Below the pieces are notes generated by a model. That model worked only from the letters and a program-made list of their open reading frames with translations, was not told the origin of the DNA and searched no databases. Source: Paenirhodobacter hankyongi (GTDB lineage: Bacteria > Pseudomonadota > Alphaproteobacteria > Rhodobacterales > Rhodobacteraceae). From it: 64,000 bases of DNA. A program made the position numbers and the translations under genes. The stretch covers positions 1 through 64,000 of the forward strand of contig NZ_RCHI01000010.1 in the NCBI RefSeq assembly GCF_003664585.1. The letters run 5' to 3'. Shown piece by piece: positions 1 to 64,000 of this stretch (position 1 is the stretch's first letter; every line of letters begins with the position of its first letter).

Positions 1-86
1 TGCAGGCCCTGGTTCGTTTCGGCCGCCGAAGCGACACCCGCCGAAAGCACAAGCGCAACCGCCGCGTAAGTCATGTTCCGTTTCAT
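1..86 (-). CDS. 5' end of an exported protein (cut by window start)
   Basis: Only the first 28 codons are inside the window. The start is the ATG at 86-84, preceded by a good ribosome-binding site (GGAGAG, 5 nt spacer). The visible peptide is a typical Sec signal: Lys/Arg near the N-terminus, an Ala/Val/Leu core, then a likely cleavage site around Ser-Ala-Ala before ETNQGL. The mature product cannot be recognised from so little sequence; a periplasmic binding protein or small exported protein is equally possible. Confidence 0.7.
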   Translation of the reverse strand, partial: MKRNMTYAAVALVLSAGVASAAETNQGL

Positions 87-343
87 CTTTTCTCTCCGTA
101 TCCTCGACTTTTCAGTCGGTTATCTGTCCGCTTCGGGTTTCCCCTTCGCTGTGAGAGTGAGATAGGCCTGTTCGAATTAATTGAAAATGGCGATGATTAA
201 ACATGACAATGCGCATTTTTGCACAGACATGCCCCCTTGAAATTTCGGCGGGGCAGATGAGGGGACGGGGCAGAGGCCCTTCCCTCGGGGGGGTGTTTCG
301 CCTATCTAGCGGAAAACCCGAATTTCCCCGAAAGGTGCGCTGA
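87..343. other. Intergenic region, divergent promoters
   Basis: This 257-bp non-coding stretch separates the exported-protein gene (minus) from ettA (plus). It is distinctly more AT-rich around 171-225 than its surroundings, as expected for promoters on both strands. I could not assign convincing -35/-10 pairs or an operator. Confidence 0.5.
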
Positions 344-1999
<1,656 letters not shown>

Positions 2000-2039
2000 G
2001 CTCTGGCCGCGCCGCACCGGCGCGGCACTCCCCTGCCCT

Positions 2040-2079
2040 GGCCTCTGCCCGTTTCCCGCGGGCAGGGGCCTTCTCTTTT
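2040..2079 (+). terminator. Rho-independent terminator of ettA
   Basis: Inverted repeat GGCCTCTGCCCG / CGGGCAGGGGCC (one mismatch, TTTCC-type loop) followed by TTCTCTTTT, about 40 bp after the ettA stop. Confidence 0.8.
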
Positions 2080-2131
2080 CCGGGCTCCGTCCTGCGAAAG
2101 CCCCGCGGCCCCGGATCGGAACCGCCCCCCG

Positions 2132-2160
2132 CTTTCTCCTTGCCGAAAAAACCTCGGGGT
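2132..2160 (-). repeat. Dispersed intergenic element, copy 1
   Basis: Read on the minus strand this is CCCCGAGGTTTTTTCGGCAAG followed by GAGAAAG. It matches, with several differences, the elements at 31688-31713 and 44571-44597 (core GAGTATTT-N3-CCAAGAAAAAG). It lies between the convergent 3' ends of ettA and the next gene. Function unknown. The match is the most degenerate of the three. Confidence 0.45.
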
Positions 2161-2198
2161 GAGGCCGCAGGCCGAGGGGCAGCGCCCCTTCGCCCCGC

Positions 2199-4292
2199 TC
2201 AGCCCCGGCGCTTCCCCCGGCCCTCGGAGAGCCAGGCCGCCACGCTCAGAAGTGCGGCAAGCGCGAGCCAGGCCCAGGCGGGCAGCACCGGGGTCACCCG
2301 GATGTCGGCCACCGCCGCCGCACCGCGCGGCGTGATGCCGATCCAGCCGCGCCCGGCGGATGGCCGCCCCTCGCGCACCATGCGCAGCGCGGGGACCCCA
2401 TCCTCGAGCCGGCTCACCCCGCCGCCCGAGGCCTGCACGGCGGCGCCCAGCGGGCCGGCACTCGCGATCGTGCCCTCGAACTCGCGTGGCGAGGCGGGGC
2501 CGAGCGCCACCACCCGCTCCAGATCGCCCTGCTTCAGCCGGTAGAGCCCCGGCCCCGGCGCCTGCCAGCGCGCGCTGAACCGGCCGGGCCCCGCCTCGGT
2601 CAGCGCCAGATCCTGCGTGCTGCCATCGGGCAGCGTCACCGTGACCGGCCCCGGCGCCTCCTTCATCGTGCGCCGCGTGACGGTCAGCGACAGGCCGCCC
2701 GGCTCGACCTCGGCGATCAGCGCCTCTTCCTCGAGCTCGGGCTCCTTCATCTCCCAGTGTGCGATCCGGCGCAGGAGTTCGAGCTGCGGCCCGCCGCCCT
2801 CGAAGCCGCGATCCCACAGCCACGGGTGATCCGAGGCGAGCAGCGCCACCCGCCCCTTGCCGGCATGCGACAGCACCAGAAGCGGCTTGTCCTCGGCGCC
2901 CTTCATCACCACCTCGCCGGTGGCGTCGGTCAGCTCGATCTGCCGCAGCCAGCGGCCCCAGTGCTTCGGCCCGGGCTCGCCCTCGGGCAGCGGTGCGCCC
3001 TCGAGCCCCGCGGTCACCGGATGGCGCAGGCCAAGATCGGTCGGGCGCGGCAGATAGGCCTCGGACAGCACCCGCCCGGTCGGCCGCGCCGGCATGATCT
3101 CGCCCAAGGGCGTCTGCCACAGGCTCTCGACGGTGGCGAACTCGGGCCCGGCCGAGATCAGCACCGCGCCGCCGCGTTCGACGTAATCGCGGATATTGGC
3201 GAAATAGGCGGGCGGCAGGATGCCACGCTCGCCGTAGCGGTCGAAGATGATCAGATCGAACTCGTCGATCTTGTCGATGAAAAGCTCCTGCGTCGGGAAG
3301 GCGATCAGCGACAGTTCCGACACCGGCACGCCGTCCTGCTTCTCGGGCGGGCGCAGGATGGTGAAATGCACGAGATCGACGCCCGCATCGGATTTCAGCA
3401 GGTTGCGCCAGGTGCGCTCGCCCGCATGCGGCTGACCCGAAACGAGCAGCACCCGCAGCCGGTCGCGCACGCCGTTGATCTGCACCACCGCAGCGTTGTT
3501 GCGCGCGGTCAGCTCGCCGGGTGCGGGGGCAAGGGTGAACTGCACCACGTTCTGCCCGCCATGGTCGAGCGTCAGCGGCAGTTCCAGATCCTGCCCGACC
3601 TCGACGCGATAGCTGCGCGCATCGCCGCCGTCGATGGCGATGGAGAGGTCCGCCTCGGTCCCCGCGGCTTTCGGCACCGCGCCCTCGTCGAGCACCTTGA
3701 GCCGGATCCGCGTCTCCTCGCCGATGATGCCGAAGGCGGGGGCGGTCTCGATCAGCAGGCGGCGGTCCCAGTCCTTCGCATGGCCGGTCAGCACCAGCTG
3801 CAGCGGCGCGGGCAGCGCGGGGGCAAGCTCTGCGTCATGCGCCTGCCCGTCGGTGACGACGATGGCGCCGGCGACGCGGGCGCGCGGCTCGGCCGCCAGC
3901 GCCTCGGCGAGCGCCGCGCCGATCTGGGTGCCGGCGTTCTTCGCCCCGTCGGGCACGGTGATCCGGCGCAGCTCGGTATTGGGAAGCGCCTGCACCTCGG
4001 CCGCAAGGCGCGCCACCGCCGCATCGGTCTGTGCCGCGCGGTCGGACAGCGTCTGCGAGGCGGTCCGGTCGTCAAGCAGCAGCACGATGTCCGACAGCGG
4101 CGTGCGCTCCTCGCGCTGCAGCGAGGGCTGCGCGAGCGCGCCCAGAAGGGCGAGGGCCGCCAGCGCGCGCAGCGCCCAGCCCCGCAGCCCGCGCCACAGC
4201 GCCAGCGCCAGCAGCAACGCCGCCAGCCCCGCGCCCGCGGCAATCACCGCCCAGGGCAGCAGCGGCGCGAAGATCACCGAAAGCCCGCTCAT
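2199..4292 (-). CDS. Membrane protein with glutamine-amidotransferase-like domain, last gene of MoxR operon
   Basis: A 697-residue inner-membrane protein. Two hydrophobic helices lie at the N-terminus (about 9-31 and 38-56) and one near the C-terminus (about 670-688). The long middle part is a VWA-like region (SDIVLLLDD near 68) followed by a class I amidotransferase-like fold (GQPHAGERTWRNLL, then IIFDRYGERGILPPAYF and GGAVLISAGPEF), as in other alphaproteobacterial proteins at this place in MoxR operons. No catalytic Cys-His-Glu triad is evident, so it is probably non-enzymatic. The start ATG overlaps the stop of the upstream gene (ATGA), so translation is coupled. Exact function unknown. 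Confidence 0.8.
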   Translation of the reverse strand: MSGLSVIFAPLLPWAVIAAGAGLAALLLALALWRGLRGWALRALAALALLGALAQPSLQREERTPLSDIVLLLDDRTASQTLSDRAAQTDAAVARLAAEVQALPNTELRRITVPDGAKNAGTQIGAALAEALAAEPRARVAGAIVVTDGQAHDAELAPALPAPLQLVLTGHAKDWDRRLLIETAPAFGIIGEETRIRLKVLDEGAVPKAAGTEADLSIAIDGGDARSYRVEVGQDLELPLTLDHGGQNVVQFTLAPAPGELTARNNAAVVQINGVRDRLRVLLVSGQPHAGERTWRNLLKSDAGVDLVHFTILRPPEKQDGVPVSELSLIAFPTQELFIDKIDEFDLIIFDRYGERGILPPAYFANIRDYVERGGAVLISAGPEFATVESLWQTPLGEIMPARPTGRVLSEAYLPRPTDLGLRHPVTAGLEGAPLPEGEPGPKHWGRWLRQIELTDATGEVVMKGAEDKPLLVLSHAGKGRVALLASDHPWLWDRGFEGGGPQLELLRRIAHWEMKEPELEEEALIAEVEPGGLSLTVTRRTMKEAPGPVTVTLPDGSTQDLALTEAGPGRFSARWQAPGPGLYRLKQGDLERVVALGPASPREFEGTIASAGPLGAAVQASGGGVSRLEDGVPALRMVREGRPSAGRGWIGITPRGAAAVADIRVTPVLPAWAWLALAALLSVAAWLSEGRGKRRG

Positions 4293-7027
4293 TGCCCCAG
4301 CCTTTCCAGCAGCGCCGGCACATGCACCTGGTCGGATTTGTAATTGCCGGTCAGCACATGCATCACCAGGTTCACGCCGAAACGCCAGGCGATCTCGCGT
4401 TGCCGCTCGCCGGCCGAGCCGCGGCCGAGCGGGAACATCGGCTCGCCCACATCATCGACGGCCCAGGCCGAGGCCCAGTCATTGCCGCCGATCACCACCG
4501 GCGTCACGCCATCGTTCAGGTTGCGAAAGGGCATGCCCTCGGTCGTTTCGGCCTCGGCCGCGGCCTCGACCCAGATCGGCCCGTCATAGCGGCCGGGGAA
4601 GCTTTGCAGCAGGTAGAAGCTGCGGGTCAGCACATGGTCGGCCGGGATCGGTTCGAGCGGCGGGATCTCGAGCGGCGCGGCCAGCGCCTGCAGCCGCCGC
4701 CCGGCGTCGGTCGCGGTGCCGATGCCGGCCAGATCGGCGTCGCGGGTGTCGAACAGGATCATCCCGCCGCCGCGCAGGAAGCGGTTGAGTTTCGCATAGG
4801 CCGCGGCCGAGGGCGCGGGCTCGTCCGCCGTCACCGGCCAGTAGATCAGGGTGAAGAGCGCCAGATCGTCGGTCTCGAGGTTCAGCTCCATCGGCGCCGA
4901 GGGTTCGACCGTGGTGCGCCGGGTCAGCACCTGCGTCAGCCCGCGCAGCCCCGCCATCGACACCCGGTCGATCGCCGCATCCCCGGTCGGCACATAGGCG
5001 AGGACAACGTTCGAGGCGGCCTCGACCGCCCGGTCGATCGGCATGGTGTCCTCGGCGCGGGCCAGCGGCGCAAGGCCGAGGGCGGCCACCAGAACCAGCA
5101 CCGCCGTGCCCGCGCGCGGGCCGCGCAGCCGGCCGGCCAGGGCGAGCGAGGCGAGGATGTCGATCAGCAGCGCCAGCAGCGCCGCCGCCAGCAGCGCGCC
5201 CTTGAGCGGCATCTGCCGCGGCGCGGCCAGCCCCTCGAGCGTCACGCCAAGCGGCCAGCTGGCCGGCGCCAGCACCCGCCCGCGGGCGAGCGCATCAAGC
5301 GCGACACTGCGGTCATCGGCGGCATAGATCCCGGGTGGCAGGTCGGGGCCCGGCGTCGCCTCGGCCAGCACCTCGCCCGCCACACCCGCGGCGGCCTCGG
5401 CGGTCTCGATCCGGCCGAAGCCATCGAGCCGCTTCACCGGCACCCAGGTGCGGCCGGCAAGATCGGCGGCCGTGGGGGCGGCGGTGCGGCTTGACACGGC
5501 GAGGCGGTCGAGCATCTGCGGGAACAGGCCCGAGAGCGGCAGGTTCGACCAGTCGGCATTCGCGGTGACGTGGAACAGCACCACCTCGCCCGCGCCAAAG
5601 GCCGCGCGGGTGACGAGCGGCGTGCCATCGGCCAGCGCGGCGATGGTGCGCTCGGCAAGTTCGGGGCCGGGCTCGGCCATCACCTGCTCGCGCACCGTCA
5701 CATCCTCGGGCACGGCGAGGCCCGCGAAGGGCGAGGCCTCGGGGAAAGGCGCCAGACGACGCGGCTCGCCCCAGCTCATCGTGCCGCCGACCGAGCGCCC
5801 GCCCTGCCGCAGCCGCACCGGCAGCAGGACATCGCCCGCGGTGTCGGCCGCAGCCATGCGCGGGCCGGCGAACCGGATCAGCAGCCCGCCCTTCTCGACC
5901 CAGTCGGCCAGCGCATCGGCCTCGGCCACCTCGCCGACATCGGCCAGGATCACCACGTCGGGGTTGGCCACCAGCGCGTCTTCCAGCGTGCCCTCGATCA
6001 GGTCGGCGGTCGGCGCCAGCGCCTGATGCAGGTAATGCAGCGGCGACAGCAGTTCGAGCCCCTCGCGCGGTGCGGCGGCGGAAATCAGCGCCACCTTGCG
6101 CCGCTTCACCGCGTCATCGGTCAGGCTGACGGCACCGGCCGAGCGGATGCCGGCAATCTCGAAACGGGCGACGCGGTTGCGCAGCTCGGGCGGCAGGTCG
6201 AAACGGGCCACGGCCTCGGTCGCGTTTTGCGGGTGCACCGTCTCGCGCGCCAGTTCCCGCTCGATCCCCGAAGGGTCGGGGCCGATCGCGGCGATCTCGT
6301 AATCGCCCGAGACCGGGGTCGCGGACAGAAGCGGCAGCGAGACCACCCGCCCCTCGACCGTCGCGGGGCCAAGCGCCAGCACCGGCGTGCCCGGCTGCCA
6401 GACCCGCAGCGCGCCGCGCGCGGTGAGGGCGGCGACCAGCCCGGCGCGCCCGGCACGGTCAAGCCCGTCCGAGAGCCACAGCGTGTCGAAGCGCCCGGCA
6501 GGCAGGATCTTCGCCGGGTCGAGATCGGGCGAGGGCTCCCAAGGCTGCGGGGCAAGGCCGGGCAGGCCGGCCTCGAGGTCGGCGGCATTGACGAAGGCGG
6601 GCGGCGCGGGCGGCGGATCGGCGAGCGAGATCAGCGCCACCGGGCGCCCGGCCGCCGCGGCCTCGGTCAGCGCGCGCGAGATCCGCTCGAGCCGGCGCGG
6701 CCAGTCGCGGGCCGAGGGCCAGCCGCCATCCTCGACGATCAGCAGCGGCCCCTGCCCCGGCGCGACCGGCACCGGGTGCAGCACCGGCCCGGCAAAGCCG
6801 AGGATCGCCGCAGCAAGCGCCGCCATGCGCAGCGCCAGAAGCCACCAGGGCGTGCGCTCGGCCTGCACCTCCTCGTCGGCAAGACCGGCGAGCAGCGCCA
6901 CCCCCGGGAAACGGCGGCGCACCGGCGCGGGCGGTGTCGCGCGCAGCACGAACCACAGGATCGGCAGCGCCGCGAGGCCGAGCAGCAGCCAGGGCGCGGT
7001 GAAGCCGAGAGGGCCGAAGATCGTCAT
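4289..7027 (-). CDS. BatA-like / DUF4159 membrane protein
   Basis: A 912-residue protein. Residues 1-85 are the BatA N-terminal region, with two membrane helices (about 8-28 and 62-83). A VWA-like region follows. Two further helices lie around 645-700, and the C-terminal 200 residues are DUF4159, with RFLRGGGMILFDTRDAD typical of that domain. It most likely works in the cell envelope with the MoxR ATPase and DUF58 protein encoded just upstream. The frame stays open further upstream to about 7678, but the ATG at 7027 is chosen because it overlaps the DUF58 stop (ATGA) and begins the hydrophobic BatA N-terminus. The gene also overlaps the next gene by 4 nt. Confidence 0.85.
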   Translation of the reverse strand: MTIFGPLGFTAPWLLLGLAALPILWFVLRATPPAPVRRRFPGVALLAGLADEEVQAERTPWWLLALRMAALAAAILGFAGPVLHPVPVAPGQGPLLIVEDGGWPSARDWPRRLERISRALTEAAAAGRPVALISLADPPPAPPAFVNAADLEAGLPGLAPQPWEPSPDLDPAKILPAGRFDTLWLSDGLDRAGRAGLVAALTARGALRVWQPGTPVLALGPATVEGRVVSLPLLSATPVSGDYEIAAIGPDPSGIERELARETVHPQNATEAVARFDLPPELRNRVARFEIAGIRSAGAVSLTDDAVKRRKVALISAAAPREGLELLSPLHYLHQALAPTADLIEGTLEDALVANPDVVILADVGEVAEADALADWVEKGGLLIRFAGPRMAAADTAGDVLLPVRLRQGGRSVGGTMSWGEPRRLAPFPEASPFAGLAVPEDVTVREQVMAEPGPELAERTIAALADGTPLVTRAAFGAGEVVLFHVTANADWSNLPLSGLFPQMLDRLAVSSRTAAPTAADLAGRTWVPVKRLDGFGRIETAEAAAGVAGEVLAEATPGPDLPPGIYAADDRSVALDALARGRVLAPASWPLGVTLEGLAAPRQMPLKGALLAAALLALLIDILASLALAGRLRGPRAGTAVLVLVAALGLAPLARAEDTMPIDRAVEAASNVVLAYVPTGDAAIDRVSMAGLRGLTQVLTRRTTVEPSAPMELNLETDDLALFTLIYWPVTADEPAPSAAAYAKLNRFLRGGGMILFDTRDADLAGIGTATDAGRRLQALAAPLEIPPLEPIPADHVLTRSFYLLQSFPGRYDGPIWVEAAAEAETTEGMPFRNLNDGVTPVVIGGNDWASAWAVDDVGEPMFPLGRGSAGERQREIAWRFGVNLVMHVLTGNYKSDQVHVPALLERLGQ

Positions 7028-7931
7028 CCCCGCCCCCGTTCCAGCGCCGCATGCAGCCACAGAAGCGCCGCCTCGGGCGCCGTCGCGGTGCGGTGGGTCG
7101 AGAATTGCCAGCCCGCCTCGGCCGCCATCCGGGCCAGACGGTCGCGCCGCTCGGCCAGCCGGGCGCGGTAGCGGGCACGCAGGTCCGCGGCCTCGCGCGT
7201 CTCGTGGCGCAGCCCGCCGCCCATCGATTCGAAGATGGTGCGACCGTCGAAGGGGAAATCCTCCTCGGCCGGGTCGAGGATCTGCAACATCACCCCGGTC
7301 ACGCCGCGATCGGCGAGCGTGCCCAGCGCCGCCGCAATCGCCTCGATATCGCCGAAGAAATCGGACAGGAACACCGCCCGCCCCTGCGCGGCGATCCCCG
7401 CGACCTCGGGCGTGCCGTAATCGGGGCCTAGGGCGGTGTCGTCGCCCAGGAGCGTGGCGAGCGTCATCAGCTGCGCCCGGCCCGGGCGCGGCGGGGCGAG
7501 CGGGCCGGTGAGCCCGACCCGTTCGCCACCCCGCACCGCGAGCACGGCAAGCGCCAGCGCGAGCAGCCGGGCGCGCGCGCCCTTGGTCGGGCGCGCGCCC
7601 CGCCCCGAGGGGGCGCCGGTGAAGCGCATCGAGGCCGAACCGTCGACCCAGAGCGACAGCGACTGCGCCAGCTGCCATTCCCGGTCGCGCACGAATTGCG
7701 TATCCGACCGCGCCGAGCGGCGCCAGTCGACGAAGCGCGCGGCATCGCCCGAATGGGCCGGGCGGTATTGCCAGAACTCCTCGCCCGGGCCGGCGCGGCG
7801 CCGGCCGTGGCCGCCCATCTGCACCGTGGCCGCCAGCCGTTCGGCCGCGACCAGAAGCGCAGGCAGCGCGCCCGCCGTCCGCTCTGCCTCGCGGCGCAGC
7901 GACAGCGCGGCGATCTCGGGGCCGGGAAGGC

Positions 7932-7935
<4 letters not shown>
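7024..7935 (-). CDS. DUF58 domain protein
   Basis: A 303-residue protein of the DUF58 family, the usual partner of MoxR ATPases. The family hallmark is seen as EEFWQYRPAHSGDAARFVDWRRSARSD, split here as EEFWQYRPAHSGD then FVDWRRSARSD (about residues 52-80), followed by a VWA-like segment (LWVDGSASM). The start is a GTG at 7935 that overlaps the moxR stop (GTGA), so the two are translationally coupled. Without clear membrane segments it is likely cytoplasmic or peripheral. Its molecular role in these operons is unsettled. Confidence 0.88.
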
Positions 7936-8939
<1,004 letters not shown>

Positions 8940-9009
8940 GACAGTGGCTCCCTTCGGCGATATGGTCATCTGAACAGATATCCGCCCACGACCCAATCGC
9001 AAAGAGCCG

Positions 9010-9615
9010 ATGACCGAGACCGACGCCTCACAAAAGACCGTGAAAGCCCCGAGTGCCGAGGGCATCGCCGCCGCCGCGACGCAGGCGCATCGCAAGGGGC
9101 CGCCGCCCGTGCACCTGTGGAACCCGCCCTTTTGCGGCGATATCGACATGGAAATCCGCCGCGACGGCACCTGGTTCTATCTGGGCACGCCGATCGGACG
9201 GGCGCCGCTGGTCAGGCTCTTCGCCTCGATCCTGAAGCTCGAAGACGGGAAATACTTCCTCGTCACCCCGGTCGAGAAGGTCGGCATCCGCGTCGTCGAC
9301 GCGCCTTTCGTCGCCGTCGATTGCGAGGTCTCGGGCACCGGCGCCGATCAGGCACTGACTTTCACCACGAATGTCGGCGATGTGGTCACCGCGGGGCCCG
9401 AGCACAGGATCCGCGTCATCCGCGCGGCCGATGGCGAACCCAGCCCCTACATCCACATCCGCCGCGGGCTCGAGGCGCTGATCGACCGCAAGACCTTCTA
9501 CCGCCTCGTCGAGATCGCCACCCCCGCCCCGTTCGAGGGCGAGGACTGGCTGGGTCTGACCTCGCGGGGGGAGTTCTTCCCGATCATCCCGATGGCGGAG
9601 CTGAGCGAGGGCTGA
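9010..9615 (+). CDS. DUF1285 domain protein
   Basis: A 201-residue soluble protein. The family pattern is seen in GDIDMEIRRDGTWFYLGTPIGR, split as GDIDMEIRRDGTW and YLGTPIGR (about residues 43-64), LVRLFASILKLEDG, and YFLVTPVEKVGIRVVDAPF. The C-terminal HIRRGLEALIDRKTFYRLVE also fits. Its biochemical function is not known to me. It is divergently placed from moxR, a frequent arrangement. Only a weak ribosome-binding site (AAAGAG) precedes the ATG. Confidence 0.85.
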   Translation: MTETDASQKTVKAPSAEGIAAAATQAHRKGPPPVHLWNPPFCGDIDMEIRRDGTWFYLGTPIGRAPLVRLFASILKLEDGKYFLVTPVEKVGIRVVDAPFVAVDCEVSGTGADQALTFTTNVGDVVTAGPEHRIRVIRAADGEPSPYIHIRRGLEALIDRKTFYRLVEIATPAPFEGEDWLGLTSRGEFFPIIPMAELSEG

Positions 9616-9647
9616 GCGCCCGGCCGGTCACGGGTGGAGGGCACGGG

Positions 9648-10589
9648 TCAGGCGCAGCCGCCCGCCGCCGCCTGATCGGCGCAGCCGGCGGCACGGGTCT
9701 CGGGTTCGAGCGTGGCGTGGCGGATGTCGAAATCGGCGGCGAGCATCGCCTTGGCCCGGGCGATGGTCGCGGCGTAATCCGCCCCCTCGGCCAGCACCAG
9801 ATGCGCCTCGAGCGCGTCGCGCTTTTCGTCGAGCGCCCAGATGTGCAGGTGATGCACGCCCTCGACCCCCTCGATCGCGGCAAGGCGGGTGGCGACGTCG
9901 CCGCAATCGCATTCGGGCGGGGCACCCAGCATCAGGATGCGCAGCACCGGCCGGATCTCGCCCGCGACATGCCACAGGATGATCGCCGAGATCGCGATGG
10001 TCAGCACCGGGTCGACGAGGCGGAAATCCCACAGCAGGATCATCACGCCGCCGACGATCACCGCGACCGAGGCGCCGGCATCGGCGAGGTTGTGCAGGAA
10101 GGCGGCACGGATGTTCACGCTGTCCTTCGCCAGGCTGAAGGTCAGCGCCGCGGTGCCGAGGTCGATGACGAGGGCGAGAAGCGCCAGCCAGACCACCGGC
10201 CAGCCCGCGACCTCGGGCGGGTTCGCCAGACGGCCCGCGGCCTCGGCCAGAAGCCACAGCGCCACGAGGATCAGCGCGACATAGTTCACCAGCGCCGCCA
10301 CCACCTCGGCCCGGTCCCAGCCGAAGCTCATCTCGGGGCTTGGCCCCCGCCGCGCGAGGCGACGCGCGCCGAAGGCAAGGACCAGCGCCGCCGCATCCGA
10401 GAAGTTGTGCACGCCGTCCGCGATCAGCGCGACGGAATCGGCAAGCCAGCCGCCAAGCACCTGCGCGACGGTCAGCAGGACGTTGATCGCCACCGCCCAG
10501 ACCACCAGCCGGTCGCCCATCTCGGCGCTCAGGTGGTGGTGCCCGTGGTCGTGGGAATGGCCGTGGTCGTGGGTGTGGTCATGCGGCAT
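9648..10589 (-). CDS. Cation diffusion facilitator (CDF) metal exporter
   Basis: A 313-residue inner-membrane divalent-metal/proton antiporter. The N-terminus is His-rich (residues 3-19, alternating His with Asp, Gly and Ser), typical of zinc- or cobalt-type CDF proteins. Six membrane helices follow. Metal-site residues are visible in SVALIADGVHNFSDA (Asp and His-X3-Asp) and RAAFLHNLADAGAS (His-X3-Asp). The cytoplasmic C-terminal domain (from about 215) has CDCGDV and VEGVHHLHIWAL. A Cys-rich tail (AGCADQAAAGGCA) is unusual and may bind metal. Zinc is the likeliest substrate (ZitB/CzcD type), but cobalt or nickel (DmeF) is possible. Confidence 0.9.
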   Translation of the reverse strand: MPHDHTHDHGHSHDHGHHHLSAEMGDRLVVWAVAINVLLTVAQVLGGWLADSVALIADGVHNFSDAAALVLAFGARRLARRGPSPEMSFGWDRAEVVAALVNYVALILVALWLLAEAAGRLANPPEVAGWPVVWLALLALVIDLGTAALTFSLAKDSVNIRAAFLHNLADAGASVAVIVGGVMILLWDFRLVDPVLTIAISAIILWHVAGEIRPVLRILMLGAPPECDCGDVATRLAAIEGVEGVHHLHIWALDEKRDALEAHLVLAEGADYAATIARAKAMLAADFDIRHATLEPETRAAGCADQAAAGGCA

Positions 10590-10659
10590 GGGGAGGTCCG
10601 GTGCTGGCGCCGCCCGGGGGCGGACGGCCGGCCCATCCTTGCGCCGCGCGCGGCCGGGG

Positions 10660-13518
10660 TCAATGCGCCTCGGCCCAGCTTGCCCCCTGCCCCGCCTCGA
10701 CCACCAGCGGCACCGAGAGCTTCACCACCGGCTCGGCCGCGCCCTCCATGATGTCGCGCGCGGCGCGGATCAGCCGCTCGACATCGGCCTCGGCCACCTC
10801 GAAGATCAATTCGTCGTGCACCTGCAACAGCATCGTCGCGTCAAGCCCGGCGATCGCCGCCGGCATCCGGATCATCGCACGACGGATGATGTCGGCCGCC
10901 GCGCCCTGAATGGGCGCGTTGATCGCGGCGCGCTTGGCAAAGCCCGCCCGCGGCCCCTTGTCGTTGATCTCGGGGGTGTGGATCTTGCGCCCGAACAGGG
11001 TGCGCACGAAGCCGTTCTCCCTGGCGAAGGCAATCGTGTCGTCCATGTAGGCGCGGATGCCCGGGAAACGCTCGAAATAGCGGTCGATGAAGGCCTGCGC
11101 CTCGGCCCGCGGGATGCGCAGGTTGCGCGCAAGGCCGAAGGCCGAGATGCCGTAGATCACCCCGAAGTTGATCGCCTTCGCCTGCCGGCGCACCATCGGG
11201 TCCATGCCCTCGATCGGCACGCCGAACATCTCGGAGGCGGTCATCGCGTGGATGTCGAGCCCGTGGTGGAAGGCCTCGCGCAGGGCGGAGATGTCAGCCA
11301 CATGGGCAAGGATGCGCAGCTCGATCTGGCTGTAGTCGAGCGAGACGATCCGCCGGCCCTCGGGCGCCACGAAAGCCTCGCGGATGCGCCGCCCCTCGTC
11401 CGAGCGGACCGGGATGTTCTGCAGGTTCGGATCGGTCGAGGCGAGGCGGCCGGTGTTGGCACCGGCGATGCTGTAGGAGGTATGCACACGCCCGGTGTCG
11501 GGGTTCACATGGCCCTGCAGCGCGTCGGTATAGGTCGATTTCAGCTTCGAGATCTGCCGCCAGTCGAGCACCTTTGAGGCGAGCCGTGCGGCCTGCGGGT
11601 TGGTGTCCTCGAGCGTGGTGATGTCCTCGAGCACGTCGGCGCCGGTCGACCAGGCACCGGCCTTGCCGCGCGAGCCGCCCTCGACCCCCATCTGCTCGAA
11701 CAGGATCTCGCCCAGCTGCTTCGGCGAGCCGACGTTGAAGGGCTGCCCCGCCACCTCCTGGATCTCGGCCTCGAGCCCGGCCATGCGCTGCGCGAAGACG
11801 TTGGACATGCGGGCGAGCACCGCGGTGTCGACCTTCACCCCCGCCATCTCCATCTCGGCCAGCACCGGCACCAGCGGGCGCTCGAGCGTCTCGTAGACGG
11901 TGGTCACCTCGGCGCGGTGCAGCATCGGTGCGAAACGGCGCCAGAGCCGGAAGGTGATGTCGGCATCCTCGGCCGAATAGGGCACGGCCTTGTCGATCGC
12001 GACCTTGTCGAAGGTGATCTGCGCCTTGCCCGAGCCAAGAAGCTCCTTGATCGGGATCGGGGTGTGGCCGAGGTATTCCGCGCTCAGCGCATCCATGCCA
12101 TGGCCGTGCAGGCCGGCGAACATCGCATAGCTCATCAGCATGGTGTCGGCGATCGGGGCGACGCGGATGCCCTGCCGGGCAAAGATCTTCCAGTCGTATT
12201 TCATGTTCTGGCCGATCTTCAGCACGGCCGCGTCCTCGAGCACGGGCTTGAGCAGCGCCAGCGCCACGGCCGGGTCCATCTGCCCCTCGGCCCGTTCGAC
12301 CCCGCCGAAGAGGTCGTCGCCGCCGCTGCTGTGGCCAAGCGGCACATAGGCCGCCCGCCCCGCCGCGGTGGCAAGCGACACGCCGACCAGATCCGCCTGC
12401 ATCTCGTCAAGCGAGGTGGTCTCGGTATCGACGGCCAGAACGCCCGTCGCGCGCGCCTCGGCAAGCCATGTGGCCAGCGTTTCGCCGTCGCGGATGCAGA
12501 CATAGGCCGTGGTGTCGAAGGGCGCCTCGGGCGCGGCGGCAGGGGCCACGGCGGCGGCGGGGGCCGCGCCATTGCCCCAACGCTCGGCCGCCGCCTCGGG
12601 AGCCGAGGCCGGCGCCGCGACCGGCGCCTCGACTCCGAACTTGTCCGCCACGCGCTTCGTCAGGGTGCGGAATTCCATCCGGTTCAGGAAGTCGATCAGC
12701 GCCGCGGGCTCGGGGTCCTTCACCTCGAGATCGTCGAGGGTGAAATCGAGCGGCGCGGCATCGTCGAGGGTGACAAGCCGCTTCGAGATCCGGATCTGGT
12801 CGGCGAAGTCGATCAGGGTCTGGCGCCGCTTGGGCTGTTTCACGTCTTCGGCGCGGGCGAGCAGCGTCTCGACATCGCCGTATTCCTGGATCAGTTGCGC
12901 CGCGGTCTTGATGCCGATGCCGGGCGCGCCCGGCACGTTGTCGACCGAATCGCCGGCAAGCGCCTGCACGTCGACCACCTTCTCGGGCGGCACGCCGAAT
13001 TTCGCCTCGACCTCCTCGGGTCCGATCGTCAGGTTCTTCATCGCGTCGAGCATCTCGACGCCGCCGCCGACCAGCTGCATCAGATCCTTGTCGGAGGAGA
13101 TGATGGTGACGCGCCCGCCCGCCTCGCGCGCCTGGCGGGCAAGGGTGGCGATGATGTCGTCGGCCTCGAACCCTTCCATCTCCTTGCAGGCGATGTTGAA
13201 GGCACGCGTCGCCTCGCGGGTCAGCGGGAATTGCGGGCGCAGATCCTCGGGCGGCGGCGGCCGGTTCGCCTTGTATTCGGGGAAGATCTCGGACCGGAAG
13301 GTCTTCGAGGAATAGTCGAAGATCACCGCCGCATGGGTCGGCGCATCGCCGTTCTTGGCATCCTCGATATAGCGGAAGACCATGTTGCAAAAGCCCGCGA
13401 CGGCGCCCACCGGCAGCCCGTCCGACTTGCGGGTGAGCGGCGGCAGCGCGTGATAGGCGCGGAAGATGAAGGCAGAGCCGTCGATCAGATGCAGGTGGCA
13501 GCCTTTGCCGAAAGCCAT
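10660..13518 (-). CDS. polA: DNA polymerase I
   Basis: A 952-residue repair and Okazaki-fragment polymerase with three domains. The 5' nuclease domain is at about 1-290 (LIDGSAFIFRAYHALP; DYSSKTFR). A 3'-5' exonuclease domain lies in the middle, with its metal ligands intact in AVDTETTSLD. The polymerase domain is at the C-terminus, with motif A SLDYSQIELRILAH, motif B RRQAKAINFGVIYG and motif C QVHDELIFE. The ATG at 13518 is used because the family N-terminus MAFGKGCHLHLIDG begins there. The reading frame extends upstream but without homology. An Ala/Pro-rich linker separates the nuclease from the exonuclease. Confidence 0.97.
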   Translation of the reverse strand: MAFGKGCHLHLIDGSAFIFRAYHALPPLTRKSDGLPVGAVAGFCNMVFRYIEDAKNGDAPTHAAVIFDYSSKTFRSEIFPEYKANRPPPPEDLRPQFPLTREATRAFNIACKEMEGFEADDIIATLARQAREAGGRVTIISSDKDLMQLVGGGVEMLDAMKNLTIGPEEVEAKFGVPPEKVVDVQALAGDSVDNVPGAPGIGIKTAAQLIQEYGDVETLLARAEDVKQPKRRQTLIDFADQIRISKRLVTLDDAAPLDFTLDDLEVKDPEPAALIDFLNRMEFRTLTKRVADKFGVEAPVAAPASAPEAAAERWGNGAAPAAAVAPAAAPEAPFDTTAYVCIRDGETLATWLAEARATGVLAVDTETTSLDEMQADLVGVSLATAAGRAAYVPLGHSSGGDDLFGGVERAEGQMDPAVALALLKPVLEDAAVLKIGQNMKYDWKIFARQGIRVAPIADTMLMSYAMFAGLHGHGMDALSAEYLGHTPIPIKELLGSGKAQITFDKVAIDKAVPYSAEDADITFRLWRRFAPMLHRAEVTTVYETLERPLVPVLAEMEMAGVKVDTAVLARMSNVFAQRMAGLEAEIQEVAGQPFNVGSPKQLGEILFEQMGVEGGSRGKAGAWSTGADVLEDITTLEDTNPQAARLASKVLDWRQISKLKSTYTDALQGHVNPDTGRVHTSYSIAGANTGRLASTDPNLQNIPVRSDEGRRIREAFVAPEGRRIVSLDYSQIELRILAHVADISALREAFHHGLDIHAMTASEMFGVPIEGMDPMVRRQAKAINFGVIYGISAFGLARNLRIPRAEAQAFIDRYFERFPGIRAYMDDTIAFARENGFVRTLFGRKIHTPEINDKGPRAGFAKRAAINAPIQGAAADIIRRAMIRMPAAIAGLDATMLLQVHDELIFEVAEADVERLIRAARDIMEGAAEPVVKLSVPLVVEAGQGASWAEAH

Positions 13519-13595
13519 GGGGTCCCTCCGTTCAGGCCCCCGTTGTGCCACAGCCGGGCCCGCCCCGAAACCCGAAACGGGACCGCAAATGCGAA

Positions 13596-13617
13596 CGGGC
13601 GGCCCGAGGGCCGCCCG
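13596..13617 (-). terminator. Hairpin downstream of the zinc-finger gene
   Basis: Perfect 10-bp inverted repeat CGGGCGGCCC / GGGCCGCCCG, 25 bp past the stop of the minus-strand zinc-finger gene. The T-tract is poor (TTCGCATTT), so it may be a weak terminator or a mRNA-stabilising hairpin. Confidence 0.5.
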
Positions 13618-13641
13618 CATGCGCGCGAAGATGCGTCAGGC

Positions 13642-13836
13642 TCAGTGGCCCGATTGCGCATGCTCGCGGTCGATCACGTATTTCTTGTCGCAATAGGGGC
13701 ATTCGACCCAGCCGCTGTCGTGCGGGATCGTCAGCCAGACGCGCGGATGGCCAAGCGCACCCTCGCCGCCGTCACAGGCGACCTTCCAGCTGGTCACGAC
13801 TTGCGTCTCGGGGGCGTCGGGGGCGGTTGCGGTCAT
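13642..13836 (-). CDS. Zinc-finger protein, CHCC type (NDUFS6-like)
   Basis: A 64-residue protein with the CHCC zinc-finger pattern: C at VACDGG, H at GHPRVWL, and the pair CPYC (residues about 46-49) in [11 protein letters not shown]. This fold is shared with the mitochondrial complex I subunit NDUFS6. In alphaproteobacteria the stand-alone protein is widespread, and a role linked to complex I is inferred from the eukaryotic homologue. A hairpin follows the gene. Confidence 0.85.
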
Positions 13837-13930
13837 CTGCGGCTCCGTGGAATGCGGCGCTGGCGCGCCTTTGGCGGCATATTAGCGATTGCCGGGAACG
13901 GGGCAAGGGGCCCCGCGCCCGCCCTGCCCC

Positions 13931-14311
13931 TCAGTCGAGGTCGAGCATCCGGCCGAGCGAGCGGCCGCCAAGGATGTGCAGGTGGAAATGCGGCACTTCC
14001 TGCACGCCGTTCTCGCCCGCATTGGTGATCGCACGGAAGCCCTTGCCGCCGTCCTTCACCGCGATCTCGAGCATGTCGCAGACCTTGGCGCAGGCGCGGG
14101 TGAAGTCGATGATCTCGGCGTCCGAGGCCTCGGCGCAGAAATGGTCATAGGTGACATAGGGCCCTTTCGGGATCGCCAGCACATGCACCGGCGCCTTCGG
14201 CGCGATGTCGCGGAAGACGAGCGTGTGCTCGGTCTCCAGCACGGTGTTGTTCGGGATCTCGCCGCGCAGGATGCGGGCGAAGATGTTGTTCGTATCGTAG
14301 ACGTAAGCCAC
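13931..14311 (-). CDS. HIT-family hydrolase (histidine triad nucleotide-binding protein)
   Basis: A 126-residue HIT protein of the HINT/HinT branch, which hydrolyses purine nucleoside phosphoramidates. The catalytic triad is HFHLHILGG near residue 110. The N-terminal NIFARILRGEIPNNTVLE also fits. I choose a GTG start at 14311 because GGAGAG sits 6 nt before it and the product then begins at the conserved VAYVYD. The longer reading from 14365 would run into the upstream gene and adds a non-homologous peptide. It starts 10 nt after the upstream glycosyltransferase and is probably co-transcribed with it. Confidence 0.9.
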   Translation of the reverse strand: MAYVYDTNNIFARILRGEIPNNTVLETEHTLVFRDIAPKAPVHVLAIPKGPYVTYDHFCAEASDAEIIDFTRACAKVCDMLEIAVKDGGKGFRAITNAGENGVQEVPHFHLHILGGRSLGRMLDLD

Positions 14312-14321
14312 GGGTCTCTCC

Positions 14322-15896
14322 TCAGTCGACGAACAGATAATGGGTCGCCGCGATGTCCTGCGCAACCTCGGGCTCGATGTTCAGGAAGCGCGCGAGCGGC
14401 GGCGCGTTCTCCTCGCTCGGCACGCTTTCGCGCATCCGCACGAACATCGGGAAGCGCGCGTCGCGCATCCGGTCGCTCTCGAATTTCAGATCGAAGCGGA
14501 TCGTCGGCAAGAGCCGGTCGATCACGTCCTGTGGCGTGCTGTCGCCGGCCAGGCCGATGCGGCGGGCGTGGCCGATCAGGTACTCGTCGGTGAAGTCGCA
14601 TTCGATCTCGAGGATGCGCACCGTCGCCTTGTCGGACACGAAATCCTGCATCATGTCGAAATCTGCCGGGTCGACGCAGATGATCAGCTTGTCGGTGCGG
14701 AAATAGTCGAACAGCATCCGCACCAGCGCCCGCCGGTGCCGGTTGCGCTTTTCCACCGTGCGCTCGATACCGCCGAGGTCGGGCAGCCCGCCCTCCTCGT
14801 GGAACAGGTATTCGACCGCGGGAATGCCGGTGCGCAGGCGGATCTGCTCGAGCAGCCGCTTCGCCACGTGCCATTTCTTGCACACCACCATCATCAGCGT
14901 GCGCTCGCGCCCGAGGCTCGATTCCGTCTCCCAGAAGCGGGGGGCAAAGCGGCGCCCGATGCGGCCGCGGCCGGTCAGGAACTTGTAGAGCGACCGCCCC
15001 TCGTTCGAGATCGGGAAGGTGACGCCGGTCTTCGTCCACAACTCGCCAAGCCGCTGCTTGAGCTCGAGCGCATCGGCGCTGATCTTGCGGGCAAACAGGA
15101 AGTCCTGCGCCAGCAGCAGATCATAGTGATCGTTGTAGAAGGTCACCGGCATGCCGTAGTCGGTGAACATCAGGAAGGTGAGCGTCCGGGTGCGGATCTC
15201 CTTCTCGGGCACGACATGGCGCACGATGGTCTGGAAGAAGGTCTCGTCGGGGATCCAGGTGGTGCGGAAGAAACGCATCACATCGGGTCGCTCGGTGCAG
15301 AAGGCGAGAACCGCCTCGACCGTGTGGCGGCGCAGGCACCACCATTGCGAGCCGATCATCATCTGGATGTCCTCGGGCACCGCGCGGGTCAGGCCGAGCG
15401 CCTTCTGCAGCTCGAAGCTGCGGTAGAACAGCCAGCTTTGCGTGCGTTCGTTGAAGAAGTGGCGATAGATCAGCCGCTCTTCCTTGATCCCGGTCTTGAT
15501 CCAGTCCGAGGCGAAGAAGTCGAAGCTCTCGATATAGTCGACATCGGTCGCATCGAGGAAGGCATGGGCGAATTCGGCGGTCTTGATCTGCATGCAGTCG
15601 CCCGAGAGCATGTAGAAATGCGTGGCCTCGGGAAAGGCCTCGACCGCGGCCTTCACCGCCTCGAGCGTGGCGGCGACAAGGCTCCACTCGCCCCAGCCGC
15701 ATTTCAGCCGCTTCGCCGCGAAGGTGACGGACGGGTTGTCGGCCAGCGCCGTGCGGATCTTCTCGAAATCGGCGGGCTTGGCGCGGGCGTCGAAATGGAT
15801 CGAAACGTAATCGCCGGTCGCTGTCAGCCGCTGCGCCTGCCCGATGATCCCGTCCGGGTCCTTGTGGGTCAGCAGAATGAAGGCGATTTTAGCCAT
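14322..15896 (-). CDS. Core-2/I-branching type (GT14) glycosyltransferase
   Basis: A 524-residue cytosolic protein. The N-terminal 300 residues resemble GT14 beta-1,6-N-acetylglucosaminyl/xylosyltransferases: IAFILLTHKDP at the start, VSIHFDAR, KCGWGEWSLVAATL, HFYMLSGDCMQIK (about residues 92-104), GSQWWCLRRHTVE and WIPDETFFQTI. The C-terminal 200 residues form a second domain found fused to it in Rhodobacterales (DUF5928, as I recall), with ICVDPADFDMMQDF. No membrane helix is evident. It is transcribed divergently from a carbohydrate-type sulfotransferase gene, which suggests joint work on a surface glycan; the acceptor is unknown. Confidence 0.8.
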   Translation of the reverse strand: MAKIAFILLTHKDPDGIIGQAQRLTATGDYVSIHFDARAKPADFEKIRTALADNPSVTFAAKRLKCGWGEWSLVAATLEAVKAAVEAFPEATHFYMLSGDCMQIKTAEFAHAFLDATDVDYIESFDFFASDWIKTGIKEERLIYRHFFNERTQSWLFYRSFELQKALGLTRAVPEDIQMMIGSQWWCLRRHTVEAVLAFCTERPDVMRFFRTTWIPDETFFQTIVRHVVPEKEIRTRTLTFLMFTDYGMPVTFYNDHYDLLLAQDFLFARKISADALELKQRLGELWTKTGVTFPISNEGRSLYKFLTGRGRIGRRFAPRFWETESSLGRERTLMMVVCKKWHVAKRLLEQIRLRTGIPAVEYLFHEEGGLPDLGGIERTVEKRNRHRRALVRMLFDYFRTDKLIICVDPADFDMMQDFVSDKATVRILEIECDFTDEYLIGHARRIGLAGDSTPQDVIDRLLPTIRFDLKFESDRMRDARFPMFVRMRESVPSEENAPPLARFLNIEPEVAQDIAATHYLFVD

Positions 15897-15906
15897 AACA
15901 GAAACA

Positions 15907-15977
15907 GTTCTTTCGCCGATTACGCGCTATCTGCCTTGATACCGTCAAAGAACATTGAAAAGACAGAGGTTCTTTGA
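15907..15977. promoter_or_regulatory. Divergent promoter region with GTTCTTT/TCAAAGAAC repeats
   Basis: The only intergenic space between the divergent glycosyltransferase and sulfotransferase genes. It holds a perfect 9-bp inverted repeat TCAAAGAAC (15945-15953) / GTTCTTTGA (15969-15977), with a 15-bp spacer. A third copy of the core, GTTCTTT, lies at 15907-15913. The region is AT-rich relative to its surroundings. It is a candidate operator for a regulator controlling both genes. Confidence 0.55.
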
Positions 15978-16045
15978 TCTTTAGTGACTAAATATTTCGG
16001 CGATGACGTCAAGATGACGCCCGGCCGTTCAAGGAGGCAGATCGA

Positions 16046-16864
16046 ATGGGTTTTCCAGGAACGTGGATGACGGAAAGCGAAAGCGTCGTCTACCGGGTGG
16101 TCCCGAAATGTGCCTGCTCGTCGATCGGGCAGATCATGTTCTACTCCGACCACGGCCGCTTCTTCGATGGCGACATCCATGATTCGACCTCCGGGCTGCA
16201 CAAGTGGTCGCAGGAGGAAAGCCAGAAGCTGATCGAGCGGAACGTGAAGGGGCACAAGAGCTATGCCTTCACCTGCGTGCGCAACCCCTATGCCCGGCTG
16301 CTCAGCTCATTCTTCGACAAGATCGCCGGCATCCAGCGCAACGGCAAGCGCTATCGCGGCAATCTGGTGCCGCAGCTGATCCAGAAATACGGCATCGAGG
16401 TCGGCACGCCCGAGGACAATTTCGAATTCGACCAGATCAAGTCGTTCCGCCGCTTCCTGCTGTTCGCGCGCGACACTATCCGCTGGCGCCGGCCGATGGA
16501 GCCCGACATCCACTGGTCGGCGATGTCGGGGCATATCTCGACCTTCATCGTGAACGGCGGGCGCTACGACAACATCTTCTTCACCGAGAAGTTCAACGAA
16601 GGCATGCAGTCGGTGCTCGACCACATCACCACGCCGGTGCCGGTTGATCTGGCGAAAGTGCCGAAGTTCAACGAATCGGAAGGCCACGGGCCGAAGCGCG
16701 CGCACAAGGTCAGCGAATATTTCGACGACCTGTCGCGCCATCTGATCTGGGAGATCTACAAGAAGGACTTCCAGCTCTTCCGCTACGATTTCGACGACCC
16801 CGACAACAAGTATCCGCTGGGCGAGGTCGATCTCGAGGAAGTCCACGCCAAGCTCGGCGACTGA
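16046..16864 (+). CDS. Sulfotransferase family 2 (carbohydrate sulfotransferase)
   Basis: A 272-residue PAPS-dependent sulfotransferase. The 5'-phosphosulfate-binding loop is VPKCACSSI (residues 19-27). The 3'-phosphate motif is CVRNPYARLLSSFF (77-90), with the Arg and Ser spaced as in eukaryote-like carbohydrate sulfotransferases. No signal peptide or membrane segment is seen, so it acts in the cytosol. The start ATG is preceded by an ideal AAGGAGG. The divergent GT14-like gene shares its promoter region, so it may sulfate a sugar polymer or glycolipid made with that enzyme. Confidence 0.88.
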   Translation: MGFPGTWMTESESVVYRVVPKCACSSIGQIMFYSDHGRFFDGDIHDSTSGLHKWSQEESQKLIERNVKGHKSYAFTCVRNPYARLLSSFFDKIAGIQRNGKRYRGNLVPQLIQKYGIEVGTPEDNFEFDQIKSFRRFLLFARDTIRWRRPMEPDIHWSAMSGHISTFIVNGGRYDNIFFTEKFNEGMQSVLDHITTPVPVDLAKVPKFNESEGHGPKRAHKVSEYFDDLSRHLIWEIYKKDFQLFRYDFDDPDNKYPLGEVDLEEVHAKLGD

Positions 16865-16876
16865 GCCTGTCCCGGC

Positions 16877-17536
16877 TCAGGCCGGCACGGCGGTGAACAG
16901 CACCTGCCCCCGCGGCAGGCGCATCGTCTCGCGCGTGGCGATCCAGCCGGTCTGCGCGGCAAAGCCGTGCACATCCGCCTCGAGCAGGTGATAGGGCGGA
17001 CGGATATCGTGGGTGACGACGCCGTCGGGCTGACGGTAGGGGCGCGCCGCGGTCACCGCATCGGGGGCAAGGAAGACGGTGAACAGGAACCGTTCGAGCC
17101 GCGAAAACCGCCGCAGCCCGGTCATCGCGCGCCGCAACATCGCCATCGGCAGATGCGGGAAGACGGCGAAGGCGATGGCGTGGGTGATGGTGTCGGGCAC
17201 GCCCGGAAAGTCGAAGCGCGCATCCTCGATCAGCTGCGACGGATCGAGCCTGGCGGGATCAGCCAGTTCCGCCGCATGCCCCGCCAGCAGGATCGCGCGC
17301 GAGGCATCCGTCGCCCAGTAATGGCCCGGCTCGAGATAGGGCACCGCCTTGCAGCCAAGCCGCAGCGAGCCCGCCCCGATGTCGAGAAGCGTGTGCCCGG
17401 GCAAGAGCCCCGCCGCCCGCAGCGCGACCATCTGCGCCTCGCCGGTCTCGTCCCAGCGGCCGCCGACGATCTCGCGGTGGCGCCCGCGCGCCAGCTCGCG
17501 CGCATAGAAGGCGTCGTCATAGGGCGAGGCGGCCAT
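16877..17536 (-). CDS. SAM-dependent methyltransferase (class I)
   Basis: A 219-residue Rossmann-fold methyltransferase. Motif I is LLDIGAGSLRLG (about residues 49-60), and an acidic residue follows in YWATDAS. SQLIEDARFDFPGVPDTI supplies the middle strands. The substrate cannot be told from sequence. The ATG at 17536 is used because the product then starts before the predicted first helix; the frame is open upstream into the kinase gene but non-homologous there. It lies 14 bp after the kinase gene on the same strand and is likely co-transcribed with nth and the kinase. Confidence 0.8.
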   Translation of the reverse strand: MAASPYDDAFYARELARGRHREIVGGRWDETGEAQMVALRAAGLLPGHTLLDIGAGSLRLGCKAVPYLEPGHYWATDASRAILLAGHAAELADPARLDPSQLIEDARFDFPGVPDTITHAIAFAVFPHLPMAMLRRAMTGLRRFSRLERFLFTVFLAPDAVTAARPYRQPDGVVTHDIRPPYHLLEADVHGFAAQTGWIATRETMRLPRGQVLFTAVPA

Positions 17537-17550
17537 GCTCCCTGCCCCGC

Positions 17551-18537
17551 TCAGATCAGGCCCTTCGCCCGGAACAGCGCCTTGATGTCGCTTTCGGGGC
17601 GCGCGCCGTAATGGCTGATGACCTCGGCCGCGGCGATGCAGCCCATGGCGCCCGCCACCTTCAGGCTCTGCCCGGTGGCATAGCCATAAAGGAAGCCCGC
17701 CGCGAACTGGTCGCCCGCCCCGGTCGCATCGACCGGCACGACGCGATGCACCGGCACCTCGACCCGCTCCTCGCCGCGGATCAGCACCACATCGGCGCCC
17801 GAGCGGGTGCACACCACCAGCCCGCACTCCGCCGAGGCCTGCGCCAGCGCCGTCTCGAGATCGGTCTGATAGAGCGATTCCCACTCGTGCTGGTTGCCGA
17901 TGACGTAATCCATCTCCTCGGCCACCAGACGGCGGAAGCTCGCGCGGTGACGGTCGACGCAGAACGGGTCTGACAGCGCGATCCCCGCCTTGCCGCCGCC
18001 GCGGTGGCAGCCTTGCGCCGCCTTCAGGAACGCCGCCTTGCCGTAGTCCTTGTCGAAGAGATAGCCCTCGAGGAACAGGATCTCGGTGTTCTCCACCACC
18101 TCGAGCGGCACGTCCTCGGTCGAGACCTCGGCCGAGATGCCGAGATAGGTGTTCATCGAGCGCTCGCCATCCGGGGTGACGAAGATCATCGAGCGCGAGG
18201 TCGGCAGCTCGGCCGCGGCGACCGGCGGGTTCGGAAAGCCCGTGCCCTCACCCTGCAGCGCCGCCTCGTAGAAGCGGCCAAGCGCATCGTCGCGCACCCG
18301 TCCGATGAAGGCGGTGTTCAGACCGAGGTTGCCAAGCCCGGCGATGGTGTTGCCGACCGAGCCGCCCGGCGCCTGCGTGCGCTCGCGCATCGCGGCATAG
18401 AGCACCTCGGCGCGCTCGCGCTCGATCAGCTGCATGATGCCCTTCTCGATGCCCATCAGCTCGAGGAAGCTGTCGTCGCATTGCGCGATGACGTCGACGA
18501 TGGCGTTGCCGATGCCGACAACCTGATAGTTCTTCAC
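17551..18537 (-). CDS. PfkB-family kinase, adenosine-kinase type
   Basis: A 328-residue ribokinase-fold kinase. Substrate-side motifs are GIGNAIVDVIAQCDD (residues 9-22) and PGGSVGNTIAGLGNLG (about 59-74). The PfkB signature 2 with the catalytic base is VDATGAGDQFAAGFL near residue 272. The alphaproteobacterial members of this subgroup are usually annotated adenosine kinase, though other sugar or nucleoside kinases cannot be excluded. The start is a GTG at 18537 that overlaps the nth stop (GTGA); the frame upstream lies inside nth and is not homologous. Confidence 0.85.
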   Translation of the reverse strand: MKNYQVVGIGNAIVDVIAQCDDSFLELMGIEKGIMQLIERERAEVLYAAMRERTQAPGGSVGNTIAGLGNLGLNTAFIGRVRDDALGRFYEAALQGEGTGFPNPPVAAAELPTSRSMIFVTPDGERSMNTYLGISAEVSTEDVPLEVVENTEILFLEGYLFDKDYGKAAFLKAAQGCHRGGGKAGIALSDPFCVDRHRASFRRLVAEEMDYVIGNQHEWESLYQTDLETALAQASAECGLVVCTRSGADVVLIRGEERVEVPVHRVVPVDATGAGDQFAAGFLYGYATGQSLKVAGAMGCIAAAEVISHYGARPESDIKALFRAKGLI

Positions 18538-19178
18538 GCGGTTTTCTCCTCGAAGGCGCACAGGTCGCGGATCAGGCAATCGGCGCAGCGCGGCTTGCGC
18601 GCGGTGCAGATATAGCGGCCATGCAGGATCAGCCAGTGATGTGCGTGTTGCTGGAATTCGACGGGCACGTTGTCCTCGATCGCGCGCTCGACGGCGTCGA
18701 CATCCTTGCCCGGACAGATGCCGGTGCGGTTGCCGATGCGGAAGATATGCGTGTCGACCGCCTGCGCCGGATAGTGGAACCACATGTTCAGCACCACATT
18801 CGCGGTCTTGCGCCCGACCCCGGGCAGGCTCATCAGCGCGGCGCGCGAGGACGGCACCTCGCCGCCGAAACGCTCGACGAGGATCGCGCTGAGCTTCATC
18901 ACGTTCTTCGCCTTCTGCCGGAACAGGCCGATGGTCTTGACGTGCTCGATCAGCCCCTCCTCGCCGAGGGCGAGCATCTTCTGAGGCGTGTCGGCGATCG
19001 GGAACAGGCTGCGGGTGGCCTTGTTCACGCCCACATCCGTCGCCTGCGCCGAGAGCGCCACGGCAACAAGCAGGGTGAAGGCGTTGGTGTGCTCGAGCTC
19101 CCCCTTCGGGTGGGGCTCGGCCGCCTGGAACCGGCGGAACACCTGCTGCATGGTCTGATAGTCGAACTGGCGTGCCAT
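18534..19178 (-). CDS. nth: Endonuclease III (DNA glycosylase/AP lyase)
   Basis: A 214-residue base-excision repair enzyme removing oxidised pyrimidines. The helix-hairpin-helix with catalytic Lys is LPGVGRKTANVVL and the catalytic Asp is in AVDTHIFRIGNRTG. The [4Fe-4S] ligands have the exact family spacing C-X6-C-X2-C-X5-C at the C-terminus (CTARKPRC, CADC, CLIRDLC). The ATG at 19178 begins the family N-terminus; a longer reading from 19310 adds an unrelated, low-complexity peptide. It is coupled to the downstream kinase by a GTGA overlap. Confidence 0.96.
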   Translation of the reverse strand: MARQFDYQTMQQVFRRFQAAEPHPKGELEHTNAFTLLVAVALSAQATDVGVNKATRSLFPIADTPQKMLALGEEGLIEHVKTIGLFRQKAKNVMKLSAILVERFGGEVPSSRAALMSLPGVGRKTANVVLNMWFHYPAQAVDTHIFRIGNRTGICPGKDVDAVERAIEDNVPVEFQQHAHHWLILHGRYICTARKPRCADCLIRDLCAFEEKTA

Positions 19179-19327
19179 GCCCCCTTCTGCCCGCCCCGCC
19201 CCGCGCCGGCAAGGGGACTGTGTGCCGGCCCCGAATTTTCGCGCCAAAGGGGGGCCGTTAACCCGGTATTTCCTCTGTTGCGCGAAGATCGGCAGAGAAT
19301 CAGAGCGCAACGCGGCAGGAGAAGAGG

Positions 19328-20260
19328 ATGCAGGTTGGCTACCCGGTATCGGCGCTCAGCCTCGACCCGCAACGCGGGGTCTGGTCGCTGTCTCCCGATT
19401 TCGACCCCGGCACGATGCTGTGGCATCTGGTGCAGGGCGAGGATGGGGCCGAGCTGCGCGACGCCCTCGGTTGCACCGTCACCCGCGGCACCGCCTCGGC
19501 CGACCTGCCGCAGCTGCTGTGCTCGCTCGACGGGCGCGTGCTGCGGCTCGAACGGATCGACATCGACGGGCTGCCCAGCCTGTTCGTGACCTCGGAACCG
19601 CTCGTCCCCGGGGCGGACTATGCCGTGCTGCCGCAACCGAGCACCGCCGGCCGCGCCGCCGGGCCGGCAGAGATCGCCCGCCTGCCCGCCCTCGGCCCCG
19701 GCACGATGATCGCGACCGCCGACGGGCCGCAGCCAATCGACTGGCTGCGCCCGGGGGACATGATCCTGACGCGCGACAACGGGCTGAAACCGCTTCTCTG
19801 GCTCGGCCATCACGTCATGCCGCTGCGCGCCCCCACATCCTCGCGCCCGCTGCGGATCGCCGCCGCGGCCTTCGGCCCGACCCACCCCGAGCACGAGACC
19901 ATCGCCTCGCCGGGGCTTGGCATCCTGCTCGCGGGGGCCGAGCTGAAATTCTGGTTCACCGAGGGCGAGATGTTCGGCCGCCTGGCCGAGATCTGCACCG
20001 CGCCGCATGCCGAAGGGCGGCAGTCGCTCTACACCCTGCTGTTCGAGGCGCCCGAAATCGTTCTGGCGAACGGAATCTGGGTCGGATCCGTGCAGTTCGA
20101 CGCCGCCTATGCCGCGCTGCTGCCGGCCGAGCTGCGGGCAAACCTGCGCCCCCATCTGGACGCGGCCCATGTGCACCCGGCGCGGTCCTGGCTCGAACGC
20201 TGGGAGGTGGAGATGTTCTGCCGCGCCCGCAACGCCCGGCGGCGGGTGATCGCCGCCTGA
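19328..20260 (+). CDS. Hint-domain protein lacking the catalytic Cys
   Basis: A 310-residue protein of the Hint (hedgehog/intein) type common in Rhodobacterales. The Hint core is PGTMIATADG followed by LRPGDMILTRDNG (about residues 124-152), then PLRIAAAAFGPTHPEHE. In self-processing Hint domains a Cys or Ser starts the domain, usually as CFxPGT. Here the equivalent residues are ALGPGT (121-126), with no Cys or Ser, so autoprocessing is not expected. No signal peptide is evident. Function unknown; a degenerate structural role is one possibility. Confidence 0.75.
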   Translation: MQVGYPVSALSLDPQRGVWSLSPDFDPGTMLWHLVQGEDGAELRDALGCTVTRGTASADLPQLLCSLDGRVLRLERIDIDGLPSLFVTSEPLVPGADYAVLPQPSTAGRAAGPAEIARLPALGPGTMIATADGPQPIDWLRPGDMILTRDNGLKPLLWLGHHVMPLRAPTSSRPLRIAAAAFGPTHPEHETIASPGLGILLAGAELKFWFTEGEMFGRLAEICTAPHAEGRQSLYTLLFEAPEIVLANGIWVGSVQFDAAYAALLPAELRANLRPHLDAAHVHPARSWLERWEVEMFCRARNARRRVIAA

Positions 20261-20348
20261 GGCGCGAATGCGCAGCTTTCGGGTCGCGTCCGGACCGGCT
20301 GCCGGGCTAGGATCGGGCATTCCGCCCCGTCGCTGAGCGAGCCCGCCG

Positions 20349-21287
20349 ATGCCCGACACCGTCCTCTCCCCCTCCCTGACCGACGCCGATGCCGAGGCGC
20401 AGCGGCAGGATTATCACTATCGCGTCATCTCGCGCGCCCTGCACGAGATCGACGCCGCCCGGGCCGAGGCGGCGGCGGGCGGCCAGCGGCGCGAACTGCC
20501 GTTGACCGATCTGGCTGCCCGGCTCGGCTTTTCGCCGGCGCATTTCCAGCGCGTCTTCTCGGCCTGGGTCGGGGTCTCGCCGAAGCGCTATCAGCAATAT
20601 CTGTCGCTCGATCTCGCGCGGGAGCTGCTGGCCGAACGCCTGCCGCTTGACGAGGTCGCCGCGGGCGCAGGGCTTTCCGGCCCGTCGCGACTGCATGACC
20701 TGCTGCTTCGCTGGGAGGCGATGACGCCCGGCGAATTCGCCGCCGGCGCCGCCGGGCTGACGATCCGCTGGGGCCGCTTCCCCTCCCCCTTCGGCGAGGC
20801 GCTGGCCTTTGCCACCGAGCGGGGGCTGTGCGGCCTTGCCTTCACCGCCGAGACCGGCTTTGATGCGGCCTTCGCCGACATGGCGGCGCGCTGGCCCGGC
20901 GCCACGCTGCGCGAGGAGGCCGAAGCCATCCGCCCCTGGGTCGAGGCGGCGCTTGGTGGCGCGGGCGAAGCGTCGCTCACGCTGATCGGCGCGCCCTTCC
21001 AGATCAAGGTGTGGGAGGCCCTTCTGGCCATCCCCTCGGGCGAGGTGACGACCTATTCCGCGATCGCCGCACAGATCGGCTCTCCCGCGGCGGTGCGCGC
21101 CGTCGGCACCGCGATCGGGCGCAACCCGATCAGCTATCTGATTCCCTGCCACCGCGCGCTGCGCAAGTCGGGCGGGCTTGGCGGGTATCACTGGGGCCTG
21201 CCGGTCAAGCGTGCGATGCTGGCGCGCGAGGCGGCGCGGCGCGAGGCCGGCATCCCCCCGGCGCAACTGTGCCTCGCCCAGAAGTGA
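20349..21287 (+). CDS. Ada-like fusion: AraC-type HTH plus O6-alkylguanine-DNA methyltransferase
   Basis: A 312-residue two-part protein. Residues about 22-130 are an AraC-type double helix-turn-helix (LTDLAARLGFSPAHFQRVF; VAAGAGLSGPSRLHDLL). The C-terminal half is the suicide methyltransferase with active-site Cys267 in PCHR and the preceding DNA-binding helix AAVRAVGTAIGRNP. The N-terminal Cys4-zinc domain of E. coli Ada, which senses methylphosphotriesters, is absent. It therefore repairs O6-alkylguanine and probably regulates transcription, but how it would be activated is unclear. It is a single gene. Confidence 0.88.
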   Translation: MPDTVLSPSLTDADAEAQRQDYHYRVISRALHEIDAARAEAAAGGQRRELPLTDLAARLGFSPAHFQRVFSAWVGVSPKRYQQYLSLDLARELLAERLPLDEVAAGAGLSGPSRLHDLLLRWEAMTPGEFAAGAAGLTIRWGRFPSPFGEALAFATERGLCGLAFTAETGFDAAFADMAARWPGATLREEAEAIRPWVEAALGGAGEASLTLIGAPFQIKVWEALLAIPSGEVTTYSAIAAQIGSPAAVRAVGTAIGRNPISYLIPCHRALRKSGGLGGYHWGLPVKRAMLAREAARREAGIPPAQLCLAQK

Positions 21288-21393
21288 TGGGCGAAGAACC
21301 GCCACCCGCGCAGATCGGATGGAACAAAACCCGGGGGATCGCGTAGAACGGGGAAGACGCCTCAAGGGCGCATTCCCACGCGAGAGCACGGAC

Positions 21394-22062
21394 ATGAAGA
21401 AGAACATCCCCTTCCTCGTTGCGGCCACCGGCCTGATCGGCCTGACCGCCTGCACCGACACCTACGGCCCGAACTACAACGCCTCGACCGACCCGAACGC
21501 CAACCGCAACTCCGGCGCGATCACCGGCGCGCTCATCGGCGGCGTTTTCGGCGCGACCCGCCGCGGCGACGACAAGCTGGCCAAGGCCGCGACCGGCGCC
21601 ATGATCGGCGGGCTGATCGGCGGCGCGATCGGCAACCAGCTTGACAAGCAGGCGCAGGAGCTGCGCCGCGACCTCGACACCAACGGCGTCTCGGTGGTCA
21701 ATACCGGCTCGCAGCTGATCGTCACCATGCCGCAGGATGTGCTGTTCGCCACCGACAGCTCGGTCGTGCGCGCCGATCTGCAGCGCGATCTCTACACCCT
21801 CGCGGGCAGCCTGAACCGCTATCCGAACACCACGGTCGAGGTGGTGGGCCACACCGACAACACCGGCGACGCAAGCTACAACCAGCGCCTGTCGCAGCAG
21901 CGCGCCGATTCCGTCGCGCAGATCCTGATCGGCGCCGGCGTGCCGCGCTCGCGCCTCGTCGCCTATGGCCGCGGCGAGGATCAGCCGATCGCCTCGAACC
22001 TCAGCGTCGAGGGCCGCGCACAGAACCGCCGGGTCGAGTTCATCATCCGCCCGAACAACTGA
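21394..22062 (+). CDS. OmpA-family lipoprotein with glycine zippers (YiaD-like)
   Basis: A 222-residue outer-membrane lipoprotein. It has a signal peptide with lipobox LTAC (Cys20). Two glycine-zipper stretches follow (GALIGGVFGA at about 50-59 and GAMIGGLIGGAIG at about 72-84). The OmpA C-terminal peptidoglycan-binding domain comes next, with VEVVGHTDNTGDASYNQRLS then RVEFII. The family anchors the outer membrane to peptidoglycan. The frame is open upstream but the ATG at 21394 starts the signal peptide. A strong terminator follows. Confidence 0.93.
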   Translation: MKKNIPFLVAATGLIGLTACTDTYGPNYNASTDPNANRNSGAITGALIGGVFGATRRGDDKLAKAATGAMIGGLIGGAIGNQLDKQAQELRRDLDTNGVSVVNTGSQLIVTMPQDVLFATDSSVVRADLQRDLYTLAGSLNRYPNTTVEVVGHTDNTGDASYNQRLSQQRADSVAQILIGAGVPRSRLVAYGRGEDQPIASNLSVEGRAQNRRVEFIIRPNN

Positions 22063-22081
22063 GCGGCAAGACCGCGCGACC

Positions 22082-22109
22082 AAAGGCCGGGGCCCTCCCC
22101 GGCCTTTTT
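22082..22109 (+). terminator. Rho-independent terminator of the OmpA-like gene
   Basis: Perfect inverted repeat AAAGGCCGGGG / CCCCGGCC followed by TTTTT, 20 bp after the stop codon. Confidence 0.9.
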
Positions 22110-22139
22110 GCTGTGATTCCCATTGCCGGGCTCCGGATG

Positions 22140-22158
22140 TGGTCATACATCTTGACCA
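22140..22158. promoter_or_regulatory. Candidate autoregulatory operator of the FadR-type regulator
   Basis: Inverted repeat TGGTCA-N7-TGACCA ending 13 bp before the start codon of the regulator. TGGTC/GACCA half-sites are characteristic of operators bound by FadR-subfamily GntR proteins. Confidence 0.6.
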
Positions 22159-22171
22159 ACGGGGGGAAGAA

Positions 22172-22945
22172 ATGCCGTTCCAGAAGATCGAATCCGAAAA
22201 GCTCGCCTCGGCCGTCGTGCGCCAGATCGAAGGCCTGATCCTGCAGGGAATCCTGCGCCCGGGCGAACGCCTGCCGTCCGAGCGCGAGCTGTCGGAGCGC
22301 CTTGCGGTCTCGCGCCCCTCGCTGCGCGAGGCGGTGGCCGAGCTGCAGGAGGAGGGCCTTCTGACCACCCGCGCGGGCTCCGGCATCTTCGTCGCCGACG
22401 TGCTCGGCTCGGCCTTCTCGCCGGCGCTGATCCGGCTCTTTGCGCGCGACGAGCAGGCCGTCTTCGACTACCTCTCGTTCCGGCGCGACCTCGAGGGGCT
22501 CGCGGCCGAACGCGCCGCACGGCTCGCCTCGGACACCGACCTGCGGGTGATCGACACGCTCTTCCAGCGCATGGAAGCGGCGCATGCCAAGCGCAACCCG
22601 GCCGACGAGGCGGCGCTTGATGCGCAGTTCCACATGGCGATCATCGAGGCGGGGCACAATGTCATCACCTTGCACATGATGCGCGCGATGTTCGATCTGC
22701 TGCAGGAGGGCGTGTTCTACAACCGCCAGGTCATGTTCCGCAATCGCCCGACCCGCGACGCGCTGCTCGAACAGCACCGCGCGATCAATGCGGCCATCCA
22801 GGCACGTGACGGGGCGGCGGCCCGCGCCGCCGTGGCCGATCACATGGAATTCGTCGAGAAGGCGCTGACAGAGCAACGCAAGGCCGAGCGCCACGAGACT
22901 CTGGCCCAGATGCGGCTGCGCCACGAGGCCGAGAAGGCGGGCTGA
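22172..22945 (+). CDS. FadR-subfamily GntR transcriptional regulator
   Basis: A 257-residue regulator. The winged-helix domain occupies about 8-75 (GILRPGERLPSERELSERLAV; SRPSLREAVAELQEEGLL). The C-terminal all-helical FCD ligand domain carries the metal-ligand pattern Asp/His (DAQFHMAIIEAGHN, then LLEQHRAINAAI and VADHMEFVEKAL). The best-known relatives are PdhR, LldR and GlcC, which sense organic acids; the ligand here is unknown. The ATG is preceded by GGGGGGAAG and the frame upstream lies in the OmpA gene. The palindrome at 22140-22158 suggests autoregulation. Confidence 0.9.
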   Translation: MPFQKIESEKLASAVVRQIEGLILQGILRPGERLPSERELSERLAVSRPSLREAVAELQEEGLLTTRAGSGIFVADVLGSAFSPALIRLFARDEQAVFDYLSFRRDLEGLAAERAARLASDTDLRVIDTLFQRMEAAHAKRNPADEAALDAQFHMAIIEAGHNVITLHMMRAMFDLLQEGVFYNRQVMFRNRPTRDALLEQHRAINAAIQARDGAAARAAVADHMEFVEKALTEQRKAERHETLAQMRLRHEAEKAG

Positions 22946-22971
22946 GCCCCTGCCCCGGCTTCAGACATGAA

Positions 22972-22997
22972 AAAACCCGGCCTTGCGGCCGGGTTTT
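22972..22997. terminator. Bidirectional terminator between the FadR-type gene and atpF
   Basis: Perfect repeat AAAACCCGGCC-TTGC-GGCCGGGTTTT. It gives a T-tract in either direction, so it serves both the plus-strand regulator and the minus-strand ATP synthase operon. Confidence 0.9.
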
Positions 22998-23017
22998 CAA
23001 TTTTCCCAAGGCAGGTC

Positions 23018-23575
23018 TCAGTTGAGACGCGCCTGCACCTCGGAGATCGCAGTGTCGATCAGCCCGGCCTTGCGGTCAGGCGTCATCTGGCCGGCAAGCA
23101 CTTCGGCCGCGGCGGCGATCGCCACCTGAACGGCACGGTCCTTGACGTCCTTCAGCGCCGAAGCCTCGGCCGAAGCGATCTGCTCCTCCGCCGCCTTCAG
23201 ACGCCGCGCGATCGAAGCCTGCAGCTCGGCCTTGGCCACGTCGGCCGCCGCCTGCGCGTCGCGCTTCGCGGCCACCACGATGCCCTCGGCCTGCGCCTGG
23301 ACTTCACGCGCCTTGCGCTCGTAGGAGGCAAGGATCGACTGCGCTTCTTCACGCAGCGCACGGGCTTCGTCGAGTTCCGACTTGATCGTGTCCGCGCGCT
23401 TGTCGAGCAGGGAGCCGAGCAGCGCCGGAACCTTGAACTTGACGATGATCGCCACGAACAGAAGGAAGGCGATCAGCACCACGAAGTTCGGGTTGCGCAG
23501 CGAGAAGAACGGCCCTTCCTCGGAAGCGAGCGCCGGCGAGGCCGCGAGGATGAAGAGAAGCGTAAGTTTCTTCAT
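23018..23575 (-). CDS. atpF: F0F1 ATP synthase subunit b
   Basis: A 185-residue subunit of the peripheral stalk. The hydrophobic N-terminus (cleavable or anchor segment, residues 1-18) is followed by a membrane helix at about 30-48 ([16 protein letters not shown]). A long Ala/Glu-rich coiled helix continues to the C-terminus. It is the last F0 gene and follows b' by 4 nt; the pair forms a b/b' heterodimeric stalk as in other alphaproteobacteria and cyanobacteria. A bidirectional terminator follows. Confidence 0.95.
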
Positions 23576-23579
23576 GATC

Positions 23580-24131
23580 TCAGCCTTTCACGCGTGCGCC
23601 AACGGCCGTGGCCAGAGCCCCGGTGTCAGCCTGCCCGCCAAGAGCGACGACGATCTCGGCCGCGGCATCGCGCGCGACGGCTTCCACCGCCTCGAGCGCC
23701 CCGGCGCGGATCTCGTTGATCCGGGCTTCCGATTCCGTGGCGCGCTTGGCGATCTCGGTATCGGCCTTGGCGGTCGCCGCGTCGAGGTCCTTCTGGATCT
23801 CGGCCTTGGTCTCCGCGATGATCTTCTGAGCCTGGGCCCGGGCATCCGCGAGCGCCTTTTCATAGGCGGCCTCGGCGTCCTTCGCCTTCAGCTTGTAGTC
23901 CTCGGCGGCGGCAATGTCGCCGGCGATGGTGCTCTGGCGATCGGCCAGCACCGCGGAGATCCGCGGCAGGGCGATGCGCGAAAGCATCCAGTAGATCACG
24001 ACCAGCGCGACGCAGAGCCAGAAGATCTGGTTCGGGAAGGTCGAAAGATCAAGCTGCGGCATCGGCACGGCGGCCGCGGCACCATGCGCCGCATCGGTCG
24101 CCATCTCGGCCACTTGCTGTTCAGTTTCCAT
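23580..24131 (-). CDS. atpG: F0F1 ATP synthase subunit b'
   Basis: A 183-residue second stalk subunit, often named atpF', atpG or atpX. The membrane helix is at about 32-52 ([19 protein letters not shown]), followed by the family motif [14 protein letters not shown] and a long charged coiled helix. The ATG at 24131 is preceded by AGGGGG. An in-frame extension to 24182 lacks a better site. It partners with the b subunit encoded immediately downstream. Confidence 0.93.
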
Positions 24132-24207
24132 GTCGTCCCCCTGGACCCTCAGATAACCGGATGGGCCCGCGTGCGGACCCATCCGACCGAAAGGATTGGA
24201 TCAGGGA

Positions 24208-24444
24208 TCAGACCGCGAACAGCAGCAGCAGGGCGACGAGGAACGCGAAGATGCCCAGAGCTTCGGCGAAGGCCATGCCGATGAACAGCGTGGCGGTCTG
24301 GCCGGCGGCGGCCGACGGGTTGCGCAGCGCGCCGTTCAGGAAGTTACCGGCGACGTTGCCAACACCCATGGCGGCGCCCGCCAGGCCGATGCAGGCCAGG
24401 CCCGCGCCGAGGTATTGACCGAATTCCGAGATGCTGCCTTCCAT
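24208..24444 (-). CDS. atpE: F0F1 ATP synthase subunit c
   Basis: A 78-residue proteolipid with two membrane helices joined by the polar loop RNPSAA (residues 41-46). The proton-carrying acidic residue is Glu61 in [10 protein letters not shown]. Helix 1 has the packing motif GAAMGVG. It forms the rotating c-ring. The gene lies between atpB and the b/b' pair on the same strand. Confidence 0.97.
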
Positions 24445-24499
24445 TGGGATGCTCCTTAGGGATTGAAAGGTTTAAAAGGGTCTCTCTGCGGTCCGGGCC

Positions 24500-25270
24500 T
24501 CAGTGGCCCGGGTGCAGCGCGTCCTTCAGGTAGACGCAGGTGAGGATGGTGAAGACGTAGGCCTGCACGAGGGCCACGATCACTTCGAGCCCGTACATCG
24601 CGGTGACCGCGAGAACCGACAGCGGGGTGACCAGCACGCCGACGGCGGCCGACATCAGGATCACCGGCGCGAAGCCCGCGAAGACCTCGATCACGGCGTG
24701 GCCGGCCATCATGTTGCCCGCAAGTCGGATCGAGTGGCTGACCGGACGCACGAAGTAGGAGATCACCTCGATCACCGCGAGGATCGGGCGCAGCGCGAGC
24801 GGCGCCGAGCTGACCCAGAACAGGCCGAGGAAGTGGGTGCCGTTCTTGACGAAACCGACGACGGTCACGGTGACGAAGACCAGGATCGCCAGCACGCCGG
24901 TGACGGCGATATGGGCGGTCGGGGTGAAGGAAAGCGGGATCAGGCCGAGGAAGTTCGAGAAGACGATGAACAGGAACAGCGTGAAGATGTAGGGGAAGAA
25001 CTTCAGCCCGTCCTTGCCGGTCACATCCTCGACCATCTTGTGGATGAAGCCATAGACGAGCTCGGCGAGCGACTGCATCCGCGACGGGATGATCGCACGG
25101 CCACGGGTGCCGACGACGAGCAGCAGCGCCATGCAGATCAGGCCGATCGCCATCCACAGGGTGACGTTGGTCGGCGTGTACCAGTGGATCGGCCCCTCCC
25201 CGAACAGGGAATGGATCTTGAAAGGTTCCATCGGATGGAACGCCAGACCTTCGCTCGCTTCTTCCGCCAC
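24500..25270 (-). CDS. atpB: F0F1 ATP synthase subunit a
   Basis: A 256-residue membrane subunit forming the proton half-channels. The essential Arg is in [14 protein letters not shown], and the final helices carry the conserved Glu and Gln of [17 protein letters not shown] choose the GTG at 25270, 2 bp after the atpI stop, because AGAGGGA lies about 9 nt upstream and [14 protein letters not shown] aligns with the family N-terminus. The frame is open further upstream inside atpI but without homology. Confidence 0.93.
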
Positions 25271-25272
25271 GT

Positions 25273-25617
25273 CTATTTTCCCTCTGCATCGGCGGCCGGG
25301 GCCACCGCATGTGCCTTCTTGTTCATCTCTTCGGCGGAACGGATCACGACCCGGATCCCCGCCACAAGACCAAGGAGCGTGAACACCAGCATCAGCCAGG
25401 GCTTCGTTCCCGCGAGCGCGTCGAGCCCAAATCCGATGCCGAAGCCGATCCCCAGCCCCGCAACCATCTCGATGACCATGCGCCACGCCATGTCGGCCTG
25501 ACGGAACTTGTCATCCGCCGCGGGTTTCGGCGCCTTTTCCTTGCGCAACTCGGCCAGGCGACGTTCCAGCGCCACCAGGCGCTCGGGATCGTGCTCGTCC
25601 GAGGGACGGTCGGTCAT
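25273..25617 (-). CDS. atpI: AtpI/AtpZ-type ATP synthase assembly protein
   Basis: A 114-residue small membrane protein that helps c-ring assembly or magnesium supply in this family. The charged N-terminus ([17 protein letters not shown]) is followed by two helices with the glycine-rich [13 protein letters not shown] between about 57 and 70 and [17 protein letters not shown]. The start ATG at 25617 is preceded by GGGGGAAG. It is the first gene of the F0 operon. Confidence 0.88.
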
Positions 25618-25784
25618 AGGCTTCCCCCGCAACAACTCCGGGCCTTGATAGACTTCACCGCCCTGTGAGTCAACGCCGTTAGCGCCTGTCAGGATGCTCC
25701 GCAACCCATTGTTCCGAAAGCATTTCCAGAATCAATTTCCACCCTGATGCCGGCCCAGCCCGCCGCAGTGCGGAAATCGCATAT

Positions 25785-25800
25785 TCAACCTTCCGGTTGA
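25785..25800. promoter_or_regulatory. Candidate ArsR-family operator
   Basis: Perfect inverted repeat TCAACC-TTCC-GGTTGA, 31 bp before the arsR start codon. Short TCAAC/GTTGA palindromes upstream of the regulator's own gene are typical for this family. The atp operon starts about 170 bp away on the other side. Confidence 0.6.
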
Positions 25801-25831
25801 CGTTTTTGCCCCCTCGCCGCATCACTGGCCC

Positions 25832-26203
25832 ATGAGCACCCCGGCCACCGCCCCCCTCGACGCCGTCTTCGCCGCGCTGGCCGACCCCACGCGCCGCGCG
25901 ATCCTGACCATGCTGCTCGAGGATGACATGGCGGTCACCGATGTCGCCGAGCCCTTCGAGATGTCGCTCGCCGCGATCTCGAAACACCTCGCGATCCTCG
26001 CCGAGGCCGGTCTGATCTCCCAGGAAAAGCGCGGGCGGGTAAAATGGTGCAAGCTCGAACCGGCGGCGATGGCCGGCGCGATCACCTGGATCCAGAGCTT
26101 CGGTCAGCTCGAGCCGATCGACCTCGACGCCTTCGAGCGCTTCCTCGAGACGGAATTGCGCGACGTGGAGGGCGCGGAGGAGGCGCTGCCCCCTCGGCCC
26201 TGA
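25832..26203 (+). CDS. ArsR-family transcriptional regulator
   Basis: A 123-residue winged-helix repressor. ALADPTRRAILTMLL (residues about 15-29) is the family entry helix, and the recognition helix is MSLAAISKHLAILAEAGLI. No Cys pair for metal sensing is present (a single Cys in VKWCKLEP), so it is probably a non-metal ArsR of the kind often paired with SRPBCC-domain proteins. No such partner gene is adjacent here. A palindrome upstream suggests self-repression. Confidence 0.88.
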   Translation: MSTPATAPLDAVFAALADPTRRAILTMLLEDDMAVTDVAEPFEMSLAAISKHLAILAEAGLISQEKRGRVKWCKLEPAAMAGAITWIQSFGQLEPIDLDAFERFLETELRDVEGAEEALPPRP

Positions 26204-26284
26204 CGGGCCTCACCCCCGGGATATTCGGAGCGGGTGAACCGGCCGCAGCCCGGGAGGGGGGCAGACAGCCCCCCTGCCCCGCGC

Positions 26285-27157
26285 TCAGTCGAGCGCTGTG
26301 CCATGGCTGCGGTCATAGCCGTTCGGCGCGGGCGGCTCCCAGCCTGCGGGTGCCTGCTGCGGCCGGTAGATCTCGATCTTCAGCGGGTGACAGGCCGCCG
26401 TGTCCGAGCTGTGCTCGGACGAACAGTCGCCGCCCGGGCAAGCCGACAGCGCGCCGCCGAGGTCGATCTCGGCGAAGAATTCGAGAAAATCGCCCGGGCG
26501 CACCGGGCTCGCCTTCATGAAATACTGCCCGGTGTCGCGGGTGAAGCCGGTGCACATGAAGACATTCAGCACATCATGCACATGGAATTCGCAGGCATGC
26601 TTCATCAGCCGCGTCTCCTCGGCGAGCGCCCGGGTCAGGTTCGAGTGGCAGCAATGGTGGTAATTCTCGCCTCCCGACAGCAGGTAATGCGTGTAGGGGT
26701 CGCAGCGGGTGCCGATCACGTCATGCACCGAGCCGCCATGTTCGTCGAACCCGTACCAGTCGAGCGTATCCTCGGTGATCGTCGCCATCGGCCGCAGATA
26801 GGGCAGCGAGGACCAGAGCTGATCGCCGGTCGACAGGTGGGTGCCGTGCAGGGCCCGGGTCTTGCCGGAATAGAAGCGTTCGGTCAGATCCTCGAGGTTC
26901 CACAGGTTCAGATCACCGACCTGCGGCCCCTCGATCGAGACGATGCGGAAGAAATGCCCGGCCTGAACCTCGAAGAAGCGCGCCTCGCGCGGCGGAACGA
27001 TCACCTCCTCGAGCAGATCCCAGCCGGGGCGCACGGCGCGATAGCCCGCCACGTCCGGGCGCGGCAGGGTTTCGACAGGGTAGCAGATCACCGGGGGGAT
27101 CGCCCGTCGCGCGGCGGCATCGGCGGGGGCGGCATGTTCGGGACGGGAGAGTTTCAT
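26285..27157 (-). CDS. DUF1989 protein (urea carboxylase-associated family)
   Basis: A 290-residue protein of the DUF1989 family, annotated as urea-carboxylase-associated because homologues neighbour urea carboxylase and allophanate hydrolase genes. Typical segments are IVPPREARFFEVQAGHFFRI, split as IVPPREARFFEV and QAGHFFRI, then GDLNLWN, THYLLSGGENYHHCCHSNL split as HYLLSGGENYHHCCHSN, and HVHDVLNVFMCTG. Several Cys and His residues suggest a metal site. The start ATG at 27157 has AAGGAG before it. Function here unclear: no urea carboxylase gene is adjacent, though a split one lies 27 kb away. Confidence 0.8.
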   Translation of the reverse strand: MKLSRPEHAAPADAAARRAIPPVICYPVETLPRPDVAGYRAVRPGWDLLEEVIVPPREARFFEVQAGHFFRIVSIEGPQVGDLNLWNLEDLTERFYSGKTRALHGTHLSTGDQLWSSLPYLRPMATITEDTLDWYGFDEHGGSVHDVIGTRCDPYTHYLLSGGENYHHCCHSNLTRALAEETRLMKHACEFHVHDVLNVFMCTGFTRDTGQYFMKASPVRPGDFLEFFAEIDLGGALSACPGGDCSSEHSSDTAACHPLKIEIYRPQQAPAGWEPPAPNGYDRSHGTALD

Positions 27158-27200
27158 CACGGCTCCTTGGCTGGTGCGCCATCCTGCCACGGCCGCGGCA

Positions 27201-27232
27201 AAACAAAAGCCCCGGCGCAACGCCCGGGGCTT
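27201..27232 (-). terminator. Rho-independent terminator of the 59-aa protein gene
   Basis: Inverted repeat AAGCCCCGG / CCGGGGCTT. On the minus strand it is followed by TTGTTTTG, 24 bp after the stop of the small gene. Confidence 0.75.
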
Positions 27233-27255
27233 CGTTTCGATATCGGTCGGTGCGC

Positions 27256-27435
27256 TCAGGCAGCCGAGTAATACCCGAACATCTGCTCGATCGGGGTTTC
27301 GACAGCGGCGATCGCCGCAGTGGCCGAGACCTCGTCTTCGGGGATGTAATAGGCATAGGCCTGTTCCAGAACCCGCAGCGCCTCTTCGGCCTGTTCGCGT
27401 TCGGACGCCTTCACGAATTTGACGACTTTCGACAT
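27256..27435 (-). CDS. Small conserved-looking protein, 59 aa, unknown function
   Basis: I do not recognise a family. The product is acidic overall, starting MSKVVKFVKASEREQAEEAL, with a predicted amphipathic helix (residues 10-28) and Tyr-rich ends (YAYYIPEDE; MFGYYSAA). It has no signal or membrane segment. A good ribosome-binding site (CAGGAGAG, 6 nt spacer) and a strong terminator downstream argue that it is a real, independently transcribed gene. The frame continues upstream to 27573 without a better start. A CTGC-N3-GCAG palindrome lies about 100 bp upstream. Confidence 0.7.
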   Translation of the reverse strand: MSKVVKFVKASEREQAEEALRVLEQAYAYYIPEDEVSATAAIAAVETPIEQMFGYYSAA

Positions 27436-27534
27436 GGAACTCTCCTGTGGTCGGATTGAGTTCCTCCCTGCCGGTCCATGTAGGGGATCGGGGCGCGTCT
27501 GGGAAGGGGCGCGGGCGCAAGGGTGCCATGCAAA

Positions 27535-27549
27535 TGCTGCAGCGCAGCA
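27535..27549. promoter_or_regulatory. Candidate PhaR-type operator (TGCTGC-N3-GCAGCA)
   Basis: Perfect 6-3-6 palindrome TGCTGC-AGC-GCAGCA upstream of the 59-aa protein gene. It contains CTGC-N3-GCAG, the site reported for the polyhydroxyalkanoate regulator PhaR of Paracoccus. A second such palindrome lies upstream of sucC. Confidence 0.45.
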
Positions 27550-27561
27550 AATTTGTCGCAC

Positions 27562-27597
27562 CCTCAAAGGCAAGGGCCCCGGATCGCTCCGGGGCCC
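27562..27597 (-). terminator. Terminator of the sdh operon
   Basis: Perfect 10-bp inverted repeat GGGCCCCGGA-TCGC-TCCGGGGCCC, 20 bp after the sdhB stop. On the minus strand it is followed by TTGCCTTTGAG, a moderate T-rich tail. Confidence 0.75.
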
Positions 27598-27616
27598 AGA
27601 TCTTGTGGTGTCAGGC

Positions 27617-28399
27617 TCAGACCTGGCGGTTGACCATCATCTTCTTGATCTCGGCGATCGCCTTCGCCGGGTTCAGACCCTTCGGGCAGGTCTTGGTGCA
27701 GTTCATGATGGTGTGGCAGCGGTAGAGCTTGAACGGGTCCTCGAGCGCATCGAGACGTTCGGCGGTCGCCTCGTCGCGGCTGTCGATGATCCAGCGATAG
27801 GCATGGAGCAGCGCCGCCGGGCCGAGGTAGCGGTCCGAGTTCCACCAGTAGCTCGGGCAGGAGGTCGAGCAGCTGGCGCACATGACGCATTCGTAGAGAC
27901 CGTCGAGCTTGCGGCGGTCCTCGATCGACTGGCGCCATTCCTTCTCGGGCTCGTTCGTCTTGGTCTGCAGGAAGGGCATGATCGAGGCGTGCTGCGCATA
28001 GAAATGCGTCAGGTCCGGGATCAGGTCCTTCACCACCGGCATGTGCGGCAGCGGGTTGATCTTGACGGTGTCACCCTTGATCTCGTCGAGACCGTAGATG
28101 CAGGCGAGCGTGTTGATCCCGTCGATGTTCATCGCGCAGGAGCCGCAGATGCCTTCGCGGCAGGAGCGGCGGAAGGTCAGCGTCGGGTCGATCTCGTTCT
28201 TGATCTTGATCAGCGCGTCGAGGACCATCGGACCGCATTTGTCCATGTCCAGGAAGTAGCTGTCGACACGCGGGTTTTCCCCGGTGTCCGGATCCCAGCG
28301 ATAGATCTGGAACTTGCGCACATTCTTGGCGCCTTCCGGCTTCGGCCAGGTCTTGCCGACGCGGATTTTCGAGTTCTTGGGAAGCGTGAACTGAACCAT
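27617..28399 (-). CDS. sdhB: Succinate dehydrogenase iron-sulfur subunit
   Basis: A 260-residue subunit passing electrons from the flavoprotein to quinone. The [2Fe-2S] ligands are in [10 protein letters not shown] plus a downstream Cys. The [4Fe-4S] and [3Fe-4S] clusters are bound by [12 protein letters not shown] and [17 protein letters not shown]. It is the last gene of sdhC-sdhD-sdhA-lipoprotein-sdhB on the minus strand and is followed by a terminator. Confidence 0.98.
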
Positions 28400-28402
28400 T
28401 TC

Positions 28403-28708
28403 TTATCCCTTCCAGTCGGTTCGGGCGTAAAGCGGCCGCGTCGGCATGCGGCCGGATTTCTCATAGACGCAGCGGTCGAAGCGTGCGGAGGGGTCGTAGT
28501 TGCCGCCAAGGCCGATGTTCAGATCGACCTTGGTCCGGGTGCGGAAGCCCCCCGAGGTGGCCCCCATCCCGATCTCGCCGGAGATCGGCCTCTCGGACTG
28601 CACCTGCGCGAGGCACTGGCGCTCGGCAATGTCCACCGGCACCGGGGCGCAGGCGGCAAGGCACAGCCCCGCCACCGCAAGCGCCCCATATGCCGCGACA
28701 CGCCCCAT
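28403..28708 (-). CDS. Small lipoprotein encoded between sdhA and sdhB
   Basis: A 101-residue predicted lipoprotein: signal peptide with lipobox LAAC (Cys20), then a mature part with two Cys (QCLAQV; DRCVYEKSG) and a Gly/Thr-rich middle (GEIGMGATSGGFRTRT). No enzyme family is recognisable. Its ATG overlaps the sdhA stop by one base (TGATG), and sdhB starts 3 bp after its stop, so it is firmly within the operon and translationally coupled. Residue 20 is followed by Ala at +2, which favours the outer membrane. A link to succinate dehydrogenase is suggested only by position. Confidence 0.85.
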   Translation of the reverse strand: MGRVAAYGALAVAGLCLAACAPVPVDIAERQCLAQVQSERPISGEIGMGATSGGFRTRTKVDLNIGLGGNYDPSARFDRCVYEKSGRMPTRPLYARTDWKG

Positions 28709-30516
28709 CAGTAGACGCGCGCCTTCGGCGCGATCTTCTTGAGGTCGATCCCGCCCTCGTCCTGCGGCGTCAGCGGATCGACGTGGACCGCGCGGAAGCT
28801 CAGGTCCACCGTCGAGCCGTGCACGCGCATGATCGAGTGCTTGCGCCAGTTCACGTCGTCGCGGTCCGGATAATCCTCGTGCGCATGCGCGCCGCGGCTT
28901 TCCTTGCGCGCCTCGGCGCCAACGATCGTCGCCAGAGCGTTCGGCATCAGGTTCGTCAGCTCGAGCGTTTCCATCAGGTCCGAGTTCCAGATCAGCGACC
29001 GGTCGGTGACGTGCAGGTCGTTCATCTTCCCGGCGACGGCGGTCATCTTGACCACGCCCTCGGCCAGCGACTTGTCGGTGCGGAACACCGCGGCGTCCGA
29101 CTGCATGGTCTTCTGCATCTCGAGACGCAGCGCGGCCGTGGGCACCGAGCCCTTGGCATTGCGCAGCCCGTCGAAGCGGTCGAAGGCCTTGTCGATCGCC
29201 GATTTCGCCGGCGTCGGGATCGCCTTCGCCCGGTCGATGACCTGGCCGGCGCGGATCGCGGCGGCGCGGCCGAAGACCACGAGGTCGATGAGCGAGTTCG
29301 AACCGAGACGGTTCGCCCCGTGCACCGAGGCACAGCCCGCCTCGCCCACGGCCATCAGGCCCGGAACGACGGCGTCCTGGTCTTCGGCGGTCGGGTTGAT
29401 GACCTCGCCCCAGTAGTTCGTCGGGATGCCGCCCATGTTGTAGTGCACGGTCGGCAGCACCGGGATCGGCTCCTTGGTCACATCGACGCCGGCGAAGATC
29501 TTCGCCGATTCCGAGATCCCCGGCAGACGTTCGGCCAGCGCTTCCGGCGGCAGGTGCGAGAGGTTCAGGAAGATGTGATCCTTGTGCTCGCCCACGCCGC
29601 GGCCTTCGCGGATCTCGATCGTCATGCAGCGCGAGACGACGTCACGCGAGGCCAGATCCTTGTAATGGGGCGCATAGCGCTCCATGAAGCGCTCGCCTTC
29701 GGAGTTGGTCAGATACCCGCCCTCGCCGCGCGCGCCTTCGGTGATCAGGCAGCCCGAGCCATAGATGCCGGTCGGGTGGAACTGCACGAATTCCATGTCC
29801 TGCAGCGCGAGGCCCGCGCGCGCCACCATGCCGCCACCGTCGCCGGTGCAGGTGTGGGCCGAGGTCGCCGAGAAATAGGCACGGCCATAGCCGCCCGTCG
29901 CCAGCACGACCATCTTGGCCGCGAAGACGTGGAAGGTGCCGTCGTCGAGCTTCCAGCACAGCACGCCTTCGCAGGTCTTGCCGTCTTCGCTCATCAGCAG
30001 GTCGAGCGCGAAATACTCGATGTAGAATTCCGCGTTGTTCTTCAGCGACTGGCCGTAGAGCGTGTGCAGGATCGCGTGGCCGGTACGGTCGGCCGCGGCG
30101 CAGGTGCGCTGCACCGGCGGGCCTTCACCGAATTCGGTGGTGTGGCCGCCGAACGGGCGCTGATAGATCTTGCCCTCTTCGGTGCGCGAGAACGGCACGC
30201 CGTAGTGTTCAAGTTCATAGACCGCGGCCGGGGCGGCGCGCACCATGTATTCCTGCGCGTCGGTATCGCCGAGCCAGTCGGAGCCCTTCACGGTGTCGTA
30301 GAGGTGCCACTGCCAGTTGTCCGGGCCCATGTTCGAAAGCGAGGCGGCGATGCCGCCCTGCGCCGCCACGGTGTGCGAACGGGTCGGGAAGACCTTGGTC
30401 ACGCAGGCGGTGCGCAGGCCCTGTTCGGCCATGCCCAGCGTCGCGCGCAGGCCCGCGCCGCCGGCACCGACCACCACGACGTCATAGTGATGCGTCTCGT
30501 AAGGATAAGCTGCCAT
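28708..30516 (-). CDS. sdhA: Succinate dehydrogenase flavoprotein subunit
   Basis: A 602-residue catalytic subunit oxidising succinate to fumarate. The FAD-binding dinucleotide fold is [13 protein letters not shown] (residues 13-25). The His that carries covalent FAD is His48 in [11 protein letters not shown]. Active-site segments are seen in [23 protein letters not shown] and [10 protein letters not shown]. Length matches other SdhA proteins. It lies between sdhD and a coupled lipoprotein gene. Confidence 0.98.
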
Positions 30517-30532
30517 TTGTGTCGTCCCGTAT

Positions 30533-30931
30533 TCAGTTCATCGCGCCGAGCACGATGCCGAGGAAGGTCATCTTCGCCAGCGCATAAAGCGCCACGGCGA
30601 TCACCAGATAGGCCACCGAATGGGCGGCGATGACCAGCACCTTGCGCGTCGTGCCCGCGGTGTAATCCTCGAGCATCATCTGCGCGCCCTTGGCGAAGTG
30701 GCGCATGCCCACGACCACGAGCAGCGCGGTCACGATCGCCGGGAAGGGCCGCGAGAAGGTCGCGATCACGCCTTCCTGGCTCTGGCCGAGGGCACGGCCG
30801 AAGACGATCAGGAAGACGGGCACGAGGAAGGCCAGCGCGACGGCGGAAACCGTCATGTACCAGTGGTCTTCGGTGCCGGTATGAGCGGCCCCCTTGCCCA
30901 CGGCGCGTTTGCGATCGGTCAGGTAACGCAT
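30533..30931 (-). CDS. sdhD: Succinate dehydrogenase membrane anchor subunit
   Basis: A 132-residue hydrophobic subunit with three membrane helices (about 25-45, 60-78, 95-125). The haem/quinone motif is [15 protein letters not shown], with the conserved His and the Asp-Tyr pair. It pairs with SdhC, encoded 10 bp upstream, to bind haem b and ubiquinone. Confidence 0.94.
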
Positions 30932-30941
30932 GAATGCCTCC

Positions 30942-31337
30942 TCAGACCATGACGATGATGACGGTGATGATGGTGAGAACCACCGACCCGATGATGATGC
31001 CCCAGCCGAGCTTCTCGGCGGTCTCGATCTCGAGGCCCTTGCCGGCGTCGAAGTAGAGGTGACGCAGGCCGGCGAGATAGTGATACCACACCGCCCAGGC
31101 CGAGAGCGTGAACACCAGATCGCCGAACCAGGAGGTGACGATCGCGTTCACGAAGTCGAAATAGCCGGGGCTCGTGGTCGCCGCGAGCAGCCACCAGACC
31201 GCGAGAAGCGCGCTTGCGATGAGGGCGTTGCCGGTGATCCGGGTGAGGATCGACGACATCGAGGTCATCTGCGGGCGGTAGTACGGGCCGATCATGAAGG
31301 GGGAAAGGGGCCGTTCAACCCGTTTCGTTTCAGCCAT
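30942..31337 (-). CDS. sdhC: Succinate dehydrogenase cytochrome b556 subunit
   Basis: A 131-residue membrane subunit. The N-terminal ERPLSPFMIGPYYRPQMTS is split as RPLSPFM and IYRPQMTSMSSILTRITG-like quinone-site sequence (SMSSILTRITG seen). The haem-ligand His lies in the GLRHLYFDAG segment, and three helices are predicted. The ATG at 31337 with AGAGGGA upstream starts the family N-terminus; the open frame to 31433 is an artefact. It is the first gene of the sdh operon, whose promoter region carries two GTGATCAC sites. Confidence 0.94.
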   Translation of the reverse strand: MAETKRVERPLSPFMIGPYYRPQMTSMSSILTRITGNALIASALLAVWWLLAATTSPGYFDFVNAIVTSWFGDLVFTLSAWAVWYHYLAGLRHLYFDAGKGLEIETAEKLGWGIIIGSVVLTIITVIIVMV

Positions 31338-31507
31338 TTTGGGTCCCTCTGTCGCTGGGCCCCGTTGGCGCGCCGGTCGAGGGCGGCTGGCGCGGGCGGG
31401 GCTGGCCGGATTTGCGCCCCCTGAATAGCGCATATTTCGCCCAAGTCACGAGCCCTGAATCGCGAATTGGCGCTTTCGGGCCGGGAAACGCGCAAAAAAA
31501 GTGCTTC

Positions 31508-31536
31508 GTGATCACAAATTTTCGGCGCGTGATCAC
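31508..31536. promoter_or_regulatory. Tandem GTGATCAC operators upstream of sdhC
   Basis: Two exact copies of the 8-bp palindrome, at 31508-31515 and 31529-31536, centres 21 bp apart (two helical turns). Both are flanked by pyrimidine on the left and purine on the right (C...A and C...G). They lie 171-199 bp before the sdhC start. The identical arrangement occurs upstream of sucC, and one copy precedes the GntR/FCD gene at 46809-47456. Confidence 0.75.
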
Positions 31537-31687
31537 GTGATTGCGCTCACACGACTCACCGCGACGGGAACGGACCGGGCCCGCTACGGACGGCCGCGCT
31601 GCCTGGGGCAAGGCCGCAGATCCCGGCCCCGGCCGACGAAAGACGGCGGAGCCAAAGCCCCGCCGTCACGCCCACGCCAACGGCGGA

Positions 31688-31713
31688 CCTTGAGTATTTG
31701 GGCCAAGAAAAAG
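31688..31713 (+). repeat. Dispersed intergenic element, copy 2
   Basis: CCTTGAGTATTTGGGCCAAG followed by AAAAAG. It shares GAGTATTT-N2/3-GCCAAGAAAAAG with the element at 44571-44597 (minus orientation) and resembles 2132-2160. It lies 45 bp past the stop of the hydratase gene. Function unknown. Confidence 0.6.
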
Positions 31714-31757
31714 CCAACGGTCCTGCTCAGGGGCCCGGGCGTTTTCCTGCGCGGGGG

Positions 31758-32795
31758 TCACATCGGCATCAGCGCCCAGTAGTCGAGATCGAGCAGCACC
31801 TCGGGCGCGTATTTGCCGTCTTCGCCCTTCAGCGCGAACTCGGCCGCGCCCTGCTTGACCGCGACCAGCCGCAGCCGGATCGCGCCGACGCCCGGGGCGT
31901 CGGTCTCGGCCTTGTCGAGCACCTCGGACCAGGCCTTGACGGTGTCGCCGGCAAAGCAGGGGTTGGCATGCGCGCCGCCGTTCAGCGCCACGATCATCTG
32001 CGCATTGGCAAGGCCGTTGAACGACAGCGCCCGCGCCATCGAGATCACATGGCCGCCATAGATCAGCCGCTTGCCGTCGTCGCGGAAGGTGGCGTCGAAA
32101 TGCACCTTGGCGGTGTTCTGCCACAGCCGCGTGGCGATCATGTGCTCGGCCTCCTCGATCGTCACGCCGTCGACGTGGTCGATCTTCTCGCCGATCTCGT
32201 AATCGCCCCAGCGGTGCGGCTCGCCGGCCAGACCGAAGTCATAGTCGCTGAAGTCGAGGCCCTCGGGCACCACCAGATCCTCGGCCGGCACTGCCTTTTG
32301 CAGCGCGGGCAGCACGGTTTCCGGCGCCGGCGCCGACAGGTCGCCCTTTCGCACCATCACCCAGCGGACATATTCGAGCACGACCTCGTCCATCTGGTTC
32401 AGCCCGCGGGTGCGGACATAGACGACGCCGGACTTGCCGTTCGAGTTCTCCTTGACGCCGATCACCTCGCTTTCCGAGCGCAGCGTGTCGCCCGGCCAGA
32501 CCGGCTTCAGCCAGCGCCCCTCGGCATAGCCGAGATTGGCGACGGCGTTCAGCGACACGTCGGGCACGGTCTTGCCGAAGACGACGTGGAAGGCGATCAG
32601 ATCGTCAAGCGGGCTGCCGTCGAGGCCGGAGGCGGCGGCGAACTCGTCCGAGGAATAAAGCGCGTGGCGCGCCGGGTAGAGCGCGTGATAGAGCGCGCGC
32701 TCGCCCTCGGCCACGGTGCGCGGCACGGCGTGGCGGATCACCTGCCCCACCTTGTAATCCTCGAAGAAACGGCCCGGATTGGTCTTCGCCATCAT
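31758..32795 (-). CDS. mch: Mesaconyl-CoA hydratase (ethylmalonyl-CoA pathway)
   Basis: A 345-residue protein with two MaoC-like hotdog halves. The first half has FFEDYKVGQVIRHAVPRTV and WLKPVWPGDTLRSESEV. The second half has GEKIDHVDGVTIEEAEHM, RLIYGGHVISMARALSFNG split as RLIYGGHVISMARAL, and CFAGDTVKAWSEVLD. It hydrates mesaconyl-CoA to beta-methylmalyl-CoA during acetyl-CoA assimilation. The start could be 32795 or the next codon 32792 (two adjacent ATGs); GGGAGA precedes both. The gene overlaps the DUF1737 stop. The malyl-CoA thioesterase of the same pathway is two genes upstream. Confidence 0.92.
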   Translation of the reverse strand: MMAKTNPGRFFEDYKVGQVIRHAVPRTVAEGERALYHALYPARHALYSSDEFAAASGLDGSPLDDLIAFHVVFGKTVPDVSLNAVANLGYAEGRWLKPVWPGDTLRSESEVIGVKENSNGKSGVVYVRTRGLNQMDEVVLEYVRWVMVRKGDLSAPAPETVLPALQKAVPAEDLVVPEGLDFSDYDFGLAGEPHRWGDYEIGEKIDHVDGVTIEEAEHMIATRLWQNTAKVHFDATFRDDGKRLIYGGHVISMARALSFNGLANAQMIVALNGGAHANPCFAGDTVKAWSEVLDKAETDAPGVGAIRLRLVAVKQGAAEFALKGEDGKYAPEVLLDLDYWALMPM

Positions 32796-32998
32796 TGCTC
32801 TCCCAGCTTCATCTCGGGGTCATAGTCCTTGCCCGGCACGTCCTTGGTGACGGCCTGCGCACAGCGCATCACGCCCTTCGCCGCGTCGAAGGCATAGGCG
32901 GGCGAGCCGTGCAGCTCCCAGCCTTTCGACAACGCCAGCGAGACCTTGTGGCAGAAGGCCGAGGTGTCGTCCTCGGTCAGCAGACGATAGAGTTTCAT
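32792..32998 (-). CDS. DUF1737 small protein
   Basis: A 68-residue soluble protein matching the DUF1737 pattern: MKLYRLLTEDD at the start, SLALSKGWELHGSPAYAFD and VMRCAQAVTK. No function is established. It is overlapped at both ends (ATGA with the NnrU gene; shared bases with the hydratase ATG), so it is translationally coupled inside the ethylmalonyl-CoA pathway operon. Confidence 0.82.
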   Translation of the reverse strand: MKLYRLLTEDDTSAFCHKVSLALSKGWELHGSPAYAFDAAKGVMRCAQAVTKDVPGKDYDPEMKLGEQ

Positions 32999-33552
32999 GG
33001 ATAGGTTCCCAGGAACGGGTTGTGGCCCAGAAGGATGTGCACCCAGGCGATCAGGCCATAGATCAGCAGGGTGCCGATCAGGTTCTTGATGTCGCCCTTG
33101 AACGAACCGGGCTTCGGCTTCTTCCAGGGGCCGGCGCGGTTGATCAGCACCATCTCGAGCACCGCCCAGAGCCCGAGCGAGCCGAACATCAGCACCGAGG
33201 CCGGGTCGCCGTTCACCAGCAGGTGGGCAACCGACCACAGCACCATGCCGGTCAGCATCGGGTGGCGGATCTTGTCGATCAGCACCGAGCGCGTGCTACC
33301 GACCCCGAAGAGATAGATCGCGATCAGCATCAGCGTGTTGTTCGCATGCCCCATGCCCGGCAGCGGGTCATAGAGGTTTTCCTGCGGCCCGCTCATGCGA
33401 TAGCCGACGATCATCAGCACGACGCCGACGCCGACCAGCGCTGCGACCATCGCTTTCGCCTGCGGCATCATCATCAGATGCCGGCGCGGCGCGAGTCGCT
33501 TGAACAGATGTGGCAGCACCCAAAGCAGGATGCCGAGGACGAGAATGCTCAT
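32995..33552 (-). CDS. NnrU-family membrane protein
   Basis: A 185-residue integral membrane protein with five to six helices. Family features are the N-terminal ILVLGILLWVLPHLFKRL, then GVGSTRSVLIDKIRHPMLTG and LLVNGDPASVLMFGSLG. NnrU was named from nitric-oxide metabolism loci, but its biochemical role is unclear, and relatives include isoprenoid methyltransferase-like membrane proteins. The ATG at 33552 begins the hydrophobic N-terminus. It is coupled to DUF1737 by an ATGA overlap and starts 10 bp after the thioesterase gene. Confidence 0.85.
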   Translation of the reverse strand: MSILVLGILLWVLPHLFKRLAPRRHLMMMPQAKAMVAALVGVGVVLMIVGYRMSGPQENLYDPLPGMGHANNTLMLIAIYLFGVGSTRSVLIDKIRHPMLTGMVLWSVAHLLVNGDPASVLMFGSLGLWAVLEMVLINRAGPWKKPKPGSFKGDIKNLIGTLLIYGLIAWVHILLGHNPFLGTYP

Positions 33553-33562
33553 GGGATGCCTC

Positions 33563-34438
33563 TCAGTTGCCCAGAGCGGCAATCGCCTCCGCCTTGGCGA
33601 GGATCTGCCGCGCCGTCACGATATGCAGGTTTTCGACGATCTTTCCATCCACGACCGCGACACCGAGCCCGGCTTTCTCGGCCTCGTCGAAAGCGGCGAT
33701 CTGGCGCTGTGCCAGGTCGATCTCGGCCGCCGAGGGGGCGAAGGCCGCATTCGCGATCTCGAGCTGGGCGGGGTGGATCAGGGTCTTGCCGTCAAAGCCC
33801 ATGTCGCGCCCCTGGTCGCATTCGACTTTCAGCCCCTCCTCGTCCTTGAAGGCGTTGTAGACGCCGTCGACGATGATCTTGCCGAAGGCCTTGGCGGCCA
33901 GCAGGCAGGTGCCGAGCCCGGCCATCATCGGCAGACGGTCGGCGCGGAAGCGGCTCTGCAGCTCCTTCGCGAGGTCGTTGGTGCCCATCACCATGCCCTC
34001 GAGACGGGGGTGCGAGGCGATCTCGGCCGCGTTCAGCATGCCGAGCGCGGTCTCCATCATCGCCCAGAGCGGCACGCCCGGGATCAGGTCGGCGACCGCG
34101 TCGAGATCGGACTTGCGCGACACCTTCGGGATCAGGATCGCGTCCACCTTCGCGCCCTCGCGGATCGCGGCGGCAAAGGCGCGCAGGTCGTCACGGCCCC
34201 ATTCGGTATCGAGCCCGTTGACCCGCACGATGCGCGCCCGCGCACCGTAATCCGCCTCTTTCAGCGCCTTCGCCAGGATCGCGCGCGCGTTCACCTTCTC
34301 GTCGACGGCGACCGCATCCTCGAGGTCGAAGATGATCGCGTCGCAGGCGAGGCCCGTGGCCTTCTCGAGCGCGCGCTCCTTCGAGCCGGGGATATAGAGC
34401 ACCGAGCGATAGGGACGGGACGTGCCGTGAGCGGTCAT
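33563..34438 (-). CDS. mcl2: (3S)-malyl-CoA thioesterase, Mcl2 type (CitE/HpcH family)
   Basis: A 291-residue TIM-barrel enzyme of the citrate lyase beta family. Acyl-CoA and Mg2+ site residues are visible in RSVLYIPGSKERAL, IIFDLEDAVAVDEK, RIVRVNGLDTEWG, MMETALGMLNA and MGTNDLAKEL. The N-terminus resembles Mcl2, which hydrolyses (3S)-malyl-CoA to malate, more than the lyase Mcl1; this is a judgement from remembered sequences. It is first of four coupled genes ending with mesaconyl-CoA hydratase and is divergent from mdh, which uses its product malate. The ATG at 34438 has GAGGAG before it. Confidence 0.85.
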   Translation of the reverse strand: MTAHGTSRPYRSVLYIPGSKERALEKATGLACDAIIFDLEDAVAVDEKVNARAILAKALKEADYGARARIVRVNGLDTEWGRDDLRAFAAAIREGAKVDAILIPKVSRKSDLDAVADLIPGVPLWAMMETALGMLNAAEIASHPRLEGMVMGTNDLAKELQSRFRADRLPMMAGLGTCLLAAKAFGKIIVDGVYNAFKDEEGLKVECDQGRDMGFDGKTLIHPAQLEIANAAFAPSAAEIDLAQRQIAAFDEAEKAGLGVAVVDGKIVENLHIVTARQILAKAEAIAALGN

Positions 34439-34440
34439 GA

Positions 34441-35697
<1,257 letters not shown>

Positions 35698-35720
35698 TCC
35701 GGCAAGGATTGTCTCTCGGG

Positions 35721-35748
35721 AAAGGCGCGGCTCCGGCCGCGCCTTTTT
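35721..35748 (+). terminator. Rho-independent terminator of mdh
   Basis: AAAGGCGCGGC / GCCGCGCCTTTTT hairpin with a T-tract, 23 bp after the mdh stop. It also separates mdh from the convergent glycosyltransferase gene. Confidence 0.9.
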
Positions 35749-35757
35749 CATTTGGGC

Positions 35758-36804
35758 TCAGGCGGCGACGAGGGGCGTGGGGTCGAAGCCGAAGCTTTGC
35801 GCCGCCCGCGCGAACAGCGCCGCCTCATGCGCCAGCAGCGCCCGGTCGAAGCCCGCGGGGCTCAGGTCGACCGCGCCGACCACCCGCGCCGTCCGCGCCG
35901 CGATCTGCGGATCGAAGCGGGCGAGCACCCCCTCGCGCTCGAGCGCCCGGGCCTGTCCGGCATCGATCACCTTCGCCGCCAGCCACTGCGCATGCAGAGC
36001 GCGCGCGTTGTGTGCCGCTCCCGCCATCGCCTCGAACTGCAACTGCCGCTGCGGCGCGTGCGAGGGCGGGTTCTTTGCCATCGCGTTCAGCGCGCGGCGC
36101 ATCATCTTCAGCGCGTAATGCAGCTCGGTCAGCCCGTCGTAATGCAGCAGCGCGAGCTTGGCCGTGCCGTCATAGGGCACATCGCGCCCGCCGCCGTTCC
36201 ACTCGCGCATCGGCCGGTGCACGCCGACGAACAGCTCCCGCCCCGAGCGCACCGCACATTTGCCGAGGTTGTGCCCGCACAGCCCCTTGTTCAAGAGCGT
36301 CAGCGCCGCGTCGTCATAGATCGTCCCGCCGCGCGCCTCGAACCCCCACCAGGGCAGGCGATAGACACCGGTGAAGATGTCGGCCGCCGGCAGATCGTCG
36401 AGGTGAGTGCGCTCGGCCACGCCGATCTTCACCCAGCTCGCGCCCGGCCGGACGGCACTCAGCACCTCGGCGACGCTTTCGCCCGTCGTGGGCAGGACGA
36501 ATTCATCGGCGTCGCAATGCACCAGCCAGTCAAGCTTTGTCGCGGCCAGCATCCGGCTGGCGTGATACTTCTGCCGGCCAAGATGCTTGACCGGGCGAAA
36601 CCCGTTCGAGAAGGCCCAGCCGTCCTCGCCCGCGTCATGCAGCACCGCGCCCGGCACCCCCGCCAGCAGGTCGCGCGCCTCGGGGTTCGGGCGGTCGAGG
36701 CAGATGTGCACCTCGTCGGCGCCAAGATCGAGATGATGCGCCACGAAGGCCGCAATCAGGGCCGCAGGCTCGTCCGCCAGTGCCACCACGCCCCATCTGT
36801 CCAT
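35758..36804 (-). CDS. Glycosyltransferase family 2-like protein (Glyco_tranf_2_4 type)
   Basis: A 348-residue predicted glycosyltransferase. The N-terminal part has VVALADEPAALIAAFVAHHL and GADEVHICLDRPNPEA, and the metal/nucleotide-sugar DXD motif is DWLVHCDADEFVLP near residue 95. GKCAVRSGRELFVGVHRP belongs to the family's later part. No membrane helix is present. Substrate unknown. It sits alone between mdh and sucC on the opposite strand, an insertion into the TCA block. The ATG at 36804 fits the domain start; the open frame upstream is not homologous. Confidence 0.8.
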   Translation of the reverse strand: MDRWGVVALADEPAALIAAFVAHHLDLGADEVHICLDRPNPEARDLLAGVPGAVLHDAGEDGWAFSNGFRPVKHLGRQKYHASRMLAATKLDWLVHCDADEFVLPTTGESVAEVLSAVRPGASWVKIGVAERTHLDDLPAADIFTGVYRLPWWGFEARGGTIYDDAALTLLNKGLCGHNLGKCAVRSGRELFVGVHRPMREWNGGGRDVPYDGTAKLALLHYDGLTELHYALKMMRRALNAMAKNPPSHAPQRQLQFEAMAGAAHNARALHAQWLAAKVIDAGQARALEREGVLARFDPQIAARTARVVGAVDLSPAGFDRALLAHEAALFARAAQSFGFDPTPLVAA

Positions 36805-36868
36805 GCCCCGCCCGCTCCCTGTTCTGCCGCCCGAAGTCTTTCCGATTCCTTCGCACCGGACAAGCCTC

Positions 36869-36885
36869 ATGCTGCTCCGCAGCAT
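36869..36885. promoter_or_regulatory. Candidate PhaR-type operator (ATGCTGC-N3-GCAGCAT)
   Basis: Perfect 7-3-7 palindrome containing CTGC-N3-GCAG, placed just left of the GTGATCAC pair upstream of sucC. The same core occurs at 27535-27549. Confidence 0.45.
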
Positions 36886-36887
36886 TT

Positions 36888-36916
36888 GTGATCACGCATT
36901 TGAGGGGTGTGATCAC
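36888..36916. promoter_or_regulatory. Tandem GTGATCAC operators upstream of sucC
   Basis: Exact copies at 36888-36895 and 36909-36916, centres 21 bp apart, the same spacing as upstream of sdhC. Flanks are T...G and T...A, giving YGTGATCACR. They lie 111-139 bp before the sucC start codon. Confidence 0.75.
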
Positions 36917-37026
36917 AAAGCGCGCTTTTCTGCCGATCCGGGCAGTCGTCACGCATTTATCGGTTTGTTACACGCCCCGAATGTGCCAAACCACCATGCA
37001 AATCGCACCAGCATGGGAACTCTGCC

Positions 37027-38220
37027 ATGAACATTCATGAATATCAGGCGAAGCAGCTCCTCAAGAGCTACGGCTGCCCGGTCTCCGAGGGCCGTCCGGT
37101 CCTGAAGGCCGACGAAGCCAAGACCGCCGCCTCCGAGCTCGACGGCCCGCTCTGGGTGGTCAAGGCCCAGATCCATGCCGGCGGCCGCGGCAAGGGCAAG
37201 TTCAAGGAGCCGGAAGCCGGCGAAAAGGGCGGCGTCCGCCTCGCGAAGTCGGTGGAGGAGGCTGCCGAACTCGCCAAGCAGATGCTCGGCCGCACCCTGG
37301 TCACGCACCAGACCGGCCCGGCCGGCAAGCAGGTGAACCGGATCTACATCGAAGACGGTTCGGACATCTCGCGCGAGCTCTACCTCGCGCTGCTGGTTGA
37401 CCGCCAGACCTCGCGCGTCTCCTTCGTCGTCTCGACCGAAGGCGGCATGGACATCGAGGAAGTGGCCGCCCACACCCCCGAGAAGATCATGTCCTTCTCG
37501 GTCGACCCGGCGACCGGGCTGAGCGACTTCCACGGCCGCCGCGTGGCCTTCGCCCTCGGGCTCGAAGGCGCGCAGGTCAAGCAGTGCGTCGCGCTGGTCA
37601 AGAACCTCTACCGTGCCTTCATCGAGAAGGACATGGAGATGCTCGAGATCAACCCGCTGATCGTCATGACCGACGGCAATCTCAAGCTGCTCGACGCCAA
37701 GCTCGGCTTCGACAACAACGCGCTCTACCGTCACTCCGACATCATGGCGCTGCGCGACGAGACCGAAGAGGATCCGAAGGAACTCGAAGCCTCGAAGTAT
37801 GACCTGAACTACATCGCGCTCGACGGCGAGATCGGCTGCATGGTGAACGGCGCGGGCCTGGCCATGGCGACGATGGACATCATCAAGCTCTACGGCGCGG
37901 AACCGGCGAACTTCCTCGACGTGGGCGGCGGCGCGACCAAGGAAAAGGTCACCGAAGCCTTCAAGATCATCACCTCGGACCCGAACGTGAAGGGCATCCT
38001 GGTCAACATCTTCGGCGGCATCATGCGCTGCGACATCATCGCCGAGGGCGTCATCGCCGCGGTGAAGGAAGTCGGCCTCAAGGTTCCGCTGGTGGTGCGC
38101 CTCGAAGGCACCAACGTCGAGCTGGGCAAGGAGATCATCTCGAAATCCGGCCTGAACGTGATCGCGGCGGACAACCTCGCCGACGGCGCCCAGAAAATCG
38201 TGAAAGCTGTGAAGGGCTAA
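37027..38220 (+). CDS. sucC: Succinyl-CoA synthetase beta subunit (ADP-forming type)
   Basis: A 397-residue ATP-grasp subunit. [16 protein letters not shown] starts the grasp fold, [14 protein letters not shown] is the nucleotide-binding loop, MEMLEINPL and [16 protein letters not shown] line the Mg-nucleotide site, and NFLDVGGGA / [10 protein letters not shown] complete the CoA-ligase domain. It makes succinate and ATP (or GTP) from succinyl-CoA. sucD follows 4 bp later. Its promoter region carries two GTGATCAC palindromes and a CTGC-N3-GCAG site. Confidence 0.98.
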
Positions 38221-38224
38221 GAAC

Positions 38225-39112
38225 ATGGCAGTCCTCGTCAACAAAGAAACCAAAGTCATCTGCCAGGGCATCACCGGCTCGCAGGGCACCTTCCACACCG
38301 AGCAGGCGATCGCCTACGGCACCAAGATGGTCGGCGGCGTGACCCCCGGCAAGGGCGGCTCCGAGCACCTCGGCCTGCCGGTGTTCAACTCGGTCCACGA
38401 GGCCGTGGCCAAGACCGGCGCCAACGCGACCGCGATCTACGTGCCGCCGCCCTTCGCCGCCGACTCGATCCTCGAGGCGATCGACGCCGAGATCGAGCTG
38501 ATCGTCTGCATCACCGAGGGCATTCCGGTGCTCGACATGATGAAGGTGAAGCGCGCGCTGATCGACAGCAAGTCGCGCCTGATCGGGCCGAACTGCCCGG
38601 GCGTCATGACCCCCGACGAATGCAAGATCGGCATCATGCCGGGCTCGATCTTCAAGCGCGGTTCGGTCGGCGTCGTGTCGCGTTCGGGCACCCTGACCTA
38701 TGAAGCCGTGAAGCAGACGACCGACATCGGTCTGGGCCAGTCCTCGGCCGTGGGCATCGGCGGCGACCCGATCAAGGGCACCGAGCACATCGACGTGCTC
38801 GACATGTTCCTCGACGATCCGGAAACCACCTCGATCATCATGATCGGCGAAATCGGTGGCTCGGCCGAAGAGGAAGCCGCGGAATTCCTGAAGGAGCAGA
38901 AGAAGAAGGGCCGCTGGAAGCCGACCGCCGGTTTCATCGCGGGCCGCACCGCTCCTCCCGGCCGCCGCATGGGCCACGCGGGCGCCATCGTCTCGGGCGG
39001 CAAGGGCGACGCCGGTTCGAAGATCGAAGCGATGCGCTCGGCCGGTATCGTGGTGGCCGAAAGCCCCGCCCATCTCGGCGAAGCCGTGATGAAGGCGATC
39101 AAGGGCGAATGA
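38225..39112 (+). CDS. sucD: Succinyl-CoA synthetase alpha subunit
   Basis: A 295-residue subunit carrying the phosphohistidine. The CoA-binding Rossmann start is [19 protein letters not shown], split as [13 protein letters not shown], and the active-site His is in [38 protein letters not shown], split as [10 protein letters not shown], is family-typical. The gene lies 4 bp after sucC and is followed by two small lipoprotein genes before sucA. Confidence 0.98.
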
Positions 39113-39239
39113 GTTCCGGGAGGCCGCGGGAGACCGCGGCCTCCATTCCCACTCCGCAGTGCCGAGCGGGCCCGGCAGGCCCGTTTCGCCCTTCTGAGTG
39201 GTTCCAAAGGTCGGACGCGGCCTGAATTCGGAGGTTGAG

Positions 39240-39566
39240 ATGAGAAAAGTGACGTCTGGCGCCCTGGCCTCGGCCATTGCCCTCATGATGCTGGCAGGCT
39301 GCAGCGGCGGCCCCGGCAAGGACCCGATCCCGCTTTCGGCATCCGGCCCGATCACCACCTATCCGATCATCGGCACCAGCAAGGTCCCGCAGGGAACCAC
39401 GCCGACCGGCTCGACCGGTTACGCGGTGGCCAATTCCGCCCGTTCCAACGGCTCCATCGTCGCCGGCACTGCCGCGACCTGCGGGGCCGCGAATGCAGGC
39501 GGTGAGTACGAGCTTGCCTGTGCCCAGGCAGCCGGTCAACCGGGCGCTGCCTCCCCCTACAAGTGA
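39240..39566 (+). CDS. Small lipoprotein between sucD and sucA (first)
   Basis: A 108-residue predicted lipoprotein. Lipobox LAGC ends a signal peptide of about 20 residues, and the mature part is rich in Gly, Thr and Ser (TTPTGSTGYAVANSARSNGS) with two Cys near the end (ATCGAAN; LACAQ). No family recognised. GGAGG lies close before the ATG at 39240. It lies 127 bp after sucD and 28 bp before the next lipoprotein gene, all on one strand without a visible terminator, so it is probably transcribed with the suc genes. Confidence 0.75.
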   Translation: MRKVTSGALASAIALMMLAGCSGGPGKDPIPLSASGPITTYPIIGTSKVPQGTTPTGSTGYAVANSARSNGSIVAGTAATCGAANAGGEYELACAQAAGQPGAASPYK

Positions 39567-39594
39567 CGCAGCGTTCCGCAGGAGAGTGAAGACA

Positions 39595-39963
39595 ATGAAA
39601 CGTGGACTTCCGGCTGTCTCGGCCGCGCTGGCGGCGCTGATGCTCGCGGGCTGCATGACTGCAGCCCCCGGCAGCGGCACCGCGACGGCCGCGCTGGCAC
39701 CGCCGGTGCCGAAGGACGAGCGCTCGCACGGCACCTTCGAGCAGATGACCGGCATCAATGGCGATGCCGTCTCGGCGATCTCGGGCGATACCAAGCGCGC
39801 CTATATCTATTTCGATTTCTTCGCCGCCGACAAAACCGCGGTGAAAGCCGCGCCGGCGAAGCTCTGTGCCCATTACGGCAAGGGCCTGAAATCGTCCTTC
39901 GTCACCGAGCCGGGCGACCGCGAACCCGGCATCAAAGTTCTCGTGGTGGACTGCGCAGGCTGA
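39595..39963 (+). CDS. Small lipoprotein between sucD and sucA (second)
   Basis: A 122-residue predicted lipoprotein with lipobox LAGC at about residue 19. The mature part includes ERSHGTFEQMTGINGDAVS, YIYFDFFAADKTAVKAA and KVLVVDC, with two Cys (KLCAHY; VDCAG) that could form a disulfide. No family recognised. GGAGAG precedes the ATG. The sucA start lies 53 bp downstream. Function unknown; position implies co-expression with 2-oxoglutarate dehydrogenase. Confidence 0.75.
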   Translation: MKRGLPAVSAALAALMLAGCMTAAPGSGTATAALAPPVPKDERSHGTFEQMTGINGDAVSAISGDTKRAYIYFDFFAADKTAVKAAPAKLCAHYGKGLKSSFVTEPGDREPGIKVLVVDCAG

Positions 39964-40016
39964 TCCGCCACCCCCGCCCCTCACCGGCCCCTCAGCCGTT
40001 TCCAAGGACAACCGTC

Positions 40017-42986
40017 ATGAATGACCAATCCCCCAACGAACAGTTCGAAGCCTCGAGCTTCCTGCAAGGCGCGAACGCGGATTACGTCGAACAGCTCTAT
40101 GCCCGTTTCGCCGCCGACCCGAGCTCGGTCGATACCGCCTGGGCCGCCTTCTTTGCCTCGCTCGGCGACAACGAGCTCGACGTGAAGAAATCGGCGCAGG
40201 GCCCGTCCTGGGCGCGCTCCGACTGGCCGCCGAGCCCGAATGACGACCTGACCGGCGCGCTGACCGGCGAATGGCCGATGGTGCCGGCGAAGGAAGCCAA
40301 GGCCGCCGGCGACAAGATCAAGGCGAAGGCCGCCGAGGCCGGCGTGCAGGTCTCCGAAGACGCGGTGAAGCGCGCCGTGCTCGACTCGGTGCGCGCGATC
40401 ATGATCATCCGCGCCTATCGTATCCGCGGCCACCTGATCGCCGATCTCGACCCGCTGCACATGCGCGACGAGACCGCGCACCCCGAGCTCGACCCGAAGT
40501 CCTACGGCTTCACCGACGCCGACATGGACCGCCCGATCTTCATCGACAACGTGCTCGGCCTGCAGGTCGCGTCGATGCGGCAGATCATCGACGTGCTGAA
40601 GCGCACCTATTGCGGCACCTTCGCGCTGCAGTACATGCACATCTCGAACCCCGAGGAAGCCGGCTGGCTGAAGGAGCGGATCGAGGGCTACGGCAAGGAG
40701 ATCCAGTTCACCCGGGAAGGCCGCCGCGCCATCCTGAACAAGCTGGTCGAGGCCGAGGGCTTCGAGAAGTTCCTGCACGTCAAGTACATGGGCACCAAGC
40801 GCTTCGGCCTTGACGGTGGCGAAGCGCTGATCCCGGCGATGGAACAGATCATCAAGCGCGGTGGCAACCTCGGCCTGAAAGAGGTCGTCTTCGGCATGCC
40901 GCACCGCGGCCGCCTGTCGGTGCTGGCCAACGTGATGATGAAGCCCTACCGGGCGATCTTCCACGAATTCCAGGGCGGCTCCTACAAGCCCGACGACGTC
41001 GACGGTTCGGGCGACGTGAAGTATCACCTCGGCGCCTCGGCCGACCGCACCTTCGACGAGCACACCGTCCACCTGTCGCTGACCGCCAACCCCTCGCACC
41101 TCGAGGCGGTGAACCCGGTCGCGCTTGGCAAGGTGCGCGCGAAGCAGGACCAGCTGAACGACACCGACCGCACCCAGGTGCTGGCGGTGCTGCTGCATGG
41201 CGACGCGGCCTTCGCCGGTCAGGGCGTGGTGGCGGAATGCTTCCAGCTTTCCGGCATCCGCGGCCACCGCACCGGCGGCACCATCCACATCGTGGTGAAC
41301 AACCAGATCGGCTTCACCACGGCGCCGCACTTCTCGCGCTCCTCCCCCTATCCGACCGACATCGCGCTGATGGTGGAAGCCCCGATCTTCCACGTGAACG
41401 GCGACGATCCCGAGGCCGTGGTTCACGCCGCCAAGGTCGCGACCGAGTTCCGCCAGAAGTTCCACAAGGACGTGGTCATCGACATCTTCTGCTATCGCCG
41501 CTTCGGTCATAACGAAGGCGACGAGCCGATGTTCACCAACCCCGCGATGTACAAGAACATCAAGGGCCACAAGACCACGCTGCAGCTCTACACCGAGCGT
41601 CTCGTTGCCGACGGGCTGATCCCGGAAGGCGAGATCGAGGACATGAAGGCCGCCTTCCAGGCCAAGCTGAACGAGGAATTCGAGATCGGCAAGGCGTTCA
41701 AGCCGAACAAGGCCGACTGGCTCGACGGCCGCTGGAAGCATCTCGACCGGCAGAGCTCGGATTATGACGCGGGCGTCACCCCGATCTCGCCCGAGCAGCT
41801 GGCCGAGCTCGGCAAGGCGCTGACCTCGCACCCGGACAGCTTCGACATCCACAAGACCGTGGGGCGTCTGCTCGAGTCGAAGAAGAAGATGTTCGAGACC
41901 GGCACCGGCTTCGACTGGGCGACGGCCGAGGCGCTGGCCTTCGGCTCGCTGCTCACCGAGGGCTTTGCGGTGCGCCTGTCCGGGCAGGACTGCACCCGCG
42001 GCACCTTCTCGCAGCGCCATTCGGCCTTCATCGACCAGTCGACGGAAGAGCGCTACTACCCGCTGAACCACATCAAGCCGGGTCAGGCGCGTTACGAAGT
42101 GATCGACTCGATGCTGTCGGAATATGCGGTGCTCGGCTTCGAGTACGGCTATTCGCTGGCCGAGCCGAACTGCCTGACGCTGTGGGAAGCCCAGTTCGGC
42201 GACTTCGCCAACGGCGCGCAGATCATGTTCGACCAGTTCATCAACTCGGGCGAACGCAAGTGGCTGCGCATGTCGGGGCTCGTCTGCCTGCTGCCGCATG
42301 GCTTCGAGGGCCAGGGCCCCGAGCACAGCTCGGCCCGTCTCGAACGCTTCCTGCAGCTCTCGGCGGAAGACAACTGGATCGTGGCGAACTGCTCGACCCC
42401 GGCGAACTACTTCCACATCCTGCGCCGGCAGATCCACCGCAACTTCCGCAAGCCGCTGATCCTGATGACGCCGAAGTCGCTTCTGCGCCATCCGCTGTGC
42501 ACCTCGAAGGCCGAGGAATTCACCACCGGCTCGTTCTTCCGCCGCGTGATGTGGGACGACGCCGACGTGCAGCAGAAGCACGGCAACTCGGAGTTCCGGG
42601 TGAAGCCGGACAGCGAGATCAAGCGCGTCGTGATCTGCTCGGGCAAGGTCTACTACGACCTGCTGGCCGAGCGCGACAAGCGCGGCCTCGAGGATGTCTA
42701 CATCCTGCGTCTCGAACAGTTCTACCCGTTCCCGGCGCATTCGATGGTGACCGAGCTCAGCCGCTTCAAGGACGCCGAGGTGATCTGGTGCCAGGAAGAG
42801 CCGAAGAACCAGGGCGCCTGGACCTTCGTCGAGCCGAACATCGAGTGGGTGCTGTCGAAGATCGACGCCAAGCACTCGCGTCCGCGCTATGCCGGCCGCA
42901 ACGCCTCGGCCTCGCCGGCCACGGGCCTTGCCAAGAGCCACAAGGCGGAGCAGGACGCGCTCGTCAACGACGCGCTGGAGGGCTGA
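40017..42986 (+). CDS. sucA: 2-Oxoglutarate dehydrogenase E1 component
   Basis: A 989-residue thiamine-diphosphate decarboxylase, the first enzyme of the complex. The N-terminal E2-binding segment is FLQGANADYVEQLYARFAAD, split as FLQGANADYVEQLY. The active site includes GMPHRGRLSVLANV and the ThDP motif begins LLHGDAAFAGQG, continuing to VVNNQIGFTT. The C-terminal transketolase-like domain carries DDNW-like AEDNWIVANCSTPANYFH and QEEPKNQGAW. Length is usual. sucB begins 3 bp after its stop. Confidence 0.98.
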   Translation: MNDQSPNEQFEASSFLQGANADYVEQLYARFAADPSSVDTAWAAFFASLGDNELDVKKSAQGPSWARSDWPPSPNDDLTGALTGEWPMVPAKEAKAAGDKIKAKAAEAGVQVSEDAVKRAVLDSVRAIMIIRAYRIRGHLIADLDPLHMRDETAHPELDPKSYGFTDADMDRPIFIDNVLGLQVASMRQIIDVLKRTYCGTFALQYMHISNPEEAGWLKERIEGYGKEIQFTREGRRAILNKLVEAEGFEKFLHVKYMGTKRFGLDGGEALIPAMEQIIKRGGNLGLKEVVFGMPHRGRLSVLANVMMKPYRAIFHEFQGGSYKPDDVDGSGDVKYHLGASADRTFDEHTVHLSLTANPSHLEAVNPVALGKVRAKQDQLNDTDRTQVLAVLLHGDAAFAGQGVVAECFQLSGIRGHRTGGTIHIVVNNQIGFTTAPHFSRSSPYPTDIALMVEAPIFHVNGDDPEAVVHAAKVATEFRQKFHKDVVIDIFCYRRFGHNEGDEPMFTNPAMYKNIKGHKTTLQLYTERLVADGLIPEGEIEDMKAAFQAKLNEEFEIGKAFKPNKADWLDGRWKHLDRQSSDYDAGVTPISPEQLAELGKALTSHPDSFDIHKTVGRLLESKKKMFETGTGFDWATAEALAFGSLLTEGFAVRLSGQDCTRGTFSQRHSAFIDQSTEERYYPLNHIKPGQARYEVIDSMLSEYAVLGFEYGYSLAEPNCLTLWEAQFGDFANGAQIMFDQFINSGERKWLRMSGLVCLLPHGFEGQGPEHSSARLERFLQLSAEDNWIVANCSTPANYFHILRRQIHRNFRKPLILMTPKSLLRHPLCTSKAEEFTTGSFFRRVMWDDADVQQKHGNSEFRVKPDSEIKRVVICSGKVYYDLLAERDKRGLEDVYILRLEQFYPFPAHSMVTELSRFKDAEVIWCQEEPKNQGAWTFVEPNIEWVLSKIDAKHSRPRYAGRNASASPATGLAKSHKAEQDALVNDALEG

Positions 42987-42989
42987 TCG

Positions 42990-44522
42990 ATGGCCGAAGT
43001 CCGCGTCCCCACGCTTGGCGAGAGCGTCTCGGAAGCCACCGTCGCCACCTGGTTCAAGAAGCCGGGTGACACGGTCGCCGCCGACGAGATGCTGTGCGAG
43101 CTCGAGACCGACAAAGTGACCGTCGAGGTTCCGGCCCCCGCCGCGGGTGTGCTGGCCGAGATCGTCGCCGCCGAGGGCGAGACGGTGGGCGTGAATGCCC
43201 TTCTCGCCACGATCAACGAAGCGGGCGCCGCGGCGCCCGCCCCGCAACCCAAATCCGAAGGCGCGGCAGCCCCTCAGCCGGCCGCGCAACAGTCCAAAGA
43301 GGTCAAGATGACGGACGTGATGGTGCCCGCCCTGGGCGAGAGCGTGTCGGAAGCCACGGTTTCCACCTGGTTCAAGAAAGTGGGCGACACGGTCGCGCAG
43401 GACGAGATGCTGTGCGAGCTTGAAACCGACAAGGTCTCGGTCGAGGTTCCCTCGCCCGTCGCCGGCGTGCTGACCGAGATCGTCGCCCCCGAGGGCGCGA
43501 CCGTCGCCGCCTCGGCGAAGCTTGCCGTCGTCGCCGAAGGCGCCGCCGGTGCGGTCGCCGCGCCTGCCGCCGCCGCTCCGGCCGCCGCCCCCGCCGCGGC
43601 CGCTGCGCCCGCCGGCAAGGATGTCGAGGACGCGCCCGCCGCGAAGAAGGCGATGGCCGAGGCCGGCCTCACCCCCTCGCAGGTCACCGGCACCGGCCGT
43701 GACGGCCGGATCATGAAGGAAGACGTTGCCGCGGCCGCCGCCAAGGCCGCCGCCGCTCCGGCCGTCTCCATCGCGCCCGCCCCGGCCTCGGCCCCGCGCG
43801 CCCCGGTCTCGTCGGACGACGCCGCCCGCGAGGAACGCGTGAAGATGACGCGCCTGCGCGCCACCATCGCGCGCCGCCTGAAGGACGCGCAGAACACCGC
43901 CGCGATGCTCACGACCTACAACGAGGTCGACATGTCGGGCATCATGGCGCTGCGCAACGAATACAAGGACGCGTTCGAGAAGAAGCACGGCGTGCGGATG
44001 GGCTTCATGTCCTTCTTCACCAAGGCCTGCTGCCACGCGCTGAAGGAAGTGCCGGAAGTCAACGCCGAGATCGACGGCGGCGACGTCGTCTACAAGCACT
44101 ACGTCCACATGGGCGTGGCTGCGGGCACGCCCACGGGCCTCGTCGTTCCGGTGATCCGCGACGCCGACCAGATGTCGTTCGCCGACATCGAGAAGGCGAT
44201 CGCCGAGAAGGGCAAGCGCGCCCGTGACGGCAAGCTGACCATGGCGGAAATGCAGGGCGGCACCTTCACGATCTCGAACGGCGGCGTCTACGGCTCGCTG
44301 ATGTCCTCGCCGATCCTGAACCCGCCGCAGTCGGGCATCCTCGGCATGCACAAGATCCAGGATCGCCCGGTCGTGGTGAACGGCCAGATCGTGATCCGCC
44401 CGATGATGTATCTCGCGCTGAGCTACGATCACCGCATCGTCGACGGCAAGGGCGCGGTGACCTTCCTCGTCCGCGTCAAGGAAGCGCTGGAAGACCCGCG
44501 CCGCCTGCTGCTGGATCTGTGA
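42990..44522 (+). CDS. sucB: Dihydrolipoyl succinyltransferase (E2) with two lipoyl domains
   Basis: A 510-residue E2. Two near-identical lipoyl domains lie at residues 1-76 (lipoyl Lys42 in LETDKVTV) and 107-182 (Lys148 in LETDKVSV), joined by an Ala/Pro linker. A peripheral-subunit-binding domain follows ([22 protein letters not shown]), then the catalytic domain ending with [13 protein letters not shown]. Most SucB proteins have one lipoyl domain and about 400 residues. The second copy begins at an ATG (43308) preceded by AGAGG 5 nt upstream, so a 404-residue one-lipoyl form could also be made. Confidence 0.96.
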
Positions 44523-44570
44523 TCCGACACCGGGGCGGCGCGCGCGCCGCCCCTTCTTCCATTCCGGCCC

Positions 44571-44597
44571 CTTTTTCTTGGCGGAAATACTCCGGGG
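44571..44597 (-). repeat. Dispersed intergenic element, copy 3
   Basis: Read on the minus strand: CCCCGGAGTATTTCCGCCAA followed by GAAAAAG, between sucB and lpd. It shares GAGTATTT and GCCAAGAAAAAG with 31688-31713. A GC-rich stretch with GGGGGGCGGCGCCCCCC (hairpin-capable) follows at 44604-44621. Function unknown. Confidence 0.6.
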
Positions 44598-44642
44598 GGC
44601 ACGGGGGGCGGCGCCCCCCGACACTGCCAAAGGATCGAAACC

Positions 44643-46031
44643 ATGGCTGAATTTGATGTGATCGTGATCGGCGGCGGCCCGGGTGGCTATGTCTGCGCGA
44701 TCCGCTGCGCCCAGCTGGGCCTCAAGACCGCCTGTGTCGAGGGCCGTGGCGCCCTTGGCGGCACCTGCCTGAACGTCGGCTGCATCCCCTCGAAGGCGCT
44801 GCTGAACGCCACGCACCACCTGCACGAGGTGCACGAGAACTTCGAGAAGATGGGCCTCACCGGCGCCAAGGTGAAGGTCGACTGGGCGAAGATGCAGTCC
44901 TACAAGCAGGACGTCATCGACGGCAACACCAAGGGCATCGAGTTCCTGTTCAAGAAGAACAAGGTGACCTACCTGCAGGGCTGGGGCTCGATCCCGGCGG
45001 CGGGTCAGGTGAAGGTCGGCGACGAGGTCCACTCGGCCAAGGCGATCGTGATCGCCACCGGCTCGGAACCGGCCTCGCTGCCGGGCATCGAGATCGACGA
45101 GGACACCGTCGTCACCTCGACCGGCGCGCTCTCGCTGCCGAAGATCCCGAAGTCGATGGTCGTCATCGGCGCCGGCGTCATCGGGCTCGAGATGGGTTCG
45201 GTCTATGCCCGCCTCGGCACCGAAGTGACCGTCGTCGAATATCTCGACGCGATCACCCCCGGCATGGACGGTGAAGTTGCCAAGAACTTCCAGAAGATCC
45301 TCACCAAGCAGGGGCTGAAGTTCGTCCTCGGCGCCGCGGTGCAGGGCGTCGAGAAGGGCAAGGGCAAGAACACCGTCACCTACAAGCTGCGCAAGGACGA
45401 GAGCGAAGCCGCGATCGAAGCCGAGGTGGTGCTCGTGGCGACCGGCCGCAAGCCCTACACCGCGGGTCTCGGCCTCGAGGCGATCGGCGTCGAGATGCTG
45501 CCGCGCGGTCAGGTGAAGACCGACGCGCATTGGGCGACCTCGGTGAAGGGCATCTACGCGATCGGCGACGCGATCGTCGGCCCGATGCTCGCCCACAAGG
45601 CCGAGGACGAGGGCATGGCGGTGGCCGAGGTGATCGCCGGCAAGCATGGCCACGTGAACTATGACGTGATCCCCGGCGTGATCTACACCACCCCCGAGGT
45701 GGCCTCGGTCGGCAAGACCGAAGAGGTGCTGAAGCAGGAAGGCCGCGCCTACAAGGTCGGCAAGTTCTCCTTCATGGGCAACGGCCGCGCCAAGGCGGTG
45801 TTCCAGTCGGAAGGCTTCGTGAAGCTGATCGTCGATGCGGGCACCGACCGCATCCTCGGCTGCCACATCATCGGGCCGTCGGCGGGCGAGCTGATCCACG
45901 AGATCTGCGTCGCGATGGAATTCGGCGCCTCGGCGCAGGATGTCGCGCTGACCTGCCACGCCCACCCGACCTTCTCGGAAGCGGTGCGCGAGGCGGCTCT
46001 GGCCTGTGGCGACGGCGCGATCCACGCCTGA
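44643..46031 (+). CDS. lpd: Dihydrolipoyl dehydrogenase (E3)
   Basis: A 462-residue flavoprotein disulfide reductase. FAD fold [15 protein letters not shown], redox-active disulfide [16 protein letters not shown] (residues about 40-55), NAD fold [20 protein letters not shown] split as [14 protein letters not shown], and the C-terminal His-Glu pair in [14 protein letters not shown]. It reoxidises the lipoyl groups of SucB. It lies 120 bp after sucB and is followed by a terminator, closing the suc block. Confidence 0.98.
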
Positions 46032-46054
46032 GCCCCTCCGGCACGGATACGGAA

Positions 46055-46082
46055 AAGGGCGGCCCTCGGGCCGCCCTTCTTC
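46055..46082 (+). terminator. Terminator of the suc/lpd genes
   Basis: Perfect repeat AAGGGCGGCCC-TC-GGGCCGCCCTT followed by CTTC, 24 bp after the lpd stop. The following stretch, 46083-46237, shows no gene or clear signal. Confidence 0.8.
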
Positions 46083-46237
46083 ATGCGAACGCCCCGGTCA
46101 ACGGGGGATGCCGGACCGGGGCGCCGGTCCGAGCGGCGGCGGCTTCGGTTCCGTGAACGCCGCACGAACAGAGACGTTACGGCCCCGACCGCCGCTTCCG
46201 TCGCATCGTCCGCCCCCGCGCCGAAGGATTGCGCGGC

Positions 46238-46738
46238 TCACTCGCCCTCGCGCGCCGCCCGCTCGAGCCGCTCGGCGAATTCGCGGCGCAGCGACTTGCG
46301 CACCTCGGCCGCGCGCCAGCGGTGCTTTTCCAGCGCCCCCTGCGGCACCAGCGTCGGCACCTCGGCGGGCCGGCCCTCGTCATCGACCGCGACCATGGTG
46401 AAGTAACAGCTGTTGGTGTGGCGCCGCGTGCCCGAGGTGATGTTCTCCGCCTCGACCCGGATGCCGATCTCCATCGAGCTGCGCCCGGTATGGTTGACGG
46501 CGGCCGAGAACCGGACCAGCTCGCCCACATGGATCGGCTGCTTGAAGGTCACCTGATCGACCGAGAGCGTCACCGCATAGCGCCCCGAATATCGCGAGGC
46601 GAGCGAGAAGGCGACGCGGTCAAGCCAGTTCAACAGCGCCCCGCCATGCACCTTGCCCGAGAAATTCGCCATGTCCGGCGTCATCAGCACCGTCATCTCG
46701 AGCACCTTGCGCTCGTCGTCGGTCAGAGTCTGGTTCAT
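46238..46738 (-). CDS. Hotdog-fold acyl-CoA thioesterase
   Basis: A 166-residue YciA/BACH-type thioesterase. The hotdog helix and catalytic region are FSGKVHGGALLNWLDRVAFS (residues about 26-45); VTLSVDQVTFKQPIHVGELV and SMEIGIRVEAENITSG complete the sheet, and HTNSCYFTMVAVDDEGRP is family-typical. It hydrolyses acyl-CoA esters; chain-length preference cannot be told. It is convergent with lpd and lies downstream of the GntR/FCD gene on the same strand, 70 bp apart. Confidence 0.88.
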   Translation of the reverse strand: MNQTLTDDERKVLEMTVLMTPDMANFSGKVHGGALLNWLDRVAFSLASRYSGRYAVTLSVDQVTFKQPIHVGELVRFSAAVNHTGRSSMEIGIRVEAENITSGTRRHTNSCYFTMVAVDDEGRPAEVPTLVPQGALEKHRWRAAEVRKSLRREFAERLERAAREGE

Positions 46739-46808
46739 CCGTGCCCCCGTTTTCGGGCCAGCATGACCCCGGGCGCGGAAAGGTCAATCCCCCTGCCCTG
46801 CCTGTGGC

Positions 46809-47456
46809 TCATTGCGCGAGGTGGCGCAGCCCCTGGGTCACGTCGGTGCGCACCGCAAGGCGCAGCCCCGGCTCGTCGCCCGCCCGCAGCGCGGCGAGGA
46901 TCAGCCGGTGATGGCGCGGCGGCTCGTTGCGCTGCATCCGGCCATAGAGCGCGCGCATGGTCGGGCCGAGCTGCAGCCAGACGGTCTCGATCACCGCCAG
47001 CATCGCCGGCGCCTGCGCGCGCAGGTAAAGGGTGCGGTGGAACTCGAGATTGGTGCGGATGTAGCCCACGGCGTCATGCTTGGCGACCGCCTCGGCATTC
47101 GCGGTGTTGATCGCACCAAGCCGGTCGATCAGCGCAAGGTGGGCCCGCGGCAGGGCGCGCGAGGCCAGCTCCGGCTCGATCAGGGCGCGCAGCGCGGCAA
47201 GCTCCTCGATCCGCTCGTTCGAGAGCTCGGGCGTCGTCACCCGGCCCGACGAGGACAGCATCAGCGCGCCTTCGGCAATCAGCCGGCGCAGCGCTTCGCG
47301 CACCGGGGTCATCGAGACGTCGAATTGCTTGGCCAGCCCGCGCAGGGTCAATGCCTGGCCGGGGGCCAGTTCGCCATGCATGATCTGCAGCCGCAGCGTG
47401 CGATAGATCCGGTCATGCGCGGCGGTCTCGATCGGGCGGGTGGTGATCGTGGTCAT
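46809..47456 (-). CDS. GntR-family regulator, FCD type; candidate TCA-cycle regulator
   Basis: A 215-residue regulator. Winged-helix: HDRIYRTLRLQIMHGELAPG, then LTLRGLAKQFDVSMTPVREALRRL (split as LRGLAKQFDVSMTPVREAL). The FCD domain has ALRALIEPELASRAL, with metal-binding-type residues in NLEFHRTLYLRA and EPPRHHRLILAAL. Ligand unknown. The ATG at 47456 has no Shine-Dalgarno sequence; CCCC precedes it, so the mRNA may be leaderless. A GTGATCAC palindrome sits 10-17 bp before the start, identical to paired sites upstream of sdhC and sucC, which makes this the prime candidate to bind them. Confidence 0.88.
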   Translation of the reverse strand: MTTITTRPIETAAHDRIYRTLRLQIMHGELAPGQALTLRGLAKQFDVSMTPVREALRRLIAEGALMLSSSGRVTTPELSNERIEELAALRALIEPELASRALPRAHLALIDRLGAINTANAEAVAKHDAVGYIRTNLEFHRTLYLRAQAPAMLAVIETVWLQLGPTMRALYGRMQRNEPPRHHRLILAALRAGDEPGLRLAVRTDVTQGLRHLAQ

Positions 47457-47465
47457 GGGGCGTAT

Positions 47466-47473
47466 GTGATCAC
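47466..47473. promoter_or_regulatory. GTGATCAC operator upstream of the GntR/FCD gene
   Basis: Single exact copy, flanked by T and G (TGTGATCACG), 10 bp from the start codon. A partial match GTGATCGT lies inside the coding region at 47443-47450. It is likely an autoregulatory site. Confidence 0.7.
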
Positions 47474-47501
47474 GAATCCGCCCGGCGTCAATGCCGCGCC
47501 G

Positions 47502-48200
47502 TCAGTCGCGGAAGCGGATCGACTGCAACGCGCCGCCCTCGCGCTTCAGCCAGGCGCGGTGCGGGGCGTAATCGGGCATCAGCCGCGCCACCTCGGCCCA
47601 GAAGGCGGGCGAGTGGTTCATCTGCGCCAGATGCGCGACCTCATGCGCCGCGACATAGTCGAGCACCGCCGGCGGCGCCATGATCAGCCGCCAGGAATAG
47701 GAGAGCGACCCATCCGCCGCGCAGGAGCCCCAGCGCGAGCGTGTGTCGCGCAGGGTGATGCGGCGGAAGGGACGGCCCAGCACCTCGGCATGGCGCTCTG
47801 TCGCGGCCTGCAGGCGCAGCCGGGCGCAATGGCGCAGGAAGGTCTCGAGCCGCGTCGCCAGCCGGTCCTCGCCCGGCGGCACGATCAGCCGCCCGGGTTC
47901 GAGCCGCGGCGCGCGCACCGTCCCCGCCTCGATCCGCCGCTCCTCGCCCTCGACCGGCAGGGTGGCACCAAAGGCCGGGCGGCGCAGCGCCGGCATCGCG
48001 GCCAGCGTGCGGCGCAGCCACTCGCCATGGCCCTGCGCGAAGGCGAGCGCCTCGGCGAGCGGCGCGCGGGTCGGCAGGGTCAGCACCACCTGCCCATCGA
48101 GTCGCGACACCCGCAGGCTGAACCGCCGCGCCCGGGCCGAGCGGCGCAGCGTGACGGCGACGCCGGGCAGGTCAGGCAGGGTGAATCGGCTTGAATCCAT
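47502..48200 (-). CDS. YgjP-like zinc metalloprotease (SprT/M48-like)
   Basis: A 232-residue protein of the YgjP (DUF45) family. The zinc motif is AAHEVAHLAQMNHSPAFW (His-Glu-X2-His plus downstream His, near residue 185), preceded by TLRDTRSRWGSCAADGSLSY, split as RSRWGSCAADGSLSYSWRL. The N-terminal part has the usual basic beta-strands (VTLRRSARARRFSLRV). No signal peptide is visible. The cellular substrate is unknown. Confidence 0.9.
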   Translation of the reverse strand: MDSSRFTLPDLPGVAVTLRRSARARRFSLRVSRLDGQVVLTLPTRAPLAEALAFAQGHGEWLRRTLAAMPALRRPAFGATLPVEGEERRIEAGTVRAPRLEPGRLIVPPGEDRLATRLETFLRHCARLRLQAATERHAEVLGRPFRRITLRDTRSRWGSCAADGSLSYSWRLIMAPPAVLDYVAAHEVAHLAQMNHSPAFWAEVARLMPDYAPHRAWLKREGGALQSIRFRD

Positions 48201-48340
48201 CGGTCATCCGGGGCTTCGGGGCAGTTCACGGCGAGCGATCGCCCCCGCGGCGCAGAAAGCGCGGAAAAGGCTTTGACACCCCCCCGCATGTATGGCAGTT
48301 GGCTGCGACTCTGTGCGAAAGAGCTTGCCAGGAGACTTCC

Positions 48341-48670
48341 ATGCCGAAAGAGGAATGGGGCGTCAAGCGCCTCTGCCCGCATTGCGCGAGCCGCTTTTAC
48401 GACCTGCAAAAAGATCCGATGACCTGCCCGGTCTGCGGAAACAGCTTCTCGAGCGAAAGCCTGACCTCGAGCGGCCGCGGCCGCGTTCTGGTCGCCGACA
48501 AGGCCTCGCCGCGCGAACATGATCTCGAGGTCGACGATCTGCCCGACGAGGATCTGGACGAAGACGCGAGCGACGTCGATCTCGACGACGATCTGCTCGA
48601 GGACGACGAGGACGACAACGTCTCGCTCGACGATATCGCCGACGTCGGCAGCAGCGACGAAGAGAACTGA
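48341..48670 (+). CDS. FYDLN-acid protein (TIGR02300 family)
   Basis: A 109-residue protein. The N-terminal 40 residues hold two Cys pairs of a zinc ribbon (LCPHCASRFYDL; TCPVCGNSF), including the family's FYDL signature. From about residue 60 the chain is almost entirely Asp, Glu and small residues (an acidic, probably disordered tail). Known mainly in alphaproteobacteria; function unknown. CAGGAGA precedes the ATG, and a terminator follows. Confidence 0.9.
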   Translation: MPKEEWGVKRLCPHCASRFYDLQKDPMTCPVCGNSFSSESLTSSGRGRVLVADKASPREHDLEVDDLPDEDLDEDASDVDLDDDLLEDDEDDNVSLDDIADVGSSDEEN

Positions 48671-48694
48671 TCCCTCCCCTTGTGGAGCGGAGGC

Positions 48695-48720
48695 AGGGCG
48701 CGGGCATCCCGCGCCCTTTT
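48695..48720 (+). terminator. Terminator of the FYDLN gene
   Basis: AGGGCGCGGG-CAT-CCCGCGCCCTTTT hairpin, 25 bp after the stop codon. Confidence 0.85.
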
Positions 48721-48758
48721 GCTTTGCGCGCCCTCCCCCGCCGGGTCTGCCGGGCATG

Positions 48759-48789
48759 AAAAAGCCCCGGGCGCGGGCGCGACCGGGGC
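48759..48789 (-). terminator. Terminator of the ABC importer operon
   Basis: On the minus strand: GCCCCGG, a GC-rich loop, then CCGGGGC followed by TTTTTC, 24 bp after the permease stop. Confidence 0.8.
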
Positions 48790-48812
48790 AGTGGGGGAAG
48801 AGGGGTGTGGGC

Positions 48813-49820
48813 TCAGCCCTTCACGATCAGCCGATAGCGCAGCTGGTCGAAGATCACCGCGAGGATCAGCAAGAGCCCGATCAGCACCATCTGCATGTAG
48901 GAGCTGATCTGCGCGAGGTTCATGCCGTTCTGCACCAGGATGATGAAGAAGGCGCCGAGGACGACGTTCTCGACCCGGCCGATGCCCCCGCGCAGCGACA
49001 CGCCGGCGATGACGCAGGCGGCGATCGATTCCATCGCGATGGTGCCGCCGAGGTTCGCCTCGCCGCTTTCGACGCGGGCGGTCAGCAGCAGCCCGGTCAG
49101 CGCCGCGATCAGCGCGCACAGGCCATAGACGAGGATCAGCACGCCGCGGGTGTTGATCGCCGACAGATGCGCCGCCTTGATGTTGCCGCCGACCGCATAG
49201 ACGCGGGCGCCGGCCCGGGTGCGCGCCATGAAGAGCCACATCGCGGCAATCGCGACGAGCGCGATCGCCACCGGCACCGGCAGCCCCAGCACCTTGCCGA
49301 AGCCGAAGGTGTCGCCGAAGGCGAAGGGCAGGCCCGAGACCGGCACGCCGCCGGTCAGGAACAGCGCAAAACCGGTGCCGACCGAGGACACGCCGAGCGT
49401 CATGATGAAGGGCGAGACGTCGAAAAGGGCAACGCCGATGCCGTTGATCGCGCCGACGACCAGCGCCACGGCAAAGCCAGCGAGCGCGCCAAGCGCGATC
49501 ACCAGCCAGACCGCATCGGGGAAGACCGGCGCCAGCGCCGTCATCACCAGTGCCGAAACGACCGAGGAGAGCGCGATCACCGTGCCCACCGACAGGTCGA
49601 AGCCGCCCGAGATCAGCACCAGCATCTGCCCGAGCGAGACGAGCACCAGATAGACCGACTGCCGCGCGACGTTCATCAGGTTCTGCGGCGTCAGGAAGTT
49701 CGGCGACAGCACGGCGAAGATCACCATCGCCGCGATCAGGAAGAACGGCAGCACGCCGAGTTTGACGAAGATGCGCAGCGGCAGGGCCAGCAGTCCGCGC
49801 GCGGGATGGGCCTGCGTCAT
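48813..49820 (-). CDS. ABC importer permease, RbsC type
   Basis: A 335-residue inner-membrane permease with about ten hydrophobic helices. Family markers are SLGQMLVLISGGFDLSVG (residues about 62-79), which begins the conserved RbsC region, VGAINGIGVALFDVSPFIMTLG split as GAINGIGVALF and SPFIMTLG, and AGVSLRGGIGRVENVVLGAF in the late loop. It pairs with the ATPase encoded upstream (ATGA overlap at 49817-49820) and a TorT-like binding protein. It is the last gene of the eight-gene operon. Confidence 0.93.
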   Translation of the reverse strand: MTQAHPARGLLALPLRIFVKLGVLPFFLIAAMVIFAVLSPNFLTPQNLMNVARQSVYLVLVSLGQMLVLISGGFDLSVGTVIALSSVVSALVMTALAPVFPDAVWLVIALGALAGFAVALVVGAINGIGVALFDVSPFIMTLGVSSVGTGFALFLTGGVPVSGLPFAFGDTFGFGKVLGLPVPVAIALVAIAAMWLFMARTRAGARVYAVGGNIKAAHLSAINTRGVLILVYGLCALIAALTGLLLTARVESGEANLGGTIAMESIAACVIAGVSLRGGIGRVENVVLGAFFIILVQNGMNLAQISSYMQMVLIGLLLILAVIFDQLRYRLIVKG

Positions 49821-51343
49821 GCGAGGTCTCCTTGCAGTTCGGGGGCAACGGTTGCGGCGCCGGGATCGGCACCGTCGAAGAAATGGCGCAAGATCGCGTC
49901 CTCGCTCAGCTCTTCACGTTCGAGCCGGGCGGTGATGCGGCCATTCGCCAGAACGAGCGCGCGATGCGCGAGGTTCATCACCTCGGGCAGGTCGGAGGAG
50001 ATCACCACCACCGCCTTGCCGGCCTCGGCGAGTTCCGCAATCAGCCGGTAGAGCGCGGCGCGGGTGCCCATGTCGACACCGACGGTGGGCTCGTCGAAGA
50101 TGTACAGATCGGCGTCATGGCCGAAGGCCTTGCCGAACAGAACCTTCTGCTGGTTCCCGCCCGAAAGCTTGGCGACGGTGCGGGGGCGATAGGCCTCGGG
50201 CAGCTCGACATGGCCGAAGATCTGCGCGGCGCGGCGACGCAGGGCGGCAAGGCTCAGCACCGGGCCGCCGTCCAGCATCAGGTCCATGCGCAGGTTGCCA
50301 AAGGGGGTTTCCGCCAGGATCAGCCCCTCGTGCTTGCGGTCGGGCGACAGATACCACGCGCCCGCCTTCACCACCCGCCGGGTGGGGGCACGGGTGATGT
50401 CCTGCCCCTTGAAGCGCACCTTGCCCGCAAGCGTCGGCGCAAGCCCCATCACCGCACGGAAGAGACGCGACTTGCCGGAGCCGACGAGCCCCGCCACGCC
50501 CAGCACCTCGCCACGGCGCAGGGTGAAGGAGGCGTCGAAGACGCCCGGGGCGGCAAGCCCCTCGACCTCCAGCACCACCGCGCCGGGAGTGCGGGCGATC
50601 TCGGGATAGATGTCGCGGATCTCGCGCCCGGCCATCATGTCGACCAGCGCCTCTTCGCTCATCTCGGCCATCGGCGCGGTGCCGATCTTGGCGCCGTCAC
50701 GCAGCACGGTGACGCGCTCGGCGATGCGTTCGAACTCGTGCACGCGGTGCGAGATGTAGACGATGCCCACGCCCTCGGCCTTCAGCCGTTTCACCACGTC
50801 GAACAGCTGGTCGACCTCGCGATCGGTCAGCGAGGCGGTGGGTTCGTCGAGGATCAGCACCGACAGCGCACCCTGCATCGCCTTGGCGATCTCGACCATC
50901 TGCTGTTGCGCCCGCGACAGCCGCGCGACGGTGGCGCCCGGGTCGATCGCGAAGCCGAGTTCGGCCAGCGTGGCGGCGGCGCGGCGGCGCATCTCGCCCG
51001 GCGCCAGGAAGGGGCCGGGCCCCGGTTCGTGGCCCAGGAACATGTTCTGCGCCACGGTCATCGTCGGGATCAGCGAGAATTCCTGAAACACGGTGTAGAT
51101 GCCCTGCGCCTGCGCATCGGCGACCGAGGCAAAGCGCACCGGCACGCCGCGCACGCGGATCTCGCCCTCGGTCGGCGTGTTCGCACCGGCGAGCAGGGAG
51201 ATCATCGTCGACTTGCCCGCGCCATTCTCGCCGAAGAGCACGTGCACCTCGCCGGGCAGCAGGGTGAAATCGACCGCGTTGAGGGCGAGAACGCCGGGAT
51301 AGGCCTTGGTCAGGCCCCGGGTCTCGAGAAGGGGAGAGGTCAT
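49817..51343 (-). CDS. ABC importer ATPase with two cassettes, RbsA type
   Basis: A 508-residue ATPase with duplicated domains. The first has Walker A GENGAGKST (about residues 38-46), the signature LSRAQQQMVEIAKA and LILDEPTASLTDREV. The second has GLVGSGKSRLFRAV and LSGGNQQKVLFGKAF with FDEPTVGVDMGT. As in sugar-type importers, the second cassette's P-loop deviates from consensus. The ATG at 51343 is preferred over a TTG six bases upstream because GGAG then has an 8-nt spacer. Confidence 0.93.
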   Translation of the reverse strand: MTSPLLETRGLTKAYPGVLALNAVDFTLLPGEVHVLFGENGAGKSTMISLLAGANTPTEGEIRVRGVPVRFASVADAQAQGIYTVFQEFSLIPTMTVAQNMFLGHEPGPGPFLAPGEMRRRAAATLAELGFAIDPGATVARLSRAQQQMVEIAKAMQGALSVLILDEPTASLTDREVDQLFDVVKRLKAEGVGIVYISHRVHEFERIAERVTVLRDGAKIGTAPMAEMSEEALVDMMAGREIRDIYPEIARTPGAVVLEVEGLAAPGVFDASFTLRRGEVLGVAGLVGSGKSRLFRAVMGLAPTLAGKVRFKGQDITRAPTRRVVKAGAWYLSPDRKHEGLILAETPFGNLRMDLMLDGGPVLSLAALRRRAAQIFGHVELPEAYRPRTVAKLSGGNQQKVLFGKAFGHDADLYIFDEPTVGVDMGTRAALYRLIAELAEAGKAVVVISSDLPEVMNLAHRALVLANGRITARLEREELSEDAILRHFFDGADPGAATVAPELQGDLA

Positions 51344-51364
51344 CGGCAACGCTCCGGTTGGAAA

Positions 51365-51390
51365 GGCGCCCCGGCACGGGCCGGGACGCC
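51365..51390 (-). other. Intercistronic hairpin between binding protein and ATPase genes
   Basis: Inverted repeat GGCGCCCCGG / CCGGGACGCC (one mismatch) just after the binding-protein stop, with no T-tract. Such hairpins often stabilise the upstream mRNA so that the binding protein is made in excess over the ATPase and permease. Confidence 0.5.
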
Positions 51391-51398
51391 GTGGGAGA

Positions 51399-52466
51399 TC
51401 AGTTGACCGAGAACACGGGCTGGAAGCCCTCGGGCGGCAGAACCGCCTCGCGCGGGGTGTTGGCCAGGTTGTCCTTGGTGATGACGAAGATCTTCGGGCC
51501 GACGTGCTTGACGTAGGGCTTGCCCTCGAGGATGCGCACCGCCTGGTCGACCGCGATGCGGCCCTGGATGACCATCGAATCCGCCGGCGCCGCCTCGATG
51601 AAGCCGCGCTGGATGCCCGAATAGACGCCCGGCGTCAGGTAGAAGGACAGCAGCCCGACCTTGTCGGTCAGCCCGCGCTCGCGCAGCAGGCCCTGCGCCG
51701 CCTCGGCGGTGACCGCGGTGCCGGCGATGTAGTTCACATCGGGGTTCGCCTGCAGCACGTCCTCGACCAGCTTCAGCTGCGCTTCCTTGCCGGTGTCGCC
51801 ATAGCGCGGCTCGAGCACCTTCACCGCCGAGCCCTTGACCGCTTCCATGAAGCCGGTGTTCGCCGCCTCGACCCAGCCGGCGCCGGCCGGGCCCGGGAAC
51901 CAGCCCACGGTGACCTCGGTGCTGCCCGCCGGGTGCTTCTCGGCCAGATACTTGCCGGTCTCGTGGCCCATGGTCCAGAACGAGACCAGCGACTTCGCCG
52001 AGATGTCGGGCGAGGACATGCCGTTCACCACGTCGATCACCGGCACGCCCTTGGCGGCGGCTTCCTTCACCACCGAGTTCAGCCCGTCATAGGAGATCGC
52101 GCCGATGATCACCGCCTGCGCGCCGCCGGCGACGCAATCCTCGATCTGGCTGATCTGCTTGGCAAGCTCGGTATAGCCGCCGGCCTCGACCACGTTCAGC
52201 TTCACGCCCTGACGCTTCGCCTCTTCGGTGACGCCATAGTCGACGCCGAGCCAGTAGGCGTCCTTCATGTGCGGGAAGGCGACGCAGATGTTCCAGGGCT
52301 TGTCGGCCTTCGGCAGCGCCTCGTAGCTGATCGGCGCGGAGGTGCCGTCGGTCGAGAAGGCGGGGGTCACCTCCTCGGCCGGATAGGGGAACCAGTCACC
52401 GGCGAAGGCCGGCACCGCAAGGGTCGTCGCGCCAAGCAGCGCAAGGGCAAGACGGGCATGTTTCAT
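51399..52466 (-). CDS. TorT-like periplasmic binding protein of an ABC importer
   Basis: A 355-residue exported protein with a Sec signal (cleavage near VPAFA before GDW). The fold is of the ribose-binding (Peripla_BP_4) type: NICVAFPHMKDAYWLGVDYG, AGGYTELAKQISQIEDCVAGG split as GGYTELAKQISQIEDC, GAQAVIIGAISYDGL and VIDVVNGMSSPD. It resembles TorT, the TMAO sensor-partner, but here it is encoded with an RbsA-type ATPase and RbsC-type permease, so it is a transport component. The ligand is unknown; neighbouring PxpABC genes suggest a lactam, amide or urea-like compound. Confidence 0.85.
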   Translation of the reverse strand: MKHARLALALLGATTLAVPAFAGDWFPYPAEEVTPAFSTDGTSAPISYEALPKADKPWNICVAFPHMKDAYWLGVDYGVTEEAKRQGVKLNVVEAGGYTELAKQISQIEDCVAGGAQAVIIGAISYDGLNSVVKEAAAKGVPVIDVVNGMSSPDISAKSLVSFWTMGHETGKYLAEKHPAGSTEVTVGWFPGPAGAGWVEAANTGFMEAVKGSAVKVLEPRYGDTGKEAQLKLVEDVLQANPDVNYIAGTAVTAEAAQGLLRERGLTDKVGLLSFYLTPGVYSGIQRGFIEAAPADSMVIQGRIAVDQAVRILEGKPYVKHVGPKIFVITKDNLANTPREAVLPPEGFQPVFSVN

Positions 52467-52573
52467 CGTTCAGAGACCTCTCTGTTTTTGTGGGATCGGT
52501 CGCGGTTGATCCGCGTTTCTTCGGGTAGTGTGGGTGAGTGGTGGTCGTGGTGGTGGCGGCGCGCCGCGGGCCC

Positions 52574-53542
52574 TCAGGCCAGCGCGGCACGCAGCTTTGC
52601 AAGACGGTCGCGGCGGGCGGCGCGGGCCGCGAGCGCCTCTTCCATCGTCACCTCGGTGAAGCGCACCTTGGTGTTCGGCTGCAGCTGTCCGATCAGGTCC
52701 ATGTCGGCCGAGATCACCGCGCCAAGGGTGAAGTAGCCGCCGCCCGAGACCGCGTCGCGGTGCAGAACGATCGGCTCCTGTCCGCCCGGCACCTGGATCG
52801 AGCCGTAGGAATAGCAGCCGTCGACGATGTTCGACGGGTCCGAGCCCGCGCCGAAGGGCTGTTCGCGGTCTACGAATTCCATCGGCGCACCGCCGCGGAA
52901 GCGATAGCCCATGCGGTCGGCCTCGGGCGCCACGACCCATTCGTCGGCGAAGAAGCGCGCCTGGCAGGCCGGCGTCAGCCGGTGCCAGTAGAGCCCGGTC
53001 AGCACCCGCAGCGAGACCGGCACCGAGACCGGGGCCAGCAGGCCGCGATCAAGGCTGCGCTCGGTCATCGTCGTGGCCTCGCCCACCGGCACCACGTCGC
53101 CCGCCGCGATGGCGCGGCCGTCGATGCCGCCAAGCGCGCCGATCGGATAGGTCGAACGGCTGCCAAGCGCGAGCGGCGTCGCGATGCCGCCGCCGAAGGC
53201 GATGTAGATCCGCGCGCCGGCCTTGAGGAAGCCGAAGCGCAGGGTCTGGCCGGCCTTCACCACGAAGGCACTCCAGCCCTCGCGCGGTTCGCCATCGACG
53301 AAGATCGGCATCTCGGCGCCGGTGACGGCCACCAGCGTGTCGGCGTCGAAGGTCAGCTCCGGCCCCATGAACACCGCCTCGAGCCCGGCCGCGCCCTCGT
53401 CATTGCCAACGAGCATGTTCGCCACGCGCAGCGCAAAGCGGTCCATCGCGCCGCCCTCGGGAATGCCGAGGTGGAAATAGCCCGGACGGCCAAGGTCCTG
53501 CACCGTCGTCGAGAGCCCGGGTTTGACGACCTTAAATGCCAT
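52574..53542 (-). CDS. pxpC: PxpC/KipA-type carboxyltransferase subunit
   Basis: A 322-residue protein of the KipA (AHS2) family, which corresponds to one half of the urea carboxylase carboxyltransferase domain. Features are VVKPGLSTTVQDLGRPGYFHLGI split as GLSTTVQDLGRPG, GIPEGGAMDRFALRVANMLVG split as GGAMDRFALRVANMLVGN, and GSRSTYPIGALGG. In E. coli PxpABC converts 5-oxoproline to glutamate using ATP. It overlaps pxpB by 11 nt. A 107-bp gap separates it from the binding-protein gene. Confidence 0.9.
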   Translation of the reverse strand: MAFKVVKPGLSTTVQDLGRPGYFHLGIPEGGAMDRFALRVANMLVGNDEGAAGLEAVFMGPELTFDADTLVAVTGAEMPIFVDGEPREGWSAFVVKAGQTLRFGFLKAGARIYIAFGGGIATPLALGSRSTYPIGALGGIDGRAIAAGDVVPVGEATTMTERSLDRGLLAPVSVPVSLRVLTGLYWHRLTPACQARFFADEWVVAPEADRMGYRFRGGAPMEFVDREQPFGAGSDPSNIVDGCYSYGSIQVPGGQEPIVLHRDAVSGGGYFTLGAVISADMDLIGQLQPNTKVRFTEVTMEEALAARAARRDRLAKLRAALA

Positions 53543-54407
53543 TGAGGGCCTCCATCAGGTTCGCGTTGGTGCCGGCGATGTCGGCGTTGAAGGCGTCGAG
53601 ATCGAAGGTGACGGGGGCGATGCGCGGCGTGTAGGTGCCGGCGGCCACCGCGGCCTCGATCCGCTCGTATTCGGCGCGGTCGACGGGCTTCCATTTCACG
53701 ATGTCGCCCGGACGGAAGAAGACCATGAAGTCCTTCAGGTAGGACACCGTCTGCGTCGGGTCGTAGATCGGCATCGGAGTGATGCCGAAGAGCTGATAGC
53801 CGCCCGCGCCGCGCACCGAATAGATGCAGGCAAAGCAGCCGCCGATGCCGACCGAGAGCTTCGGCGTGTCGGTGCGCGGGCGCAGGTATTTCGGCACCTG
53901 GATCTGCTTTTCGCGCTCGACGAGCTGATAGAGGAAGGGCAGGCCCGCGACGAAGCCGACCATCGACACGAACCAGGGCTGCGAGTGGAAGGCCTCGAGG
54001 AAGGCCTCGACGCTGTCATAGCCGTTGATCCGCGCCGCATAGTCGAGATCCGATCCGGTCGGGTCCTGGTGCCGCTCGCGGAAGCGCATCAGCGTCTCGT
54101 GCGTCCAGGGGTCCTGGAAATAGACCGGGATCTCGATGATCCGGGTCTCGAGCCGCTTGTCCGAGACCTCGGCCTTGTGCTCGAGCTCCTTGATCCGCGC
54201 CATGATCTCCTCGGGGGCGATCACGTCGGGGTCGAAGCGCACCTCGAAGGAGGCGTTCGCCGGGCAGATCTCGGTCACGCCGGGGATCTCGGCCTCGGCC
54301 ACCGCATTGCGCAGCGAGAGCGCGATGAAGAAGGCCTCGAGCGACATCTCCTCGTCGATCTCGACATAGACGTGCTCGTCGCCGCCGAAGGAATACCTTG
54401 TCTTCAC
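53532..54407 (-). CDS. pxpB: PxpB/KipI-type carboxyltransferase subunit
   Basis: A 291-residue protein of the KipI (AHS1) family, the other half of the split carboxyltransferase. Typical segments are IPVYFQDPWTHETLMRF, FVAGLPFLYQL, PRTDTPKLSVGIGGCFACIY split as PRTDTPKLSVGIGG, and RGAGGYQLFGITPMPIYDP split as GAGGYQLFGITPMP. It is longer than E. coli PxpB (about 218) because of an N-terminal extension. The start ATG at 54407 follows AGGAGAG. It lies between the biotin carboxylase gene (10 bp) and pxpC. Confidence 0.9.
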   Translation of the reverse strand: MKTRYSFGGDEHVYVEIDEEMSLEAFFIALSLRNAVAEAEIPGVTEICPANASFEVRFDPDVIAPEEIMARIKELEHKAEVSDKRLETRIIEIPVYFQDPWTHETLMRFRERHQDPTGSDLDYAARINGYDSVEAFLEAFHSQPWFVSMVGFVAGLPFLYQLVEREKQIQVPKYLRPRTDTPKLSVGIGGCFACIYSVRGAGGYQLFGITPMPIYDPTQTVSYLKDFMVFFRPGDIVKWKPVDRAEYERIEAAVAAGTYTPRIAPVTFDLDAFNADIAGTNANLMEALNGI

Positions 54408-54417
54408 GGTCTCTCTC

Positions 54418-55791
54418 CTATGCTGCGGTGGGGGCGGTCAGGTTCCCGGCGGCAAGCCAGGGTTCCAGCCATTGGGTGTGGAAGTCGCCCGCGCGCACGC
54501 CCGCATCGGCGGCCAGCGCCAGGTGCAGCGGGATCGTCGTCTTCAGCCCGCCGATCTCGATGCCGGTGAGGGTGTCGGCCATCAGGTCGATCGCCGCGGC
54601 GCGGTCCTCGGCCCAGACGATCAGCTTGCCCAGAAGCGAATCGTAGAAGGGCGGGATCTGATAGCCCTCGTAGAGGAAGTGGTCGAAGCGCACGCCCTCG
54701 CCCACCGGGATGGTCAGCGCGGTGACCTTGCCCGGGAACGGCAGGAACTGCAGGAACGGGTCCTCGGCGTTCAGCCGGACCTCGATCGCGTGGCCGGTGC
54801 AGGTGATCTGCTCCTGCGTCAGCGGCAGCGGCTCGCCGCCCGCGATGCGCAGCATCAGCGCCACGAGGTCGAGCCCCGTCACCATCTCGGTCACCGGATG
54901 TTCCACCTGGATGCGGGTGTTCATCTCGATGAAGTAGAACCGGTCCGCCGCGCCGTCATAGAGATATTCGATGGTGCCCGCGCCGCGGTAGTTCACCGCC
55001 TGCGCCAGTGCCACGGCACTGTCGCACAGCGCCTTGCGGGTGGCCTCGGGCAGACCGAAGGCCGGCGCCTCTTCCCAGACCTTCTGCCGGCGGCGTTGCA
55101 GCGAGCATTCGCGCTCATAGCAGTGCACGGCCGCACCGGTGCCGTCGCCGAGGATCTGCACCTCGATGTGGCGCGGATTGAGGATCACCTTCTCGAGGTA
55201 GAGCCCGCCATCGCCGAAGGCGGCCTCGGCCTCGGCGCGCGCCTGCGGCGCGAGACGGGCGAGTTCCTCGGCCGAGGTGGCGATGCGGATGCCGCGCCCG
55301 CCACCGCCCGCCGCGGCCTTGATCATCACCGGATAGCCGATGCCCTCGGCGATCGCCACGGCCTCGGCCGCCTCGATCCGCCCGTCCGAACCCGGCACCG
55401 TCGGCACGCCGGCAGCCTTCGCCGCGATCTTCGCTGCGACCTTGTCGCCCATCCGGTCGATCGTCTCGGCCGTCGGGCCGACAAAGACCATGCCCGCCGC
55501 CTCGACCGCGCGGGCGAACTCGGCGTTCTCGGCGAGGAAGCCATAGCCCGGATGCACGGCGTCACAGCCCGCATCCTTCGCAGCGGCGACCACCGCCGCG
55601 ATGTTCAGATAGGATTTCGACGCCTGCGCGGGGCCGACGCAGACCGCGCCATCGGCCAGCTGCACGGCCAGCATCCCGGCGTCGGCCTCGGAATGGGCCT
55701 GCACCGTCTCGATGCCCAGCGATTTCGCGGCGCGGATGATGCGCACGGCGATCTCGCCCCGGTTCGCGATGAAGAGTTTGCGGATCGCCAT
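54418..55791 (-). CDS. Biotin carboxylase (AccC-like) of a PxpBC-linked carboxylase
   Basis: A 457-residue ATP-grasp biotin carboxylase. KLFIANRGEIAVRIIRAAK begins the fold, MIKAAAGGGGRGIRI is the glycine-rich ATP loop, RHIEVQILGDG and RECSLQRRRQKVWEEAPA follow, and FIEMNTRIQVEHPVTEMVTG, split as EMNTRIQVEHPVTE, is the Mg/bicarbonate site. It charges biotin with CO2. Genomic context shows it is not the housekeeping AccC: it is 4 bp after a 77-aa biotin carrier gene and 10 bp before pxpB. The ATG at 55791 begins the fold. Confidence 0.93.
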   Translation of the reverse strand: MAIRKLFIANRGEIAVRIIRAAKSLGIETVQAHSEADAGMLAVQLADGAVCVGPAQASKSYLNIAAVVAAAKDAGCDAVHPGYGFLAENAEFARAVEAAGMVFVGPTAETIDRMGDKVAAKIAAKAAGVPTVPGSDGRIEAAEAVAIAEGIGYPVMIKAAAGGGGRGIRIATSAEELARLAPQARAEAEAAFGDGGLYLEKVILNPRHIEVQILGDGTGAAVHCYERECSLQRRRQKVWEEAPAFGLPEATRKALCDSAVALAQAVNYRGAGTIEYLYDGAADRFYFIEMNTRIQVEHPVTEMVTGLDLVALMLRIAGGEPLPLTQEQITCTGHAIEVRLNAEDPFLQFLPFPGKVTALTIPVGEGVRFDHFLYEGYQIPPFYDSLLGKLIVWAEDRAAAIDLMADTLTGIEIGGLKTTIPLHLALAADAGVRAGDFHTQWLEPWLAAGNLTAPTAA

Positions 55792-55795
55792 CGGA

Positions 55796-56029
55796 TCAGT
55801 CCAGCTTCGCCAGGGTTTCGCCCGCGCTGACCGGCGTCGCATCGGCCGCGACATAGCCCGCGAAGGTGCCGGCCGCCTCGGCCTTCACCTCGATGAAGGT
55901 CTTCATCACCTCGATCAGGCCGATGGTGTCCTCGGCCGCGACCGCCTCGCCCGCCGCCTTGAACGGCGCCGCGTCCGGCGAGGGCTTGTGGTAGAAGGTG
56001 CCGGGAAGGGGCGAAAGAATATCGGTCAT
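55796..56029 (-). CDS. Short biotin carboxyl carrier protein
   Basis: A 77-residue protein consisting only of the biotinyl-lipoyl domain. The biotinylation site is Lys43 in IEVMKTFIEVKA. The N-terminal SPLPGTFYHKPSPDAAPF matches AccB-type carriers, but the Pro/Ala-rich N-terminal region of AccB is missing. It carries CO2 between the biotin carboxylase and the PxpB/PxpC-type carboxyltransferase encoded in the same operon. Good ribosome-binding site GGAGAG before the ATG. Confidence 0.92.
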   Translation of the reverse strand: MTDILSPLPGTFYHKPSPDAAPFKAAGEAVAAEDTIGLIEVMKTFIEVKAEAAGTFAGYVAADATPVSAGETLAKLD

Positions 56030-56046
56030 GGCTCTCTCCTGTCAGA

Positions 56047-56823
56047 TCAGTCTTGTTTGAGCACCAGCGCCGCGGGGGCGATGGTGATGCCGTTTTCGAG
56101 CAGCGTGGTCTTGATCGCGCGGCCGATCTCGACCGCGCCGGGGGTGTCGGAATGGAAGCAGATCGACTCGAACTCGACCCGGATCTCCTTGCCGTCCACC
56201 GTCTCGACGGTGTTGTCGAGACAGGCGCGCAGGCATTTCTCGGCGAGTTTCACCGGATCGGGCGGCGCGACGCGGCGCTGGAACACGATCGAGCCGCTCG
56301 CATCATAGTCGCGGTCGGCGTAGAACTCGCGCACCACCGGCTGGCCGAGCCGCTGCGCGACCTCGCAGGTGTGCGAGATGTCCATGCAGAACAGGGCCAG
56401 CTCGGGCGCCGTGCGCTGCAGCGTCTCGACCAGATGGCGCGACAGGTCCTCGTTCGCCGCGGCCTCCATGTAGAGCGCGCCATGCGGCTTCACATGCTGA
56501 AGCGCGATGCCATAGCGCCGGCCGAATTCGCGCAGGGCGCCGATCTGGTAGAGGATGTCGTTCACCAGCTCCTCGGAGGTGGCGCGGATGTAGCGTCGGC
56601 CGAAGCCCACGAGGTCGCGATAGCCCGGGTGCGCGCCCAGCCCGACCGAGTGTTGCTGACACAGCTTCACCACCCGGTTCATCAGCGTCGGGTCACCGGC
56701 GTGAAAGCCCGTCGCCACATTCGCCGAGGAGATGACTTCCATCAGCTCCTCGTCGGGCGCGCCCATCGTCCAGTGGCCGAAGCCTTCTCCAAGGTCACAG
56801 TTGAGGTCGACGATCTTCGGCAT
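56047..56823 (-). CDS. pxpA: PxpA (LamB/YcsF family) 5-oxoprolinase-type subunit
   Basis: A 258-residue TIM-barrel-like protein. [14 protein letters not shown] starts the fold, [14 protein letters not shown] and [18 protein letters not shown], split as [15 protein letters not shown], carry the metal-binding His, and [10 protein letters not shown] and [14 protein letters not shown] complete the family pattern. In E. coli PxpA works with PxpBC to open 5-oxoproline. It is first in the operon. The start may be this ATG or the GTG at 56835; neither has a strong ribosome-binding site. Confidence 0.9.
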
Positions 56824-56964
56824 GTCCAGGTCCACGTAACATTTGCATGAACAGGTTTCCCGAAGAATCGCATCATGTAAAATTCAAAGATATGTCTTTT
56901 TCATTTCTGTTTTTCAGATAAACAGGTGATCGGGAGCCCACCGCAAACTTCCAATATTCCTTGG

Positions 56965-56985
56965 ATTGCTTGGCATTTGAGCAAT
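56965..56985. promoter_or_regulatory. Candidate LysR operator in the divergent pxpA/lysR region
   Basis: Interrupted dyad ATTGCT-N9-AGCAAT, about 60 bp before the lysR start and 140 bp from pxpA. The whole 56836-57046 region is AT-rich relative to the window, consistent with two divergent promoters. Confidence 0.55.
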
Positions 56986-57046
56986 TCGTTAACACGGATC
57001 TTCGGAAGATGTGATGGGCAGCATCTGAATATCAGAACAGGTCATC

Positions 57047-57943
57047 ATGAACTTCCGGCAGATCAAGTATTTCGTCGCCACCGCCGAGACCGGTCAGGTC
57101 AGCCGCGCCGCGAACGCGCTGTCGATCTCGCAATCGGCGGTGACCACGGCGATCCGCGAACTCGAGACCGAGATCGGCACCGAGCTGTTCACCCGCACCG
57201 CGCACGGGATGGAGATGACGCAATCGGGGCGCGAGCTTCTGGCGCTGAGCTACGAGATCCTGACCAAGATCGACGAGGCGGTGAACATCCGCGAGCGGGC
57301 AAGCGGCACCACCGGGCGGATCCTCGTCGCCACGACCTATACCGTGATCGGCTATTTCCTGCCCTATCACCTCGACCGCATCGCGCGGATGCACCCCAAT
57401 CTCGACATCCAGGTGCACGAGCTGAACCGCGAAAGCGTCGAGGAAGGGCTGCTTGCGAACCGCTTCGACATCGCGATCGTGCTGACCTCGAACATCTCGA
57501 ACCCCGAGCTCGAGACCGACACCCTGTTGCGCTCGACCCGGCGGCTGTGGGTGCCGCAGGGCCACCGCCTCGCCGACCGCCGCAAGGTGCAGTTCAGCGA
57601 GATCTCGGAAGAGGATTACATCATGCTGACGGTGGACGAGGCGGCGAACACCACGATGAAATACTGGACCTTCGGCTCGACCCCGCCGCGGGTGAAGATG
57701 CGCACCTCGTCGATCGAGGCGGTGCGCTCGATGGTGGCGAACGGCCAGGGGGTGACGGTGCTCTCCGACATGGTCTATCGCCCCTGGTCGCTCGAGGGGC
57801 GGCGGATCGTGACGGTCGAGACCGACCCGGTCGTGCCCTCGATGGACGTGGGGCTTGCCTGGCGCCGCGGCACCGAGATGACGCCCGCGACGCAGGTGCT
57901 CTACACCTACTTCCGACAGGCCTTCAACACGCCGCAGATCTGA
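57047..57943 (+). CDS. LysR-family regulator of the pxp/importer operon
   Basis: A 298-residue LysR protein. The winged helix is IKYFVATAETGQVSRAANAL followed by SISQSAVTTAIRELE (residues about 5-40). A two-lobed effector domain follows (ILVATTYTVIGYFLP; FDIAIVLTSNIS). It is divergent from pxpA, the classical arrangement for a LysR activator of the adjacent catabolic operon. The inducer is predicted to be the imported substrate or a product. It ends 2 bp before the convergent apbE stop. Confidence 0.92.
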   Translation: MNFRQIKYFVATAETGQVSRAANALSISQSAVTTAIRELETEIGTELFTRTAHGMEMTQSGRELLALSYEILTKIDEAVNIRERASGTTGRILVATTYTVIGYFLPYHLDRIARMHPNLDIQVHELNRESVEEGLLANRFDIAIVLTSNISNPELETDTLLRSTRRLWVPQGHRLADRRKVQFSEISEEDYIMLTVDEAANTTMKYWTFGSTPPRVKMRTSSIEAVRSMVANGQGVTVLSDMVYRPWSLEGRRIVTVETDPVVPSMDVGLAWRRGTEMTPATQVLYTYFRQAFNTPQI

Positions 57944-57945
57944 GC

Positions 57946-58866
57946 TCAGGCGGGGAGGCGGTCGGCCTCGGTCAGGAACAGAACCTCGACCCCCAGGCGA
58001 CCGGCCAGCGCCCGCCCCGCCGCCTCTCCGAGCACCATCAGGGCGCTGGCGACGGCATCGGCCCGCATGCAGGTCTCGGCCAGCACGGTGACCGAGGCCG
58101 GGCCGCCCAGCACCGGCGCGCCGCGGCGCGGGTCCATGGTATGCGAGAGCTGCCGGCCGCCGACCTCGACCCGGTGGCGATAGTCGCCCGAGGTGGCGAT
58201 GGCGATGTCATGCAGCTCGAACACCGAATGCACGGCGCGGAGCGCGGGGTCGGGGCGTTCGACCGCCACCGCCCAGCCCCGGCCGTCGGGCTGGGTCCCG
58301 ATGCCGCGCAGCTCGCCATCGATCACGGCAAGCGCGCGGGTGATGCCATGCGCGCCCAGCACCTCGACCAGCGCATCGACGCCATAGCCCTTGGCGATGC
58401 CGCTGAGGTCCAGCGTCATCTCGGCGCGCTTGCAGGCGGTGCCGGCGGCGCGGTCAAGCTCGAGCCCCTCGAAGCTCGGCCGCCGCGGGCGGGCCATCGC
58501 GGCGCGGATCGCGGCCGGGTCGGCCGGCGCCGGGCCAAAGCCCCAGGCCGCGACCGCATCGCCCATGGCGATCTCGAAGGCGCCGCCCGACAGCCGGCCG
58601 ATTTCCAGCGCCTCGGCCAGCACCGTCATCAGCCGCGCGGGCAGCGGCACCGCGACATCAAGCGGCGCCGCGTTGAGTCGCATCAGGTCGCTCTCGGGCC
58701 GCCAGGTCGACATCTGCGCGTCGACCTCGTCCACCGCCTGTTGCAGCGCGGCCGCGAGAGGGGCGAGGTCTGCCCCCTCGGGCGCATAGAGCACCACCGA
58801 CCAGCGCGTGCCCATCGTCGAGCCGCTCAGCGCGCGGCGGGGCAGATCAGAAGACGTCTTCGGCAT
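57946..58866 (-). CDS. apbE: FAD:protein FMN transferase (ApbE)
   Basis: A 306-residue ApbE-family flavin transferase that attaches FMN to Ser/Thr of target proteins. Family motifs are STMGTRWSVVLYAP, MSTWRPESDLMRLN, TLDLSGIAKGYGVDALVE, GRQLSHTMDPRRGAP and ETCMRADAVASALMVLG. No signal peptide is visible, whereas many ApbE proteins are exported; the start ATG overlaps the end of the upstream gene by 20 nt. Its probable target is the DUF2271 protein two genes upstream, which carries DGITGAS. Confidence 0.92.
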   Translation of the reverse strand: MPKTSSDLPRRALSGSTMGTRWSVVLYAPEGADLAPLAAALQQAVDEVDAQMSTWRPESDLMRLNAAPLDVAVPLPARLMTVLAEALEIGRLSGGAFEIAMGDAVAAWGFGPAPADPAAIRAAMARPRRPSFEGLELDRAAGTACKRAEMTLDLSGIAKGYGVDALVEVLGAHGITRALAVIDGELRGIGTQPDGRGWAVAVERPDPALRAVHSVFELHDIAIATSGDYRHRVEVGGRQLSHTMDPRRGAPVLGGPASVTVLAETCMRADAVASALMVLGEAAGRALAGRLGVEVLFLTEADRLPA

Positions 58867-61054
58867 AGCGTCCCTCTTCCTTCAACAGTGCAAGGCTCTT
58901 GCCCTGCCCTTCCAGGATCGCGGAGAGCGCGTCGCGCACCCCTGCGGCCATCTCGCGTCCGCCACAGACCAGCACCTGCGCGCCCGCGGCCAGAAGCGCA
59001 CCGACCTGCGCCGCCTCGGCACCGATGCGGTCCTGCACATGCTCGCGCCGGCCCGCGCGGGAGAAGGCGGCGCTCAGCCCCGACAGGCGGCCATCGGCGC
59101 GCCAGGCGGTCAGGTCTTCCTCGTAGAGGAAATCGCTCTCGGGGGTGCGGGCGCCGAACCACAGATGCACCGGGCGGTGGCGGCGGTTCGCGCGGACAAA
59201 GCCCGCAAGCGGCGCGATGCCCGCCCCCGCCCCCACCAGGATCAGCGGCTTGCGCCCCTTCGCCGGGTGGAAGGCCGGATTGCGGCGCAGGAAGGCGGTG
59301 ACCGTCGCCCCGGGGGCCAGCGCGGTCAGCTGACCCGAGCAGAGCCCGCCCGGCTGCCGGCGCACGCAGATCTCGACGAAGCCGTCGCGCGCGCCCGAGG
59401 CCAGCGAATAGAAGCGCGGCAGGTCCGAGCCCTCGGGCAGCACACCGAGCAGGTCGCCCGCCTCGAAGCGGGCAAAGCCCTGCCCGGTCAGCCGCTGCCA
59501 CAGACCAGGCTTCGGCAGAGCGAAGCGCAGGATCGCCGCCGGGGCCTGGACCTCGGCGCCATAGTCGCGGCGCGAGATCAGGCGCAGCGCCTCGCCCTGC
59601 GGCACCTGCGGCAGATGCGCGAGGTCAAGCGGATGCCCCAGCACATCGCCCAGATCGCGGCCCCAGCGGGCGAAGTCCTGCGGCGACTGGCGGTTGACGG
59701 TGCCAAGGGGCATCAGCTCGGCCCAGCCGATGGCGCGGGCGGCCTCGGTCAGGTCCTGCGCATAGGCGCAGAACTCGGGGAAGCTGCGATCGCCGAAGCC
59801 GAGCACGGCCAAGGGCGCGGCGGGTGGCGTCTTCAGCGCGCGGATGCGGGCCAGAACGCCACGGGCGGCGGCAGGAGATTCCCCCTCGCCATAGGTCGCG
59901 GCAAGAATGAGGAAGCGCTTCGCCTTGCCATAGCGCGCCGGATCGAAGGCGCTGAGGGGTGCGGCGTGCACGCTGTGGCCGGCCTGCGCCAGCGCGTCGC
60001 GCAGGGTGCGGGCAAAGCCCCAGGTCGTGCCACCTTCCGAGGCGACGAGCAGGATGGTCTCGGCACTGCCCGAGGCGACATTGCCCGGCAGGCGCACGCC
60101 CGAGCGGCGGGTGCGCAGCCATTGCACCGCCCCGGTGACGGCAAGCGTCGGCACGCTCAGCGCCATCAGGCCAAGGATCAGGCCAAGCGTTGCCGCGCCG
60201 CGGCCGGTGTGCAGCATCTCGACAATCGCGCTCGCGCGTTCCCACGCGCTCGGCAGGGCCGAGGACAGCACGGCGCCGGTGCCCGCGTCGATCAGCGCGG
60301 TGCCGCCCGCGGCACTCAGGGTGAAGACGTCGGTCGGGTCCTGCGACGAGGGGAAGGAGAGGTCGCGCAGATCGGCGACCGGGGTTTCGGCCAGCAGCGG
60401 GATCTGCGCGGGGGCCAGCCGGGGCAGCCCCGCCGTCGCCACCGCCGGCGCCGGATCGACCGCCTCGTCAGGCAGAAGCGAGAAGGTCGAGGCGGTCATC
60501 CACAGCGCGGTGAGCGAGGACAGCAGCAGCCCGCCCACGGCAAAGCGGGCCAGCTCGACATGCACGCGCCCGGGCCAGGGCCCGCGGGTGCGGCCGAACC
60601 AGCGCCGCCAGCCGCCCATCCGCCGCGCCACCAGCGCCGCGCCCGACAGCGTCAGCACCGCCATCGCCGCCGCGCCCGCCGCCATCACCAGCCGCCCGGT
60701 GTCGCCAAGGAACAGCGAGCGGTGCAGGTTGGTCAGCCACAGCTCGACCGACGAGGGGTCGGCGCTGACCGCATCCGCCCCCGTCGCCGGGTCGATCACC
60801 GCGCTGCCGGGCGTGCCCGCATCGAACCACCAGGCGGTGATCCGACCCGAGGGCGCGCGGCGGATCTGCTCGAGCCCGGGATGGGCCGCCTCGACCTGTG
60901 CCGCCAGTTCGGCGACGCTCAGCCCCGCCGGCGCCTGCGGCGCCCTCGCCCGCTCGAGCGCGGGAAAGACCGAAAGCGCCGCGCCGCTGAGGGCGAGGAC
61001 AAGGACGAGCAGCGCGGCAATCAGGCCGGGCCAACGGTGGATCGAGCGCAGCAC
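58847..61054 (-). CDS. PepSY transmembrane / flavodoxin / NADPH reductase fusion
   Basis: A 735-residue redox fusion. Residues 1-320 are a PepSY_TM domain with four helices (about 9-31, 121-145, 170-190, 287-312) and candidate haem His at 6, 111, 165 and 282. Residues about 333-470 are flavodoxin-like (ILLVASEGGTTWGFA; ATYGEGES). The rest is a CysJ/P450-reductase-like module with FAD motif RFYSLASG (547-554), GGLCSGQL (569-576), NADPH loop LILVGAGAGIAP (604-615) and CGGREM. It should carry electrons from NADPH through FAD and FMN to membrane haem and out of the cytoplasm. Confidence 0.9.
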   Translation of the reverse strand: MLRSIHRWPGLIAALLVLVLALSGAALSVFPALERARAPQAPAGLSVAELAAQVEAAHPGLEQIRRAPSGRITAWWFDAGTPGSAVIDPATGADAVSADPSSVELWLTNLHRSLFLGDTGRLVMAAGAAAMAVLTLSGAALVARRMGGWRRWFGRTRGPWPGRVHVELARFAVGGLLLSSLTALWMTASTFSLLPDEAVDPAPAVATAGLPRLAPAQIPLLAETPVADLRDLSFPSSQDPTDVFTLSAAGGTALIDAGTGAVLSSALPSAWERASAIVEMLHTGRGAATLGLILGLMALSVPTLAVTGAVQWLRTRRSGVRLPGNVASGSAETILLVASEGGTTWGFARTLRDALAQAGHSVHAAPLSAFDPARYGKAKRFLILAATYGEGESPAAARGVLARIRALKTPPAAPLAVLGFGDRSFPEFCAYAQDLTEAARAIGWAELMPLGTVNRQSPQDFARWGRDLGDVLGHPLDLAHLPQVPQGEALRLISRRDYGAEVQAPAAILRFALPKPGLWQRLTGQGFARFEAGDLLGVLPEGSDLPRFYSLASGARDGFVEICVRRQPGGLCSGQLTALAPGATVTAFLRRNPAFHPAKGRKPLILVGAGAGIAPLAGFVRANRRHRPVHLWFGARTPESDFLYEEDLTAWRADGRLSGLSAAFSRAGRREHVQDRIGAEAAQVGALLAAGAQVLVCGGREMAAGVRDALSAILEGQGKSLALLKEEGRYAEDVF

Positions 61055-61070
61055 GGGCGGGCCCTCCGGA

Positions 61071-61544
61071 TCAGAAGCTGACGGTCAGCGTGTCGATGTA
61101 GCTGCGCCCCTGCGCCGGCTTGCCGACGATGTCCGAGGTCAGCGGCAGCACCACCTCGTTCGGGCTTTCGCGCATGTCCTCGACCGCGGCATCGACGTGG
61201 AGCACATAGCCCGCATCGAAGAGCGCGTCCTGAAGGTCGAGCGTGATCTTCAGCGAGCGGCCGGCACCGACCGAGGCGCCGGTGATGCCGTCGACCTGCG
61301 CGGTGTCGCCGCCGGTCGCGGCCTGCCAGCCGGTGAGGTGGCGATAATACTTGGCCTTGCCGCCCGCCATCCACAGGCTGCCGACATAGCCGCCCTTCGC
61401 ATCGGTGACATAGAAGGCCAGATAGGCGCCGTCGCCGCCGTAATTGCGCATCTGCGTGGTGAAGGTGACGGGCTTGGCCTGGGCGAGCGCCGGAACGGCG
61501 GTCAGCGCGGTGGTCAGGGCGAGTGCGGTGAGCAGGTGTTTCAT
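61071..61544 (-). CDS. DUF2271 periplasmic protein, predicted flavinylated
   Basis: A 157-residue exported protein with a Sec signal (cleavage near ALAQA, residue 23). DUF2271 features include VTFTTQMRNYGGDGAYLAFY split as MRNYGGDGAYLAFYVTD, and GSLWMAGGKAKYYRHLTGW. Residues 85-91 are DGITGAS (61272-61292), which fits the D-x-x-(S/T)-G-A-(S/T) motif modified by ApbE, with Ser91 the likely acceptor. It lies 16 bp upstream of the PepSY/flavodoxin reductase gene, which may deliver electrons to it. Ribosome-binding site GAGGAGAG. Confidence 0.85.
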   Translation of the reverse strand: MKHLLTALALTTALTAVPALAQAKPVTFTTQMRNYGGDGAYLAFYVTDAKGGYVGSLWMAGGKAKYYRHLTGWQAATGGDTAQVDGITGASVGAGRSLKITLDLQDALFDAGYVLHVDAAVEDMRESPNEVVLPLTSDIVGKPAQGRSYIDTLTVSF

Positions 61545-61560
61545 TCTCTCTCTCCTCGGA

Positions 61561-61998
61561 TCAGTTCGTCTGCACCGCGGGCTTCGCGCCCGGGGCGAAA
61601 AGCCCGTTCGCGGGCGGCGCCGAGGTGCCGGCAGGCGCCGGACCACGGCTGGTGCAGCCCGGGGTCCCCGGCGCACAGCCGCGGCCCTCGTCATCGTCAT
61701 CATCGTCGTCGTCATCGTGACCGCGACGGCCGAAGATCCAGCCCTCGCCCTCGTCATCATCGTCATCCTCGGCAAGGCGCATCGGTGCCGGGGCAGCCGG
61801 GCTGGCGGCGGCCGGGGCGGCGGCGGCATCGGTCGCACCGCCGGAGACGACCACGGCCGAGCGCACGAGCGGGCCAAGCGGCGACGCCGCAGCGGGGGCG
61901 GCGGGCGTCACCTCGGGCACGGGCGCCGCGGAAAGCGCGCCGACGACGCTCGTGGTGATCGCGGTGGTCAGGGCAAGCAGGGCAAGAACGGATTTCAT
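61561..61998 (-). CDS. Asp-rich exported protein, unknown function
   Basis: A 145-residue low-complexity protein. A Sec signal peptide (about 1-24) is followed by an Ala/Pro-rich stretch, then two Asp runs: one of five residues (EDDDDDEGEG) and one of nine (after GRRGH), separated by WIFGRRG. A Cys pair (GCAPGTPGC) and a Pro/Ala-rich tail end it. No family recognised. The Asp clusters could bind cations such as calcium or iron. It starts the run leading to the DUF2271 gene (16-bp gap). Coding status rests on the signal peptide, position and GGAC-type weak ribosome-binding site. Confidence 0.65.
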   Translation of the reverse strand: MKSVLALLALTTAITTSVVGALSAAPVPEVTPAAPAAASPLGPLVRSAVVVSGGATDAAAAPAAASPAAPAPMRLAEDDDDDEGEGWIFGRRGHDDDDDDDDDEGRGCAPGTPGCTSRGPAPAGTSAPPANGLFAPGAKPAVQTN

Positions 61999-62194
61999 CG
62001 GGGGTCCTTCGTGTCTGGTATCTGTCGCATGGTGTCGCGCCCGAAGCTGAGCGCGGGCTGAAGCGGCGGGACTTTCCGCTTCAGCGGGCTGTCAGGTCGG
62101 GCGCGCCGGTCGAACAAGGGACAAGCCCGGCGCGCCCGCTCCCGGGGGGACGATTCCCGGGAGCCGGGCCGGAAAACCGGCCCTGAAATCGGGG
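61999..62194. other. Intergenic region with two hairpins
   Basis: A 196-bp gap between two minus-strand genes. It contains the perfect repeat CTGAAGCGG (62058-62066) / CCGCTTCAG (62076-62084), a candidate operator about 60 bp before the Asp-rich gene, and GGGCCGG-AAAA-CCGGCCC (62166-62183), 12 bp after the PepSY gene stop, a terminator-like hairpin without a T-tract. Confidence 0.45.
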
Positions 62195-62512
62195 TCAGTC
62201 GCCGTGGCCGTGATCGTCGTCCTCCTCCTCGACCTCGCCCTTCAGCACCACGAGCGTCGCCGGATCGAGCTTCATCTCGACCGCGCGGCCCTGGGCATCG
62301 CGCGCATCGAGCTCGTAGCAGCCATCGTCGATCTTGATGCGCCGCACCGTCAGCCCCTGCGCCTCGGCCAGTGCCTGCACCGCGGCGCGCGGCTGCCAGT
62401 CGGCCATCGGCACGCGGCAATGGAGCTCGCCGGCAAAGGCCCCTCCCGGCGCAGCGACAAGCAAGAGCGCAGGCAGCGCCAGACGGGACAGCGGGCGAGA
62501 GAATGACGACAT
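62195..62512 (-). CDS. Small periplasmic PepSY-like protein
   Basis: A 105-residue exported protein: Sec signal (about 1-27, cleavage near AFAG), then one PepSY-like unit (LAEAQGLTVRRIKIDDGCYELDARD split as EAQGLTVRRIKIDDGCYELD; GRAVEMKLDPATL). Two Cys (LHCRVP; DGCYEL) may form a disulfide. The end is acidic and His-containing (EEEDDDHGHGD), possibly metal-binding. GGAGGAG precedes the ATG. It is divergent from the response regulator gene, so the two-component system may control it and the redox genes beyond. Confidence 0.85.
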   Translation of the reverse strand: MSSFSRPLSRLALPALLLVAAPGGAFAGELHCRVPMADWQPRAAVQALAEAQGLTVRRIKIDDGCYELDARDAQGRAVEMKLDPATLVVLKGEVEEEDDDHGHGD

Positions 62513-62643
62513 CGGCTCCTCCGGTTTCGGTTGCACCTCTCATGCCGCGCGAATCTGACGCGAGCCTGAACCTGCCCCCGATCGAGGTTCAGCTTGCCGT
62601 CAGCTTCGCGCGGAATAAGCTGGCCACGCTGCCGGAGAAGCCC

Positions 62644-63299
<656 letters not shown>

Positions 63300-63303
<4 letters not shown>

Positions 63304-64000
63304 GGGCGCCACATTCCCTGCAGCTGCGCCTTGGCCTTGCCGTGGGCGCGGTGGTCACGGCGCTCTGGGCCGCGGGGGCGCTCACCACCGCGCAGCTCCT
63401 GCGCCGCGAGATGAACGAGGTCTTCGATTCGATGCTCGAGGAGACGGCGCAGCGCGTGCTGCCGCTTGCCGTGACCGAGATCCTCGGCCGCGAGGGGGCG
63501 ACGGGGCCCCAGACCGTACCGGTGATCCGCGCTCATGAAGAGCAGTTCACCTATGTCGTGCGTGATGCTTCGGGCGCGGTCTTGCTGCAATCGCACGTGG
63601 CAGACCCCGCCGCTTTCCCGCCCTATGCCGGGCCGGGTTTCTCCGACACGCCGCAGCTGCGGATCTATTCGGACGAGGCACTGCGCGGCAGCGTGACGAT
63701 CTCGGTGGGCGAGCCGGTCGCGCATCGGGCCCGCCTTGCGGGCAAGGTGCAGATGGGGCTGCTCGCCCCACTCGCGCTGATGGTGCCGCTGTCTCTGGGC
63801 GCGATTGCGCTGGTGCTGCGGCTTGGCTTTGCGCCGCTGCGCCGGTTCCGGCTGCGGCTGGCGCGGCTCGGCGCGGCCGACCTTTCGGCGGTGGAAACGC
63901 GCGACCTGCCGGCCGAGGTGCAACCGCTCGCGGAAACCCTGAACGCGCTGCTCGCCAGGCTCGATGCCGCCTTCCAGGCCGAGCGCAGCTTCACCGCCAA
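63300..64000 (+). CDS. Sensor histidine kinase, N-terminal part (cut by window end)
   Basis: The first 233 codons are present. A membrane helix lies at about 10-34 (LGLAVGAVVTALWAAGALTT), followed by a periplasmic sensor of about 115 residues (EEQFTYVVRDASGAVL; PGFSDTPQLRIYSDEAL) and a second helix at about 152-177. The HAMP-like linker runs to AERSFTA at the window edge, which is where the dimerisation/His-box helix of QseC/TctE-type kinases begins. The ATG overlaps the response-regulator stop (ATGA). Catalytic domains lie outside the window. Confidence 0.9.

Follow-up and report, generated by a model that had tools for sequence, protein, structure and literature searches.

Putative operator pairs at helical-turn distances from the predicted sdh promoter in an AkgR-type regulon of the Rhodobacterales

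Described relatives and the locus in the window

The described system that most resembles the locus analysed here is the AkgR regulon of R. sphaeroides, whose regulator we take to be RSP_0981. The predicted targets of RSP_0981, a member of the GntR family, are the genes for succinyl-CoA synthetase, succinate dehydrogenase and alpha-ketoglutarate dehydrogenase (excerpts of PMC4344238; Imam, Noguera, Donohue 2015), and in the excerpted parts of PMC6365646 GTGATCAC is given among the AkgR sites and AkgR is termed a transcriptional activator. The same excerpts describe PS417_07240 of the Pseudomonas simiae deoxyribonate cluster, likewise a GntR-like factor, whose cluster is preceded by a conserved GTGATCAC; it is only 32% identical to AkgR, has one site and serves another target pathway (PMC6365646). 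As excerpted, PMC11323563 names AkgR only among its references and assigns the succinate and 2-oxoglutarate dehydrogenases to the CceR regulon in R. sphaeroides, though not in Paracoccus denitrificans; the excerpts of PMC5343134 yielded no mention of the AkgR regulon. The words 'helical', 'spacing' and 'autoregulat' are absent from the main text of PMC4344238, and among the matches listed in the literature searched we found no description of operator–promoter phasing.

The window, the whole 64-kb stretch of DNA that was analysed, carries an sdh cluster on the minus strand in the order sdhC-D-A-B, comprising sdhC (30942..31337) and sdhD, sdhA and sdhB (27617..30931; ORFs and Pfam). Pfam Sdh_cyt was matched on a longer sdhC frame from 31433; we preferred the start at 31337, which homologues support. 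On the plus strand lie sucC and sucD, encoding succinyl-CoA synthetase (37027..39112; ORFs and Pfam), and, 3' of them, the 2-oxoglutarate dehydrogenase genes sucA, sucB and lpd (40017..46031), the last two assigned by Pfam and the first taken by us to be sucA from its sequence. These three genes are presumably co-transcribed with sucCD. Beyond lpd, with a YgjP-like metallopeptidase gene as its upstream neighbour, the minus strand encodes a 215-aa regulator of AkgR type (46809..47456), which belongs to the FCD group of the GntR family (PF00392, 2.9e-16; PF07729, 1.2e-18; both over the cut-off). It is identical over 215 residues to a Sinirhodobacter ferrireducens protein and has a Rhodobacter capsulatus counterpart with 86% identity. 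Another FCD protein of the window, encoded at about 22.0-22.9 kb, was considered as the regulator and rejected, as within the window nothing links it to GTGATCAC.

The original prediction counted five exact, intergenic copies of GTGATCAC, and all five were recovered, with none further in the 64 kb. Two putative operator sites form a pair 5' of sdhC (proximal, 31508..31515; distal, 31529..31536), two form a pair before sucC (distal, 36888..36895; proximal, 36909..36916, 110 bp from the sucC ATG) and a single one precedes the regulator gene (47466..47473). Each pair has the predicted spacing of 21 bp, YGTGATCACR fits 5/5 sites as had been stated, and all five are intergenic when judged by predicted ORFs, the start codon (36885) of a divergent glycosyltransferase ORF lying just 2 bp from the site at 36888.

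As in the AkgR regulon of R. sphaeroides, sites stand before the sdh and suc operons, and the operator GTGATCAC is found here too. The genus differs, and here the regulator gene lies beyond lpd beside the YgjP-like gene, whereas the gene number RSP_0981 suggests an sdh-side position in R. sphaeroides, which counts against the comparison. The common regulon, the common motif and the presence of a close homologue nearly throughout the order suggest orthology of the regulator with RSP_0981. Given the match to the published regulon, the earlier hypothesis that this regulator controls sdh and suc is very probably correct and in substance already published: the sdh/suc/self circuit is known as the AkgR regulon, and the helical phasing described below is the new part. 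We regard it as highly probable that the GntR/FCD protein encoded at 46809-47456 corresponds to R. sphaeroides AkgR and binds all five sites as its operators, and that the pairs serve activation of sdh and suc while the single site serves repression of the regulator's own gene.

By sequence, the closest solved structure to the regulator is E. coli McbR/YncC (PDB 4p9f; 2.3e-21), which also came first in a fold search with a model of the regulator, at 31% identity in the fold alignment. That search returned GntR/FCD proteins with low TM-scores, which for McbR/YncC we attribute to the weakness of the model (mean pLDDT 71.7, pTM 0.43). The target genes of McbR/YncC presumably differ from those of the regulator. 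The metal-binding pocket of FCD proteins consists of an Asp/His/His/His set. Residues N136, H140, H183 and D205 were invariant in 81/81 rows and would correspond to this set by pattern, a correspondence that is our own, the model being too weak to place them; from the sequence, they may line the FCD pocket. A small carboxylate or related effector may occupy that pocket.

Operator–promoter distances at sdh

A -35-like box, GTGACT (31444..31449, minus strand), lies 58 bp from the sdh operator pair, and a -10-like box, TATTCA (31422..31427, minus strand), follows it after 16 bp. Taken as the sdhC promoter, these boxes would have transcription begin near 31415 on the minus strand, and relative to that predicted start the centres of the two operators would fall at about -97 and -118. 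GTGAC was present downstream of the sdh pair in 17/21 loci. TATTnn-like hexamers are common at such spacing: in a wider set of distinct rows, the best -10-like hexamer after GTGACW stood at 16 bases in 22/37 and at 17 or 18 bases in 12/37. A sigma-70 consensus scan, stricter than the box search, recognised no promoter at sdhC or sucC, which counts against the overall reading, and the sucC promoter was not resolved in the promoter search.

We searched 292 genomes from the order Rhodobacterales for a GTGATCAC pair followed by 45-75 bases and GTGACW. This arrangement was matched in 239/292 genomes (control 0) and absent in 53/292, 5 of them without any pair, which counts against its generality. 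Over the first 150 matches listed (144 genomes), the distance from pair to GTGACW was 57-61 in 109, 47-48 in 22 and 69-71 in 13. Off-peak distances in the same 150 were 50 (2), 54 (1), 66 (2) and 68 (1); those at 54, 66, 66 and 68 were additional matches, each from a genome with another row inside one of the peaks. A distance of 80 occurred at one fetched locus. Among the rows listed, and by genus label, the outer classes were spread over five genera (47-50) and nine genera (69-71), and different classes occurred within a genus, with genomes at 58, 59 and 70 in one and at 60 and 71 in another. Where the pair spacing was 20 bp, the distal site lay 79-81 from GTGACW in 9/12 cases, like the main class of 21-bp pairs. 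A permutation of the phasing gave 0 of 20000, which has guide value only, since the rows are related.

Because the distances cluster at helical-turn steps, they fit an upstream activator that contacts the polymerase from a single helix face. We consider it probable that the operator–promoter distance at sdh is quantised in helical turns across the Rhodobacterales (the three classes and the single 80), with whole-turn shifts in several genera, and that this FCD-type GntR protein is a face-dependent upstream activator acting through paired dimers, which represses its own gene, itself nearly leaderless, through one site over the -10 region. Two dimers would sit side by side at sdh, two helical turns apart and well upstream of the promoter; held on a fixed helix face, they would touch RNA polymerase and activate sdh transcription. 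By analogy with sdh, sucCD and the genes behind it may be activated by paired dimers in the same way.

GTGACW-N16-TATTnn at sdhC might instead be the site of a second regulator, the phasing then reflecting contact between two regulators. In R. sphaeroides, sdh is a predicted target of CceR (RSP_1663) and of NtrC as well (excerpts of PMC4344238), and the failure of the sigma-70 consensus scan at sdhC speaks for the same reading. However, GTGACW and its TATTnn-like hexamer, with their prevalent separation of 16 bases (22/37 rows), resemble -35 and -10 boxes and are unlike the RSP_1663 motif published in the excerpted part of PMC4344238. We judge a second regulator unlikely, while granting it some weight, and retain the promoter reading of the two boxes.

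The regulator's own site and the direction of control

Nine bases separate the site at 47466-47473 from the ATG of the regulator gene. A -35-like box, TTGACG (47486..47491, minus strand), which may belong to the regulator promoter, stands 12 bp before this operator, and no good -10 sequence was found at that promoter in the window. We surveyed 80 named loci, the best among 491 confirmed matches to the regulator. An exact GTGATCAC occurred within 120 bp upstream of the regulator in 68/80 of these loci and was absent in the other 12, which counts against a universal own-gene site. Where the site was present, the ATG followed 7-10 bp past it in 61/68 loci and TTGAC preceded it by at most 45 bp in 66/68 (2.2 by shuffling), with a gap of 12-14 bases between TTGAC and site in 62/66. 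In many species this TTGAC shares bases with the stop codon of the gene before it (the two are separate in the window and at one other locus, L089), so that coding constraint may explain some of its conservation; this and the lack of a good -10 sequence in the window count against the promoter reading.

The gap from TTGAC and the distance to the ATG imply that the expected -10 box lies under the site and that transcription would be expected to start at the ATG. Such a position, between the TTGAC box and the ATG, suggests autorepression as far as the sequence can tell: one dimer over the -10 region of the regulator promoter, with transcription starting at or next to the ATG, would repress the gene. 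The net effect would be to raise the TCA-cycle genes while the regulator's own level is held steady.

The own-gene site is placed like that of a repressor, and many GntR/FCD proteins are repressors. The regulator might accordingly bind its sites yet repress sdh and suc, with relief by a TCA-cycle metabolite. This reading is unlikely, in our judgement: 58 bp separate the sdh pair from the -35-like box downstream of it, the clustering at helical turns fits polymerase contact rather than occlusion, and the excerpted part of PMC6365646 describes AkgR as a transcriptional activator. Activation from the pairs, combined with autorepression from the single site, remains the reading that we follow.

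Distribution of pairs and regulator

The 292 Rhodobacterales genomes were also searched for close GTGATCAC pairs in any context and, with the regulator protein, for orthologues at a cut that we set at E<1e-60. A close pair was found in 287/292 genomes (1 for the backward-read control) and a regulator match in 287/292. The expectation that the pair tracks the regulator in the order was borne out, both being present in 286/292 genomes and neither in 4, so that the two were concordant in 290/292. Joint presence was scored genome-wide and the gene beside the pair was examined in sampled loci. Fisher's exact test gave p = 8e-8 for the association, a value uncorrected for kinship, with the four double-negative genomes representing 3 genera. 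Together with the own-gene site in 68/80 of the named loci and the match to the published regulon, this co-occurrence supports the proposal that the regulator controls sdh, suc and its own gene through GTGATCAC.

Of the two discordant genomes, one (G230) has the regulator without an exact pair and carries near-pairs, at sucC with 1 mismatch and upstream of sdhA with 2; the other (G023) has a pair without a regulator match, and there the regulator's neighbour gene runs into unreadable bases. Two further genomes (G132, G011), whose regulator proteins are 65% and 69% identical, have an exact suc pair and no sdh pair, which counts against the general scheme. Among the pair loci fetched, 27/30 lay before sdhC or sucC; the other three (spacings 18, 27 and 18) had no sdhC or sucC beside them and were inside open frames. 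In a tally covering spacings 19-22, 55 distinct pairs (34 at sucC, 21 at sdhC) were spaced by 21 bp in 46 cases, 20 in 8 and 19 in 1.

The double-negative genomes are G110 and G226 (one genus), G140 and G231. No near-pair with up to 4 mismatches was found close upstream of sucC in any of them, and upstream of sdhA we saw weak, chance-like matches with 3-4 mismatches in G231, G226 and G140, the one in G140 at a position compatible with a remnant. G231 retains lpd and the YgjP gene side by side, with about 160 bp between them and no regulator gene. G110 and G226 have a homologue 48-50% identical to the regulator, which falls outside the orthologue clade in a tree (clade support 96/99; 12 of 20 inner branches open). 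Weaker regulator matches persist in three of the four genomes (7, 23 and 9, with 23 in G140), and therefore such relatives do not keep pairs.

This last result bears on the idea that another GntR/FCD paralogue of the genome reads the pairs. There are 13 FCD matches in the own genome, where two relatives are 41% and 36% identical to the regulator, and distant relatives elsewhere adjoin the same palindrome, in P. simiae (excerpts of PMC6365646) and in a genome outside the family (G437). Yet the pairs are absent from the four genomes without the orthologue, though other relatives persist in three, and it is the regulator gene itself that has GTGATCAC before its start codon. A paralogue as reader is thus quite improbable, and we keep the regulator at 46809-47456 in this role.

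Among 289 genomes drawn from the whole class (4 in the family, 285 outside), pairs with 12-13 base spacers occurred in 4/4 within the family and in 2/285 of the others. Of these two pairs, the one in G437 stands before a distant FCD-type gene and the other, in G492, is inside open frames. Regulator matches at E<=1e-30 were found in 13/285 genomes outside the family, all 34-42% identical.

The original prediction had also expected the 8-mer well under once in 64 kb, which proved too strong: 100 dinucleotide shuffles of the window gave a mean of 0.85 copies and a maximum of 4, and the own genome (3.80 Mb, 52 contigs) holds 79 copies, about 1.3 per 64 kb. A single GTGATCAC is not rare at that count, and we dropped its rarity as the main argument. 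Two copies within 2-32 bases of each other occur in the own genome only at the sdhC and sucC places. Allowing up to 3 mismatches around a 13-base spacer gave 91 places (control 3); among the matches listed, the only exact pairs were those at sdhC and sucC, the sole 1-mismatch pair was rejected as an extra target for lying inside long open frames, and no further tandem target was convincing. That the palindromes serve some other role without the regulator (methylation site, nucleoid protein, chance), as the 79 genomic copies might suggest, is highly improbable given the restriction of close pairs to sdh and suc in the own genome and the concordance of pair and regulator across the order.

Among the genomes sampled here, a circuit for control of the TCA cycle that was described in one phototroph is nearly universal across the order. 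If the phasing is as proposed, the series of distances amounts to a natural helical-phasing experiment, and its variants are a ready-made natural set for testing how a GntR activator contacts RNA polymerase. Operator geometry alone may distinguish an activating from a self-repressing arrangement.

Genes between and within the sdh and suc clusters

The interval separating sdh from suc in the window (31758–36885) carries one gene resembling mesaconyl-CoA hydratase, one resembling CitE/malyl-CoA lyase, one that by appearance is malate dehydrogenase-like, and a family 2 glycosyltransferase gene. Further along, the gap between sucD and sucA (39198–39963) holds two small, mutually overlapping frames that look lipoprotein-like; a Pfam search of the two returned no match.

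Neighbourhood of the regulator gene and other genes in the window

The AkgR-type regulator gene lies among thioesterase, YgjP-like metallopeptidase and FYDLN-acid genes (46238–48670). Among the best 80 of 491 confirmed regulator matches, the YgjP gene adjoins the regulator at 79 loci, and the FYDLN gene is also nearby at many of them. Beyond this neighbourhood, genes at 48813–52466 (−) resemble, by appearance only, a sugar-type ABC transporter comprising a permease, an ATPase and a periplasmic binding protein. The window encodes a further GntR/FCD protein at 21965–22945 (+), with matches to PF07729 and PF00392, adjoined by apparent ATP synthase F0 genes (23.0–25.5 kb).

A palindrome array outside the family

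In G437, a genome from another family, two exact copies of GTGATCAC and one mismatched copy stand in a row, 20–21 bp apart (L242:960–1020), ~180 bp upstream of a distant GntR/FCD-type gene (28% identical). This array hints that the palindrome is an ancient preference of this group of proteins.
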